Part shown: one piece after another, positions 1 to 64,000 of the stretch
Position numbering within the stretch: the first letter of the stretch is position 1
How the letters are laid out: every line of letters begins with the position of its first letter
Assembly: GCF_012489685.1 (NCBI RefSeq)
Contig: NC_080041.1
Coordinates: 105,059,760 to 105,123,759 of the forward strand
Direction: 5' to 3'
Source of the DNA: Lotus japonicus
Taxonomy: Eukaryota > Streptophyta > Magnoliopsida > Fabales > Fabaceae
DNA length: 64,000 bases
Position numbers and translations under genes: made by a program
Notes under the pieces: model-generated
The model's input: only the letters and a program-made list of their open reading frames with translations
What the model was told of the DNA's origin: nothing
The model's database searches: none

Positions 1-1276
1 TGCTAGCAAAGCCCACAGTTAAAACCCTAGGAGATAAGAGGGTCCTCCAAAGTATGATGTGGTGCTCCTTGGGCAACGCAGAATCAGAGGCATTAGGATA
101 AGAATTCCTCAGCCAGAAAGGGCCACGAATAGCCTTGCTGTAAGGAGAGAAACTGGAACGGTAGTGCTTCAGCTCGAGAAACATGGTAAAGTACTTCCTG
201 AAATCAGCTTCGAAACTCGACGCATCATAAGCAGGGGTCAGGGTCTCGAGCCTATGGGCATCGATCCTGGTGTTAGAAACAGTTAGAGGATTATCTTGTA
301 CCGGCAGAAGAGATTCGAAGACTGCATTCAACCAAAGTTGAAACAACCAAAGTGGTCCAGCCGCATTCAGAGAGACGGTCTTAGTATTCCGGATATCCTC
401 GACAGCTTCATTCAGCATTTGATACAGGTTGCCAAGGACGAGCCTAGCCATAGCAAGTTGTCGACCCTCGTGAAGCAGATTGGCTAAAGGCAAAAGCTTG
501 GCAGGTATGCGCAAAGATTTGGTGCAAAAGACATAAGCAGACAGCCAATACAGCAAGAAAGCGACATGTTCAGCATCAGACACCTCACCACTCTCGACAT
601 AATGGTCCTTAATGAATCGACTAAAAGAAACGTTGTCAGTAGGGATCGAGATGGGTTTAACAGGAGCAGGTGCAGAGTGATAATCATCACCAATGGGCCA
701 CAACCCGGTGATAGCAGCAACATCCAAGAGGGTGGGGGTGATCATACCAAAGGGAACATGAAGGCAATTAGTGGACCTCTCCCAGAAATAAAGTGCACTC
801 AGCAGCATAGCAGGGTTATACGAGATTGGAGATCTCGACAGCTGAATCAAGTCGAGAATCCCTACATCCTTCCAGTGTTGTCTCTTATCTCCCTCAACCC
901 TATCTAACCATTTCAGGTAGGCCTTGTCGTTAGCAGAAGGGTTAGGAGGGGCTGAACGAAAGGCTCGTTTTGGGTCAGAAAGAAATGGCATACGGTAAGA
1001 GGGTTGAAATGCCAAAATGAGCTCCTCTCCCCTAACGCTAGGGTGAAATGATTCATGTTCTTCAGGGAGACTATTGGGCCTATCATGCTTCACTACTTTC
1101 AAAGGGCCCGAAATGGCGCGTAAAGTACCATTAACAGAGAAAGGAATGAGTACCTGGGATTTCCAGATAGCTCTCTTCTCTGCTTCGTTGGGAGGCTCTG
1201 GGATTGGCACGCGCTTGGACTCATCCAGCTTAAGCTCAGTGGCCAACGGAATGGTTTGCTCAGGATTGGAAGCCAT
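1..1276 (-). CDS. Plant mobile domain (PMD, aminotransferase-like) protein, antisense to the host retrotransposon, C-terminus outside the window
   Basis: An uninterrupted frame of 425 codons runs on the minus strand from the ATG at 1276 to the left edge with no stop. The protein starts MASNPEQTIPLATELKLDES. It contains the stretch FGMITPTLLDVAAITGLWP near residue 175-195, which is the plant mobile domain signature region (typically 'F..lTLeDV..LtGLpi'). Further on are AFLLYWLSAYVFC and LGNLYQMLNEAV, conserved blocks of the same family. PMD proteins occur as host genes and as passengers in transposons; function in the element is unknown. The frame is fully open and uses normal codons, unlike the broken gag-pol genes elsewhere in the window, so selection may have kept it. 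A TATA box lies 117 bp upstream. The family call is from memory of the motif. Confidence 0.75.
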   Translation of the reverse strand, partial: MASNPEQTIPLATELKLDESKRVPIPEPPNEAEKRAIWKSQVLIPFSVNGTLRAISGPLKVVKHDRPNSLPEEHESFHPSVRGEELILAFQPSYRMPFLSDPKRAFRSAPPNPSANDKAYLKWLDRVEGDKRQHWKDVGILDLIQLSRSPISYNPAMLLSALYFWERSTNCLHVPFGMITPTLLDVAAITGLWPIGDDYHSAPAPVKPISIPTDNVSFSRFIKDHYVESGEVSDAEHVAFLLYWLSAYVFCTKSLRIPAKLLPLANLLHEGRQLAMARLVLGNLYQMLNEAVEDIRNTKTVSLNAAGPLWLFQLWLNAVFESLLPVQDNPLTVSNTRIDAHRLETLTPAYDASSFEADFRKYFTMFLELKHYRSSFSPYSKAIRGPFWLRNSYPNASDSALPKEHHIILWRTLLSPRVLTVGFAS

Positions 1277-1392
1277 TGAAAGACGCAGTAAGTATTTCAG
1301 AGAAGACGGAAGAAGATGAAGTGATGAAGTCTGGAAGAAGAAGTTGCAGGTTGGAGGAAAGAGTAAAGCTTGAACAAGGAATACCAAAAGGG

Positions 1393-1402
1393 TATTTATA
1401 AA
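1393..1402 (-). promoter_or_regulatory. TATA box of the antisense PMD gene
   Basis: On the minus strand the sequence reads TTTATAAATA, 117 bp upstream of the PMD start codon. The intervening leader is short and free of obvious introns. This supports an independent promoter for the antisense gene, pointing away from the 3' LTR. Confidence 0.5.
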
Positions 1403-1701
1403 CGGAAGGGAAAACGGAACCCAAGCCGCATTGAGCAGCAATTTATAAAAATTTGGGGTCCAAGCGATTATTTTATTAGTTAATTCATGTCACCTCTCAG
1501 CTTTTTGGCATAGGTGAAATCATGGCCCTAAAAAGGCTATAACTGTCAGCTAGTGGAGAAGTCATCAGACGTTATGGCTGCCGATTGGACTTGAAGATCG
1601 AATGGTCGAGAGCACAAAGCATTTGAATCGTTGGAATCGAACGGCTGCGATATAAAAAAAAAATGCTTGGTGTCTTTGAGCTAAAGCAGTCGACAACCAA
1701 C

Positions 1702-1717
1702 ATTTTTGGGGGGCAAT
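1702..1717 (+). other. Polypurine tract before the 3' LTR
   Basis: A G-run (TTTTTGGGGGGC) lies immediately before the first base of the LTR at 1718, where the plus-strand primer of an LTR retrotransposon is expected. It fixes the orientation of the element as + strand. Confidence 0.65.
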
Positions 1718-2529
1718 TGTTAAGCCAAAATTACAAGTACTACAATTCTCGACACCATGGTGCAAAAGTGGTTTCTCGACAGAAAGGGTTGGGCGAAGCC
1801 GGCAACTCAGCACACGATGTCCCTCAAAGACAAGTTAGTAAAAGCCATAACTCGACACACTCAGAAGATGAAGAAATCTCGATCATCTTAATGGAAGAGG
1901 CAGTTACCGAATAACAAGAAACTACAAGCACGTGCGTACACCCACGATGCCACGAATAGCAACGGTTGCCCACGACTCAGAACCATCCACGTGGCAATAG
2001 AGTCACGTGCGCGAAGACCATCGGCTAAACGTGGGGTATGGCGCCAAAATTCAAAACCCACGAAGCCATCGTGCATCCAAGGAAAACCGCCAAGAACATG
2101 GGCAGAAAGAACAATATAAATAGAGGAAGCAGCAGCAGAAGAAGAGGTTCCCAACTAAAAACTCTGAAAATTCACCAAAAGCTCTAAACGTCCGCATCAA
2201 TGAGACTTCGAGAGCAGAACGTGATGATGGAGGAGTATGTTGCAGAACCAACGCTTTAGTTTCCCTGCATTTCAGTTTGTTGATTTCCAGTTCTTGTGTG
2301 TAGCTTGTTTTGTCGAAATTTGCTTTCATGCTATTTTAGTTTGCTTGACTGTTTTGTAATCGACTCATATTCAATAAAGTCCAGTTTCGTTTGAGTTGTT
2401 TATTGTTGTCGAGAATACACTCGTTCACACACTACACTTTGGCAAAGCGTTTTCTCAAAAGGACCCCGAATCTAAACTTTCTTTAGTCGAACTAAGAGGA
2501 TATTTGTTTACCAAAAATCCGTGTAAACA
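1718..2529 (+). repeat. 3' LTR of the left-edge retrotransposon
   Basis: The 812-bp LTR starts TGTTAAGCC and ends GTGTAAACA, giving TG...CA ends. A TATA box (ATATAAATA) is at 2114-2122. A polyadenylation signal AATAAA is near 2372-2377, so the R region would fall between about 2145 and 2400. The partner LTR is outside the window, so identity cannot be measured. Confidence 0.7.
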
Positions 2530-3160
2530 GGAGGTTAGTGCAATAATAATAAATCTCAAGAAAGGTTAGTGTAATTTGTCAAATAAAACAAGAGTGGTTA
2601 GTAACTTAGTATCTTATTAAATTATAGAGGGGAGGTTAGTGCAATAATGATTAATTCCATGGGAAGGTAAGTGCAATTTGCTAAATAATTTATATTTCTC
2701 CAAATACCCGTTTAGTAGAAACACCATTCAAAATTCCTCTGAAGTCAATGTCAAGTCACTTTCAAAAAAAAATAAAAAATGTCAAGTCTTTGGCCAGCCT
2801 GTCGACGAAGCTTCGTTCAGCTTTTTTTTTATAAATGATGGGCTACTTTTCATGTATTTAACAGTAAGATAAGTTCAGAAGATAATTATTTGGCCAAAAT
2901 AAGCTCTTCTTTGCTCTATATTTCTGAAATCTTTCAGTTGAGAAATTTGGAGACAAGAGAGTTGTTGCTGTTCACCACTACTTAGAAGGGCCTTTGGTAT
3001 GTTTTTCTTTTGCCTTTTCTTCTGTAATTCAATTTGATTTATGATCCACACTGCAAAATCTGAAATTTGGTACATTTTCTTTTATTAATTTATCTATTTA
3101 TTGTTAGATCTGATAATTATTGGACACTACCTCTACATTTTATTTTCTTTTATGTCATCT
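2530..3160. other. Non-coding flank with three degenerate GGTTAGTGCAAT repeats and a possible 5' UTR exon
   Basis: No protein frame is supported. Between 2530 and 2690 the phrase 'GGTTAGTG(C/T)AAT' recurs about every 40-100 bases, as a decayed tandem repeat. Around 2880-2999 there is a leader-like stretch ending CCTTTG followed by GTATGTTTTT, a good splice-donor context. I infer this could be the first untranslated exon of the BED-NLR gene, because the next recognisable + strand exon is the BED exon at 29981 and only the Harbinger insertion lies between. This link is a guess. Confidence 0.3.
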
Positions 3161-4327
3161 TTACACTGTGTTTGGTTGGGGAGGAAATGAAAGGAAAGGA
3201 AAGTGGATGGAAAGAGGAGAAAAGCAAAGGAAGAGAAAGGAAAGTGAGAGAAATTTTTAAGTTGTTTGATTTGATAGAAATGGAAGGAAAGAATAGGAGG
3301 AAAGAAAACTGTAATTTTGTAAGATGACTTTTTGGCCCCTACTTAAAAATTATACTTTGAAGTTTGAACCAATAACTTTTACATAGAATTTTTATCTAAT
3401 CAATATTTTTATTAAAATCATTCTTATGATTTTAAAAATTCCAGTGCCATATAAAAAATTCCATATTTTAAAAATTCCAGTGCCATATAAAAAATTTCAG
3501 CACAGGTTTACAATGTTATTTTTAATTTTAATGCAAAACTCAAATAATTTTACACTTTTTTTTTTCTGATATTAAGATTTTTATTATGAGATTAAAGTGG
3601 CTAAAAGAGATGATCACATAACCTGTTGAAGTACTACAATAGACGTGGCTAAAAATTTGTTCCAAGAGTCTGCATATTATATTTATAAGTTAATTAAGGT
3701 ATGATATATTTTGTGCATGCAACATTGCGACCTACATGAACAAAAGTTGGGCACATGGCCATCAAGCCGTAGAACCTCTATTCAACAGAGTACATACAAA
3801 AAACCTCCAGAATACATAATATAATTAAATCCCCAACATGCAAATCTTGACAACAAAGGTTACTTGTAATTAGTGGCTTTAGAATATACAACTCCACTTC
3901 TCACTTTTGGAAGAGAGATCGCCATGAAGTGTCCTTTATGCAGCTTCCCTTTCGTCATCACCATGTAGTGAAGGCAACCTATGATGCGAGAGAGCATGAA
4001 CAAGAATAGATCAGCAATCAATGATAAGAGAATATATTACCAAATCAACAATAAGAGAACAAAGCAATTTATAATGTCACTTACCTCTTCAAATACACAT
4101 TGAATAGAGTAAACTAGTCTGATATCTCCGGTAACCACTTCCTCAAAGTTGTCATGCATGTTCAATCATATAAACCCATTTACAACAGCAAGGTCATATA
4201 AGCATACTATGATATCTTAACTACAACAACAAAAGTAGATTCACTATCAATGCTCGGCCAAAAAGTACTCTACCTTCAATCATATAGACATGCACCCCAA
4301 AAAGCAAAAAAGAGCAGTAACTTGCTC

Positions 4328-5166
4328 TCAATTCAATCCAGCATCCTTCATAACTTGAACGAGAGCTTGGACTCTCATGTGTGGAGGAACACCAAAAACC
4401 TTACGTTTTTTTTTCTCATGATCACATAAGTAATCATAACATGACAAACGATATTCATCTGGAACATTTAGTTCCTCCAACATATTCCAAACTTCTGCTT
4501 CAGAATAATGTCGAGGTCGAGTTTGTTGCATCAATGTCAAATGTTTTTCAGCAATCTCAACATGCTTTTCTGTCACTTCAGTCTGACGCTCAGCAACTTG
4601 TTGTAGCTTAGCTGAAATGGAATTTCCATCCTTCATTGCTTCAGTTAAACCCATAATTTGCTGATCCATTCTCTCAAATTGGGATCAAGTCAACCACATT
4701 CCTTTTCCTTTTTGTGCCCCTTAAAGCAGATGTGCTTGTTGATTGATTTGAAGGACCATTATGTGGACTGAAGTTGTCAAAGTTGGGGGATGAACATTGT
4801 TGTCCATCGAACATGCTAATATCGGGCTCATGAGTTCTGCCGTCTTCAGAGCAATCATTCAAGTCAATAGTCTCTTTATCCCATCGATTCAACCTATCTG
4901 AAGCTGTTGTAGCTTTTTTCCCTGTTGCCCTATCATTTCCAAATAACTCTCTCAGGATGTCATAGTTCTTAATGGGTGTCTTTCTCCATTTTGCTGCATC
5001 TGGTTTAGCCTACACATAAAAAAATCATGATCCACATATTGAATTTGGTAGTGTAAGCACAAACATAAAACTAAATTATCAAATTAAAGGAAAAGAAAAC
5101 TTAAATACCTTAATGAGATCATCCCAAACTTCATCGGTGGCCTCAAATTTCATAGTTATTGGATTC
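4328..5166 (-). pseudogene. Harbinger Myb/SANT-like protein, 3' part (exons 2 and 3)
   Basis: This is the second half of the Harbinger accessory gene, which in the family helps the transposase bind DNA and enter the nucleus. Coding resumes at 5166 directly after the target duplication of the Athila-like insertion (FEATDEVWDDLIK). An intron with a GT donor at 5108 and an AG acceptor at 5010 follows, then exon 3 from 5009 (AKPDAAKWRKTPIKNYDILR). The exon carries the usual low-complexity linker and basic patch TKRKR. A one-base frameshift at about 4670-4674 separates it from the C-terminal block, which reads EVWNMLEELNVPDEYRL and is a common ending in this family. Together with 13968-14259 this forms one gene. 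Confidence 0.75.
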
Positions 5167-6496
5167 TGTTGGTCAATTCGCAAGTGTACGAATACCTCCG
5201 GGTTTTAAAATATCGAACCACAGGGATTGTGAGTGAGAATTGTTGATTTAAGTCTAAAGTTTGCAAGTTCTTAAAGCAGTAAAATTCAGAAATTGGTTTT
5301 GGTTGATTGTGACAAAAGTTTTGCAAAAGAGCAATGTTGAAAATGATGTAAATAACAATTGATGGAAAATTGCCTTGGGTTTTTGATCATCTAATCCATT
5401 CTAGTCCACCTATCCTATGCATGTGATATCTTGATTTATCTCTTGTTGTTATAGCCTATGTACTTACTAGTTGATTCCTCACAAAAGTAATTCTCTCAAA
5501 CTGAAAGATAAGCCCAATTCCTTGTGTACTTAAACATTCATAAGAGGTAAATAAGCATGTATGTTCAGGCCAACAAAACCCTACCCTCACTCTATTCCTA
5601 GAAGCAAGTATAGAAGGATCTATTCCAATCCATGTCCCTAAATCATAACAAATTTCCATTTGATTATAATCTAGCCTCTAGCAAATGTGCACCAAAGCTA
5701 AGCATGCAATAAGGAATTGAAATACAAGATTAAATCAAGACTCATGCATAGAGATAGGATTTAACAAACTAAAATTTCATAGAATCTCTTAACCCAAAGC
5801 AAAAAGTAAACTAGCCACTCATGGCTAGGGAATTCATAAAGAAAATGTAAAGAAAACCTGAGAAAAATACAAGTTGGAAGCCTCCCTTGGCCCCAAAGTT
5901 CTCCTCAGCTCTCAAACTTGATCAAAAATGAGTAAAATGTCCAAATGTATCAAAGAAATTGGCCTAAGCCTTATTTATAGGCAAACTACACGAAGATGGG
6001 CGCTCAGGCGCCAATTCAGAGCGCCTGAGCGCCAATTGCATGTTGAAAAACATGCTTCTGGACCCAATTGGCGCCTAGGCGCCCACTCCCAGCGCCTAGG
6101 CGCTTAAGCTCGCCTGAAAAAGACTTTTTGGCTTCTGAAACTCCTCTTTTCAATTCTCTTTAAGTTCTTCATCAATTCCATGCTTCTTGGCCTTCTTTCT
6201 CCTTCAGTTTCTGCTCTCTAAACCTAACCAACAAGTCAAGGAAGATTCTAGAAGCTCCAAGAGCTCATTAGCACAAGAAGTCCTTCATAAAACACAACAA
6301 AACCATGCAAGTCCTAAACTTTACTTAAAATGCAAGAAAACTACCTATAAAACTACTAAATTACCAAAACGAAATAAAGACTAATGAAAAGAATAAAAAT
6401 GCATGAGAATGCATGAAACACTACATGAGACTCATCAAAAAGACTCAAAACAAACAAAGAAATGACCCTAAAAACACTACTAAAATAGGGTCATCA
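5167..6496 (-). repeat. 3' LTR of the Athila-like element
   Basis: 1330 bp, TGTTGG...TCATCA on the + strand (element sense starts TGATGACCC). In element sense a TATA box (CTATAAATAA) sits at complement 5972-5981, directly downstream of a cluster of GC-rich palindromes at 6000-6112. It is about 99 percent identical to the copy at 12639-13967 by eye. Confidence 0.9.
6000..6112. promoter_or_regulatory. GC-rich palindrome cluster in the LTR next to the TATA box
   Basis: Within about 110 bp lie several palindromic or near-palindromic copies of a GCGCC-based motif: GGCGCTCAGGCGCC, GAGCGCCTGAGCGCC, GGCGCCTAGGCGCC and GCGCCTAGGCGC. The surroundings are AT-rich. The cluster is immediately upstream of the LTR TATA box in element sense, so a role as an enhancer or protein-binding array is inferred. 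The same motifs recur at 9633-9732 and, as the LTR copy, at 13468-13581. Confidence 0.6.
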
Positions 6497-7707
6497 CACC
6501 ACTATACTCAACGGCAGCTCGTCCTCGAGCGTAAATAACACTCGTTTGCCCTCAAGCGCAAGAACTGCTCCCACACAAGTGCTCTCAACAAGGAATACTT
6601 CACAAAAACAGGGGGACAAAGTAATCACAGCTAGTTCCAAGAGAAAGACCCAACAACCTACTTCATGCATCTTTTGAAAAGAGAAGAGTGTAGAGTCCGT
6701 TCATGGGAAGCATATAGAACTAAAAATCCTAAGATGAGATGTTCATTTAGTGCACTGAGCACACAAACAAGTTCATAGGTCCTGAATGTCATTCACTCAA
6801 TAGCAACAAAGATCAAACATGCAAATATTCAAAGAGACTTCCATAAGGGTTGAAACATTGGCTAGGTGAAACATGATGGTGGTTGGTCCCTAAGGGAATA
6901 CTAGACTTTCAAGCACATTGAGTGTGGTCCTCTTCTAATAACCCCGGAGCTTACAACACTTTTTTTCTTTGCACAAGTCTCTTGCACCCATCTCTTGCAC
7001 CCACCTTTTCAAACTTTTTTTTCTTTTTTTTTTCAACTCCAACTTTTGGTTAGGAGTTCTTTTTCTTTCTTTTTTCACTGTTTTTTTCTTCCTTTGGGGC
7101 AAGAGACTATTTCTCATTTTTCCAGCTCCATACAATACAACAAGGACCATCACTCCCCCAATATTCCAACCAAAACATCCATCCCAAACTTGGCTACAAC
7201 AAGATTTTCCAATTAAGCTCAAATGGGGCAACTAAGGGCAATGTTCAACCACAAACTCAGAATCTCAAGAAATCCTATAAGTCTCCAGAATAAAACAGAA
7301 ATCACTAAGCATGCTATGAGCGAAATTAACGCAGAACCAAGAATTGCAAGTGAGTCAGGATCCTCCAGAGAATTTTTATGGTGAAGGGTCAAAGATAGAC
7401 CCTTAATGGACTCACACCGACTCCTTTCTCAAGAGACACTCGGAAGACCGAAGTCTCCTCCTCTCTTCCCCAACATGCAATCACTCATCCCCAAAAACAA
7501 CAACAAGTATTCACAAAAGCATTTTCAAAAACAGCACTAGTAGGGAAGCAAAACTATAGCTAAAAGCATGTGAGTATAGGGAAGTAAAAGACCCAAAAAC
7601 AAAAAGCTAAATAACAATGCATGACAAAAAGAAAAAGAAAAACTACAAATTGAAAAATATGCCAAAGATGCATGACCTAAACTAAGGGTAGAAATACCTC
7701 AATAAAC
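6497..7707. other. Non-coding 3' internal region of the Athila-like element
   Basis: No frame resembles a protein. The stretch beside the LTR (6500-6560, element sense ACGAGGACGAGC... then the LTR) corresponds to the region before the 3' LTR; a clear polypurine tract is not obvious. A long polypyrimidine run at about 7010-7095 gives a purine-rich transcript in element sense. It functions at most as the 3' UTR of the extra gene at 7708-8973. Confidence 0.5.
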
Positions 7708-8973
7708 TCACTCCATGGGGTCATGGTCACCCCTTCCATCGCCATAATCCGGATGAACACCGGCATCATGCATCAAGCTCAAGTCTATCATCCCCTGCTC
7801 CAAGGTATTAAAATCCAAGGGCCCATTGTACCTGGGGTCTGATGTGCTACCTCCCCTCCAATGGAGGTCAAGATCCCTGTGTAGGCGATCTTGCCTCAAA
7901 AACATACGCCCGAAAGTGGCCTCCATCCAAGCAGGAGAAGGGTCAGCACGTGGTGGAGTAACCACCTCATTCACCACCTCAACATCTTCTTCTTCCTCTT
8001 CTTCTTCCTCTTCTTCTTCATCTTCCTCCGCTGGCTCCTCAGGATCCTCTTCCTCTTCCTCCTCTTGAGGCATCCTTGCTGTCCATTCCTTATAAAGTTG
8101 AGCGATCCTCTCCTTACTGAGCAGAGGTGTCACAGGCAACCTCTTCTCAATAACATGGACTGGCCTCCTAGCTCTGTCCCTCACCGCATGAATCAAAGAA
8201 CAAATCAAGTGAGGAAAGATGGACCGATGCTTGTCTTTACTCCTGTTGTAGAGGGAATAAATCCGACCAGCAATGATGGTGGCCACATCCATAGGATGAC
8301 CTCTCACGATGCAATAGATAGAAACCAATGTAACCTATCTAACTTCAGAGTTATTAGAGCTAGGAATGAGGGAATCCTGCTAAAATTCAGCCCAAACTCT
8401 AGCCAGCGGTGTCATATCCTTCCTTCTCACAAAAATGATCTCATCTTCAACTGCTTCCCAGTCCCGCCTAGGCCTAACAATCACTGCCTTCATGTCTTCC
8501 AAGATCTTCGGTGACCTCTCCTCTAAGAGCTCATGATAAGTGGACTTCTCGGGGAAAAGCTCCTTCTCTTGGTCCTCCGTGAGGAGACCAAGATGCCTGC
8601 GAATGACTGCTGGATTGTAGTCAATCACATCTCCCCTGAACCAAGATGAATTCACCGGTGGCCTGGACCTGTCCTCTTGATTGTCACAGTAGGTGTTCGC
8701 GTAGAACTCCCTAACCATGACTTCACAAGCAAACGGAATGGGGTTGACCCAATTCTTCCACCTCCTAATCTCCATGGCTTCTTGCATGCCCAAGAGGTCT
8801 CTCCTTCCCTCCCGATACAAAACTCCCCGCTCCTTCACACACTCCTTGTGTGCTAGGTGAGCTCGGTAAAACTCTTCCTTAATCGCTGATAGGAAGCGGG
8901 AGCGATCAAAACTCCAGGAGGTGGAGGAAGAAATTGCAGCTCTTGTGTTGGTTCTTGCTCTTTTCACAGGCAT
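7708..8973 (-). pseudogene. 'Putative plant transposon' protein of the Athila-like element, with two in-frame stops
   Basis: The start is taken at 8973 (MPVKRARTNTRAA), because the bases just before read TTTGCAG, a splice acceptor. Upstream codons belong to an intron. The frame runs to the stop at 7708 (421 codons) and is broken by two TAG codons, at 8380-8382 and about 42 bases further on, with the protein continuing in the same frame. The middle (WFRGDVIDYNPAVIRRHLGL, then IVRGHPMDVATIIAGRI) resembles the 'putative plant transposon protein' domain found beside Athila-type gag genes. The C-terminal third has a long glutamate run and ends RGDHDPME. Its role is unknown. Both stops fit TGG-to-TAG or CAG-to-TAG transitions. 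Confidence 0.7.
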
Positions 8974-9414
8974 CTGCAAAGTTGTTAGCCCATACACAAG
9001 CCACAAATGTTAGAAATGTTAGTTCAAAAATAAAAAAAAGAAAAGAAAGAAGAAACTTTGTACAAAAACAAAAATAGAACAACCTAAGAGCACCCAACAA
9101 GTTTCTTAGTGATTTTGGCAAAGAGAGAAAAATTACCACAAGCACTTGCCAAAAATCGACTAAGAGAACTCAATGAGGCATTCTAACAAACACCTTATAA
9201 GCAAAAGCTAAACTAAACTAATCCACAAAATCCTAACTACCCATTCCTCACAAACTCACAACCCATTTCTAATTAAGCACAAAATCAACCCAATATGACA
9301 TACACAACCCAAACCCAACTTGCACTAGCACAAATTCACTCACCCTTACCCAAAAGAAGCATGCATTGCAAAACTCATGAACTATGGTGAAGGAAAGTGG
9401 AAAATGGAACTTAC
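8974..9414 (-). other. 5' UTR intron of the Athila-like extra gene
   Basis: In the minus sense the sequence reads TCAAG|GTAAGTTCC at 9415/9414, a near-perfect donor, and CTTTGCAG|ATG at 8974/8973, an acceptor placed exactly at the start codon. The 441-bp intron implies that the extra gene makes its own spliced transcript. Not checked by RNA. Confidence 0.6.
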
Positions 9415-9550
9415 CTTGACTTGAGAGTGAGTGGGTGCAAGTAGAATGGACTTGATGCAATGCAGAACTTTGAAGTAAAAGGAAGAGCCAATGTGTGTGC
9501 AAGTGAGAAATGAGAAGTGGAAATGGGGTATGAAGAGAGTGGGGTGCGTT

Positions 9551-9732
9551 TTTTATGGGAGAATGGGAGTTAAGAGTGGGAAAATGAAAGGTTGGGGTTT
9601 TAAAACCCAAAATCTGGCAAAAACAACGTAAAGGAGCGCTCGAGCGCTCATGGGGAACGCTCAGGCGCTTGTGCCAGATACAGAGGCAGTGCCTCTGCCA
9701 CTAATTGGCGCCTAGGCGCCTAGGCGCTCAAC
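9551..9732 (-). promoter_or_regulatory. Internal promoter of the extra gene, with the same GC palindromes as the LTR
   Basis: In element sense, palindromes at 9633-9732 (GCGCCTAGGCGCC, AAGCGCCTGAGCG, GAGCGCTCGAGCGCTC and GGCAGAGGCACTGCC) are followed by a TATA-like CCATAAAAAACG at about 9549-9560. A C/T-rich leader then runs to the splice donor at 9415. The palindromes match those next to the LTR TATA box, suggesting the same factors act on both promoters. The arrangement is seen in the sequence; the function is inferred. Confidence 0.55.
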
Positions 9733-9903
9733 CCAGTTTTTTCACAAAAATTTTTATTTTTTTTCCTTTTTTTTATTTTTTTTGAAATGAAACACCTAAA
9801 ATACTACAAAATTAAAAGAGAGAAAATAACAAAATTAAAAGAATGGGTTGTCTCCCATTTAGCCCTAGGTTATAGTCCTAGGTGGACTCTCCTTCCGATG
9901 GTG

Positions 9904-12507
9904 TTAGGAAGGAAATTCCTTTCCATTGATTAACTTACCACAAGTGCAAGGAAGAAACCTTGCACAAAACCTCTGGAGTAAATCCTCCCATGAGGCTATG
10001 TCCTCTTGCTCATCAAACCAAGCTCTAGCCTCCCTCGTCAAAGAATGAGGGAAGAGTTTAATCTTCACTTCATCACTTGAAACACCCTCAATCTTAGCAA
10101 GGGTGCTAGCTTGGGTAAACTTCACCATATGAGCATGCAAGTTCTCGTACTTGGACCCCCCATACTTGTTACCATTAACAAGCTTGATGAGAGCCGGATG
10201 GAACTCATCAATTTGGGCATTAACTTTGGGGATCTCTTCCGAAACCTTCGACATGCTTCTAATCACATCACAGACAAAGTCATTGTCATGGTTAGTCTCA
10301 ATCATAGGATTAAAAACAGAAAACCGTACCTTTTCCTTACCAACACGGAGAATGAGGTGACCCTTGTCAACGTCAATCTTAGCTCTACCAGTAGCTAAGA
10401 AAGGTCGACCAAGAATGAGAGGAATCTTCTCATCCTCCTCCATATCAAGCACAACAAAGTCCACGGGGAACACATACTTGTCCACCCGCACCATTACATC
10501 CTCCACAATCCCATATGGAGTCTTGAGGGATCGATCCGCCATTTGCAAGGAGAGCATGGTTGGGGTAACCTCTCCTAGGTTAAGCCTCTCAAACATGGTG
10601 AGTGGCATCAAATTGATGCTCGCTCTAAGATCACACAAGGCTTCCACATCCGCCATGCCTTCAATTTCCACTGGAATAGTGAAACTTCCGGGGTCCCTTC
10701 TTTTCTTAGGCATCTTCCGCTGCAAAATGGCACTACATTCCTCCGTCATCAACACCGTCTCGTATACTCCCTTCAATCTTCTTCTCTTATGCAAAATATC
10801 CTTCATAAACTTAGCATATATAGGCATTTGTTCCAAAGCATCGGCAAAAGGAATACTAATGTGGAGCTTTTTGAAAACATCAACAAATTTTGAAAACTTT
10901 TTATCTAAGCTCTTCTTAGCCAATGCTTTAGGAAACGGAACCTTGCTAGTTTCAGGAGTAAGATCAACTTCCTCTCTCACCTTAATAGGCACAACTACTT
11001 CTCCTCCCACTATCTCCTCTCTCTTTTCTCCCTCTGTTTTTTTCTTCAATTCACTCATCACTCTCCCACTTCTAGTGGCTACAACAGAGGCATTTTCTTG
11101 CTTAGGATTGGGGATAGTATCGGAAGGAAATTTACCTTGAGGTCTCTCGGCTATTTGCTTGGCCAGCTGGCCCAATTGATTCTCAAGATTCTTGATAGCC
11201 GCCTCTTGATTCTTGTAATTGTTCTCCGTCCGGTTGATGAAAGTTTCCACCAACTCTTCTAAGCTCTTCTTGGAACCACTACTTTCACCTTCTCCTCGCT
11301 CTTGAGGTTGTCTTGAGCTTTGGCCTTGGAATCCTTGGCTAGGAAATTATCTTTGAAAGCCATTTCCTTGCCCACTACTACCTTGCCTCCACGAGAAATT
11401 AGGGTGATTCCTCCATCCTGGATTGTAAGTATTTGAAAATGGGTCATTCCGAGCTTGACCCATAGCCTTCACTTCCTCCTCCGGTCTAGTCTCTGTGCAT
11501 TCTTCGCTGTCATGTGGCCCTCCACAAGTCACACACTCCACCTTGGCAACTCGACCACCAATCTTGGTAGTCTTCATTTGATTTTGAATCTCATTCATTT
11601 GCTTGGAGAGTTGCTTGTTGGAGGCCATAAGTTGATCATAAGCTTCAACCTCAAGGACTCCTCTTCGGGCTTGGCGATCATTACTAGAGTTCATGGCTCT
11701 TATAGCCATCTTTTCAATCAACTCATACCCCACTTGTGGAAGTAAGGCATCGAACTCTCCACTTGAAGCCGCATCCAAACCAAACCTCGAAGAATATTGG
11801 AGACCATCATAGAACTTTGCTACTTGCTCAGCTTGAGTAAGGTTATGTTGAGGACACCTCCTCAAGAGCTTCTTGAACCTCTCCCAAGCTTCATAGAGAT
11901 TCTCATCGGTGGATTGAGTAAAAGTCATGTTGTCATTCTTGAGCTTTCTCAAGAGGGCTCTTGGAACAAACCTTGTGGTGAACTTCTCAGCCAAGTCTTC
12001 CCAAGATGTAATGCTACCTTGGGGCTGTGAATTCAACCACTCCTCAGCAGTATCCCTCAATGAAAAAGGGAATAAACTCAAGCGGATGGTGTCCGCTGAA
12101 ACATTCTGAACTCTGTAGGTGTTGCAATTGCGGATAAACCGCTCCATGTGTGCATGAGGATCTTCGAGAGCACCTCCACCATACTGATTTTGGCTCACCA
12201 AATTAATGAATGCCGGCCTCAGCTCAAAATTTCCCGTGCCATCGGGGGAAACTATGCTGCCCGGATAATCTTAGCTCATGGCAGCCGAGGTGAGGTCTCT
12301 AAGAGAACGATTGGCATTCTCCAATTCTTGCTCTTGAAGTCTTTGAGCAAGAGCCTCATTCACTCTTTCTTCTATGTGGGCTTGCATCTCATCTTCCGTC
12401 ATTTGAGCAGCCATGGCTTCAAGCCTTTGTTGGGCTCGACGACGGCGAAGAGTACGTTCAGGCTCCGGACCAAACAACAATGGATCCGTGCCAAGCCTAC
12501 TGTGCAT
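9904..12507 (-). pseudogene. Athila-like gag-protease polyprotein with a second, partial gag domain fused at its end
   Basis: One frame of about 867 codons from 12507 (MHSRLGTDPLLFGPEPERT) to the stop at 9904 is interrupted by two TAA codons at 12271-12273 and 11347-11349. The capsid region follows the first stop (FINLVSQNQYGGG..., then EDPHAHMERF and SWEDLAEKFTTRF). A zinc knuckle CVTCGGPHDSEEC follows. After the second stop comes the aspartic protease, where the active site reads ALCDLRASINLMPL; the usual glycine of DLGAS is arginine, so it is probably dead. After ILGRPFLATGRAKIDV the protein does not continue into reverse transcriptase. It instead enters a second capsid-like block (HPALIKLVNGNKYGG... 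SWEDLLQRFCARFLP), clearly related to but different from the first. Pol has been replaced or deleted. Confidence 0.82.
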
Positions 12508-12614
12508 AAACTGAAATCACAAAAACAGAGAAAATGTTAGTAACACCTATTCAATGCAATGCTTAGTAAAACAAACGAACAAACTCTTTAACTTAAACCG
12601 AAAACCACAAACAA

Positions 12615-12632
12615 TCCCCGGCAGCGGCGCCA
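12615..12632 (-). other. Primer binding site of the Athila-like element (tRNA-Asp type)
   Basis: In element sense TGGCGCCGCTGCCGGGGA lies six bases inside the 5' LTR. Athila elements use this tRNA-Asp-complementary site. It fixes 12639-13967 as the 5' LTR and the element as minus strand. Confidence 0.8.
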
Positions 12633-12638
12633 AAAACT

Positions 12639-13967
12639 TGTTGGTCAATTCGCAAGTGTACGAATACCTCCGGGTTTTAAAATATCGAACCACAGGGATT
12701 GTGAGTGAGAATTTTTGATTTAAGTCTAAAGTTTGCAAGTTCTTAAAGTAGTAAAATTCAGAAATTGGTTTTGGTTGATTGTGACAAAAGTTTTGCAAAA
12801 GAGCAATGTTGAAAATGATGTAAATAACAATTGATGGAAAATTGCCTTGGGTTTTTGATCATCTAATCCATTCTAGTCCACCTATCCTATGCATGTGATA
12901 TCTTGATTTATCTCTTGTTGTTATAGCCTATGTACTTACTAGTTGATTCCTCACAAAAGTAATTCTCTCAAACTGAAAGATAAGCTCAATTCCTTGTGTA
13001 CTTAAACATTCATAAGAGGTAAATAAGCTGTATGTTCAGGCCAACAAAACCCTACCCTCACTCTATTCCTAGAAGCAAGTATAGAAGGATCTATTCCAAT
13101 TCATGTCCCTAAATCATAACAAATTTCCATTTGATTATAATCTAGCCTCTAGCAAAGGTGCACCAAAGCTAAGCATGCAATAAGGAATTGAAATACAAGA
13201 TTAAATCAAGACTCATGCATAGAGATAGGATTTAACAAACTAAAATTTCATAGAATCTCTTAACCCAAAGCAAAAAGTAAACTAGCCACTCATGGCTAGG
13301 GAATTCATAAAGAAAATGTAAAGAAAACCTGAGAAAAATACAAGTTGGAAGCCTCCCTTGGCCCCAAAGTTCTCCTCAGCTCTCAAACTTGATCAAAAAT
13401 GAGTAAAATGTCCAAATGTATCAAAGAAATTGGCCTAAGCCTTATTTATAGGCAAATTACACGAAGATGGGCGCTCAGGCGCCAATTCAGAGCGCCTGAG
13501 CGCCAATTGCATGTTGAAAAACATGCTTCTGGACCCAATTGGCGCCTAGGCGCCCACTCCCAGCGCCTAGGCGCTTAAGCTCGCCTGAAAAAGACTTTTT
13601 GGCTTCTGAAACTCCTCTTTTCAATTCTCTTTAAGTTCTTCATCAATTCCATGCTTCTTGGCCTTCTTTCTCCTTCAGTTTCTGCTCTCCAAACCTAACC
13701 AACAAGTCAAGGAAGATTCTAGAAGCTTCAAGAGCTCATTAGCACAAGAAGTCCTTCATAAAACACAACAAAACCATGCAAGTCCTAAACTTTACTTAAA
13801 ATGCAAGAAAACTACCTATAAAACTACTAAATTACCAAAACGAAATAAAGACTAAAGAAAAGAATAAAAATGCATGAGAATGCATGAAACACTACATGAG
13901 ACTCATCAAAAAGACTCAAAACAAACAAAGAAATGACCCTAAAAACACTACTAAAATAGGGTCATCA
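12639..13967 (-). repeat. 5' LTR of the Athila-like element
   Basis: 1329 bp, matching 5167-6496 with about nine substitutions and one 1-bp deletion by eye. The TATA box is at complement 13442-13451 with the palindrome cluster at 13468-13581. The LTR is followed by GATTC, the target duplication. Confidence 0.9.
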
Positions 13968-14259
13968 GATTCCACGCAAATCCGCTTAAGCTGTTAAACA
14001 AGTCATAAACTTTTCCAAAGTGGCTTTTTAATGTTTTCAGTCTATGCTTTAAATGATTTTTTGTAATCATTGGGCCAATTGTAGATCTTAGTGAATCAAC
14101 CATGTGGCAATATGCTGTTGTTGACCAATTATCATCATTTCTAAAGCCTTTATGATCCTCTTCAAGCAAAGCAGTCAAAAACAGTCGATCCATCTCATCA
14201 TTCCAATGTAGATAGGGAGATTCATTAGAATTTGATGCAGTGCCCTTCCCATTTGACAT
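13968..14259 (-). pseudogene. Harbinger Myb/SANT-like protein, 5' part (exon 1)
   Basis: From the ATG at 14259 the frame reads MSNGKGTASNSNESPYLHWN and continues through a Myb/SANT-like domain: WNDEMDRLFLTALLEEDHKG, then KNHLKHRLKTLKSHFGKVYDL. It is cut at residue ~97 (SGFAWN) by the Athila-like insertion and continues at 5166. Joining at the duplicated GATTC keeps the reading frame. In the Harbinger superfamily this protein partners the transposase for DNA binding. Confidence 0.75.
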
Positions 14260-14501
14260 TGTATCATCTACATGAAAATTTTAGGAAAGACAAAGAAACA
14301 AATTTTCACAACAATGGATTCATTAATCTCATAAAAGAACTAGAACATAATTTTCTACATATAATTCAGCACAAACCATAAAAAAATATCACTTACATTA
14401 AAAATATGTTCTACATAACATTTAAACATAATAAAAATACATGTTAAATTACAACTAAGTTTTTTTTTACGGGGCATTACAACTAAGTTGAACAAGTAGT
14501 G

Positions 14502-15197
14502 TCATCGATTTTGGTAAGCATTCCACATTTCATTCGCTATGTTGTCCCTTAAGAGTGATCCTTGTCTATAGTCCTCATCACGTGCTTGTGTTTGTGATCT
14601 ATTTATATCACATTGAAGCAATTCGCGATCCACTTCAGCGATTAAACTTTCATCAACATCAGCACCCATTAAGAAGTTATGCAATATACAACAAGCAAGG
14701 ATAATGTCTATCATAATGTCAAATTAGTAGAAAGGTTCGGTGCCACTAGCTATAATAGGAAATCTTTTTTTCAAAACTCCAAAACTTCTCTCAATAACAT
14801 TTCGAAGTGATGAATGTCGAAGGTTGAATAATTCTCGAGCATTTTGTGGGCCACGAGCTGAATACTCCTTCAAGTGATATCGAACACCTCTATACGGTGT
14901 AAGTAACCCTTGTTTTAGCATAAATCCTGCATCCCCAATATAATATTTGCCTACATGAATGATATATATGTTATGAACCAGTATATTAAGTGATTCAACT
15001 ACAACGTGCAATGCTTAATAATTAAAGTATATTAATTTATAACTAACCTTCAGGAATGTTTAATCGATCTTCCCTAGTTAAAGCATCTTTCAATATCCTA
15101 GAGTCAGAAGCAGTACCTTCCCACCCCGCCAACACATATGTAAATTTCATGTCAAAATTACATGCAGCCAAAATGTTTTGTGTAGGATAGTCTTTCC
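14502..15197 (-). pseudogene. Harbinger DDE transposase, 3' part (exon 2 remainder and exon 3)
   Basis: Coding resumes at 15197, after the SIRE insertion, with DYPTQNILAACNFDMKFTYV. The second catalytic aspartate follows in GWEGTASDSRIL. An intron runs from a GT at 15047 to an AG at 14951, and phase is kept (G of GGC split). Exon 3 reads KYYIGDAGFMLKQGLLTPYRG and holds the catalytic glutamate in RNVIERSFGVLKKRF. A TAA at 14724-14726 ends the frame prematurely; the same frame then continues to MIDIILACCILHNFLMGADV, the normal C-terminal block, and stops at 14502. The start of the gene is at 26696-27556. Confidence 0.8.
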
Positions 15198-16405
15198 TGA
15201 AGGTATGAAAAACGGTAGAAAGGGGGGGTTTGAATAACGTTTTCAAGATAAAGCTTTCACCTTAAAGATTTTGACAAATCTTTCGAGAACTTAAGTGCTA
15301 AAGATAAGAGATAGAAAAGCACACAAGGATTTTATCTTGGTTCACTTGATAAATCACTCAAGCTAATCCAGTCCACCCGTTAAGGTGATTTCTTCCTTCT
15401 TAGAATGAAGGCAATCCACTAATCAGGTAAGAGTTACAACTGCACTTGAAACCTACAAGTGACTAACAATTACACTGACTTAGCTCACACTAAGATTCAC
15501 TATCTTAGTCTTCTCTAGGATCCGATCAACCTTGATCTCCTAAAGGAACTAAACAAACTGTTTATCAAAGAAATGTTTACAAGAGATTTGCTTCTAAAAA
15601 GCTAATAGTAAACACAATGAATTTCAGATGAAAGAAAGCTTAGAAGAATTTGAATTTGTCTTGCGCGTATGTGAATGCTTCTAGCCGCTTCTTTCAGTCT
15701 TCAGCCTCTTTTTATACTCCAAGGATTAGGGTTGAACGTTGCATGGGAAATGCTACCGTTGGAGGGCAGTTCTGGAAAATCCAGCTTCTGCTGTGTCTGA
15801 GACTGTTAGGTAGGTCGTCAGGAAGGTACAGTTGCTTTTGTACTTGGATAGCGACTTGACCTTAAAACCTAGGAGACTTCTGATCAGGGGAATGCTTCAT
15901 GTTGGAACTTGTGAAGCCGGTTGATCAGAGTCAGAGGGAAAGCCCAGATCCTCTGACCATTGTATCTTCTGATTCTGAACTCAGAGGGAAGTACATGGTC
16001 TTCAGAGTATCTTGCTTCTGGACATCAGAGTTTCCACTATTCAGCTTCTGGATCTTCAGAGTCTTCTACACCATCAGAACATCTGAACCTTCAGTGTTTC
16101 TTGGTTATCAGACTTTCTGGATCTTCATAACTTCTAGTGACTGAGTCCACATCAGAGTTTGTATAACTTCAGAACTTCTGAAGCTTTTCCACTGTTCATA
16201 CTGAATATGGTGAATGCGAAAGCGTTGCTTGGGACACTCTTTAAGCACAGTGCTTCTGATTTGTGTGAGACTGAATAGAGGTCAGAGCCTGTAAATAGCA
16301 CACTCAGAAAAACACGTTAGAGTACCACAATTGTTCATATCAAAAGGTTAACTTGTAATCATCAAAACATAGAGTTGTACTACTAGATCAAAACTTGATC
16401 TTACA
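15198..16405 (-). repeat. 3' LTR of the SIRE element
   Basis: 1208 bp, element sense TGTAAGATC...CATACCTTCA. The TATA box in element sense is at complement 15709-15717 (GTATAAAAAG). The U3 part (about 15900-16200) is packed with TCAGAG and TTCTGA motifs. Confidence 0.92.
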
Positions 16406-16421
16406 ATCTCCCCCTTTTTGA
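16406..16421 (-). other. Polypurine tract of the SIRE element
   Basis: Element sense AAAAAGGGGGAGAT abuts the 3' LTR start. A second, nearly identical tract (AAAAAGGGGGAGTAC) lies at about 16883-16898, and shorter GGGGGAG runs are near 16575 and 16948. Confidence 0.75.
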
Positions 16422-17148
16422 TGATGACAAAACTAAGATTTTTGATGAACAATTCTTAAACAATAAACTGAATTCACTCAGAGTTTAGGGATATAGAATA
16501 AAACTTATCCTGATGTGAATAGTTTATCTTGCTCATTCTGAATTCAAGTCACTGCTTGAATCTGAGCTTAGCTCCCCCTGAATCTAATACTTGATGAAAA
16601 CGTTAGTAAAGTCTAGATTCTGAGCTAAATAATATAAGAGTTCAGAGTGAAAAACTTATGACATAGATAAATAAGAATGATCATAGCGCATAAGTTATCA
16701 GAGTCAACAATAAGGTATCAGAGTCTTGGGTATCAGAGTCAAACTAATATCACTTCAGAAGAAGTGAAATGTATTCCTTGTATTTGCCTCACGACACATC
16801 TTTTGTCATAAAGGTGGAACTCTTAAATTCTCCAAAAGAAAAATAAATCACACTAACACATCTTACACATCAAAAACTGGGTGTACTCCCCCTTTTTGTC
16901 ATAAGCAAAAAGTGTGGGTGTGAAAAACTTAGCTTGAAGTACAAGGTACTCCCCCTTAGAGAAGGTCTAAGTTTAAGGAAACGGAGAAAATAAATGATGC
17001 ATGAATGAGAGTTAGGCGAATTAAAGAAAGGAGTTAATGCAAGAGAAGAACGTTTACCACCGGCCAGGGGAGTAAAGAGAACTTCAGTTACCAAGGACTT
17101 ATCCTCGAGAAACTGCAGGAGCAATAACTTTCAGGACGCAATTGAAGC
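16422..17148. other. Non-coding region between the SIRE purine tract and the antisense gene
   Basis: No protein frame is supported. It holds repeated TCAGAG motifs and duplicated purine-tract copies. It probably serves as the element 3' untranslated region on the minus strand and as upstream sequence of the antisense gene on the plus strand. Confidence 0.45.
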
Positions 17149-17158
17149 TTATATAAAG
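17149..17158 (+). promoter_or_regulatory. TATA box for the antisense gene in SIRE
   Basis: TTATATAAAG on the + strand lies about 70 bp before the ATG at 17227. The short leader (CACACTCAATCAATACC) looks like a plant 5' UTR. Confidence 0.5.
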
Positions 17159-17226
17159 CGAGTTAGAAACAGGTAAGCTTCACACTCAATCAATACCATC
17201 AAAGTAAAAAGAAAATAGCATCATAC

Positions 17227-17607
17227 ATGGTAGCACTAGAAGAGCTCAGAAGGAAGGCCTTTGTGGAGGATATGTTCTTAAACATACGGCACCCAGAAGG
17301 TACAACCACCATATCAGAGCTAACAAGGACACTGCTAGAGGAGGACTTGCATCCAGAGTTAAAGAGAGACTTGGAAGAATTCCTTGCTTTCGTGGAGGAA
17401 GTGCAAGAGCTCAGCCAGCTTGAACTGAAGCTGCTGGAAGAAAAAGAGATCTTGGAAAAGAAGCTCAAGACTTCAGAAGAGATTCTGGAGAGGGATGAGC
17501 TAAAAGACAGTCTCAACAACATCCAGTATGCACTGGAGCGTCTGGAGAAGGAAAGGTCAGAGCAGCGCCAGGAGTGCAGAAGAATGAGGAGGGATCCTCC
17601 ATTCTAG
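17227..17607 (+). CDS. Small coiled-coil protein encoded antisense inside the SIRE element
   Basis: An intact 126-codon frame starts MVALEELRRKAFVEDMFLNI and ends MRRDPPF. It runs opposite to the element, between the env-like frame and the 3' LTR. From about residue 45 to 118 it is almost all charged and leucine residues in heptad-like spacing (ELSQLELKLLEEKEILEKKL), so a coiled coil is predicted. A TATA box lies 70 bp upstream and AATAAA 50 bp after the stop (17657-17662), giving a compact complete gene unit. I do not recognise the family. While the pol gene of the same element has four premature stops, this frame is intact, though its short length makes that weak evidence. It could be a chance frame opposite non-coding sequence, but the promoter and poly(A) signal argue against that. 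Confidence 0.55.
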   Translation: MVALEELRRKAFVEDMFLNIRHPEGTTTISELTRTLLEEDLHPELKRDLEEFLAFVEEVQELSQLELKLLEEKEILEKKLKTSEEILERDELKDSLNNIQYALERLEKERSEQRQECRRMRRDPPF

Positions 17608-17656
17608 GATTTTAGGGAAAAGAAAAACATGTATGATGTAAATGCAGTTTATTATG

Positions 17657-17662
17657 AATAAA
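17657..17662 (+). terminator. Polyadenylation signal of the antisense SIRE gene
   Basis: AATAAA 50 bp after the stop codon of the 17227-17607 frame, followed by AT-rich sequence. Confidence 0.45.
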
Positions 17663-17803
17663 GAAAATTTTGCAAACATAATGTCAAATATATATATGTA
17701 TGATGTGCAAAAAAAATAAATAACGAAAAGACATAACAAAATAATAAAAAAAACTTAAAGAAAATAAGACTAGGGTAAGAAGAAAAACGAAGAGATCCTA
17801 AGA

Positions 17804-20701
17804 CTAGGGTTTAGCAGATCGACGCAGAAGTTTCATCATCATTTCCTTCATGTCTATTAGCATAGACTCATGAGTATCAAGTCTTTGTTCCATGATGTCG
17901 AGTCTGGACGAGCTTGACTGTGTAGAGCTGGAATGAACATTCTGAGCAGCTTGAGGAGCTGGAATGGAAGCAGAAGCAGCAGGAGTAAACACTACTGGTG
18001 CAAGTTCTTGGCATCTAAGAGCTTCAGCCTCAGCTTCAAGTCGTTCTGCCTCTAATCTGGCTTGTTCAGCTTGAGCTGCTGCTTGATGTGCAGCTTCTTC
18101 TACTTGTTCTTTCTTTCTTTTGGCTTCTTCAATAGCTTCAAGTAGCTTATGTCTTTGTTCTTGTTCATGAAGAGCCACCCTTCTAGTAAACCTTTGCTTT
18201 GCAGCCTCGATCCTCTGACTTCCCTCTGCATTCAGGAGCTGCATCATAACTGGAACTTGAGCCACTAGCCAAGTGCTCAGACTGTTCCACTCTTCAGCCA
18301 CATATTCAGCATTCTCGCTTAGGTCAGTCTGACCTTGCACATTGCGTAGCATCAATGAAGCTTCATGATGGAAAATATTGATGCACTCAGAGAGAGATGT
18401 GGGTCTGAGGTGAGTGTAAGGAATTATAGAGAGGTTGGTTTCAGGAGAGGCTGGGTGATTGCTGCTGTGAGCTTCAGAGGCACCTTGTGGAGAGCCAATG
18501 TTAAAGGATTGAACATGAGGTTCAGAGGCTCCAAGGTGTGGTTCAGAAGTTTCAACCAGAGGATGGGGTGATCTAACTGAGGAGTGGTTAGACACAGATT
18601 GTTCTGGTTCGGGTTCTGGTTGAACTGGCTCTTGTTGGTCAGGGGCAGGTTGAGCTTGTTGAGCCAAAGGGTCTGCCTCATGTAAAGGATTGGCCAAGAT
18701 AGGTTCATCTGGGTCTACTAGACGTTCAGGTCTAGGGCCAGGATATCTCCTAGGGCTTGGACAAGTGAGATAATACTCTTCTAAGGTAGACACCTTTTCT
18801 TTTCTAACCTCCATGAATTTTCTAATGGATTCAGAGTTATTGGAGGGAGAAGAGTCAGCAACATTGGTTGGGAAGGATACAGGTGTATAGGCTGTGGAAG
18901 AGTCTGTATCAGTGGTTCTGGGAGCCAGACGTTCTGATGCTCTTGGGACAGAGTGATCAGAGGTTCTGGGTCCAGGTTCTGTTTGGTTGGACTCTGGTTG
19001 TTCAGGGATGATGGGTTCAGAAGTTAATGGGTTATATTGTATGGTGATGGGTGAGGTTGGTTCATCTGGCCTAGATGGTTGGTTCTGGAGCAAATTCCAG
19101 AGAGGTGCTTCAGTTGGAGAAGGTTGAAAAAATGAAGACCTTGGGGAATGTGGTGGAGAGGTGGTTTGTGCAGCTGGTTGGGACTCAGGAATGGGAGTGA
19201 GTGGATTTGAAGAGTGTTTGAGCATGGCAGAGATGGGGAGTGCATCAAATAAGTTCAAATCATCATCAGAAGCAACTGCAGACTTACTTGATTGTGCTGA
19301 TGATCTAGTCACTCTGGCAGGAGTTTCAATCCTTCTGATCACTTCAGCAGCTGGTTCCACCCGGGTAGGCTTCACCACTATTCTGACCTGCTTCTTCTTC
19401 TTCTTGGGAGAAGGAGGACCATCCTCATTATCACCATCATCACCATCATCTGGCTTGCTGGTTTCATCATGTTTTCTCTTGGATTGACCAGCCTTCTTCC
19501 CTTTGGTCAGAGAGACATCTGATTCCTCAGAGGATTCTTCTAAGATCATCTTCCTCTGAACCTTCTTCTTGAGAGGAGAATCAAGCTCTAGTGCAGGAGG
19601 CAACATTCTGAAGAATTCATCAACATCAATCTCAAAGCCTTGACTCTTCAGATCATCAACGAAGCACCTGATTGCTTCAGGGTTGTCTGCCTGGGTCCAC
19701 AAGGGAAAGTCGTTCAGAGGGACTCTTCTTTTTCTGATTTCAGAAGATGTGTCTTCATGGGCAGGAGCGATCTTCTTTTTGACTAGACCCATCTTCTTCA
19801 GAGAATTTGCAGTGAAGACATCACTGACAATGGTGGTCAGATCCTCTGTGCATCCAGCATTGACCAGATCTTGAATAAGATCGCTCTCAATGAAAAGATC
19901 AGACAGCAATCTCCCAAAAGGGATATACTTGATTGCGGACTTGATGGAGGCAGTAGTCCTTGACTTCCTGATGCATTCCTTCAGGTATGAGAACCGGAAG
20001 AAGGGGAGGCAGAGTTTCCTCTTGTCTTGGATGAAGACTAGCATTGCCTTCTGGCAGAAATTGATGTAATCTGGGGAACTGCCCTTTGGCCTCTGGTTGA
20101 TGCAGTTTAGCAAAATCTTGTGCCAGATCCTGAGCTTGGGATGGAGATCCATCACTTTGTAATTAGTCTTGCCCGGTTTGTAATTGGTGTACAGGGCCTT
20201 GTTGGTCTCATCCTTCGTTTTGGGTTTCAGCTTCGATTCAGTGAATTGGAATCGATACCCACGAGCAGTTTCTGCACCCAGCAGATTCACAGAGGACTTC
20301 TCAGTAATGATGATTCTCCTACCAGCAATGTGAGAGACCACCTGAGTGTCATCGCAGTCAGCGTGCTTCCAGAACTCCTTAACCAATTTGTCATACACCG
20401 GTCCTCGAAGCCTGTTGAAGTAATTCTCCCAGCCTTGAGCACTGACTTCAGGACGAAGATCATACCCATTTGTAGCAAGATTGTCGAGGTCAAATCTCCA
20501 TTCTGCCAGTACTTGAAGTTCCTCAGGAGCATATACGCAGTGAACGGCACAGCCCCGTTCTGCAATCGGAATAATCTGCTCTTGAGCTTGACCTTGATCT
20601 TGATTCGGATTCTCAGGACCCCTTTGACCTGTTGCTAGACCCACTTCCATGTGAGGGAACCTGGTTGCTTTGGCAGCTTCGTTTCTGGTTGGTCTCACCA
20701 T
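17804..20701 (-). CDS. SIRE env-like protein (third frame after pol)
   Basis: The start is placed at the ATG at 20701 (MVRPTRNEAAKATRFPHMEV); the frame stays open to an ATG at 20860, but that stretch is C/T-rich and looks like a leader. The resulting 965-residue protein is intact. The N-terminal ~300 residues form a folded-looking domain (VLAEWRFDLDNLATNGYDLR, then FNRLRGPVYDKLVKEFWKHA and PFGRLLSDLFIESDLIQDLV). A basic, acidic-patched middle (SPKKKKKQVRI) follows, then a long proline/serine-rich stretch. A coiled coil at about residues 860-920 (EAIEEAKRKKEQVEEAAHQA) comes before the C-terminus. I see no clear signal peptide or membrane helix, so 'env-like' is positional, by analogy with SIRE1. 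It may be a gag-like or transposon-domain passenger instead. Confidence 0.65.
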   Translation of the reverse strand: MVRPTRNEAAKATRFPHMEVGLATGQRGPENPNQDQGQAQEQIIPIAERGCAVHCVYAPEELQVLAEWRFDLDNLATNGYDLRPEVSAQGWENYFNRLRGPVYDKLVKEFWKHADCDDTQVVSHIAGRRIIITEKSSVNLLGAETARGYRFQFTESKLKPKTKDETNKALYTNYKPGKTNYKVMDLHPKLRIWHKILLNCINQRPKGSSPDYINFCQKAMLVFIQDKRKLCLPFFRFSYLKECIRKSRTTASIKSAIKYIPFGRLLSDLFIESDLIQDLVNAGCTEDLTTIVSDVFTANSLKKMGLVKKKIAPAHEDTSSEIRKRRVPLNDFPLWTQADNPEAIRCFVDDLKSQGFEIDVDEFFRMLPPALELDSPLKKKVQRKMILEESSEESDVSLTKGKKAGQSKRKHDETSKPDDGDDGDNEDGPPSPKKKKKQVRIVVKPTRVEPAAEVIRRIETPARVTRSSAQSSKSAVASDDDLNLFDALPISAMLKHSSNPLTPIPESQPAAQTTSPPHSPRSSFFQPSPTEAPLWNLLQNQPSRPDEPTSPITIQYNPLTSEPIIPEQPESNQTEPGPRTSDHSVPRASERLAPRTTDTDSSTAYTPVSFPTNVADSSPSNNSESIRKFMEVRKEKVSTLEEYYLTCPSPRRYPGPRPERLVDPDEPILANPLHEADPLAQQAQPAPDQQEPVQPEPEPEQSVSNHSSVRSPHPLVETSEPHLGASEPHVQSFNIGSPQGASEAHSSNHPASPETNLSIIPYTHLRPTSLSECINIFHHEASLMLRNVQGQTDLSENAEYVAEEWNSLSTWLVAQVPVMMQLLNAEGSQRIEAAKQRFTRRVALHEQEQRHKLLEAIEEAKRKKEQVEEAAHQAAAQAEQARLEAERLEAEAEALRCQELAPVVFTPAASASIPAPQAAQNVHSSSTQSSSSRLDIMEQRLDTHESMLIDMKEMMMKLLRRSAKP

Positions 20702-21147
20702 TGTTGAAGCGGTTGAAGGTTTAGGATTGAAGATGAGGTTGAAGGATGAATAGGGAGCGAGAGAGAGATCGTGGGAAAGCGGTTTTGAAAATACAGAAGA
20801 GAGAGAGAGAGTAAAAACCGAGAGTGAAGGAGATCGTGTGTGTATAGTGAGTTTTGACAAATAACCGTTGCTGATTCAAAAAGCAATTTAAAATCAACGG
20901 TTGAAAATTAAAGATAGATAGTAACAGTAAATACACATATCACACAAAGGAGAGAAGCACATCAACACGTATTATGACAGACTGTCAGCACGGGCACAAG
21001 GAACTATGCATCAGAGATACTGACACACGTGTTACTGTCTCAGCCTCAGAGTCAGTACCAATGGGTACACACACTCTGATTGAGTTACCTTCTGGACTAG
21101 ACATCTTCTGATCAAGAAGTATCATAGTCAGAGGTTCTGATCCATCT
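20702..21147 (-). promoter_or_regulatory. Spacer and C/T-rich leader before the env-like frame
   Basis: Between the pol stop (21148) and the env-like ATG lie 446 bp. The last 150 bp in element sense are strongly C/T-rich with CTCTCTCTC runs, like a plant 5' UTR, preceded by ACTCACTATACACACAC. This hints that the env-like frame has its own transcript. No sure TATA box is seen. Confidence 0.3.
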
Positions 21148-24100
21148 TCACTCTGGACAAAAGTCCATGTTCAGATTTTTCAGAATAAAATTAAATCTAT
21201 CCTCTGCTAAGGGCTTTGTAAAGATATCTGCCCATTGATGGTCAGTATCAACAAACTTCAGAAGAAGTACGCCCTTCTATACATAATCTCTAATAAAGTG
21301 ATACTTTACCTCAATGTGCTTTGCCCTTGAATGTAAGATATGATTCTTACTCAATGATATTGCAGCAGTGTTATCACAATAGATTGGGATATTGCTCTCA
21401 AGGATCTGATAATCCTCCAGCTGATGTTTCATCCAGAGCATCTGAATGCTGCAAATGGCTGCTGAGATATATTCTGCCTCTGCAGTTGATAGAGCAATTG
21501 TTGATTGCCTCTTGCTGGCCCATGAGACTAAATTGCTTCCCAGGAATTGGCAATTTCCAGAAGTGCTTTTTCTCTCTGTTCTATCTCCAGCATAATCAGC
21601 ATCACAGTAACCTGAAAGCTTATACTCTGATGTTTTCTTATACATCAAGCCAAGGTTAGTGGTGTCTTTCAGATACCTTAGGATCCTCTTAACAGCAGTT
21701 AAGTGGGTTTCCCTTGGATCTGATTGGAAATGAGCACATAGATGAACACTAAACAATATGTCTGGCCTAGATGCAGTTAAGTATAGAAGTGAACTTATCA
21801 TACCACGATAGAGCTTCTGACATACTTTACCACTTTCATCTTCTTTCTCCAGAATGCATGTAGGATGCATTGGAGTCTTGGCCACTATAGATTCTAGCAT
21901 ATTGAACTTCTTCAGAAGTTCTTTAGTGTACTTGCTCTGATGGATATATGTTCCTTCTGGTGTTTGATCAACTTGTATACCCAGAAAGTACTTGAGTTCT
22001 CCCATCATACTCATCTCAAATTCAGCCTGCATCATCTCAGAGAATTCTTTGCATAGAGATTGATTAGCAGAACCAAATATAATATCATCAACATAAATTT
22101 GCATAATTAAGATATCATCTTTGTAGGTTTTGCAAAAGAGAGTTGTATCTACTTTATCCCTTACAAACTTATTCTCCAGAAGGAATGAGCTGAGTCTCTC
22201 ATACCATGCTCTGGGAGCTTGCTTCAGACCATAGAGTGATTTCTTCAACTTGAACACATGGTCTGGTTTCTTTTCATCTTCAAAACCTGGGGGTTGATGA
22301 ACGTAGACTTCCTCTGATATATAATCATTTAGGAAGGCACTCTTAACATCCATCTGATGTAGAATTATGTTGTGATTCACTGAGAAGGAGATCAACAGTC
22401 TGATTGCTTCTAGTCTTGCTACTGGAGCAAAAGTTTCTGTGTAGTCTATTCCTTCCTGCTGGCTGTAGCCTTGAGCAACTAGCCTTGCCTTGTTTCTGAC
22501 TACATCTCCTTTCTCATTTAGCTTGTTTCTGAACACCCATTTAGTTCCAATTACATGGACACTTTCAGGCTTCTTCACTAAGCTCCAAACATCGTTCTTG
22601 GAGAATTGATTCAATTCTTCTTCCATGGCCAGAATCCAATCCTTGTCCTGAAGAGCTTCATCTATGGACTTGGGTTCAATTAAGGACACCAATCCTTTCA
22701 GACTAAGCAGGGTCTCTTCAGAGGGTCTGAAGGCTGATATGGTTCTGACTGGTTCGTCTTTGTTGCCCAGAATCAATTCCTTAGGATGAGCTGCGGTGAT
22801 TCTGCTCTTCTTCAGAGTTTGTGAATCAGAGGGACCAGCTTCTTCTTCTGGTTCATCTTCCTCTGGCTCAGCTTCCTATGGAGCTTTGCCTTTGTCAGAA
22901 ACATTAATGCTTAAATCTGCAAACTTCTCAACTAGCTTTGACTGGTCAGAGTCAAGCTTATCGTCAAATCTAACATGAATAGACTCTTCAATAGTCTTAG
23001 CATCAGTATTATAAAATCTAAAACCTTTAGATCTCTCAGAATAACCAAGTAATAGACATTTAGAAGATTTAGCATCAAATTTATGCAATCTATCCTTAGT
23101 ATTAAGAACATAACAAACACAGCCAAAAGGATGAAAGTAAGAAATGTTGGGTTTTATGTTCTTCCACAATTCATAGGGAGTCTTATTCAGAATTGGTCTC
23201 ACAGAGATTCTGTTATGAATGTAACATGCTGTATTTACTGCCTCTGCCCAAAAGTGCTTAGCCATGCCAGTTTCTTGGAGCATGGTTCTAGCCATCTCCT
23301 GAAGAGTTCTGTTCTTCCTCTCAACAACACCATTTTGTTGAGGAGTTCTGGGACAAGAGAAATCATGTGCAATTCCATAGGAATCAAACAGACTCTCAAA
23401 CTTGTCATTCTCAAACTCTCCACCATGGTCACTTCTGACACGCACAATTCTACAAGCCTTCTCGTTTTGCACTTGGGCTATGAAGGTAGAGAACACAACA
23501 TGAGACTCATCCTTGCGGGTTAGAAACTTTACCCATGTCCAGCGGCTATAGTCGTCAACGATGACCATCCCATATCTCTTGCCACCTATAGACTCAGTTT
23601 TCACTGGTCCAAAAAGGTCGATATGTAGAAGTTCCCACGGCCTTGAGGTTGAGACAACATTCTTTGCCTTGAAAGGGACTTTTGTGAATTTGCCTTTCTG
23701 ACATGCTTCACAAAGAGCGTCTGAAGCGAACTTCAGATTGAGTAAGCCCCTGACAAGGTTTAGCTTGCTCAGCTGAGAAATCTTTCTCATACTGGCATGC
23801 CCTAACCGTCTATGTCATACCCACTGCTCTTCATTAACAGACAGAAGGCACTTCACATTCTGAGCCTCCAACTCAGATAATCTGATCTAATAAATGTTGT
23901 TCTTCCTCTTGCTGTTAAACAGAACAGAGCCATCGATCTGACTTACAGCCCAGCAGGACTTTTGATTGAATATAACATCATAACCCTTGTCAGCTAATTG
24001 ACTTATAGACAATAAGTTATGTGTTAAGCCGTCTACCAATAACACATTATCAATACATGGACTGTTATCTACACAAATAGTATCAGTACCAACAATTTTA

Positions 24101-25407
24101 CCCTTTTCATTTCCTCCAAAGCCAACTTCGCCTCCAGGCTTAAGTTTTAGCTCTTGGAACATACGCCTTTCTCCCGTCATGTGACGCGAGCATCCACTGT
24201 CCAGATACCATGATTGGTGTTTCAGTGGAGCTATCAAGGATATCTCATTTTCATCGTCTGACTTAGGATCTCCTTCTGATTCTGAGTCAGAGTCAACAGC
24301 TTCCTTTGACTCTGCTCCTTTGTCTTTGACAATGGCCATGAGTCCTTGGACTTCACCATCAGAGTCAACATCCTCTGACTCTGATTCATCAAAAGTCACC
24401 ATCAGACTTTTCTTGGTCTTGAAGTGCTTCTTTGGCTTCTTGTCCTTCTTCAGTTTTGGACAATCACTTTTGTAGTGCCCAGATTCTTTGCACTCAAAGC
24501 ATGTGACTTCCTTAAGTGAGGACTTCTTCTGACCTGAGGATTCAGACTTTCCTTTTGCCTTTCCAGAGCCTTTGTACTTGCTCTGCCTGTGCTTCCAGAT
24601 GCGGTTGAGTCTCTTGGAGATCAGAGTCAGCTCATCTTCATCAGAATCTTCTGATGCTTCTTCAGATTCTTCTTCTTCAGCTTGAAGAGCTTTTGACTTC
24701 TCAACCTTAGCCTTTTCAGATTTAGATTTCAAGGCTATGGACTTTTTCCTCAGATCTTGCATCTCAGAACGCTTCAGCTCATGGCATTTCAGAATACTGA
24801 TGAGTTCTTCAAAACTCATATGCTCGACATCTCTTGTGAGCTCAATTGATGTCACTAAAGGCATCCATCTTTCAGGAAGACACCTGATAACCCTTATGAC
24901 ATGATCTTTTGTTGTGTAGCTCTTGATGAGAGGTCGTATTCCAGCTACAAACAACTGAAATCTGGATAACATTTCTTCAATGGTCTCATTTGGCTCCATG
25001 ACGAAGGATTCATACTTTTGGATCAAAGACAATGCCTTTGATTCTTTAACTTTCTTGTTTCCTTCATGAGACATCTTCAGAGATTCGAAAATGCCTTTTG
25101 CAAACTCACGATCTGTAATCTTCTGGTACTCTTCATAAGAAATAGCACTTAGAAGAATTGCTCTTGCTTTGTGATGTTGTGAGTACAGCTTCTTTTGATC
25201 TGCAGTCATTTCTGACCTTGGGATCTTCTTGCCATCTGCATCAACTGGACGCTCGTAGCCATCCACAATAATATCCCAGAGATCTGCATCGAAACCCAGA
25301 AAGAAGCTTTCCAGTCTATCTTTCCAATATTCGAACCTTTGACCGTCGAACATGGGAGGCTTTGCATTGTAACCATCTCTTTGAGTTTCACTGGTGGTGG
25401 CAGCCAT
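21148..25407 (-). pseudogene. SIRE Copia gag-pol polyprotein with in-frame stops
   Basis: A single frame from the ATG at 25407 (MAATTSETQRDGYNAKPPMF) to the stop at 21148 covers the whole Copia order. Gag has the zinc knuckle CFECKESGHYKSDC. Protease has WYLDSGCSRHMTG. Integrase has CEACQKGK, HIDLFGP, VRSDHGGEFEN and TPQQNGVVERKNRT. Reverse transcriptase has [12 protein letters not shown], and RNase H has [19 protein letters not shown]. Four premature stops lie in the same frame: TAG at 23887, TGA near 23819, TAG at 22876 and TAG at 21277. All are explained by C-to-T or G-to-A changes. No frameshift was found, and the catalytic motifs are otherwise intact, so the copy died recently. Confidence 0.93.
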
Positions 25408-25465
25408 TGTTTTTCACACCGGCCCGGATCACTGAACACTGTTAGGTGTGGTAATCAGAACTTGC

Positions 25466-25477
25466 GCTCTGATACCA
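25466..25477 (-). other. Primer binding site of SIRE (initiator-Met tRNA)
   Basis: Element sense TGGTATCAGAGC, two bases inside the 5' LTR, is the standard Copia initiator-Met-tRNA site. Confidence 0.85.
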
Positions 25478-25479
25478 AT

Positions 25480-26690
25480 TGAAGGTATGAAAAACGGTAG
25501 AAAGGGGGGGGGGTTTGAATAACGTTTTCAAGATAAAGCTTCCACCTTAAAGATTTTGACAAATCTTTCGAGAACTTAAGTGCTAAAGATAAGAGATAGA
25601 AAAGCACACAAGGATTTTATCCTGGCTCACTTGATAAATCACTCAAGCTAATCCAGTCCACCCGTTAAGGTGATTTCTTCCTTCTTAGAATGAAGGCAAT
25701 CCACTAATCAGGTAAAAGTTACAACTGCACTTGAAACCTACAAGTGACTAACAATTACACTGACTTAGCTCACACTAAGATTCACTCTCTTAGTCTTCTC
25801 TAGGATCCGATCAACCTTGATCTCCTAAAGGAACTAAACAAACTGTTTATCAAAGAAATGTTTACAAGAGATTTGCTTCTAAAAAGCTAATAGTAAACAC
25901 AATGAATTTCAGATGAAAGAAAGCTTAGAAGAATTTGAATTTGTCTTGCGCGTATGTGAATGCTTCTAGCCGCTTCTTTCAGTCTTCAGCCTCTTTTTAT
26001 ACTCCAAGGATTAGGGTTGAACGTTGCATGGGAAATGCTACCGTTGGAGGGCAGTTCTGAAAAATCCAGCTTCTGCTGTGTCTGAGACTGTTAGGTAGGT
26101 CGTCAGGAAGGTACAGTTGCTTTTGTACTTGGATAGCGACTTGACCTTAAAACCTAGGAGACTTCTGATCAGGGGAATGCTTCATGTTGGAACTTGTGAA
26201 GCCGGTTGATCAGAGTCAGAGGGAAAGCCCAGATCCTCTGACCATTGTATCTTTTGATTCTGAACTCAGAGGGAAGTACATGGTCTTCAGAGTATCTTGC
26301 TTCTGGACATCAGAGTTTCCACTATTCAGCTTCTGGATCTTCAGAGTCTTCTACACCATCAGAACATCTGAACCTTCAGTGTTTCTTGGTTATCAGACTT
26401 TCTGGATCTTCAGAACTTCTAGTGACTGAGTCCACATCAGAGTTTGTATAACTTCAGAACTTCTGAAGCTTTTCCACTGTTCATACTGAATATGGTGAAT
26501 GCGAAAGCGTTGTTTGGGACACTCTTTAAGCACAGTGCTTCTGATTTGTGTGAGATTGAATAGAGGTCAGAGCCTGTAAATAACACACTCAGAAAAACAC
26601 GTTAGAGTACCACAATTGTTCATATCAAAAGGTTAACTTGTAATCATCAAAACATAAAATTGTACTACTAGATCAAAACTTGATCTTACA
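25480..26690 (-). repeat. 5' LTR of the SIRE element
   Basis: 1211 bp, about 99 percent identical to 15198-16405. TATA in element sense is at complement 25993-26001. The transcript would start near 25970 and read into gag. Confidence 0.92.
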
Positions 26691-26695
26691 TTTCC

Positions 26696-27556
26696 TTCCA
26701 CGAAATCGGGGGGCTTCTTCTCTTGGGACCTTCACCCGAATGTGGGTCCACATTCGGGTTCCATCTATGGCTCCAATGCAATCCTTTTATCGTTGAATAA
26801 ATTATTAATATAATTATATCATTTACATTTGGACCGAATATAACATAAGCTAAGTGAAGACGAAGCTACCTTAAAAAATGGATAGAATCTGCTATTGTTT
26901 AAGATTAGTGGAGGTACATCCCTACCGGATGGTTGGACAAGGAACTCATCATGAAGTGAAATGACAGCACGTAGTACATTGTGAAAGTGACGACTGACAG
27001 TCTCTCCGGAGCGGTGGAAGAAAAATGAGACAGTTCGATTTTTTACATTGTGACCAATGACATGTAAGAATTTAGCAACTTGTTCCTCAACTGTGGACCG
27101 TATGGTATCCTTTACAATCTCTATCCCTCTTAATTTATGAACCAACAACATAAATGCTTCAGGTCCCATTTGTATGATGTCCCGACATTTTTCAGTATGT
27201 GCTAGTTGTCTCATTAAATGGAGACGCCTACGCTCCCTTTGTTCATTTTCATCACTAATTGGAACATGCATGTGATGTGACATCATTTGAAGCATATGTA
27301 ATGCATGAACTATGTAACATAACAAAACTACAGAACAAAGGCGATGTCGCCTTTCTAACTCTTGACGAAAATGACTTAAAATTTGTATTTGAGGTGGCAT
27401 GCCAACATTGTTAGCATGTCTCACTTGAGATTGCACTTCACTAATCTCATTGAATGCTTCATCTAAGTTGTCTCCCTCATTATTAACAAAATCCATGCCT
27501 ATATCAATGAAGAAAAGGGCGATGATTAGGAAATTTACATATTGTGCAACCATCAC
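26696..27556 (-). pseudogene. Harbinger DDE transposase, 5' part (exon 1 and start of exon 2)
   Basis: The likely start is MDFVNNEGDNLDEAF at 27496, because an acceptor-like TTGATATAG precedes it; the frame is also open from 27556. Exon 1 covers the N-terminal helical domain (MGPEAFMLLVHKLRGIEIVK, then RSTVEEQVAKFLHVIGHNVK) and ends FYPFFK at a GT donor at 26869. Exon 2 begins at 26783 with CIGAIDGT, the first catalytic aspartate. Directly after it is an unusual four-codon insertion (RMWT) that creates a palindrome at 26734-26759. The exon is cut after RFRGRK by the SIRE insertion and continues at 15197. Confidence 0.8.
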
Positions 27557-29178
27557 TACCTACTTGATTATAATTCGCATTTTAATAGTAAGTTTTCAAG
27601 ACTTATACCAACAATATCCAAATTTAAAATTCAGGCCAAACATAAAAAAAAAACATGTGAACTAATAACCACACACAAAGCAAGATTTCATATTGGTATT
27701 AAACCAATTTAGAAAGCATGATTAACTCAATAACACCAATAAACGGTAGCAACTCTCATAATCCAAATTTCATTATCATAATTAGAGAAGAGAAAATAAA
27801 CTTGAAAATACCAATAAGGTCGTTTGAAGTAGTTGTGAACCACACTAAATCTGTCCAAATCCCTGTGATGACAACAGAAAAATAAAGAAAATAACATTCA
27901 AAAAGATTGTGAGGATATTGATCCAGTAAAAATGTGATCTCAGTAAAAAATAAGAAAAATAAAACATTAGCAATTATGCTACAGACATGTAATGAAATTT
28001 ATTAAAGAAAAAAAAATAACACCATAACCCAAATACAAAAGAATTATAGTCACTGCCACTTCAGATTAAATACAAGGAGAAAAAGAAAAGATAACAGTAT
28101 ATAAAAAACCAAGTGTCCCTCCAACTTGAGCCAAAAAAACACAAGTGCTAAACAAAGGTTTGATTTTGCTCTTCCTTTACTCAGTTGAACATCAAGTGTG
28201 TTAAACCCTTTTGATTTCTATCCGATAAGATCTTTTTTTTTCTCTTGTAATTTTACTAATTTTAACCTATCTGGAACTTGTTCCTTTTTCAGTTTTCATT
28301 TTGAAGTTTTAATCTTGAAACATGGAGAGTTCAATCAACCTTGTTTTTCCCAAAGATTTGAACTTTCCACTAATTAGTTTTGTTATCTGTATTGGGTATT
28401 AGAGATCTGTATGAAATTACAACAATTGTAAAGTGAATGATGATCCTATTTGATTTTTTTTTATATCACACCCTTTATATTCATGGCTAGAAATAACTTG
28501 TAAAGAAGACAAATAAAGAAATTAGACTGAGAATAACATTGGAATAAAATAAGCTTTGTGATGAAATTTTTTGCAATCTAAAAGAGTTTACTACAGAACT
28601 TGATATAGACAAAAGGGGCAAGCACTGAACCACAAAAATTTCACTAAACAATCCATGAAGCATATTCCAGAACCCCACATCTTAGAATCTTAAAAACGCA
28701 TATACCAACAATTGAAATCTTAGATACATTCACACCCTTTCATATCCATCACAGCACAAATAAAAATGCACAAAATAAACAATGCATGTGTGAGGGATTT
28801 ACAACATAAACATTGGGAAAGTGAAATTAAACCGATGACCAACACAAAGGAAGTACCTTTGGCTCTTATCTGAGGTTTCTCTGCCAAATGAATTCCTAGC
28901 TGCAATCTTGGGTTCACACTGCAGGAGAGAAGAGAAAAGAGGGCTGAAAAAATGAGGAAATAAATTTTAAGGGTAGGTTGGTCTTTTTCATTAAAATGGC
29001 TCCAACTTTCCAATTTTCTGCCCGAATCGGAGGGAAAGTTTTTTGATGTGGGACCCACAAAAAGTTTTCTTTTCTTTTCTTTCTACCGTGATACCAAATA
29101 GTGGAAAATAGAATATTCTCACTCTTTTCTTTCCTTCACTTTCTTTTCCTCTCAGATTCGTTTGAAACAAACAAAGCC
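27557..29178. other. 5' non-coding end of the Harbinger element
   Basis: AT-rich sequence with no supported protein. It ends in a T/C-rich subterminal block (29070-29155) and the terminal repeat. A phrase GTGGGTCCC (minus sense) near 29050 is typical of these subterminal regions. Confidence 0.5.
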
Positions 29179-29181
29179 TTA

Positions 29182-29980
29182 GTGAGGAATTTGATCAGGG
29201 GACTTAACAGATTCTCTATTTTTTATGTTATCTTTGGTGCATGTATTTTTTTTAATAAATTGATTTATTTATTCTGCTACTGTTGCGTGCAACGTATTTA
29301 CTTTCCATGTTAGTTTAAGAATGAAAATGTTTTGTTTGCATTTCCCCTTCATATTTTGAGAGGTATAAGAATACAAGATAAAAAAAAAAAAAGATATGAT
29401 GAATTATGAGGTAGAAAAAAAAGTGGATATAATATGTAAGTGAAAGTAGGTGTGAAAATATCAAAACAGGTTTATTGGTTGGCTTGCTGGTAGACTTTTT
29501 AGCTTTGTATGTAGAGATTGCTTCTCTTTCTTTTTTCTTTGGTTTTTTATGTCTTAATCAGTTTTGGAAATTATAGTTGTTCTCCCAACAAACAAATCAC
29601 TTTTACTGTAGTTTAAATTTGTGTTCTCCCCGTAGAGAAAATCTAACTTATTTACTAATAGATTGCTTCTCTACATATTTACAATCTAACTTTTTCCATT
29701 TTAACTCTATCTATTCCCTTTTTTGTATAATGAGTAATGACTGTCATATTCATTCTACAGGAATGAAAGAGTAAAGTGAGGAAGTTCCAGGTGTGGAGTT
29801 CTAATTGTAGCAACAATAATATTTATTTTGGGTTAGAATCCTGTGCAATGGTAAACTCTCTCAAATTTTCTCAAGTTAAAACCATGTGTTCATTTCTGTT
29901 TTCATATGTATTAAATAAGTGAATTCTTTAAATATTTATGAAGAGATTTGATTTTTTTGTGTTTAGGAAATTTAGTAATT
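29182..29980 (+). other. Upstream and leader region of the BED-NLR gene
   Basis: No protein frame is supported. A possible untranslated exon runs from about 29761 (after ATTCTACAG) to 29850 (before GTAAACT). A clear acceptor TGTGTTTAG at about 29965 precedes the exon carrying the BED start codon. Exon calls here rest only on splice-site appearance. Confidence 0.35.
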
Positions 29981-30251
29981 ATGGGTAGGAGGAAAAATCA
30001 GGACTATTGGAATCAAGTTACAAAAGTTACAGTAGAAGAAAATGGCAAGGTGAAGGAGAAGGTGAAGTGCAAGAGATGTGGTGATGTGTTTGCTGGAGGT
30101 GTTTCAAGAATTAGACCCCATGTAGACCAAATACCAGGAAAAGGCATTAGCGTATGCACCGTTGATCCAGTTGATGAAGGAGTTCACAACAATGTGGCTT
30201 CCGGTTCAAGTATCCCACAAGAAGCTATGAATGTTGCCAATTCATTGCAAG
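29981..30251 (+). CDS. BED zinc-finger exon of a BED-NLR resistance-type gene
   Basis: The exon starts MGRRKNQDYWNQVTKVTVEE and carries a BED zinc finger: an aromatic W/Y start, then CKRCGDVFAGGVSRIRPHVD. In the pattern CX2C...H the last ligand may be H or C further on (GKGISVCTV). BED fingers bind DNA or proteins and occur as integrated domains in plant NLR immune receptors. The exon ends CAAG|GTAAAT in phase 1, the same phase as all the mini-exons and the NB-ARC exon downstream. That common phase is why I assign it to the NLR at 60747 rather than to a transposase. An alternative is an orphan BED domain from a hAT transposase, but no such transposase follows. Confidence 0.7.
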
Positions 30252-31673
30252 GTAAATAATATTTTTCACATAAGAGTAAGAGTAAGGAGTGGATTTTACT
30301 TCTAATTTAACAGGCTTCTTGATTACTAAATTTTTTCACTTCTCTTAACAAATGATTTGTGATTTTCGATGGAGGACGACTTGAGCTTATACACCTTATT
30401 TTAGCCATATATGGATATAAAATTAAGAAGTATGTAAAAGTCAGAAACTTTGCAATATAAAGTGGCTTATGGACAAAATGCAGAACGTCTTTTAAAGCAG
30501 TTTAAAGTGTGGTAAACACTAATATACAAACCGAAGGGTAAAGTGTGGTACGTTACAAATATGTACTGCAATTTAAAAAGCATTATATAATTTTTAAGGG
30601 CAAAAAGAAGTTCTGCATTTTAAGATTTTGTACCTAAACTTAACATACCACATTTTTAAATGTGGTACCTCTATTTCTAGTAAAAAGTACATACCGAAAC
30701 AAATTTAATCCAATAGAGACAAAACTGGAGCAGGTAAGTGGCGGAAATAATAAAAAAGAAGACGCAAAAGAGGGAAGAGTGAAAGGATTTATTGCTTACC
30801 TAGAGAAAAGCTTGATCTTGAGAAGAAAAGCTTTTAAAGAAGAAATTTTAGGGTTTGGGTTGAAGAAGAAGACGGTGCATGTAAAGATAGTGAGAGAGAA
30901 ATGAAGAATAGGGATGGTGAGAGAGAAAGAGAGAGGCGCGGTAAATTTTTGGGATGTGAGGGGATGGTGGGGAATTTTGACCTTCATGGTATATTTTTGG
31001 GTTTTTTAAAAAGGGAGATAACATGAATAAGTGGGAAGATGATATGAATAGTTTTACCGGTTACTTTATCTTCATAGTTTTATTTTATAAAATCTCATGA
31101 CTAACCAAATCTCTTAGCCTAGCTGTATAAGACTGCCACTAGGACAACTTGGGGTTGAATTAGAGCTCTCGGGATTGATTCTCGGTGTTTCAAAAAAATG
31201 TTTCGCTATCGGCAGTTACACACCGTAAGCAAGATAAGTCAAGATATGTGAAAACTGACCCGAAAACTCATTGTGAGAAAAAAATGACGTAGAAATAAAC
31301 CAAATCAGTACTTTTAAACTATCATCATGGTAGTTCATTATGTGGCCAAAATTAGTGACAATTTTGTTTTTTTTTTTTGGAAGAAAAAGACGGTTTTAAT
31401 TTTCACTTAAAAAGACCGCCAATGTGAAATTGAAACAAAAAAATTCCATTATACTACACCCCTTGAGATTTCTATAAATTGATAAAAATCCCAATCCAAT
31501 AAATTTGGCAATGCCAAATCTAGCTCTAGTGAAACATGAGTATATAGAAGTAATCGAAAACAATCCACACCTCATAAGCCACCACCAAACATTTTTCCTT
31601 AGTAGATCTAATCTGCTTTATCAAGCTCTTCAATCAATCCTCCCAATTTGTGAAGGAAGGACTTTGCTCATAT
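30252..31673. other. Intron 1 of the BED-NLR gene, left of the Tat insertion
   Basis: AT-rich non-coding sequence. A stretch at 30660-30990 gives short frames on both strands but they lack any domain and I take them as chance. Nothing else was recognised. Confidence 0.45.
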
Positions 31674-31678
31674 GCTAG

Positions 31679-31904
31679 TGGACTGATATAGGCGAACCGG
31701 GTCATTTATTTTGGGCTTATCACTATCATGTAACAAATGGGCCGGGTAACCCATGGTCCAGCCGGACCAAAACCCAAGTTATAAATAGAAGAGGACCGCC
31801 CAAGCGGCAGGGACCCTATCATTTTACGCATTTTTACTTATCTTGTTTACTGGGTGTTCGCTCTCTATTTCGATTAGCCCGCTCAGTGGTTCCATACCGG
31901 AACA
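31679..31904 (+). repeat. 5' LTR of the Tat element
   Basis: 226 bp, TGGACTGATATAGG...CCGGAACA. TATAAATA at 31780-31787. Confidence 0.9.
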
Positions 31905-31905
31905 T

Positions 31906-31922
31906 TGGCGCCCACCGTGGGG
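31906..31922 (+). other. Primer binding site of the Tat element
   Basis: TGGCGCCCACCGTGGGG starts one base after the LTR. It has the TGGCGCC start of a tRNA 3' end complement; I do not assign the tRNA. Confidence 0.6.
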
Positions 31923-31959
31923 CCGAAGGATACTTTCCTAGGCTTCAATTTTCACCGCA

Positions 31960-33108
31960 ATGGTGACTCGATCCGGGGCGAACGGAGAGAGGAATCATGT
32001 TCAACAAAATGATGTTCCTCCCGATGTTCTTCAGCGGATCATGGACGATCTCAATGAACTTCGTCAACATAATCAACAGTTACAGAATCAACTTACTGAT
32101 ATCAATCAGACTCAGGGTTTACGAGAGGGCGATCGAAGAATGGTTGAGACGGTGGTGGACTTTCAACCTTTTACAGAGGAAATAGCGAACACTGCCGTCC
32201 CAGACAATTTAAAGACATTGAAACTTGACTCTTACTATGGCGATTCAGATCCAAAGGACCATTTAGTGTATTTCAACACGAAAATGGTCATTGTAGGCGC
32301 ATCAGACGCGTTGAAGTGCAAAATGTTGCCATCAACTTTTAAGAAATCGGCGATGGTTTGGTTTACAACTCTACCGTCAAGGTCAATTGTCAATTTCACT
32401 GAATTATCTACAAAGTTCTTGTCTCAGTTTTCTACCAGTCGTGCACAAAAAGTAACTCCGGCGACATTATTTAATGTTCTTCAAGGACCAAATGAGACTT
32501 TGCAGTCTTACATGGGGCGTTTCAATCAATTATCTGTTCATTTGGAGGATAAAATGCCAGAAATTTGCATTGCAGCTTTTGAATTAGGCTTGAAGCCGGG
32601 TGGTTTGAACAGTAATTTGAGTAGAAAACCTGTGGAGACAATGATGCATTTGCGCGAAAGGGTACAAGGATACATCAGGGAGGAGCAGAGTGATCGGATC
32701 AAGAACAACCGCCCGAATGCAGCGGTTCCAGGGCAGAAACAGCAGTTTGAGACGAAGAAGGGAGCGGTTGCGGATCAATATTCGAAGGGATGGACCGAAC
32801 GTGGCAACGCAGGGTATAACAATCGTAACCGTTATGACGGACGATTTGAGAATCGTTTTAATTTAAAAAATCGTGCTCAACCGTATGGAGTGCGTGGGCC
32901 AGGACATTCGATGACGTGGACTCGGAACCAAAATGATCGTGCAGTTCTATTGGCGGTTAATTTGACCGAAGCTTTGCACACGTGTCTGGAGGCGAATGTT
33001 ATTCGTTTTCCGCGACAGCCAAAGCCGTCAACGGGTTATGTGGATAAGAAGAGGTGTGTGAGTATCACAGGATTTCAGGACACAATACTGATGACTGTTT
33101 TACTTTGA
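31960..33108 (+). pseudogene. Tat gag protein, frameshifted before its zinc knuckle
   Basis: The frame starts MVTRSGANGERNHVQQNDVP. It contains the capsid block of Ty3/gypsy gag: YYGDSDPKDHLVYFNTKM, AMVWFTTLPSRSIVNFTELS, then LQGPNETLQSYMGRFNQLS. An RG/N-rich basic region follows (GYNNRNRYDGRFENRF). At 33054-33060 a GTGTGTG run shifts the frame, so the ORF ends with unrelated residues. The true continuation with the zinc knuckle CEYHRISGHNTDDC is in the overlapping frame that starts at 33054. Confidence 0.85.
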
Positions 33109-36100
33109 AGAAGGAGATTGATAAATTGATAAAGGCTGGGTATATGAAGCAGCTTGAAGGGCGAAGCAATTCAGATGAAGCAGGAACTTCAATAAGACGA
33201 ACCGAAGATGGAAAAGAGATTGAGGAAGATGGTCAAGATAGGCAGTCAGATGGAAAAGCAAAGGGGCGAATTCATTCTATTTTTGGTGGATTTCGTGGCG
33301 GAGGAATGACTAACTCAGCTCGTAAGAGGTACGTTCATTCTATTAATGCTGTTTACTCTAACGATTGGGGAAGTTGGGCAACCAATCAACCCGATATAAC
33401 GTTTACTGTGCGAGATTTTGAGGGAGTACAACCTCACGAAGACGATCCAATTGTTGTAATGCTGAGGATTGCGGATTATGAAATTGAGAGGGTACTTTTG
33501 GATCAAGGAAGTTCAGCGGATTTGATTTATGGTGACGCTTTTGAAAAGTTGGGGCTCAGTGAATCTGATTTATTGCCTTATGATGGTTCTTTAGTGGGTT
33601 TTTCTGGAGAAAAAGTATTTGTTCGAGGATATGTGGAATTGAAGACTGTTTTTGGAGAAGGGAAGAGTGCGGAGGCATTTGCTATTAAGTTTTTGGTAAT
33701 AAAGTGTACTTCACCGTACAATGTACTTATTGGGAGGCCATCACTAAACAGACTGGGGGCGATCATTTCTACAAGACATTTAACGGCGAAGTATCCATTG
33801 AGCAAATGAGGAGTTGGAATTTTAAAGGCTGATCAAATGGTTGCTCGAAAGTGTTATTCAGAAAGCTTCAAGCAGTATGGGCACATGGGTAAGAAGGCAG
33901 TGAAAGAGGGGCATCGGGTCTATGAGGTGGATTTAGAACAGTCATAAATTATTTTGGATCCTCGAGAGGGATTTAGTGAGCACAAGATGAAATCAGAAGA
34001 GGAAACTAAGGCGATCCAGATTGGGGAGCGAAACTTGAAAGTTGGTGTCAATTTAACTACAAGTCAGGAAAACATATTAGTAAAGTTATTGTCTGAGAAT
34101 ATGGATTTGTTTGCATGGAGTGCAAGGGATTTACCAGGAATCGATCCGGAATTTATATGTCACAAATTGGCTTTAAATCCCGAGGCGAAACCTATTGTTC
34201 AGTTTAAAAGAAAGATGGGCGAAGAAAAGGCAGAAGCTGTGAAGGTGGAAACAAATAAGTTACTGGAAGCTGGATTTATTAGGGAGGTAAAGTATCCAAC
34301 CTGGTTGGCGAATGTTGTTATGGTGAAGAAGGCTAATGGAAAGTGGCGAATGTGCACGGATTATACAGATTTGAACAAACACTGTCCTAAGGATTCTTAT
34401 CCTTTTACCAAATATTGATAAGCTTGTTGATAGGGCATCAGGGTTCGGAATGCTTAGCCTCATGGATGCATATTCAGGGTATCACCAGATAAGAATGTAC
34501 CAGCCCGATGAGGAGAAGACAGCTTTTATGACAAATCAGGCAAATTATTGTTATCAGACTATGCCGTTTGGGTTGAAGAATGCGGGAGCAACATATCAAA
34601 GGTTGATGGACAAGGTGTTTGACAAGCAGGTGGGGCGGAACATGGAGATTTATGTAGACGACATGGTGGTCAAGTCAGAGGAAATGATGGCACATTGTTC
34701 TGATCTCGAAGAAGCTTTTGGCGAATTAAGAAAGCATAACATGAGACTTAATCCAGAAAAGTGTTCGTTTGGAATTCAAAGTGGAAAGTTTTTGGGTTTC
34801 ATGATCACTAGGAGAGGAATTGAGGCGAATCCTGATAAGTGCAAGGCGATACTTGATATGCAGAGCCCAGCTTCAGTTAAAGATGTGCAGAAATTAACAG
34901 GAAGAATAGCGGCTTTGTCCAGGTTTCTTCCGTGTTCTGGGGAAAAATCAGCACCATTTTTTCAATGCTTAAGGAAGAACAAAACTTTTCATTGGACTGA
35001 AGAATGTGAGAAGGCGTTCCAAAGTTTGAAGGATCATTTATCCAGGCCACCAATTTTAGCCAAACCAGTTCCAGGTATTTCATTATCAATGTTTATTTCC
35101 ATTTCTGATAATGCAGTTAGTTCAGTTTTGTTGCAAGAAAGTAAAGATGATGTGAGGATCATATATTTTGTGAGTCATGCTCTTCAAGGAGCTGAAGTTA
35201 GATATCAAAAAATTGAAAAGGCTGCGTTAGCTTTAATCATCTCCGCCAGGAAATTAAGACCTTATTTTCAAGGCTTTCCAATTGTGGTAAAAACAGATTT
35301 GTCACTTCGTCAAGTTTTGCAAAAGCCTGATCTGGCTGGAAGAATGGTTTCCTAGGCTGTTGAGTTGTCGGAATTTGAAATCACGTTTGATAAGAAAGGT
35401 CTGGTTAAAGCACAGGTACTGATGGATTTTGTCAATGAAATGTCTTCCTGTGAGAAAAATATGGAAGTTGGTGAATGGAGTTTGTCTGTAGATGGTTCGT
35501 CTAACGTCAAGGGCAGTGGAGCTGGAATCATTTTAGAAGGGCCAGGTGGCGTGACAGTTGAGCAGTCACTCAAGTTTGACTTTAAAGCAAGCAATAATCA
35601 GGCAGAGTATGAAGCTATAATTGCAGGGCTGAAGTTGGCGATCGAGATGGGAGTCAAGAGCATAATAATTAAAACAGATTCTCAGATAGTTTCCAGACAA
35701 ATTCAAGGTGAATATCAGGCGAGCTGGCTAAGTATTTATTGAAAGCTCAAGGATTGATAAAGCAGATAGGCATAGTGCAGGTCAATTATGTTCCGCGCGA
35801 GGAGAATACTAGGGCAGATATTCTGTCAAAGTTAGCAAGCACCAAGAAGCCGGGAAACAATAAATCAGTCATCCAGGAAGTTTTAAGCAGCCCAAGTATC
35901 GAAGAAGATGAGACAATGATGGTGTTAACTTTAGCGGATTCAGATTGGATAGGGCGTATCAAGAAGTGTTTGGAGGCAGAAGGTTCTGATGTGCTGACAT
36001 TTTCTAAGGATCAAATTCGCGAGGCAAGTCGTTACACATTGTTAGGCGGTCAATTGTACAGAAGAGGGATTGGAATACCTTTATTGAGATGTGTTTCCAA

Positions 36101-37169
36101 GGATGAGGCGGAAAGAATCATGTTTGAGGTTCACGAAGGTGTGTGTGCAAGTCATGTTGGGGGAAGATCTTTGGCGGCGAAAGTGCTCAGAGCAGGGTTC
36201 TATTGGCCAACTTTACGAGGGGATTGTATGGAGTATGTGAAGAAGTGTGGTAAGTGTCAAATTTATGCAGATTTACATAAGGCGCCGCCTGAGACTCTTA
36301 GCTCAATAAGTTCATCGTGGCCATTTGCAATGTGGGGAGTAGATATTCTGGGACCGTTCACTCCGGCAGGTTCTCAGATCAGGTTTATTTTGGTTGCGGT
36401 AGACTATTTTACTAAGTGGATTGAGGCGGAATCAATGGCGAAAATAACGGCAGAAAAAGTCAAAAAGTTTTATTGGAGAAAGTTGGTTTGCAGATTTGGC
36501 GTTCCAGCAACTATCGTCTCAGACAATGGGACACAGTTTACAAGCAGGAGTGTGAAGGATTTTTGTGCAGGAATGGGAATTGAGATGCGTTTCGCCTCAG
36601 TTGAGCACCCTCAGACAAATGGACAAGTGGAGTCAGCGAATAAGGTCATTCTCAATGGAATTAGAAAGCGTCTAGGCGAAGCTAAAGGATTATGGGCTGA
36701 AGAGTTGATCACAGTCATTTGGGCGTACAATACAACTCCTCAATCGACTACTGGCGAATCACCTTTTAAGTTGACTTACGGGGTAGATGCAATGATACCA
36801 GCAGAATTGCAGGATGTAAATTTCAGGGTGGCAACTTATGATGAAGAGCAGAACGACATGAACAGAGTGGTTGATCTCAATTTGGCAGAGGAAACGCAGG
36901 CAGAGGTTCGTTTAAGGCAAGCGATGGTAAAACAGAGGTCGGAAAGGCGATACAACTCTAGAGTGGTTCCGAGGCAAATGAAAGTTGGTGATTTGGTTCT
37001 GCGTAGGAAGGCAAAGGGGCCTGATGATTCGAAGTTATCACCTAATTGGGAAGGACCTTACAGGATTCTGCGTGAGCTTGGTCAAGGGGCGTATCATTTG
37101 GAGGAGTTATCGGGGCGAAGGGTCCCAAGGGCTTGGAATGCACAGCATCTCCGTTATTATTACAGTTGA
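33054..37169 (+). pseudogene. Tat protease-reverse transcriptase-RNase H-integrase region, broken
   Basis: The order is zinc knuckle, protease (VLLDQGSSADLIYGDAF), reverse transcriptase (KWRMCTDYTDLNKHCPKDSY; IYVDDMVVKSEEM), connection RNase H, a second RNase H (WSLSVDGSSNVKGSGAGIIL; KTDSQIVSRQIQ) and integrase (HEGVCASHVGG...CGKCQ; GVDILGPF; SDNGTQFTS; QTNGQVESANKVILNG). The dual RNase H marks the Tat clade. Lesions are TGA at 33807, TAA near 33946, a +1 shift in a T-run near 34408, TAG at 35353 and a frameshift near 35738. The integrase end (476 codons, 35739-37169) is intact and ends AWNAQHLRYYYS. Confidence 0.92.
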
Positions 37170-38353
37170 AGTGCAGGGTGGTTCGTTCGGTTTGTTTGGT
37201 TTTGTACAGTTTGTTTCAGTGTATGTTTGTCCAAGACTATGTTTCGTTGTTTCAGTTTGTGTGTGTTGAAGTCTACGTTTGTTGGTTGTATTGTTTAAGA
37301 CTATGTTTGTTGTGTAAGACTAAATTCGATGCACTCTTTTCTCTACCCCAGGCGGGAGAGTTTTTAACGAGGCATCAATTATTAATGAATAACAGGTATG
37401 CACTCTTTTCTCTACCCCAGGCGGGAGAGTTTTTAACGAGGCATAACCTTTTTAAAATGATCAAGGGCTTATCATTTTACTTATTTATTTTACCCATAGC
37501 GGAAACTTATCAACTAAGGTCTATCAATTGGGCGACGTCAGACAATTGAGAAAAAAGTAAATCTCTTAAAACAAGAGCATTCGGCCACGAATTCATAAGC
37601 ACAGTCTTAAATTGGATTTAAGCTTGTCCAAACTAAGCACAAGTCTCCACGCGAGCATACTAATGAAATCAAATATGTTGACTTTGATTTCCATGAGTAA
37701 CTGTGTCAAAAATGAAAAATTTGACTAAGTTATGTACACAAAGGCCTTATGATTCCAAAGTAGTTGATTAAGTTTAAACTTCACAACATTTGACGAGATT
37801 CATTTAAGCATATTTCATTATGTACTGCAAAATGTGGGAATAATGTATTCAACTAAACGACGAGGGCGGATCAAATTTGGTGAAAGGTTAGTAAAAGTTA
37901 TTCATGTTAAGTTATACTTTGAACTTACTGATTGAAAGGTTAGTAAAGCGCAGTATTATTAATTATATTGATTTGTCTGATTGATCTAGTTGTTATTGGA
38001 TGAATCCTGTTATTGAGATTGAAGGAATTACTTAATGGTTTCTATGTTAAGTTAAGATGTGATGTCCTCATAGAATAGGAATAGGAACAGAAATATATTA
38101 AGTGTTGAAATAATTTAGACAGGAGGCAGAACCATTAGATTTATACAATTTGAGAGTGGATATATAGAAAACACATCATATTAATAGTGCTTGATAAACA
38201 TTACATAAATACTTAGGATAAACTGTGGAGCTAATTGCTCAACACTTACAGAAATAAAGATAAAACATAGGCAGATTTAACTAACTTAGAAAATAAATAA
38301 AAAAAAGACTAAAGGATAATTCATGTAGAACATATGCTTGAACAGGGGTGGAA
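37170..38353. other. Non-coding spacer of the Tat element with a tandem repeat
   Basis: This lies between the sense pol gene and the antisense gene, where the two transcripts would converge. It holds a 46-bp direct repeat (37329-37374 and 37398-37443), each copy containing TCTACCCCAGGCGGGAGAG and TTTTTAACGAGGCA. The rest is AT-rich with no frame. Confidence 0.55.
37329..37443. repeat. 46-bp tandem repeat, 69-bp period
   Basis: Two copies with no difference seen by eye. Each starts ATGCACTCTTTTCTCTACCC and ends AACGAGGCA. Similar 'GGGAGAG...TTTTTAACGAGGC' motifs are familiar from the 3' regions of Tat-type elements. Confidence 0.8.
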
Positions 38354-38417
38354 CTAGTGATTTTCTCCTTCGCCTTCGTTGTTGTTGGCGTTCTCATCCT
38401 CTTCATTTTTATCTGCT

Positions 38418-38449
<32 letters not shown>

Positions 38450-40252
38450 ATCACCAGTGTCAGGGCTGATCAATTTGCCATCAACAATCCTTGCATAAGG
38501 ATCGGAACCGGCAAAGTTGATGGAAACTTGAGGATTTAGGAAAAGAATCTGTTCTTTGGCTTTTGCGAATCCAGCTTCAAATTGGTCAAGGACAGAATTC
38601 TTCAGTTCAGAAATTTCTGAATGCAACTTAGAATTTTCATTTTTCAATTCAGCATTGGCGGAATTGAGTTGTGTGATTTCTGCCTGAGATTTCACAAGTT
38701 CTTCTTCCTTAGCTTTCTGAGCGGTGTTTAAATCTTCAGCATGTTTCTTCAGGCGTTCATTTTCTAGGGCCAAATCTGTGGCTTTTTTCTCATTCACTTT
38801 GTTGGCAGAATCCAACAATTTCATTGTGGCTTTCATCTTCAGGATTTCTCTTTCTTTCTCTTCAAGTTGTTTGGCGGCATTAATCCCGTCAAAACCAGCG
38901 GTCTCCAGGTCGACCATTTTTGAAATAGCCGTGATTTCCAGTCCTTTTGTCATGATGGCTTGACAAGCTTCCTTTAGTCCAATCCTTTTGATCTTCTCCT
39001 GATCCGCCTTGAACACCAAATTGGTTTCCACCAATGCGTTGAAGTCAATCTTTGAATCCCATAGCGAAGTTACCTCTTCAGAGGTAAGTTCTTCGAATTC
39101 CTTCAGCACGCTTTTCCATGTCGGAGGCGGAGCGCTTGAAGACCCACCTTGATGCACCAAACGTTGAGGGTTATTCTTCACCATAAATTTTTCCATTGAA
39201 GGTTGCGATGCGTCCTTCCCTTTGTTTGGTTCAGGAGTGTCATTCCTCTTCTTTTTCTTTTGAGGACGATTAGATTCCGTGCCTGAGTGACTAGCATCGG
39301 CATCAAGTAGAGTCTTCGCCGGGTTCCTTTTTTCTCTTGCAGCCTGTTGTTCACGGCGGAATCGTAGGATATCATCATCAGAAAGGAGAGTCATTTTCGC
39401 TGAAACAGAAAAGAAAAGTTAGAAACAGCAAACATTTGAAATACGAAGATACTGAAATTCAAGAGTCTTACCCACATATTCACCCAATCTGTTTTCATAA
39501 TGGGCATCTAGAAATTCGGTGAGATTCAAGTCAATGCTAGATAGAAAGGTGCAATCCACCATTTCTTCAGGGGTGAGGGAATCATCAGGAAGTTTGATGA
39601 TAGCCTCATAACGGGCGGTCCAGTAGAAAGGGAACTTTGGGCTTCCATCATTGAAATAAAATACATCCTTGCACTTTTCTGTTTCGTTTAGCCTAAAGAA
39701 TCTCCCTTTAAACTGTTTGTAGTGGCTTCTAAATAAGGTAAATAGGCCTTTTCCCCTAGCGGCGGCTAGAGAAAGATATTCGCCTTTTATGCTTCTACCA
39801 CTAGTTTCAAAGAAGTAAAAAAACTTACTGCTAGTGGGTTCGATACCTAACACTTGACACAAAAGTTCGAACGCCCTCAGGTATGCCCAGCTATTACAAT
39901 GGAGTTGTGTTGGGGCAACATTCAGTAGGGTTAAAACGAAGCAAGTGAAATCTGACAGAGGGAGTTTATATTTTAGGTCAGTAAAAATGTTTTCAAAGAA
40001 ATAGGTGTGATTTTTGCCGTTAGGGTCAGCAGCCCCAAAACAACAAGGTTCGGTAGGTAAACAGGGGACTATGTCAAGGTACACATCTTGGCCATCAGAG
40101 CGAAAAGTGTTTTCAGTAATTAAGTCCATTACAGTTTTAACATTGCAGAATTTAGTGAACCTAGTTTTAACTTTACTAGTGACCCATGTATCAACTGCAA
40201 TGGAAGAAGTTTTAGAAGCTTTAGAGACTTTACGGGTGCGTTTTGCATCCAT
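38354..40252 (-). CDS. Spliced antisense gene in the Tat element: 'putative gypsy-type transposon' domain protein with a coiled coil
   Basis: Two coding exons, 39472-40252 and 38354-39399, joined over a 72-bp intron (GGTAAGAC donor; TTTCTGTTTCAG acceptor), give 608 uninterrupted codons. The junction makes an in-frame alanine (VAKMTLLSDDDIL). Exon 1 starts MDAKRTRKVSKASKTSS and holds the gypsy-type transposon domain: PLSDFTCFVLTLLNVAPTQL, NSWAYLRAFELLCQVLGIEP and FFYFFETSGR. Exon 2 starts with a basic stretch (RPQKKKKRND), then a long coiled coil (KQLEEKEREILKMKATMKLL and following), and ends in a glutamate-rich tail. The gene runs against the element, beside the 3' LTR. It is intact while sense pol has five lesions. 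Its function is unknown. Confidence 0.8.
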
Positions 40253-40620
40253 TTTGAAAAGAATTCCTGAAATTGTAAAGGATTCAGGATTTATGACATG
40301 TAGTGGGGTAAAATTGGAGTTGCAGTTGTGAAGGAGATTAGTTTTTAAGAATGATTTCAGTAAAACAAGAAGATGAAGAGGCAAAGATTTTACATGAAAG
40401 GTTTAGTGTAGAATGATGAAAAAATTGTACAAGCAGGTTGAGTGAGAAGTGCTTACCAGGGAAAGGATCTGATGAACTTGGCTAATTTGGGGGAGTTCTG
40501 GCAATGTTGGAGAACACTCGCAGGTCAATGCAGGAAACTCTACGAGTACACGAGGTTTGAGAAACTTTTGAAAGAGAAGAGTGAAGTAATTTGTAGTAAA
40601 AAATGACTGCTATATATAGA
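40253..40620 (-). promoter_or_regulatory. Promoter, leader and 5' UTR intron of the antisense Tat gene
   Basis: In the minus sense a TATA box (CTATATATAG) lies at about 40608-40617. A donor-like CCCTG|GTAAGC is at about 40457 and an acceptor TACAATTTCAG near 40270, directly before the exon with the ATG at 40252. This describes a complete promoter with a leader intron, facing away from the 3' LTR. Confidence 0.55.
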
Positions 40621-41252
40621 GAAACGGCGGAAGGTGAAGAGATGAGTTAGAAAGGTATGGTTAAAGGCACTTAAGGTAAATGGTGAGCAAACGCGTGGTT
40701 TGTGTGAATCCACGCGTTCATTCAAGCCACACATTCAAACTCATTAAGGCGGTGAATCAGCGCGCCATTAAGAGACGACGTTTGGCAAAAAGGTAGCGAT
40801 TGAATGAAGAGTGACGTCAGTTGGCAGGTGAATGTGTCGTTTCGAGGGAGTCGAGTCTTTTCAGAGAAGGGCTACTCCATGAGTGGATTTTAAATGCATT
40901 TCTTAATTAATGTGAGTAGCATAGCTTAGGTAGGCCTTATGCATTACAAGTTTCAAGATATCTGTGTTATATTTGTGATGATTGCAACAGGTACAAAATC
41001 CGGAAAGAGATTTGATTTGTGCATAGTGATTGAAGTGATGGGTGAAGTGTCATTTAGACTTCATACGCCACACAGACCGATTTAACTTTGTAATGATTAG
41101 CTTAACATTGTTTACATTATGGTTAGCCTTATTTTGTTGGAAGCCTGTGCGCTCATGAATTTATTCACATTGTATATGGGCGAACCAGACGTTGTGGGCC
41201 TAAGTAAGACACTATCGTTTTAGTTCTAAAACATCAGTGTCTTGTGGGCCTG
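40621..41252. other. Region between the antisense promoter and the 3' LTR
   Basis: No coding frame. It contains an inverted repeat at 41207-41243 with AAGACACT...AGTGTCTT and TTTAG...CTAAA arms, close to the LTR start. The polypurine tract before 41253 is weak (GTGGGCCTG). Confidence 0.5.
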
Positions 41253-41478
41253 TGGACTGATATAGGCGAACCGGGTCATTTATTTTGGGCTTATCACTAT
41301 CATGTAACAAATGGGCCGGGTAACCCATGGTCCAGCCGGACCAAAACCCAAGTTATAAATAGAAGAGGACTGCCCAAGCGGCAGGGACCCTATCATTTTA
41401 CGCATTTTTACTTATCTTGTTTACTCGGTGTTCGCTCTCTATTTCGATTAGCCCGCTCAGTGGTTCCATACCGGAACA
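41253..41478 (+). repeat. 3' LTR of the Tat element
   Basis: 226 bp, the same as 31679-31904 except about two bases. TATAAATA at 41354-41361. Followed by the GCTAG duplication. Confidence 0.9.
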
Positions 41479-41483
41479 GCTAG

Positions 41484-41996
41484 CAAAAAAGAAGGTTAAC
41501 CTAAACAGTTAGAGCTTGATTCATCTATCGGTGGCATATGATCTGCATCATATCAACATCATATACAATGCTGTTAGAAATGAGAGTTATTTCCAATAAC
41601 TTCGATGAAAAAATTGTAAGGGGACAAAAAAAGACTGTTAAAATACCTATGATTAAGCTCACTCTTTTGTTTAACTTGCATACTACTGCAAATACCTACG
41701 AAAGATATTACAATATCATTTACAATCTTTCAAATATACTACTGCAAGAATCTAGTGACAAATTTTGCAAAATATTTTTGTGATAAAAATCTTTAGAGGA
41801 TTAATACGCCAATACCTCCCCACCTTTGGAAGACCAAATTAATATTTTACTTTATATTATTTTTTAATGCATTCTGTAATGTTTATTATAATATGTTAGT
41901 CATTTCTCCGGTTATAAATTTTTGTTTCTGCTGTAATTTTTTTTTTTGTTGAAGATTAAAAATGATGACTTGCTTTGTTTTTACATGTTGCACTAG
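41484..41996. other. Rest of NLR intron 1, with the conserved pre-exon block
   Basis: AT-rich. From about 41880 (ATAATATGTTAGTCATTTCTCC) to the acceptor GTTGCACTAG it matches the sequences before mini-exons 3, 4, 5 and 6, so the duplicated unit includes about 115 bp of intron upstream of each exon. Confidence 0.55.
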
Positions 41997-42083
41997 TTGA
42001 AGATGCTTATCAACCAATTGATTCTAGTATTGGCGGTTCAATTAACCATCAAGATAACGTTGAATCCAATTATTTAGTAGAAG
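41997..42083 (+). CDS. Linker mini-exon copy 1 (87 bp, phase 1-1)
   Basis: The acceptor TTGCACTAG and donor GAAG|GTATG frame an 87-bp exon reading EDAYQPIDSSIGGSINHQDN followed by VESNYLVE. Being symmetric in phase 1, it can be duplicated or skipped without a frameshift. It lies between the BED and NB-ARC exons and would add a short hydrophilic linker. I know of no named domain for it. Confidence 0.6.
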
Positions 42084-42224
42084 GTATGTATTTTTTTTAT
42101 GCATTGGAAAACTAACAAAAAGAAACACCAAGTATCTTATACATTTCTCCTATATTGATTTTTATAAAAAAAAATATTGTTGAAGTATAATAACGGTGGC
42201 CTTCTTTTTTACATGTTGCACTAG

Positions 42225-42305
42225 TTGCTCCTGAACTGATTGGTACTAATATTGGCGGTTCAATTAACCATCAAAGTAACGTTGAATTCAACTATTTTGT
42301 AAAAG
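42225..42305 (+). CDS. Linker mini-exon copy 2 (81 bp, phase 1-1)
   Basis: Acceptor GTTGCACTAG, donor AAAAG|GTACG. It reads APELIGTNIGGSINHQSNVE then FNYFVK. It shares IGGSINHQ and NVE with copy 1, with a shared intron sequence before it. Tandem position, 141 bp after copy 1. Confidence 0.6.
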
Positions 42306-45206
42306 GTACGTATCTAAACTACCAATCAATTGATTATTTTTAATAAGAAAAAATATTTTCCTTCTTACTCACATGCATAGTTTTAAGACTCGGCTCGGAC
42401 CGGCCGGTCCGACCGGTTCAACCGGGACTCGGTCACCTGATTGGTTCGAGCCACTCAATATATCGGTTAAGCAGTTGAACCGGTGAGAATCGGTTCCTAT
42501 CGCTCGACTTGGCAGTTAAACCGGTGACTCGCTCGGCCCGGTCGACCCAGAAAGTCCCAAGTTTTTTTTTCAGCCACCATTTATTCCGAAAAAATAAATA
42601 AAAAAAGTCCTCACCTGGATGCATATCCTAGGAAACCTTACCACTAGGCTATGCAAGTGTTTTGCAACGTATTTACAATATATTAAATATATAGTAAAAC
42701 AATTTAAATAAATTATAAAATAACCAAACCCACCAGCACAATCACAAAGGTGATAATTGTTACTGGTGCTATTTATTTTAATATATATTCTATTTGACAA
42801 TTATTTAAAATAAGTTATTTGTGTATTTTTTATTATGATTAAAGCGGAAGACTTATGATTTTTATAATACTAGTGTTTTTTTACCCGCGCGTTGCACGAG
42901 AAATATGTCTATCGTATTTGATACATCAATTGATACTTTGATTATTAAAAATATATTAAACAACAGATGAAATAGAAGAGTCATAAATCTTAAGCAAAGT
43001 GGACATAAAGACTGCTCTTCTAAGCCTGATCCATATCAACAGGAACTCGTTTCACATTATTCGTGAATATGAAGACAACATCACAAATCTTAGATATAAG
43101 GAATTGCCAACATATTAAACAACAACGCATCCATTGAATTGGCTTAGATCTCCAAATCACAATCTTGGCGGATTTTTTTATTAGTAGAGTATGACCTGCA
43201 TCACCAAACTTCATTTTCTATAACCAATAAATATGTGTGTATGTCCATGACTCTTGTTTTCTAGCACCGTTATGTTATCAAATCCATTAGTGTGAGTACA
43301 AAAACAACACATTCACCAGCCTATACAATGAGTAGTAAATGCTCTATAATTAATGCTATATAATTAATAAGTAACCAAAAATGATTAATCTTTAAGGTTA
43401 TGTTCTAACAGTCTATTGGAGATTAAGCTTCACATGTTACTGCACCTTCCCCACTTGAAGAATCTCAATCTTCCAAGAAAATTCACTTACAATCATCAAT
43501 AGAGATGTATCTCATTTGATAGTACACAAAGCCTGCATATAACAATAAAATCCATGAAAATCATTTCCTTAGTTTTGTTTAAATCTCAAGATTTATTCCC
43601 TTGATGAGAGTCTTCATTCGAAATTCAAGTAAAAAATATTAGAAGCTGGGTAAAAAAATATAGAATATTAAGCAAAAATTAGTAACAGCATTAGTTAACT
43701 TTTAAAACATGTTTTTTTACAACTTTGACTTGTTTAGTCTATTTTCTGTTAACAATCTCATTTATTGCAGCGAAGGGTGCAAACCTTATAATGAAGGGGT
43801 TAAAACAAAAAAAATCTAGGTTTAGACTATCATAACCCTTATCACGACACAGTCAGATACTGCAATACAATAAATCATTGGACTAATCATAATAATAATG
43901 GGAAAGAAATATTGTAAGAACTAAAATAAAAAAATGTTAGTCCATTAGAAAGTCAGGAGAAAAGCTAAAATTACCTCTTGAAGAGTAGCGCAGATTCAGC
44001 AGGTGGAAGCATGCAAGACATTGCTATCATCATTAGAAAATCAAGGGGAAGAGCTCTCATCTTTCTGATGTTTGAAATCAAATCGAATGAGTTTCCAGAG
44101 TGAGAGAGTCAAAGTCAGAAGCTAATGTAATTAAATTTGAATTTAAAATCAACAATATTTGGAAACAACAATAACATTATAATTTTCACATGATGGGGAG
44201 AGAAGGAAGTGGAAATGTATAATACCATTGTAGATATAGCCTTATACAACCAGCTCTTTGGTATGTTTCTCCTTAAGCTTAGCAGAAAGTTGAGAAACCT
44301 CTTAAACTCCACTTGCTTCTTCTTAGCTCGTTGCTCCCTTCTTCATTTCAAATTCCTTTTTCGGCCAAAAAAATTGTTGATTTATTAGCCAATCTAGAAA
44401 CATAAACTCAAAAAGCATGTAACTTCAACTTTTCACACAAACTTAATTCCAATCCTAATTGAAAAGCTATTAGTCCAGAAACATATCTCTGCTTATATTA
44501 GCCAATATAGTGCCAATCACTCCAAGAAAAAAAAGAGTTTGGTACATGATGAGCTTTATAAAAATGTTTAGTATCATCCACATGTTCTAAACTGTACTAA
44601 TATGCTTTTAGAAAAACCTAAAGATATTTCATGGTAGATAGACAAAATCATCTCTAAAAAGGCATCTTTAATGGGTTCCCACCCATTTGATTGTCTATTT
44701 ATGTCTATCATATAATATTAATCTAATGTGTCACAAAGTTTGCCCGTATTCAATAGTCAAAGTGATGCTATGCAAAACAAAGATTGATAGAAAGTTAGTC
44801 CTAATCTGAATGACTATAGGGGAATAGAATAGAATATTGGCTCAAGCTTCAATAAATAGAATGTATGTAATGAAAACCTTGTCGATAAGAAATTGTAAGT
44901 CGGCACATTCCATAACTGTACATGCTTAATCATGAATTTATACTGACCCTTCATGTCCTTCAATGGCCACCCGTGTACTCCTTCCATACATCTTTCACAA
45001 ATATCTGAAAATTCAAAAGCTCCCCTAATCAGCACAAAAAAACACATCAAGCAAAAACAAACACAGGGGAAAAGCTTTGCAAATAGGTCCAAGAAGAAAA
45101 TGAAAAAAAAAAATCATATATGACAAACAGAAAACTAAACACCATACCCTAAAAATGCCAAAGTTCAAAGAAGAACACAATCTTGGTTTTGTATGTTTAT
45201 TTGTTT

Positions 45207-45990
45207 AAAAATCGGTTTCAAGATTTGTTATGGAAATAAATTTTAGGTGAAGAAAAAATTTATTTTTTTAAAGCATTAAATAATTTTTTTGTTATTTTTA
45301 TTGAATTTTCGGATTTTTATTTAATTAAGGATTTTATGAGTTTTTATTATGATTTGGTAGTTTTTATTAATTAATTTTTATAGTATTTTAATTGAATTTT
45401 TAGTTTTTCATTTAATCTAGGTAAATCATAGACAATTAGGGCAAATATTTTAAAATTTTATGAAAAAGTTTCTTAGATTTAAAATTACATTTAAAAAATC
45501 GGTTTCTAGATTTGTTATGGAAATAAATTTTAGGTGAAGAAAAAGTTTATTTTTAGAGTATGAATTAAATTTTATGGTAATTTTATTTAATTTTCGGATT
45601 TTTATTTAATTCATAATTTTATGAGTTTTTATTGTGATTTGGTGAATTTTTTATAGTTTTTATTAATTAATTTTTATGGTATTTTTATTGAATTTTTTGG
45701 TTTTTTATTTAATCTAGTTAAATTTTAGATAATTAGGGCAAATACTCTAAATTAAAATAAAATATTTCTTGAAATTAAAATTAAATAAATAATAAGATAA
45801 ATTAAAATTAAATCAAGAAATAAACAACCTAAATCATAATCAAATCTAAAATTTAAAAGGTAATAAATAAAAATAGATAAAAACTACAAAAATCTAGATA
45901 ATCACAATAAAAACTCATAAAATCCTGAATTAATTAAAAATCCGAAAATTCAATAAAAATTAATTAATACTATAAAAATAAATCAAAAAT
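45207..45990. repeat. AT-rich direct repeats of about 287 bp plus an inverted copy
   Basis: Two direct copies begin ATCGGTTTC(A/T)AGATTTGTTA at 45211 and 45498. A third, inverted stretch at about 45890-45990 matches their middle (AAAACTCATAAAATCCTGAA). Confidence 0.65.
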
Positions 45991-46060
45991 ATATTAAGTT
46001 AAAATCAAGAAATAAAAAACCTAAATCCTAATCAAATTTAAAATTTAAAAATGTTTTTTT

Positions 46061-46161
46061 TTATGAGAATTAACCTGAGAATGACACGTGAAATTTTTTT
46101 TATGAGAATTAACGTGAGAATGACACGTCACTGAGAATTAACGTGAGAATGACACGTCACT
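46061..46161. repeat. Three-copy short tandem repeat
   Basis: The unit GAGAATTAACSTGAGAATGA followed by CACGT occurs three times, the last two adjacent with a CACGTCACT junction. Confidence 0.75.
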
Positions 46162-46449
46162 AAATCAGCCTTATAGGAGTTCTTCTTTTCTAATATATAT
46201 TGATTGATTGATATTGATATTGATTTTGTTGTAGTAAAATATTTTTTGTTGGTTGTTTAATTAGGTATTTTTTTTATGGTAATGATTTTAATTATAGAGT
46301 ATGGACTTATTAATAAGTGTTAGTTAATATTATTAATTTTTACAACTTTCTAAAATACACCGAGTTAAGCAATCGAACCAGTGACTCATTGACTCAGTAC
46401 CTCGATCGAGTCGATGACCAAACCGAAATCTTAAAACACTGCTCACATG

Positions 46450-47739
46450 TTTAAAATTGTTTTTAGCTGATTTAAACATGATTTTGATTCACTTTATTAA
46501 TTTCACCATTTTTCATTCTTTGCTTTTCTGATGTGCTCAAGTTTTAAAGTGGTGACAAAGAGATTTTACTGCCTTATAGTTGAGAGATTTATTGTAATGA
46601 TTGATACTAATACTGGTAACACTCATCAAAATTATACTTAATACTTTGTTTCTAGAAAACATTGTAGTTAACCTGTTTGATTGTGTTTTCATTTTTTTTT
46701 TTCAAAACAGTTTTGTAAAATAATTTTTAAAAACTACTTTTTAGAACAATATTAAAAAAAACTTGTTTGGTAATTAGATTTTAAAAACAGTTTTGGAAAT
46801 AAAAAAACAAAAAAACGTGTTTGATAAATTTATTTCAAAAACATGTTTTAGAAACAAAAAATAGAATACTCGTTTGGACGCCATCCTTAAGGAAAAAGGT
46901 TATTAATTTTTTTTTTAAAGATAAAAATGATTATATATGAATATATTAAATCAAATAATTTTCATCATAAGATTTTTGATAGTTTACTTCATACAATACT
47001 AAATCTGTGTTCTAATTTTTTTTTGGCCTTTTCTCCCTACGAAGTTCCTCCTCTTCCTGGGTGAAGTCCTTTTTTTAAAAAAATCCAAAGATTGTATTCA
47101 TAACTAGCACTCAAGGAAGTAGAAAGCAAGAAACCACACGCGAAGTGACAAACAAGTTGAGACCTCGATACAGCTCTTGCTTAAAGACTTACACAAAGAA
47201 ACATAAGTACCAAATACAAGATACATAACCAGCAAACAAAGAAACATAAGTACCAAATACAAGATACATAACCAACAAACAGATAGATAGTGAGGGGCAG
47301 GGGCACCCATCCAACTTGATCATCAGGGATCAATCTTCCACATCCCAATAATTTTATTGTAAGAATACCATTGTACCAGCCTTTAACCTGACATGGCTAC
47401 CCCCTCACCCTGTGGCGGAGCTAGAATTCTTATGAAGCCCGGGCAAGATTAAGGTTAAGTGTAACTGTCCACATCTAACATCTGACCCACATTTTTAAAT
47501 TGCGGTTGCGGTCGCGGTTGCAAGTGTTGCGGTCGCGGACATTGCAATGTTGCGGCTACTGCAGCGTAAATAGTCTGTTGCAATATCAAATATATCTCAT
47601 TCTCTATTAAAGTTGACCGATTATTAAACCGATCGAGACCCTAATTCAATGTTAAATAATAAACCTGTGGCTAAATCGTGATTTTATATTTAAATAATCT
47701 TTTGGCTAAAAAGCATTTTTAGCCCCTAATTTTTTAAGT
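46450..47739. other. Intron sequence with fragments of old repeats
   Basis: No coding frame. Features seen: an A/T-rich block with CAAAACAGTTTT-type motifs (46680-46870) that has a reversed counterpart near 50930-51010; a 46-bp direct repeat AACATAAGTACCAAATACAA at about 47195 and 47240; and a GCGGTTGCGGTCGCGG block (47500-47570) typical of transposon ends. Confidence 0.4.
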
Positions 47740-48187
47740 TTGTGCAAATTCTACCCCTACTCTATTTTTGTCTACGTTTCTACCCCTCATGTTTTCAAAC
47801 AGTGCACCCGTCTACCCCTCTGTCAGTCAGACTTTCTCAAGAGAGGTTTCTGAGTGGATTGGAGAGATGAATAGGAGTATATGAAGTTGATGATGATCTA
47901 GGAAATGATATTAATTAAATTTGCTTGATGTATATATCAATTATGTATGTAACTGAACTGGTTACATGCATGTTTTGTTACTTACAGGTCTTAAGTTTAA
48001 ATCTCCCTTGTCCATTTTTTCCAATTTCACTTGTAATTTCCACATGGCAAGTCCAAAAAATATTAAAAAAAGTCACATCAGCTCATTCTGTTAGTTTTTT
48101 AACGTCTGACTAACGGAGAGGTAGACGGTGCACTGTTTGAAAACATGATAGGTAGAAACATCGACAAAAATAGAGTAGGTGCACAAC
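47740..48187. mobile_element. Fold-back MITE with long inverted repeats
   Basis: Arms of about 85-90 bp (47740-47829 and 48105-48187) are inverted copies sharing CATGTTTTCAAACAGTGCAC and CTACTCTATTTTTGTC. The interior has no transposase. The flanking duplication is not clear. Confidence 0.65.
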
Positions 48188-48202
48188 TTTTCTTTATAAC
48201 TA

Positions 48203-48571
48203 GGATTATACCCGTGCGATGCACGGATCATTGCTTAGATTATTATGAGATTTGAATTATTGGCAGACGAAGACGCAGAAGCAATCAAAATTATTGGCAC
48301 ACATATAAAAATTTTATGTTTTCAAAACTTTAAGTGTTCATTATAGTAGAAAAGTAATTAACAAATTCATACAAACTTAACTAAATGATAATAACAAATT
48401 AAGGAGTAACAATGGATATAAGTTCAAAAAAACAATGGATATAAAGTTTTTTTTTAAACACTGGATATTTAATGTGATATATTCATTTGTATGCTCGGGC
48501 ATCAAGGGGATTAGTATGACTGTCAAAAAAAAGATGGATTAGTATGGCTATTGGATGTGCATATATATATG

Positions 48572-48620
<49 letters not shown>

Positions 48621-50070
48621 TGAGAAACTAAAAAATAACAGATTAGTTTCATGTTAGCTTCACATATCTTTTCTATGTTTTTTTTTTCAATAGCATTATA
48701 AAGATAATTTTACAAAATGTGGCAAATTTAACTGTAATGTGCTTTTTAAGTAGTTTGGATAAAAAAACTTGGTGCCAACAATAACAATATTAGTTTGTGA
48801 CTTTGAATTCTTGATTTAATCTGAAATAAATGAAAAAGATATCCGATTTAGTGAACAACTATCAGGAAGATTGCAAAACACTAACAATTGACACCTATAG
48901 AACTACACATAGATAAAACTATTAAAAAACATGCATAAGAAGTCATTGAAAAGAAACCTGTCAGAAGTCATTTTGTAAAACCAACTAACCAAGAAAAACA
49001 AACGTCCACATTGTCATTAAAAATCATATCAAATAAGTAAAAAGAGAATCCGTGAAAAGAGAATCCCTGAGTTATATCAGGATGCTACTTCTTGACCTGC
49101 TTTGCTCATGTTCTTTGCTAACAGTAGCCATTCTTGATTCTTCAGTTCCATTAACAGTAGACCTGTCAGAATGCAAGTATGGCTCAGTACTAAGCACTTA
49201 GTGCGAAGTTGGATATGGAGGAAGATCACAAGAAATTGCAGGTGACATAAGTACTCTCACTACCTGTATCTTTTACCCACATCAGGACCTTGGTATTGCA
49301 CTCGTGTAGGATGGCTTGACAAAAAAATATTAAGGAGTTCCCAAAAACTAACCAGTTGTGGATAATACTCAACCTGCATTGTGTAAGCAAACAAAAATGG
49401 AAAATTCAATAAAATCATCCAAGTTCAACTCACTGCGTTAATAGATCAATGAAGCTATATACTGATTTTAAGATGTAGGGTGGATTGACAATTTTCTTTT
49501 GTTCATGGTCTAAAAGGAAATCACACCATGTGATAAATGCTATGAAAAATTATCAACATATGGTAGTCACATGAACTGCACAATCAGAATCAAGACAACC
49601 ACACTTTGATAAAGCATTATGCACTGCTATATTTATCAGATGAATAATTGAGTAAAGGTTGTTCTTTTCATGGACAGATAATTAACAATCATCCATCATA
49701 TCATAAACTGTGTATGTCAACTAAGCACTCAATATTTTTTTAGAATCTACTTCAACTAAGCACTCAATATTTTTTTTTAGAAAGCAAAACAGTTTTATTG
49801 AGGACAAAGAAAGCTTGAGAACAACCTTCTCAAGGTAGGTGAAGTAAGGCTGCCAAAAAACACACAAGTAACCAGCATCACAAGAGCCAAAAAGAAAAGC
49901 AAACAAAACACAAAACAGGGAAACCATAAACAAAAGCAAATAACAGGGGCATAACTACAAAACACTTACAAAAAGAAAGAAAGTCCCCCTCAATGATAAA
50001 TCTACAACAACATGCTGATAAACTTAACATATTCAGAAACATTGGCATTAAGCAAAATGGCTTAATCAAC
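48203..50070. other. Non-coding content of the 41-bp-repeat segment
   Basis: An AT microsatellite lies at 48561-48619. On the minus strand around 49080-49180 a short open stretch reads LLMELKNQEWLLLAKNMSKA, followed by GQEVAS and a stop, which could be a captured gene end. No larger frame was found. Confidence 0.35.
48561..48619. repeat. (AT)n microsatellite
   Basis: Uninterrupted alternating AT over most of 59 bp, with TATGTATATATA and ATATACATATAT interruptions. Confidence 0.9.
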
Positions 50071-50111
50071 CATCGACAAAAATAGAGTAGGTGCACAACT
50101 TTTCTTTATAA

Positions 50112-51277
50112 TTCAATCAAGTAAACAATAAAGATATTTAGTCTAGAATGTTCATCTCACACACCGTGGTTACTGGTTAGTCAAAAAGCATAGAGTGACT
50201 AACGTATCTTTCTCAATAATCTCTGCATCCAGCATCATTCATCCTTCACTGCTCAACCATCCCAATTTTTTTCACAGTCACAACACAAGCCATGTCTCTT
50301 TCTCAACAATCTTTGTACCCACAATCTTTGCACCCAGATGCTATACCCATGAAGCAAAACCATCCTCATCAAACTAAACTCATATCTTACCTGAAAATCA
50401 AGAAATTTATCACAGAACCCAGAAATTTCCAATCATCTTCTTCTTCCTTCTCCTCCTTCTCCTTTTAAAACAAGTGTAGAACCAGATCCATGACTGACCC
50501 AGAAGCACAATGTCAAACAAAAAGTGAAAATCCAAACGAAACCCTTTTTCTGAAATATGTAAACCTCAATAGACCCAATACATTCAGAGAAACAAACGAA
50601 GAGGAAGAAAAGAGGCATCACCAAACATGCTAACTTCACCGAATCAATAACAGAGGAAAAAGAGGAGCAAATCCTTATCGGAAGAGAAATAAAAGAAGAG
50701 GAGTAAATTTGCCTTATAGCAAGAGAGAACGATTTCGGAGCGGCCAGTCAACAATGAGAAGCCATGTTCAGGATGCGGGGTCAGACTCAAATGAGCAAGT
50801 AAAGAGAAAGAAGATGTAGTAGAAACCAATATTTACAATAGTGCCATTAATGAAAAACAGGAAAACAACCCGTTCTCCATGTTTTTGCTATTTCCGGAAC
50901 AGAAATTTAAAAACAGGAAACAAAAACAATTTTTTTCTGTTCTGATTTTATTGTTTTAAAAACAAAAAAATTGAAAACAGTTTTCAAACAGTTTCTTTTA
51001 CTTTATTTTATTTTTTAAATTTTGTTTCTAAAAATTTAAAATTTTCTATTGTATTAATTGGTTGGTTTGCAAACCTTCCCGCTAACTTGCAGACTAGAGT
51101 AGTATGAACGCGAAATAATTAAATATTATGTCCGCTTATTTTGAAGACCAACCTGGTCCGGTCCATTTAAAAGTGGGCCACACAGATCGGGTAAAAAAGG
51201 ATCAAATTGGCATGCACACCCACCTTAAGTTTTTGACATATTGAAATGAGTGGTGTTATGCTCCTTAATCCTCATCA
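50112..51277. other. Intron sequence, no gene seen
   Basis: AT-rich with TCT-rich stretches on the + strand and several chance frames. AAACAGTTTTCAAACAGTTT-type motifs near 50975 may be one end of an old transposon (partner near 46680). Confidence 0.35.
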
Positions 51278-52164
51278 AATCTCACCCTATCAATTCAACG
51301 TCTGCTAGGGTTTGTCTACTGAGTGCTGCTTCTCCCCCTTGGGGGGTTCCTCCCCCTTTGGGGGACTTCTTCTCCTCTAGGGAGTTCTTTTCCTGCTTTA
51401 GGTAGGTTTCTTCCCACATCAGGTGGGTTTTCTTCCACATTAGGTGGATCCTTTACCCAAATAAGTGGGTTTGTTTTGGTTTTGTTCCTTGGCCATCACC
51501 ATCTTCCTCTAACCCCCGCCACCCTCTCCTCCACGGCCATTCCTGTCGCCGCCGCTGCCACCCTTGCCTCCTCTAGTCTTTTCCGCCGCCATCTACCACC
51601 GGGGTGTCAAAGCTCTAGATCTGGCACTGTTCTTCTCAGATCCGGGTTCTCTGATAATGCTTCAGTGATCTACAAGCCCGTTCCAGATGCTTTGGTGTTC
51701 TTGGCTCCCCTTTCCCAGTTCTGCAGCTCCTACTGCTGCCTGTATGGAATCTTCAAAAGTTCTCCTCTTTTCCTTATTCTCAGAGGTGCAGAGTTGACCC
51801 CTATTTGGTGCCGTTGAAGCATACTGGCTTCGCTTTTCGCCGCCGCAGTACAACTTCGGCAGAGCCGTTTTGTTGTAAAGAGGGAGCACTGGTTAAAAAT
51901 GTTGGTTTTTATCTGCTCAGAAGTTAATTGGCTCTCTGTTCATTTGGATTTTAGGGGCTTTTGTTGGGCTCTAGGGTTTTTACATCATGTTTTAGCTGAT
52001 TATTTCAGTTGAGTGTGCATGCTTGCGCTTAATTTTCTTATGTATTTGTGCATTGCGAATAGCGCTCTTAGAGAGTTTTCTCGCATGTTGTAAGTGCCGT
52101 TTGGCAAACCTCTGAGTTTTAATTCCATACATCTTTGACCAAAAAAAAAAAATCTCACCCTATC
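51278..52164 (+). mobile_element. Poly(A)-tailed retro-insertion with 14-bp target duplication
   Basis: The inserted 51292-52150 segment ends in an A-run and is flanked by AATCTCACCCTATC at 51278-51291 and 52151-52164, the hallmark of target-primed retrotransposition. The 5' part is GC-rich with CTGCTAGGGTTTG, CCCCCTTGGGGGG and GCCGCCGCTGCC stretches. The 3' part is T-rich like a 3' UTR. A 164-codon frame (51323-51817) has no recognisable domain. It may be an internally deleted LINE or a processed host transcript; I cannot tell which. Confidence 0.75.
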
Positions 52165-52195
52165 GAGTCACACCTTGATGTCGCATGGTTTTTAA

Positions 52196-52500
52196 CCCTA
52201 ACATTTTAATATTCAAAGTAATTTTAATATTTTGTTTAGGATCTTTTAATTCCGTTTATGATATTATCTTTTAAATTCCTTTAGAATCTTTTAAATTCGT
52301 TTAGGATCTTTTAATTTTATCTAGGATTATCTTTTATTTTCGTTTAAATTAAATCTGTTTGTTTTCTTTTAGGATATTTTCTTTTCCTATATTTTTTTTT
52401 GGTACATCGGAAAGATAAATTGCATCTGTTAGGAATCGAACCCTGGACCTCCCCCTTGAGCTATCATACGGGACCTATTTTTTGATAATAAAATTTGAGA
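52196..52500 (+). repeat. Old LTR fragment (family also at 55040 and 56430) with a SINE-like insertion
   Basis: Repeated TTTAGGATCTTTTAAT and TTAGGATATTTTCTTTTCCT phrases and GATAATAAAATTTGAGA match the LTR-like copies at 55040-55426 and 56430-56766. At about 52398-52475 it is interrupted by a minus-strand tRNA-like segment (box A TAGCTCAAG, box B GGGTTCGATTCC). Confidence 0.45.
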
Positions 52501-52691
52501 ATTTTTTATAATCATATTTTTGGCTTTGAAAGACATAAAGGTTTTTTTTTACAGAATTATGTCATGTTTGTCATAATATGATATAGTCATTTCTCCCATT
52601 ATTATCTTGAAAAAATATTGTTGGAAGTTTAAAAATGTTGATTAGATTTTGTTTTATATTTTTGTTTATGTTGCACTTATGTTGCTTGAAG

Positions 52692-52760
52692 GTGCTCCTG
52701 GAATGATTAGTACTAATATTGGTGGTCCAGTTAATCATCAAGATACTGTTGAATATGGAG
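52692..52760 (+). CDS. Linker mini-exon copy 3 (69 bp, phase 1-1)
   Basis: Acceptor TTGCTTGAAG, donor GGAG|GTAAAT. It reads APGMISTNIGGPVNHQDTVE then YG. It shares the IGG-x-x-N-H-Q-x-x-VE core with copies 1, 2 and 6. The 120 bp before and the intron after it are also duplicated elsewhere. Confidence 0.6.
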
Positions 52761-53021
52761 GTAAATGTCTAAACTTGCAATCAATTTATGATATATTTCT
52801 TATAGGTAAGCCATTATGCTAATGATTAATATGATCAAACCTTTGAAAGACAGAGATAAAAGTTTACTTTACAATATGTATTTTAAAATAATTATGTCAT
52901 TTATAATAATATGATAAAGCCATTTTTCTATTATTTTGAAAAGGAAAAAATTGTTAAGAGTTTGAAAATGTTGAATAGATTTTTTTATATTTTTCATTAT
53001 GTTGCACTTTAGTGCGTGAAG

Positions 53022-53070
53022 ATGTTCATGGAACGACTATTGCTTATTTTGGGGGTCCGGTTAATTGTGC
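53022..53070 (+). pseudogene. Linker mini-exon copy 4, decayed
   Basis: It is preceded by the same TATGTTGCACTT block. It reads DVHGTTIAYFGGPVN and then runs into intron sequence (GTGCTGACATATAAG) without a donor, because the 3' half of the exon has been deleted. Confidence 0.5.
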
Positions 53071-53840
53071 TGACATATAAGTTGTTTTGTTTGATTTATT
53101 TCTAATGGATCAAAAATTTATATTAGATTTTATATCTAGGTTCAATCATGTGTTGTCATTATTTTCAATACATGATTCATTTAAAAAAAAATCAATATAT
53201 GATTGAAAATTAGTTATAATCAGTGTATTTTACCCGCGCGTTGTACGGGAAATTTGTCTATTGTATTTGATACATCGATGATCGATCAATATTTTAAATT
53301 ATAAAAATTTAAGATACTAAGAATGTAAGAACAGTCATAATAAAGATGTAGACATTTAATGAGCATAAATTCAGACACTCAATTCTAGTGTTTTGTAAGC
53401 ATACATTGAATTTCAATTAACTAATATAAAAATTTTGAAAAACACATAAGTTATTAGGTCAAAATCTTTAAGTTTTGCATATGTGAGGTATAACTATATT
53501 TTGTTTGCGAAGATGTATATCCGTGTTGCATAAAGGGTATTGCTTTTGTATTTTAGATATGTAACAATACATAAATATATAACTATTGTTTAAATTATTA
53601 AAAATACACTTCAGTTATACAAAAATGAATTATTTTTAACTCAATAAAATTTTCATTTTTCATGTAAAATGTTCCTCCCCGTGAGATCTCGTAACTCTAA
53701 TATGTTAGCACTAATAAATTTAGGTCATAAATTTATAGTATAGATGTATTAATATTTTTTATTTCTCGTACTATTCTTACTATAAAATTATAATAGTTAT
53801 GTACATATATAAATATACACTCTTGAAATTTTGAAAAAAA
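53071..53840. other. Intron sequence with a Helitron-end-like hairpin
   Basis: At about 53230 TTTTACCCGCGCGTTGTACG followed by GGAAATTTGTCTATTGTATT resembles the hairpin end at 42880; both are followed by TTTGATACATC. The rest is AT-rich and non-coding. Confidence 0.4.
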
Positions 53841-54715
53841 TACTAAGTTGCCAAAAGGCGGAGGAAATAAGCAATATTTAGCACTCCGAAGGCACCAAAC
53901 CAAAACGAAACCCAGAAGCACGACGCAGGGAGCATCAAGACTGGAGCATCAAGAACAAAAAGGAGACGTCAATAAAGAAAGGAAGGTGCAGACCAACAAA
54001 ACTGAGAAGACCACCGCCGCGCATCCAGAAACGAACCGCCAAAAAAACCGTTGCAACACACCACAAACCCAAATCCACCACCAACAACGATCCCAAACTG
54101 CACACCGAACACCCTGAATAAGGGCGTTTAAACCTGAATAGAGCCAACCACGGCGCAACCAAGGTGCAGATCGGAAGTGAAAATTGCAGCAAAGAGACTC
54201 TCTTGCTGTTGCTCTCTCTCGGTTGAAAAACAGAGCATCGTCATGAATAGCAGTAGAGCAAACAGCGAAGAGCCAAACCGAAACTTACTCTGGTAAAGGG
54301 AGATCTGAACCAGAGGCGGCGAAACCCACCGCAACAGGGGCAGGCAGAGGAACCACGACTGGAAATGAAAATAGGGGCGAAGGAAACCAGGAGAAGTCTG
54401 AACGGAAAACCTAGAGCTTAAAAACCTAAGAGTTTGCCGCCACGAGAAAGCGAGAAGAGCCTCCGCGAACCAATGACAGTGACGCCTCTTAAAACTAGTG
54501 GGGGACGCATCCAAAGGAGGGGAGCCGCGGAACGAAACTTGAAATCGAACACTAGCAAAAGAGGAAAAGAACTAGGAAGGAGGAGGAAGAGGCCCGCAAC
54601 CGTGAAAGGAAGAAGGAGCAGAAGGTTGAAGGAAGGAGGAGCCCCAACCCCATGGAGGGGAAGGGGCGGCGCTGGGTACCAAAAGCCCAACCCTAGCAGA
54701 CTGTGTTTTTTTTAA
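53841..54715 (-). other. GC-rich block, possible minus-strand LINE-type or processed sequence
   Basis: Far richer in GC than its surroundings. In the minus sense it begins CTGCTAGGGTTGGG, the same start as the retro-insertion at 51300 (CTGCTAGGGTTTG), then reads CCGCCCCTTCCCC. Several 80-130-codon frames occur on both strands with no domain. No poly(A) or target duplication was found, so the type is open. Confidence 0.35.
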
Positions 54716-54940
54716 CTGTGCAAGAGTTAAACAAAACCTGTTAATTTCTAATCTATTTTGATGTAGCCTTATATAAGTTGACCCACTTAACTCGCAAGTT
54801 CATGTGTTTGTGTTTTTCCGTATGTTTATATGCAACATATATTTTTATCCCTTAAAATAATAATTAAAATGAATAAAATAAGTTTTAAATACTTTTATTT
54901 AGAAGGATAGCTCAAGTCTTCCATTTGTAAAAAAAAAAAA

Positions 54941-55030
54941 GGATAGCTCAAGTGGTAAGAGTTAGGGACATAGGGTGGGGTGGAATGAAGGGTGAAGGCC
55001 CGGGTTCAAACCCGGAGGATGAATTAATTT
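54941..55030 (+). mobile_element. tRNA-derived SINE-like sequence
   Basis: Box A-like TAGCTCAAGTGGTAAGAG and box B-like GGTTCAAACCC occur 44 bp apart in the right order, preceded by an A-run. The phrase GGATAGCTCAAGT also occurs just upstream at 54905. It is not a functional tRNA, because no cloverleaf arms close around it. Confidence 0.55.
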
Positions 55031-55039
55031 ACTAACATT

Positions 55040-56766
55040 TCTAAGAACTAACATTCGTTTAGGATTTTAATTTCATCTAGGATTATATTTTAATTTTGCT
55101 TAGGATTTGTTTATTTTCTGTTAGGATATTTTCTTTAGATAATGATAGAGTGCACTAGGATGTAGGCACGATGGGAGCAGAGGCAGTTTCTGGCGGTTTA
55201 AAACCGCCAGAAATGTGTAGCACTTGCGTTTTTCCCTGGCACCGCATATTAAACCGCCACTAACTGTTGCTCGTGCACTCTCGTGCATAATCCAGTCGAG
55301 CCGAATAGTATTGCTCTTTTCCTATTGAGTTTGTTATTGATAATAAAATTTGAGAGTTTTCTCACTTTCTAGAGTTATCCTTTTAGGGTCCAGCGCATGC
55401 TAACCCTTGTGTGCTTCTGAATGCGTCAAGTGGTATCAGAGCTGACTTTCTCATGTCTCTTTTCATAGCTTGATTAATCATGGGAGATCAACCAAAAATC
55501 AAAGCAGACCTTGAGGGTTTTACCGCGGGTGTTGCCCTGGCCCTAACCGCTTTGACGCAATAGATGGCGACGTTAACGGCGGGTATAACAACATGGAGGT
55601 ACAACGTGAACCAGCACAGAGATAGGGGAGGAGAACAACATAGGCGTGGAGGCACAAATAATTGTGCCATTGCTATGAGAAGTTTCAGTTCTTCTCAGGA
55701 CCCTCCTTGCTTCTTTGCTTTGAAGGTCTGGGATGCCTAGAAGGTTGGAGCTTCTGCAGTTCTTGTTGCCGATAATGTCAAGGAACGCTTAACAGGTTGT
55801 CCCATATCTTGATGATCGTGCAAATGCTGTCATAAAATCGCTGGGTCTTGATATCGAGAAGATTGAGAAATGCGTGGGAGATCCAGATATTCATATAAAA
55901 AACTCCCTTTTGAAGAAATAGTAAGAAGCCCACGTTGGAAAGGGATCACAAGTGATGTTACCATATTGCCTACTCTTGTTGTCAATAATCGACAATACCA
56001 AGAAAATTGGAGAAAGGTGTTGTTCTTAAAGATATTTGTTATGGGTTTGAGGAAACTACTGAATTGACTATTTGTTTAAACAGTGGTATGGAGATAAATG
56101 AGTTCTTAATGAACAATGGTGGTTGTTGGCAGGATATAGTGGCTAATATTACTACATACAAGGATACGAGTGTAACAACTGAGCCCCAAGGATACGAGTG
56201 TAACAACTGAGCCCCATGAATTCATTTTGGCTAAATATGAGCAGTTTTTTGGTAGAATTCATGTATTTGACCCTGGCATTCTTGATGACACTGACATTCA
56301 GATTTAGGTAGATGAGCCTTTTATCAAGATAAGAAATCGGGGTCGAGTTCTTCAGAGGTGGTGGAGATGAATGTAGCACGGTGTTTGGCCGTCTGAATTC
56401 GTCTCAAGCCTGGAAAAAAAAACATTTTAATATTTAAAGTAATTTTATTATTTTGTGTAGAATCTTTTAATTTCATTTAGGATTATCATTTAAATTCGTT
56501 TAGGTTAATTTCGTTTAGGATTATTTTTTAAATTTGTTTAGGATATTTTAATTTCATTTAGGGTTATCTTTTAATTTCGTTTAGAATTTGTTTATTTTCC
56601 GTTAGGATATTTTCTTTTCCTATTTAAGCACTTGTAAAGCATAGCCTATTGAATTTATTATTGATAATAAAACTTTAGTAGATTCCAGACTTTCTGGTGG
56701 ATTTCAGAGTTGTTCTTTTAATTTTCAGCGCTTGCTAATCCTTATCACGCTTCTAACTGCATCACA
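55040..56766 (+). mobile_element. Degenerate LTR retrotransposon remnant with a 1-kb internal region
   Basis: Two diverged LTR-like copies (55040-55426 and 56430-56766) share GATAATAAAA(T/C)TT and CAGCGC(A/T)TGCTAA(C/T)CCTT blocks. After the first is GTGGTATCAGAGC, an initiator-Met-tRNA primer site. The internal region holds only short broken frames. The left LTR is itself interrupted by a palindrome-bearing insertion near 55145-55300. An old, deleted copy. Confidence 0.5.
55188..55212. repeat. 25-bp near-perfect palindrome
   Basis: Arms TTCTGGCGGTTT and AAACCGCCAGAA around a single A. It lies within a ~145-bp insert bounded by AGAGTGCAC (55147) and GTGCACTCT (about 55273-55281). GGCGGTTTAAACCGCC motifs are familiar from CACTA-type elements in plants. 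Confidence 0.7.
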
Positions 56767-56769
56767 CCT

Positions 56770-57211
56770 TGCTTTTGGCGGCGAGTCATGACAAATTCTC
56801 CTGTTTTAGCCACCGTTACTCTCACCTCATCCATCATTTCAATCCCAAAATTAATACTAGCCCTCTAGTCTAAGAGGAAGGAAGTCCATTTTATTTATAC
56901 AGTTTTGATGAGTACTCTTAAAGTGTCATCAGCAAAGTTGGAGATAATTATGTAATATTTTAGGAACTAATTTTATATGTATTTAAAAAATATTTTTTCT
57001 TGTACAAATATGTATTTAAAGAGTATGATAACACTTTAGTCTTTTAGAGGAAATAATTTAACAATTTTACAGAATTATGTCATGTTTGTCATAATATGAT
57101 TCATTTAGTCATTTCTCCCATTATTATCTTAAAAAAATATTTTTGGAAGTTTAAAAATGTTGATTAGATTTGTTTTATACTTTTGTTTATGTTGCACTTA
57201 TGTGCGTGAAG
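56770..57211. other. Intron sequence with the conserved pre-exon block
   Basis: From 57070 (TTACAGAATTATGTCATGTT) it matches 52555-52690 nearly base for base, showing the duplication unit includes intron. No gene seen. Confidence 0.5.
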
Positions 57212-57252
57212 ATGTTTATGGAACGGCTAATGAGTATATTGGGGGTCCGGTT
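57212..57252 (+). pseudogene. Linker mini-exon copy 5, decayed
   Basis: It reads DVYGTANEYIGGPV and then joins intron-like sequence (ATGATATATACAA). It is the closest relative of copy 4, with the same lost 3' half but a different junction. Confidence 0.5.
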
Positions 57253-58187
57253 TATGATATATACAATTTTTTATAGGTAAGTTATTGTGCTGACATATAA
57301 GTTGTTTTTTTGATTTATTTCTAATGCATCAAAAATTTATATTACATTTCACATCTAGGTTCAATCATGCATTGTCATTATTTTCAATACATGATTGAAT
57401 TTTTTTTATAATTATGTAATATTTTGGGAACAAATTTGATATTTATTTACAGATCATTATAAGAATGCTTTAATTTTTTAGAGAAAATAATTTTACGTTA
57501 AAAAATATTAAAGGATTAATATGATCATATCTTTACCTTTGAAAGCCCGAGATAGAAGTTTGTAACCAAAAAAATATTATATTCTAACACGCTGTCTCAC
57601 GCAAGAACTCTTTTTTTTTTCTAAAGCAAAAGAAATAATTATATAAGCTACTTGAAGAGCTAATCATGAAGGAATACATAAGGGGAATGAAGATTAGTAC
57701 ATCGAAAAGCTAACCAGCACACAATTATAGGCAACCCCACAACCAAAAAAGTAACCCCACCTAGTCTAAAACCAAATAAACAGACCCATGACATGGCGGA
57801 AAGGACCACCCAGCCAGCTCAACCCTCGGGACCTTATGTTTTCAGCAATGCCATATGCTTTTTAGTTCAACTTTTTTATTAGAAAGACTTGGGGCGACAT
57901 GGATTGAACTCTGGACCGCTTGGTTATAGAGGCTCCGATACCATGTCAAGCAACCAATGATCTCAACAGCTTAAGCTTTTGAGTAAAGACCACATCAATT
58001 ATATTATATTATATTCTAACAAAATTTACCTTACAATGTTTTTTTAGAAAACAAATTTCATGTTTATCATAATTTGATATAGTCATTTCTACTATTATTT
58101 TTTTGAAAAATAAATTGTTGTAAGTTTGAAAATGTTGAATAGATTTTATTTAATATTTTTCATTATGTTGCACTTAAATGTGTGAAG
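57253..58187. other. Intron between mini-exons 5 and 6
   Basis: It holds the duplicated intron block again (58060-58180). An old insertion at about 57600-57970 has a minus-sense tRNA-like end (TTGAGATCATTGGTTGCTTG, then GGTATCGGAGCC). No gene. Confidence 0.4.
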
Positions 58188-58256
58188 ATGCTCATGGAAT
58201 GATTAGTGATGATATCGGTGGTCCAGTTGATCATCAAGATAATGTCGAGTATGGAG
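58188..58256 (+). CDS. Linker mini-exon copy 6 (69 bp, phase 1-1)
   Basis: Preceded by TGTGTGAAG, donor GGAG|GTAAAT. It reads AHGMISDDIGGPVDHQDNVE then YG. It has the same length and ends as copy 3. It is the last copy before the NB-ARC exon. Confidence 0.6.
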
Positions 58257-60453
58257 GTAAATATCTCTATGTATGATATATAATTTCTTAAGTATATGTA
58301 AGCTATTGTGCCAACATATAAGTTGTTATGTTTGTTTAATTTATACCGCATCGAATTTTTTTATTAGATATAACGTTTAGGTTCAATGATACATTGTCTT
58401 TATTTTCAATGCATGAATGAAAACTGGTGGTAATTATGTGATATTTGAGGAACAAATTTGATATGAATTTAAAGATTAACATGATAATGCTTTAATTTTT
58501 TAGAGAAAATAATTTTATGACAAAAGTCCTTAAAGGATTAATATGATCATATAAACCTTTAAAAGACAAAGATAAGAGTATACTGTACAATGTTTTATTA
58601 GAATGATTAATATGATCATATTTTTTTCCTTTGAAAGACAAATAGTTTACTTTACAATGTTAAGCTATTGTGTTGACATATAAGTATAGTAATTGTAGTA
58701 TAGTAAAGGGTTTTGTCGTATCCACAAAAATGTATAATACTTATGTCATTCAATAGTTAACAAACTTAAATCATTATTTCACAAGATATTGTTTGTTTTT
58801 TATATATGAAAATAAAATTGTAAAACAAGTATAATAACGGAGAAACAACATGTATGAGAATTTGTTGGGATTAGTTTTCATTGTTTAACCTTTTTGCATT
58901 CTAGTGATTCAAATACAAACTAAGCCTAAGAATATGATTCATCTACTCCAGTTCAACCCTACTTCATTGATGTCTTACGTGAGTGGATAGCAATAATCTA
59001 TAATCCTAAACATGAATGTCTCACATGATTAAGCAAAAGTTATCATGAATTGTCGGTATTTAAGTAACTAACAAACCTAACTCTATGCGAATTATTAGGT
59101 GATTAACTCTAGTTAGGACTCAAAAAGTTGTAGCTTCCGCTCACAAGTCGAATAATCAAGCAAAATACCCTAGGTGCACAATCTAAAATATAACATGAAG
59201 ATCAAGATAAAACCACTAAATCACAAACAAGAAACATGCTTTATATTGAAGAGAATCATATAAAAGCATAAGTATCATACAACTACATCAGATCCCAACA
59301 AAAGAGAGAATAGTTATCCTTTTCCATGGATAGTTTTAAAAATAAAGATGAAGAATAAGAAGAATCAAAGCTGTCGCGATGTCTCGCCGCCGAATTCAAT
59401 ATACATGCCTTCTCTCTAGCTTCCTAAACCTCTTCTCTTGTTCCTCTTCCTTTTAATCCGAGTTAAGTGATGCCTCCTAAAACCTAATGAGAAAATGATT
59501 TTTATATGAAAAGGTGAGTATAGGGAGCTTAACACCACTTTCTGGGTGCTCAACATTAATTCTATTTGGATGTATAGTGATGTTTAGGTTTTGTGTTGGA
59601 TTATGTTAATGTTTTGAGAATGAAGGGGGAAGAAGAAGGAAATCAAGACCATGAAGGTTGTGGTTTAAGGGTTGCAAATGATTAAGATGAAAACTTTATG
59701 GATTTGTTTAAGCTTTAGGCTGAAGATGAAAGAAGATGATGGAGGATGAAGATGATTGAGGACAAAGATGGTAGTTTAAGATGAAAATTTATTATTTATT
59801 ATTTTAGTTGAAAAAATAAAAATATTCCATGTCACATAAAACCTACCTGCCAACAAGTTTTTTTCGCAAATAGAAATATGTATTAATAAAGTGATGAGGA
59901 AATTTGTAAGATTTACACCTTCCTCTCAGGGATCAAAAAGAAAGCAACCTAGAAAGAGTCAGAAAAATCACCAAGAGAAAAACCTACACCCGGAGAGATG
60001 CCAAAAAACCCGCCCCCAAAGCCTAAACAAACTCTTCTAGAAGCCAAACAACCAACAAAATCCACCTAAGGCCACAAAAACAGCCGCCCCCAAGCCAACC
60101 AATAAACTAGAAAACACATGCCAACAAGTTAAGGGATGAATTTCATTGAAATTTTAATTCTTGGACTAATATCAATAACTCGCTATAGTTCAGGGGCCAA
60201 AACATATATAACCCTTTTATTTTTTATCTTGCGAAAATATGAAATATTTTTTCTCAACCATATATTAATGTTAGCACGTGATATAATTTAAAAAATTTAG
60301 TTTCTTTTGTTTAATGCTGAATTAGTTCAAAATCCAAATCAGAAGTTATGAATCAGTTTCTTTTTACTTTTGCTGCACGAGAAATAGTTAGTCTTAAAAG
60401 CTTTCACGTGACTTACTTTAGTAATTAATTTTAAAAGATTGTCTAAATGATTC
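58257..60453. other. Last NLR intron: duplicated blocks and an Athila-LTR-like relic
   Basis: At 58440-58680 phrases such as GATTAATATGATCATAT and TTTACTTTACAATGTT repeat two or three times. From about 58690 to 59830 the sequence (TTTGTCGTATCCACAAAAAT, ATGCGAATTATTAGGTGATT) has the feel of a diverged gypsy LTR, but I cannot fix its ends. At 59860-60120 a C/A-rich stretch looks like the tail of an old LINE-type insertion. No gene. Confidence 0.35.
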
Positions 60454-60601
60454 ATGAGAAAGTTTTGGTTAAATAACCCTTCATCCAATCACATTGGAGA
60501 TAAGTGAGTTGGAAATAAATTAATAAATAAAATATAGAAATTATAACTCACTTATCTTCAATGTGATTGGATGATGAGTTATTTAACCCAAACTTTCTCA
60601 T
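60454..60601. mobile_element. Fold-back MITE (about 148 bp) just before the NB-ARC exon
   Basis: Arms of about 55 bp (ATGAGAAAGTTTTGGTTAAA and its inverted partner at 60545-60601) enclose a ~40-bp loop. It is 145 bp upstream of the acceptor of the NB-ARC exon. Confidence 0.75.
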
Positions 60602-60746
60602 CTAGACAACCCTTATTAATGTGTGTGTGCGATTACTTTTTTTCTTTTTAAAGTCTTACTCGTTTTTATTAGTTACATATGATAGTTTAAATAGAGAATA
60701 AATATGTCTACATTTTGAGCTTTATGTAAAGAAACATTTGAAATAG

Positions 60747-61216
60747 GTTTGAGGCACAATGTGAACGAAAACAACAATGTTACTGGAGCTTTCGAAGAGG
60801 AGATTAATCAATTAAGTCAAATCATTTCTGATCTACAACGTGATGAAGATGACATCAAGGGACAATTACAATGGTTGGAATCTCGAGGCAAAAAGCGCAA
60901 GAGAGAAGACGACAACTGGTTACATGAACTAGAAGGCTTTAAAAGAAGAGCTGGTCATATGATCCAGTCTCGGTCGCTATCAGGTATAGAGAAATTCACC
61001 CAAGAAGTAGAAAAGCATAATCAATCAAAGCCTTTGGTGTTGTCAAATGAAATTGTTGGTTATAGGTTTGTGAAAAAATTCAAGAAGGTGTGGAAGCTTC
61101 TAGAGGATGACCAAGTACTCATCATTGGCATATATGGAATGGGAGGAGTGGGTAAGACTTTTCTAGCTAAATATGTGAAAGATGAAATAAAAAGGAAAGG
61201 AACATGGGATGTCTTT
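60747..61216 (+). pseudogene. NLR exon, first part: coiled coil and start of NB-ARC
   Basis: The acceptor GAAATAG precedes 60747, and the phase-1 G from the upstream exon gives GLRHNVNENN. A coiled-coil N-terminus follows (EEEINQLSQIISDLQRDEDD, EDDNWLHELEGF). The P-loop is IYGMGGVGKTFLAKYV. The part breaks at GTWDVF, where the MITE is inserted. NLRs bind ATP/ADP through this domain and act as intracellular pathogen sensors. There is no ATG of its own at the exon start, consistent with an internal exon spliced to the BED part. Confidence 0.8.
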
Positions 61217-61401
61217 GAGTAATGATATATACACACCTCATCTTTTAAACACTTCATTTCCACTTATTTTTGTTTCTACCTCTCTCCTCTTATTATCTAT
61301 CACATCTAAAACTTTCTCTCTCTTACTTTTTCTTTTCTTCCTATCTCTTTCCTCCTCCACCTCCTTCCACCTCAAAATGAGGTGTGGATAAAACATTTTC
61401 C
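61217..61401. mobile_element. 185-bp Mutator-type MITE inside the NB-ARC exon
   Basis: Terminal inverted repeats of about 26 bp (GAGTAATGATATATACACACC; other end, reverse complemented, GGAAAATGTTTTATCCACACC) share CACACCTCAT. They are flanked by a perfect 9-bp duplication GATGTCTTT (61208-61216 and 61402-61410), the size made by Mutator-like transposases. It introduces a TAA three codons in. Without it and one duplication copy the NB-ARC frame is continuous (GTWDVF then WVKVSQNFS). Confidence 0.88.
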
Positions 61402-62640
61402 GATGTCTTTTGGGTCAAGGTTTCCCAAAACTTTAGCATTTCAAAATTGCAACATGACATTGCAAAAGAAATGGGGGTAAAGCTTGATGATGAAGATGAT
61501 GAGGAGAAAAGAGCGGAAGATTTATCATCGGCATTGGAAACAAAAGAAAAATCAATACTTGTTTTAGATGATGTTTGGAAATACATTGATTTGCAAAAGG
61601 TGGGAATTCCTCTAAGGGTGAATGGCAGCATTAAAGTGATCCTAATTACTCGTTTGATACACGTGTGTCAACAGATGGATTGCTCCCCAAAAAATATGAT
61701 TAGAATTTGGCCTCTTGATTCAGATGAAACTTGGGAGTTATTTTTGGTGAAACTTGGACACCAGGGGACACCTGTAAAGCTTTCCTCAGAAGTAGAAAAG
61801 ATTGCAAGATCTGTTGTAAAGAAATGTGGAAGTTTACCCCTTGCAATTAACGTGATGGCCAGAACCATGAAAGGAAAACTAGATGACGTGGATGGGTGGA
61901 AACATAAATTGAATAAACTTAACAAAGGGGAAATGGGAGAAGAGATGGAAGAAGAGGTCCTGAAGGTGTTGAAACTCAGCTATGACAATTTAGTGGATGA
62001 GAACATACAAAATTGTTTCTTGTACAGTGCATTGTTGCCTTGTTTCACAACAGATGACTTGATAATGAAGCTTGTTGAGAAAGGACTAATTAATGGAATG
62101 AGAAGTTTGGAGGAAATATTTGCTGAGGGGCGTACTATATTGGGTAAACTCGAAGACCATTCTTTGAATTTGCTGAGGGGCGTACTAGAGTATATGTCAC
62201 CTGAAAGGGTATTACTATTAATGAGTTACCTGGCCTGTTATATCATGAAAGGGAGACACCAGTACGCAATGTTTAAATATGAGAAAGGGTTACCTCGCCT
62301 GCAGGAATGGACAACTGATTTGGAGATGGTATCTTTGAAGTTCAGTGAAGAAGAAATCCCAGGGGACATGTCGCCTTGTTGTCCGATATTGTCCTCCTTG
62401 ATTTTATGTGATGGTAACATCTCTAGTATTCCAGAGCGTTTTTTCGAGCACATGAATGCTTTAACTGTACTGGATCTATCTCGAAACGAAAGTTTAACAG
62501 CTTTGCCGAATTCACTTTCTATGTTGAAGAATTGTGTATATTGGACAATAATCAATGGACATGCTTATGTAATGGTCTATCATCTGAGGGTACTTCCTCT
62601 TCTTCCTGGAAAATTGATATTCAATCATGCAAAAAACTGA
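61402..62640 (+). pseudogene. NLR exon, second part: rest of NB-ARC and first LRRs
   Basis: It continues with VFWVKVSQNFSISKLQHDIA. Walker B is ILVLDDVWKYIDLQKVGIP, RNBS-B reads VILITRLIHVCQQ (usually TTRS), the GLPL motif is CGSLPLAIN and RNBS-D is CFLYSALLPCF. The MHD position, normally about 40 residues later, reads RVLLLMSYLACYIMKGRHQ with no MHD. Just before it a 20-bp direct repeat occurs (62118 and 62168). The LRR start is present (LSSLILCDGNISSIPERFFE, ALTVLDLSRNESLTALPNSL), but after SLSMLKN the frame is wrong and stops at 62638-62640. Confidence 0.8.
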
Positions 62641-62945
62641 ACAGTTTGTTTTGTTCAGCGGATTCTTGTTGCAAATCTTCAAGTCATCTTTATTCGACTC
62701 TGGAGTCAATAAAAGTAGAATATTGTGATTCAATGAAGGATATCTTTGCTAATGCACCGCAGCCTTTCCCCGGCGCGTTCGCTAGCCTGAAGCATATTTA
62801 TATCTATGACTGCAGTGCGCTAGAGTATTTGCTGACAGCAGAGATAGTGCCACAACTTCAAAATCTGGAGACAATAGCTGTAATTGATTGTAAATCAATG
62901 AAGGAGGTATTTGCTAATTATTTTATATCATCGAATGAGGAGTAA
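62532..62945 (+). pseudogene. NLR C-terminal LRR fragment in a shifted frame
   Basis: In the next frame the protein resumes as CILDNNQWTCLCNGLSSEG, then LRR-like blocks KLNSLFCSADSCCKSSSHLY, STLESIKVEYCDSMKDIFA and ALEYLLTAEIVPQLQNLETI, to the stop at 62943. These end blocks (LE.i.V..C..m.e.f) are common at the C-terminus of RPS2-like NLRs. Only a handful of repeats remain, far fewer than usual, so most of the LRR was deleted along with the frameshift at about 62520-62545. Confidence 0.7.
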
Positions 62946-64000
62946 AACACATTAGCGAATGACATCACATCCATATATTGCTCCCAAAACTTTAAGATAT
63001 GAGATGTGTATGTCATTTTACCTATATTCTATTCAGCACTTATATTTTTCATCTCAATGTGACTTCTTTATCTATTTTTTATTTTCTTACTCACACTTGA
63101 AGTATCTAATTGGATTGGATAATTTTTTCTTCAAAATAGATCCAACTCAATTTGCAAACGAATACCCCTAATGGGATCTAAAAGTAGTTAAAAAATGGCC
63201 GTTTAAGTTGTTTTCTTTATTATTATAAGGGGAAAAGAACACGATGATCTTTTATTGTCATGTATTTTTTTTTTTGGTTACAGAAGAAAGAAAAAAACAT
63301 GACAATAAAGGATTGGAGCCAAGTATTGGAGAATTAAGTAAGACTTTCACTTTTTCAAATATCATAACGCTCAATACCTTTGTTTGTTGAATTATTTTGT
63401 CCAAATTTCTATTATATACTTTTAATAGACTAAGTCACCTCTCGCTCTCTCAGTCAATGTTTTCAATTGAAGAAAAAAATATGATCACTAAGAGCAGACT
63501 CTTACTGGAGACAAGGAGTATCTTCTCATCAACCACAAATTGACTTAGATCGTTCTGGGATAACAAAATTGAAATTTTGATCATTTCTGTACTAGTCAAG
63601 AGACTGACACATCAAAATTAAAAGTTCATAAAAGTTCAATTGGAGGTTCTACTGCAGGCGTGGAACCCTCTTAGCTCCATGGCCCTATGCATCACTGACA
63701 TGGACAATGAAACCAAGTAGTTTGCAGCAAAAACTGCCACCCAAGGCTGCTCATACGAAAGGACATACATGATCAAATTCAAACAAATTACAATTTCGGA
63801 GAAGGAATACAATCATTTCAATACAATCAATTTCCAAGGGGAGAGGTAGCTAAAATTCCAATCTCTGAACTAGAGGCTAAACTACATCTCAAATGCCTAA
63901 AACTATCAACAAATACCAAAGGGTTCCAAATATCCATAGAAACGTAAAGGAGCAAAAAACCTAATGAAATTCAATCACCCCCTCCTAAGTAACCCCTCGT
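62946..64000. other. Downstream flank, no supported gene
   Basis: An inverted repeat with arms TTTATTGTCATGT and ACATGACAATAAA lies at about 63249-63311 (short fold-back). On the minus strand at about 63610-63770 a 50-codon open stretch (QPWVAVFAANYLVSLSMSVM) could be the end of a gene entering from the right, but no domain is recognised. The rest is AT-rich. Confidence 0.3.

Follow-up and report, generated by a model that had tools for sequence, protein, structure and literature searches.

The BED-NLR locus and its present state

The window, that is the whole 64-kb stretch of DNA analysed here, harbours the parts of a BED-NLR gene on its plus strand. A BED-like zinc-finger exon (29981..30251; MGRRKNQDYW...NSLQ) ends in phase 1 at the donor G/GTAAAT, while the exon encoding the coiled coil (CC) and the start of the NB-ARC domain (60747..61216) is entered in phase 1. 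In BLASTP searches, 13 of 22 relatives matched the BED-like exon at their N-terminal ends. Its Pfam zf-BED (PF02892) score of 12.3 bits is sub-threshold with respect to the cut-off of 20.6, as are the scores of four of the six relatives scanned (12.9-17.6 bits), P0004 and P0013 not being listed; on visual inspection, the exon of the window and the same six relatives all possess the Cys-x2-Cys...His...Cys ligands. Moreover, BED and NB-ARC are colinear in 13 predicted proteins (P0001-P0005 and P0007-P0014), which suggests that the two window exons belong to one transcript.

The NB-ARC domain is interrupted by a MITE-like insertion of 185 bp (61217..61401, no strand assigned), which is flanked by the target-site duplication (TSD) GATGTCTTT at 61208-61216 and 61402-61410. 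The domain is recognised by PF00931 on both sides of the insertion, with 30.1 bits before and 142.5 bits after it. The remaining NB-ARC and LRR part (61411..62945, plus strand) changes frame and is devoid of an equivalent of approximately residues 681-843 of P0004 (PHAVU_011G074800), a Phaseolus BED-NLR: ORF A corresponds to P0004 residues 292-680 and ORF B to residues 844-972, so that about 160 LRR residues are absent relative to P0004. C-terminal LRRs are still detected (LRR_8, 35.2 bits), yet both NB-ARC and LRR are broken, no intact reading frame of a working receptor is present, and the gene at this locus is a pseudogene.

An array of phase-symmetric mini-exons

Between the BED and NB-ARC exons lie six plus-strand copies of a mini-exon. 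Four of them are intact, namely E1 (41997..42083; 87 bp, 29 aa), E2 (42225..42305; 81 bp, 27 aa), E3 (52692..52760; 69 bp, 23 aa; acceptor at GAAG) and E6 (58188..58256; 69 bp, 23 aa). The earlier note had proposed the repeated duplication of a phase-1 exon at this position, and its coordinates, its lengths and the 1-1 phase of the four intact copies were all reproduced; copies, phases and pairwise similarity support the duplication itself. Each intact copy has an AG upstream and a GT downstream and encodes the motif IGG[SP][IV][ND]HQxxVE, likewise as described, with the GG-x-[IV]-[ND]-H core present in 4/4, and their lengths differ only by multiples of three. The two further copies, E4 (53013..53065) and E5 (57212..57276), have indeed lost their 3' halves, by deletions that extend into the intron. 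E4 is devoid of a donor and reads into a TAA, while E5 retains its acceptor and a consensus donor (TAG/GTAAGT), yet its 65-nt exon closes with an in-frame stop, which makes it a potential poison exon.

A probable seventh, degenerate copy (E2b, plus strand) is located at about 46580..46657, a segment picked by eye, with a local score of 42. Only two of 391 background windows reached at least this value (score 48), both on the tail of the BED exon, and the best score elsewhere was 40; E2b lies about 280 bp after E2 once a 4.07-kb element is subtracted. The copies are thus homologous, head to tail and phase-symmetric with splice sites, as in a tandem cassette array, with four of six or, counting E2b, four of seven intact and two of six or three of seven dead. 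Outside the array, the highest local score (48) belongs to the BED-exon tail (30161-30254), which shares phase and donor with the mini-exon. Derivation of the mini-exon from this 3' part of the BED exon was nevertheless rejected, as the ungapped similarity of 30/55 recurs at an unrelated site (53321) and cannot be told from chance.

The copies would presumably be included in the mRNA. In agreement with the earlier note, every join from the BED to the NB-ARC exon keeps the frame without a stop, all 16 possible combinations of the four intact exons being open, with inserts of 0-102 aa. Variation of linker length by splicing or among alleles is a plausible prediction. A regulated choice among copies, by alternative or mutually exclusive splicing yielding isoforms with different tethers, would draw on the symmetry of the four intact copies, on these open subsets and on the paired AG acceptors of E1 and of the remnant E4, 6 and 9 nt apart. 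However, openness already follows from the duplication of a phase 1-1 exon, and E5 would act as a poison exon; we regard such a choice as very improbable.

Unit duplication, recombination and transposon insertion

Judged by pairwise BLASTN within the window, chance resemblance between the copies is excluded: E values are 7.6e-29 for E1-E2, 1.9e-12 for E2-E3, 7.6e-10 for E1-E3, 1.4e-64 for E3-E6 and 8e-68 for E4-E5, with all pairs on the plus strand. The earlier note had described a duplication of about 115-130 bp of the intron upstream of each exon. This upstream part is shared, but it is not duplicated alone, since the downstream intron is duplicated as well. The unit therefore comprises intron and exon, extends up to about 1 kb (976 bp from E5 to E6) and is repeated head to tail, with one unit's tail directly adjoining the following unit. 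The tail of the E4 unit (56939..57059, plus strand), which matches the DNA downstream of E6 at 82-86%, is separated from E4 by a later insertion of about 3.7 kb (approximately 53220-56935, limits set by eye). After E6, two exon-less unit remnants follow (58533..58684, plus strand), in which 58533-58609 resembles 52821-52894 and 58602-58658 resembles 52821-52875, with a self-match of 75%.

The copies did not diverge uniformly. E3 and E5 share 97% of their upstream intron (114/118) but only 66% of the 5' half of the exon (27/41; p=1.2e-6), and this contrast identifies the pair as mosaic. No mosaic signal was found for E4-E5 (p=0.19), and in E3-E6 exon and intron are equally diverged (p=0.84). 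Between E1 and E2 the exon is better conserved than the intron (56/69 versus 62/108 identical, p=0.001), a contrast that may be exaggerated because the intron before E2 measures only 141 bp and is possibly not homologous throughout. Identities of the exon 3' halves of E1/E2 versus E3/E6 were left out, since an apparent 12-nt gap probably puts them out of register.

The earlier note had considered that its reading would fall if the segments were dispersed as part of a transposon. An nhmmer search with 300-bp units, whose model was made from the six copies so that their own scores follow by construction, recovered the same six and no further full unit in the 64-kb window; nothing else scored below E 0.18, and the match at that value (58560-58607) lies inside an exon-less remnant. 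Within the window, the full unit is hence not scattered and a transposon origin is rejected. The notion that the repeats are a transposable element bearing an exon-like stretch by accident gains something from a region rich in transposons, but within the 64 kb the unit is confined to the intron array, its copies stand head to tail and the peptide is present in orthologous linkers, which leaves this notion scarcely credible.

Transposons did, on the other hand, enlarge the locus. An LTR retrotransposon between the BED exon and E1 (31679..41478, plus strand) is bounded by 226-bp LTRs with two mismatches and by a 5-bp TSD (GCTAG); it is young, and by the order of its coding parts we take it to be of the Ty3/gypsy type. 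The intron after E2 contains a DNA transposon (42376..46441, no strand assigned), presumably of the hAT type, with the terminal inverted repeat CA..GTTTTAAGA and the 8-bp TSD CTCACATG. Since the first-intron LTRs show 2/226 differences and most copies have diverged far more, the array is older than the insertion of the retrotransposon. The transposons arrived after the duplication of the unit.

The cassette in relatives and the tether

In P0004 and P0007, the linker aligns without a gap to E1 when the alignment is fixed at the point where the BED exon ends; each shows 9/29 identities, a value that none of 20,000 shuffles reached in either case. Among nine relatives subjected to this test, in which anchors were set by eye, two yielded p < 0.0001 and two more, P0011 and P0012 from Vigna, about 0.0005 (0.0005 and 0.0004, respectively), while no anchored match was found in P0008, P0010, P0013 and P0014; weak values mean little here, as P0009, which is without the cassette, still gave p 0.02. 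The best match of a 15-residue motif across the entire protein falls in the linker of P0004, P0007 and P0008, with N-terminal shuffle p-values of 0.001, 0.000 and 0.011 (1000 shuffles), and a peptide HMM run over 22 relatives gave weak hits for P0007 (E 0.0056) and P0004 (0.013), all others being at 0.34 or above. At the level of sequence, the exon thus appears to be old and single-copy in several Phaseolus and Vigna relatives, with Phaseolus exon boundaries deduced from protein gaps. On the case of orthologues skipping all segments, which the earlier note had named as refuting its reading, predicted proteins give an answer: P0004, P0007 and P0008 possess one copy, and the Phaseolus paralogue P0009 possesses none, showing a clean gap of 26 residues at the cassette position. 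A similarly clean absence in P0013 and P0014 was dropped because the alignment is ambiguous at that point.

These alignments, together with the P0004 model, support the assignment of the mini-exon peptide to the linker between BED and CC. In the model, BED occupies the extreme N-terminus, and some 78 residues of low confidence separate it from the coiled coil; residues 57-134, which include the cassette at about 77-105, have pLDDT < 50 and no secondary structure, so that the cassette region is probably disordered, although a low pLDDT does not by itself prove this. Inside this otherwise variable linker, GGSINH accounts for six of the nine identities between E1 and P0004. One could therefore picture the GG[SP][IV][ND]H core, retained in all four intact copies, as a docking motif amplified for multivalency. 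Nevertheless, it is decayed to GRSINN in the Vigna copies and missing together with the cassette from P0009, which marks it as dispensable, and it has neither a known partner nor a selection signal, making amplification of a short linear motif quite improbable.

The copies are under weak selection at most. Over a 21-codon core, pooled pN (0.23) compares with a pS of 0.29, which indicates hardly any constraint and lends no support to a selected amplification, and between E1 and E2 pN exceeds pS. An earlier computation of pN/pS, preceding the 21-codon core, gave a similar picture. A search of 61 candidate proteins (0.55-1.75 x 758 aa) with the array alone found none with at least two cassettes at E up to 10, and given this lack of a multi-copy protein the amplification may be confined to this one decaying gene. 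A P0016 query against viral contigs for plant DNA gave no match.

The reading we lean towards is that an old cassette exon was amplified by unequal recombination in a legume BED-NLR, where lengthening of the tether was tolerated, and that the gene has since been broken. The phase-symmetric exon would originally have supplied some 23-29 residues of a probably disordered tether between BED and CC/NB-ARC. Unequal recombination, the probable copying route, would then have multiplied exon and flanking intron head to tail, leaving six copies of the exon, or probably seven, along with remnants that lack it. Further recombination among copies presumably mixed intron and exon parts, two or three copies were lost to deletions, and transposons then stretched the array over about 16 kb. 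The NB-ARC insertion and the partial LRR loss would have disabled the gene. In a working gene, each included copy would add 23-29 residues to a flexible, acidic, Gly/Asn-rich tether while leaving the frame unchanged, so that copy number could be freely tolerated; tolerance rather than positive selection is what we infer. Of the proposal of the earlier note that the peptide may set the spacing between BED and core, the place of the peptide in the BED-to-CC linker is supported by the Phaseolus and Vigna proteins. At the window locus the proposal fails, since an array in a receptor broken in both NB-ARC and LRR cannot set spacing in a working one.

A possible but less probable account regards the array as neutral debris, amplified during or after the loss of function, with copies that never served in a working receptor and have no bearing on linker length. 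It accords with the broken NB-ARC and LRR, the two or three dead copies, the equal divergence of exon and intron in E3-E6, the proximity of pN to pS and the missing multi-copy protein. On the contrary, the intact copies retain frame, motif and splice sites despite intron indels, and the E1-E2 exon is the better conserved part, with the reservation on that contrast made above. In addition, the array predates the LTR retrotransposon. Amplification in a gene still working, followed by its breakage, is the order we tentatively prefer. A bolder extension of this tolerated lengthening, in which tandem intron-exon duplication in legume BED-NLRs raises and lowers the copy number of the mini-exon with its conserved GG-x-[IV]-[ND]-H motif (0, 1, up to about 7) to tune the length of the disordered BED-core link or motif valency, with intact multi-copy orthologues in the genus, seems unlikely.

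To our knowledge, few studies have dealt with the tether that connects an integrated domain to the NLR core. The grass BED-NLRs (Xa1/Xo1, Yr5/Yr7/YrSP, Rph15, Pm6Sl) likewise have BED N-terminal of NB-ARC-LRR along with a coiled coil. According to the portion of PMC11436982 consulted, their BED lies between CC helices 3 and 4 as a CC-BED module, whereas the P0004 model predicts it at the N-terminus, before linker and coiled coil; the consulted portions of that account and of PMC7761493 mention no mini-exon array. Legume zf-BED NLRs, including those of common bean, have already been reported (PMC8113540, PMC4759884, as far as consulted), and P0004 and its kin share the colinear order BED - linker - CC - NB-ARC with the window locus and carry the cassette as VGGSINHE but show at most one cassette as against six or seven. 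The literature searched, which lay largely outside subscription journals, yielded no account of linker-exon duplication in BED-NLRs. Exon duplication inside an NLR gene is, however, described for the Prunus Ma and RMja TNL genes, where, in the sections consulted (PMC6141779), five post-LRR (PL) exons arose by intragenic duplication with gain and loss of copies; those encode a C-terminal post-LRR domain of a gene in use, in contrast to a linker exon of 23-29 residues near the N-terminus of a broken gene. Arrays of small phase-symmetric exons also occur in candidate immune receptors of brown algae, the ROCO genes, in which each 72-bp exon, of phase 2, encodes one LRR and for which splice variants have been reported (PMC11378527, in the part consulted), as opposed to the probably disordered phase-1 repeats seen here in DNA. 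The present array suggests that exon-level copying in NLRs extends to linkers, beyond LRR or post-LRR domains, and relatives in which the cassette is absent, single or multiplied would form a natural series for relating tether length or motif number to recognition or autoactivity.

Mini-exon copies and their repeated unit

The array of mini-exons between the BED exon (29981-30251) and the CC/NB-ARC exon (from 60747) of this BED-NLR is real and its history readable; the gene is dead, and any function of the array is putative. Re-checking the sequence bore out the lengths, phases and shared core claimed for the four intact exons, E1 (41997-42083), E2 (42225-42305), E3 (52692-52760) and E6 (58188-58256), and the two shortened copies, E4 (at 53013) and E5 (at 57212), are likewise real. 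Length differences among the intact copies are always multiples of three, and the open joins described in the earlier note hold, as 16/16 subsets of the four exons give a stop-free link from the BED to the NB-ARC exon and insert 0 to 102 residues. Compared pairwise by BLASTN inside the window, the copies match on a single strand throughout (E1-E2, E 7.6e-29; E2-E3, 1.9e-12; E1-E3, 7.6e-10; E3-E6, 1.4e-64; E4-E5, 8e-68). A profile built from 300 bp around each of the six acceptors recovers these copies by construction, and beyond them yields no match below E 0.18 on either strand of the window.

The upstream intron is copied too, as had been stated, but the extent of the duplication was underestimated: the unit is larger, since the E5 and E6 units, with 976 bp from E5 to E6, match to either side of the exon (72% over 526 aligned columns, both flanks included; BLASTN). 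The downstream intron of the E6 unit recurs directly ahead of E5 (56939-57059), where it forms the E4 unit's tail, now separated from E4 by ~3.7 kb of other DNA, and two further stretches of unit intron without exon lie 3' of E6 (58533-58684). A degenerate additional copy, E2b, probably lies at ~46580-46657, where the local score of 42 is equalled or beaten by 2/391 background windows, both on the BED-exon tail, the best other window scoring 40. This 3' end of the BED exon (30161-30254) resembles E1 as far as the donor, in matching phase, and gives the best local score outside the array; in an ungapped test against E1 it does not separate from chance.

E5 (57212-57276) retains its acceptor and a consensus donor (TAG/GTAAGT) and, as a 65-nt exon, ends in an in-frame stop, which makes it a potential poison exon with usable-looking splice sites. 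Twin AG acceptors (CACTAG or CTTTAG, then GAAG) stand 6 nt apart at E1 (41991-42002) and 9 nt apart at E4 (53007-53021); the first is missing in E3, E5 and E6, whose acceptor seems to have shifted to the second.

Assembly, divergence and decay

Between E2 and E2b lies a 4.07-kb element that has terminal inverted repeats and is flanked by an 8-bp target duplication (CTCACATG); discounting it, E2b follows E2 by ~280 bp, similar to the 228 bp from E1 to E2. Because spacing is regular without this element and unit tails adjoin, the array was first built head to tail and later spread by transposons. An LTR element between the BED exon and E1 (226-bp LTRs with two differing sites; target duplication GCTAG) is young: with 6.5e-9 to 1.3e-8 substitutions assumed per site per year, its age would be 0.3-0.7 million years, an estimate drawn from two differences only. 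Elsewhere in the window, long retrotransposon coding stretches on the minus strand (21277-25413 and 9904-12270) are integrase/reverse transcriptase-like and gag/protease-like by eye.

E3 and E5 agree at 97% of the upstream intron (114/118) versus 66% of the exon's 5' half (27/41; Fisher p=1.2e-6), a contrast that shows a mosaic of the kind unequal crossing-over or conversion within the array would produce. No such contrast is found for E4-E5 (85/115 intron, 35/41 exon, p=0.19), and exon and intron diverge alike in E3-E6 (59/69 versus 99/119, p=0.84). In E1-E2 the exon is better kept (56/69 versus 62/108, p=0.001), the intron before E2 being only 141 bp and maybe partly non-homologous. Pooling the six non-independent pairs of intact copies, the 21-codon core gives pN 0.23 and pS 0.29, with no convincing selection, purifying or positive.

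The NB-ARC is broken by a 185-bp insertion with flanking GATGTCTTT duplications, and the LRR half, its frame changed, is devoid of an equivalent of residues ~681-843 of the Phaseolus relative P0004 (PHAVU_011G074800). The locus is a pseudogene, so its array cannot now tune a working receptor.

The cassette in legume relatives

Of 912 candidates searched with the joined protein (scored over residues 1-290), 6 were relatives, as were 18 of 450 searched with P0004 (residues 1-215); pooled, these are 22 distinct relatives, the 17 named ones from Phaseolus, Vigna, Cajanus and Arachis. A BED-like N-terminus occurs in 13/22 (BLASTP), and the BED match stays below the Pfam cut-off in the window exon and in 6/6 relatives scanned. 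An ungapped test covered nine of the 13 BED-bearing proteins, each anchored by eye where its BED segment ends (VITTSQ, for example). From the anchor, E1 (VEDAYQPIDSSIGGSINHQDNVESNYLVE) and P0004 (VAERVGEMTDIVGGSINHETGSTLLGVVE) are identical at 9/29 positions, with 0/20,000 shuffles as good; Phaseolus P0007 matches similarly, and the Vigna proteins P0011 and P0012 reach p 0.0005 and 0.0004. The test is not significant for P0008, a Phaseolus protein with the motif displaced four residues, nor for P0010, P0013 and P0014; its noise is gauged by the Phaseolus vulgaris paralogue P0009, which is without the cassette and still gives p 0.02. Against P0004, P0009 has one clean 26-residue gap immediately after the anchor, which is what the lack of a symmetric cassette exon would produce.

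The comparison of copy number proposed earlier, made across the 13 predicted proteins, yields a single copy in five (P0004, P0007, P0008, P0011 and P0012) and clean absence in P0009. P0010 likely carries a decayed copy, and six are without a clear call (P0001, P0002, P0003, P0005, P0013, P0014; motif test p 0.054-0.059 in Arachis, 0.23 in Cajanus). The protein search turned up none that carries several copies. Since the cassette is present once in Phaseolus and Vigna relatives, it predates their split from this gene, in which it was multiplied.

The P0009 linker, which lacks the GGSINH cassette, has another ~20-residue insertion (with EVVEDDLERVDFSGL) that resembles, by eye, part of VVEGDLGDIERVD repeated; a second linker module may likewise differ in copy number. 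In the Phaseolus proteins P0015 and P0018 the annotated start lies inside the cassette (MTDTVGGCSINHE) and the BED segment is absent, possibly reflecting where the annotation begins or else a form without BED.

Linker structure and known systems

In an AlphaFold2 model of P0004, built from an alignment of 20/22 proteins that is gappy in the linker, residues 57-134 have pLDDT under 50 and no secondary structure (block means 25-31 over residues 61-130), which is not proof of disorder. The BED-like segment (residues 1-50) is of middling confidence (block means 54-78), and coiled-coil helices start at 135; the cassette, at ~77-105, falls inside the low-confidence stretch. Joined, the four intact window exons encode 102 residues, 16 of them D/E and 1 K/R; together with the low-confidence linker, this composition fits a flexible acidic tether.

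The BED finger of grass BED-NLRs is reported to lie within the CC, between helices 3 and 4 (PMC11436982), whereas the P0004 model has BED before the linker and then the coiled coil. Exon duplication within NLR genes is already known, as a Prunus Ma study describes for PL exons (PMC6141779) rather than a linker mini-exon. In the literature searched, no report was found of a BED-CC linker mini-exon being multiplied. Arrays of tiny symmetric exons, like that in the window, are described in algal candidate receptors (PMC11378527).
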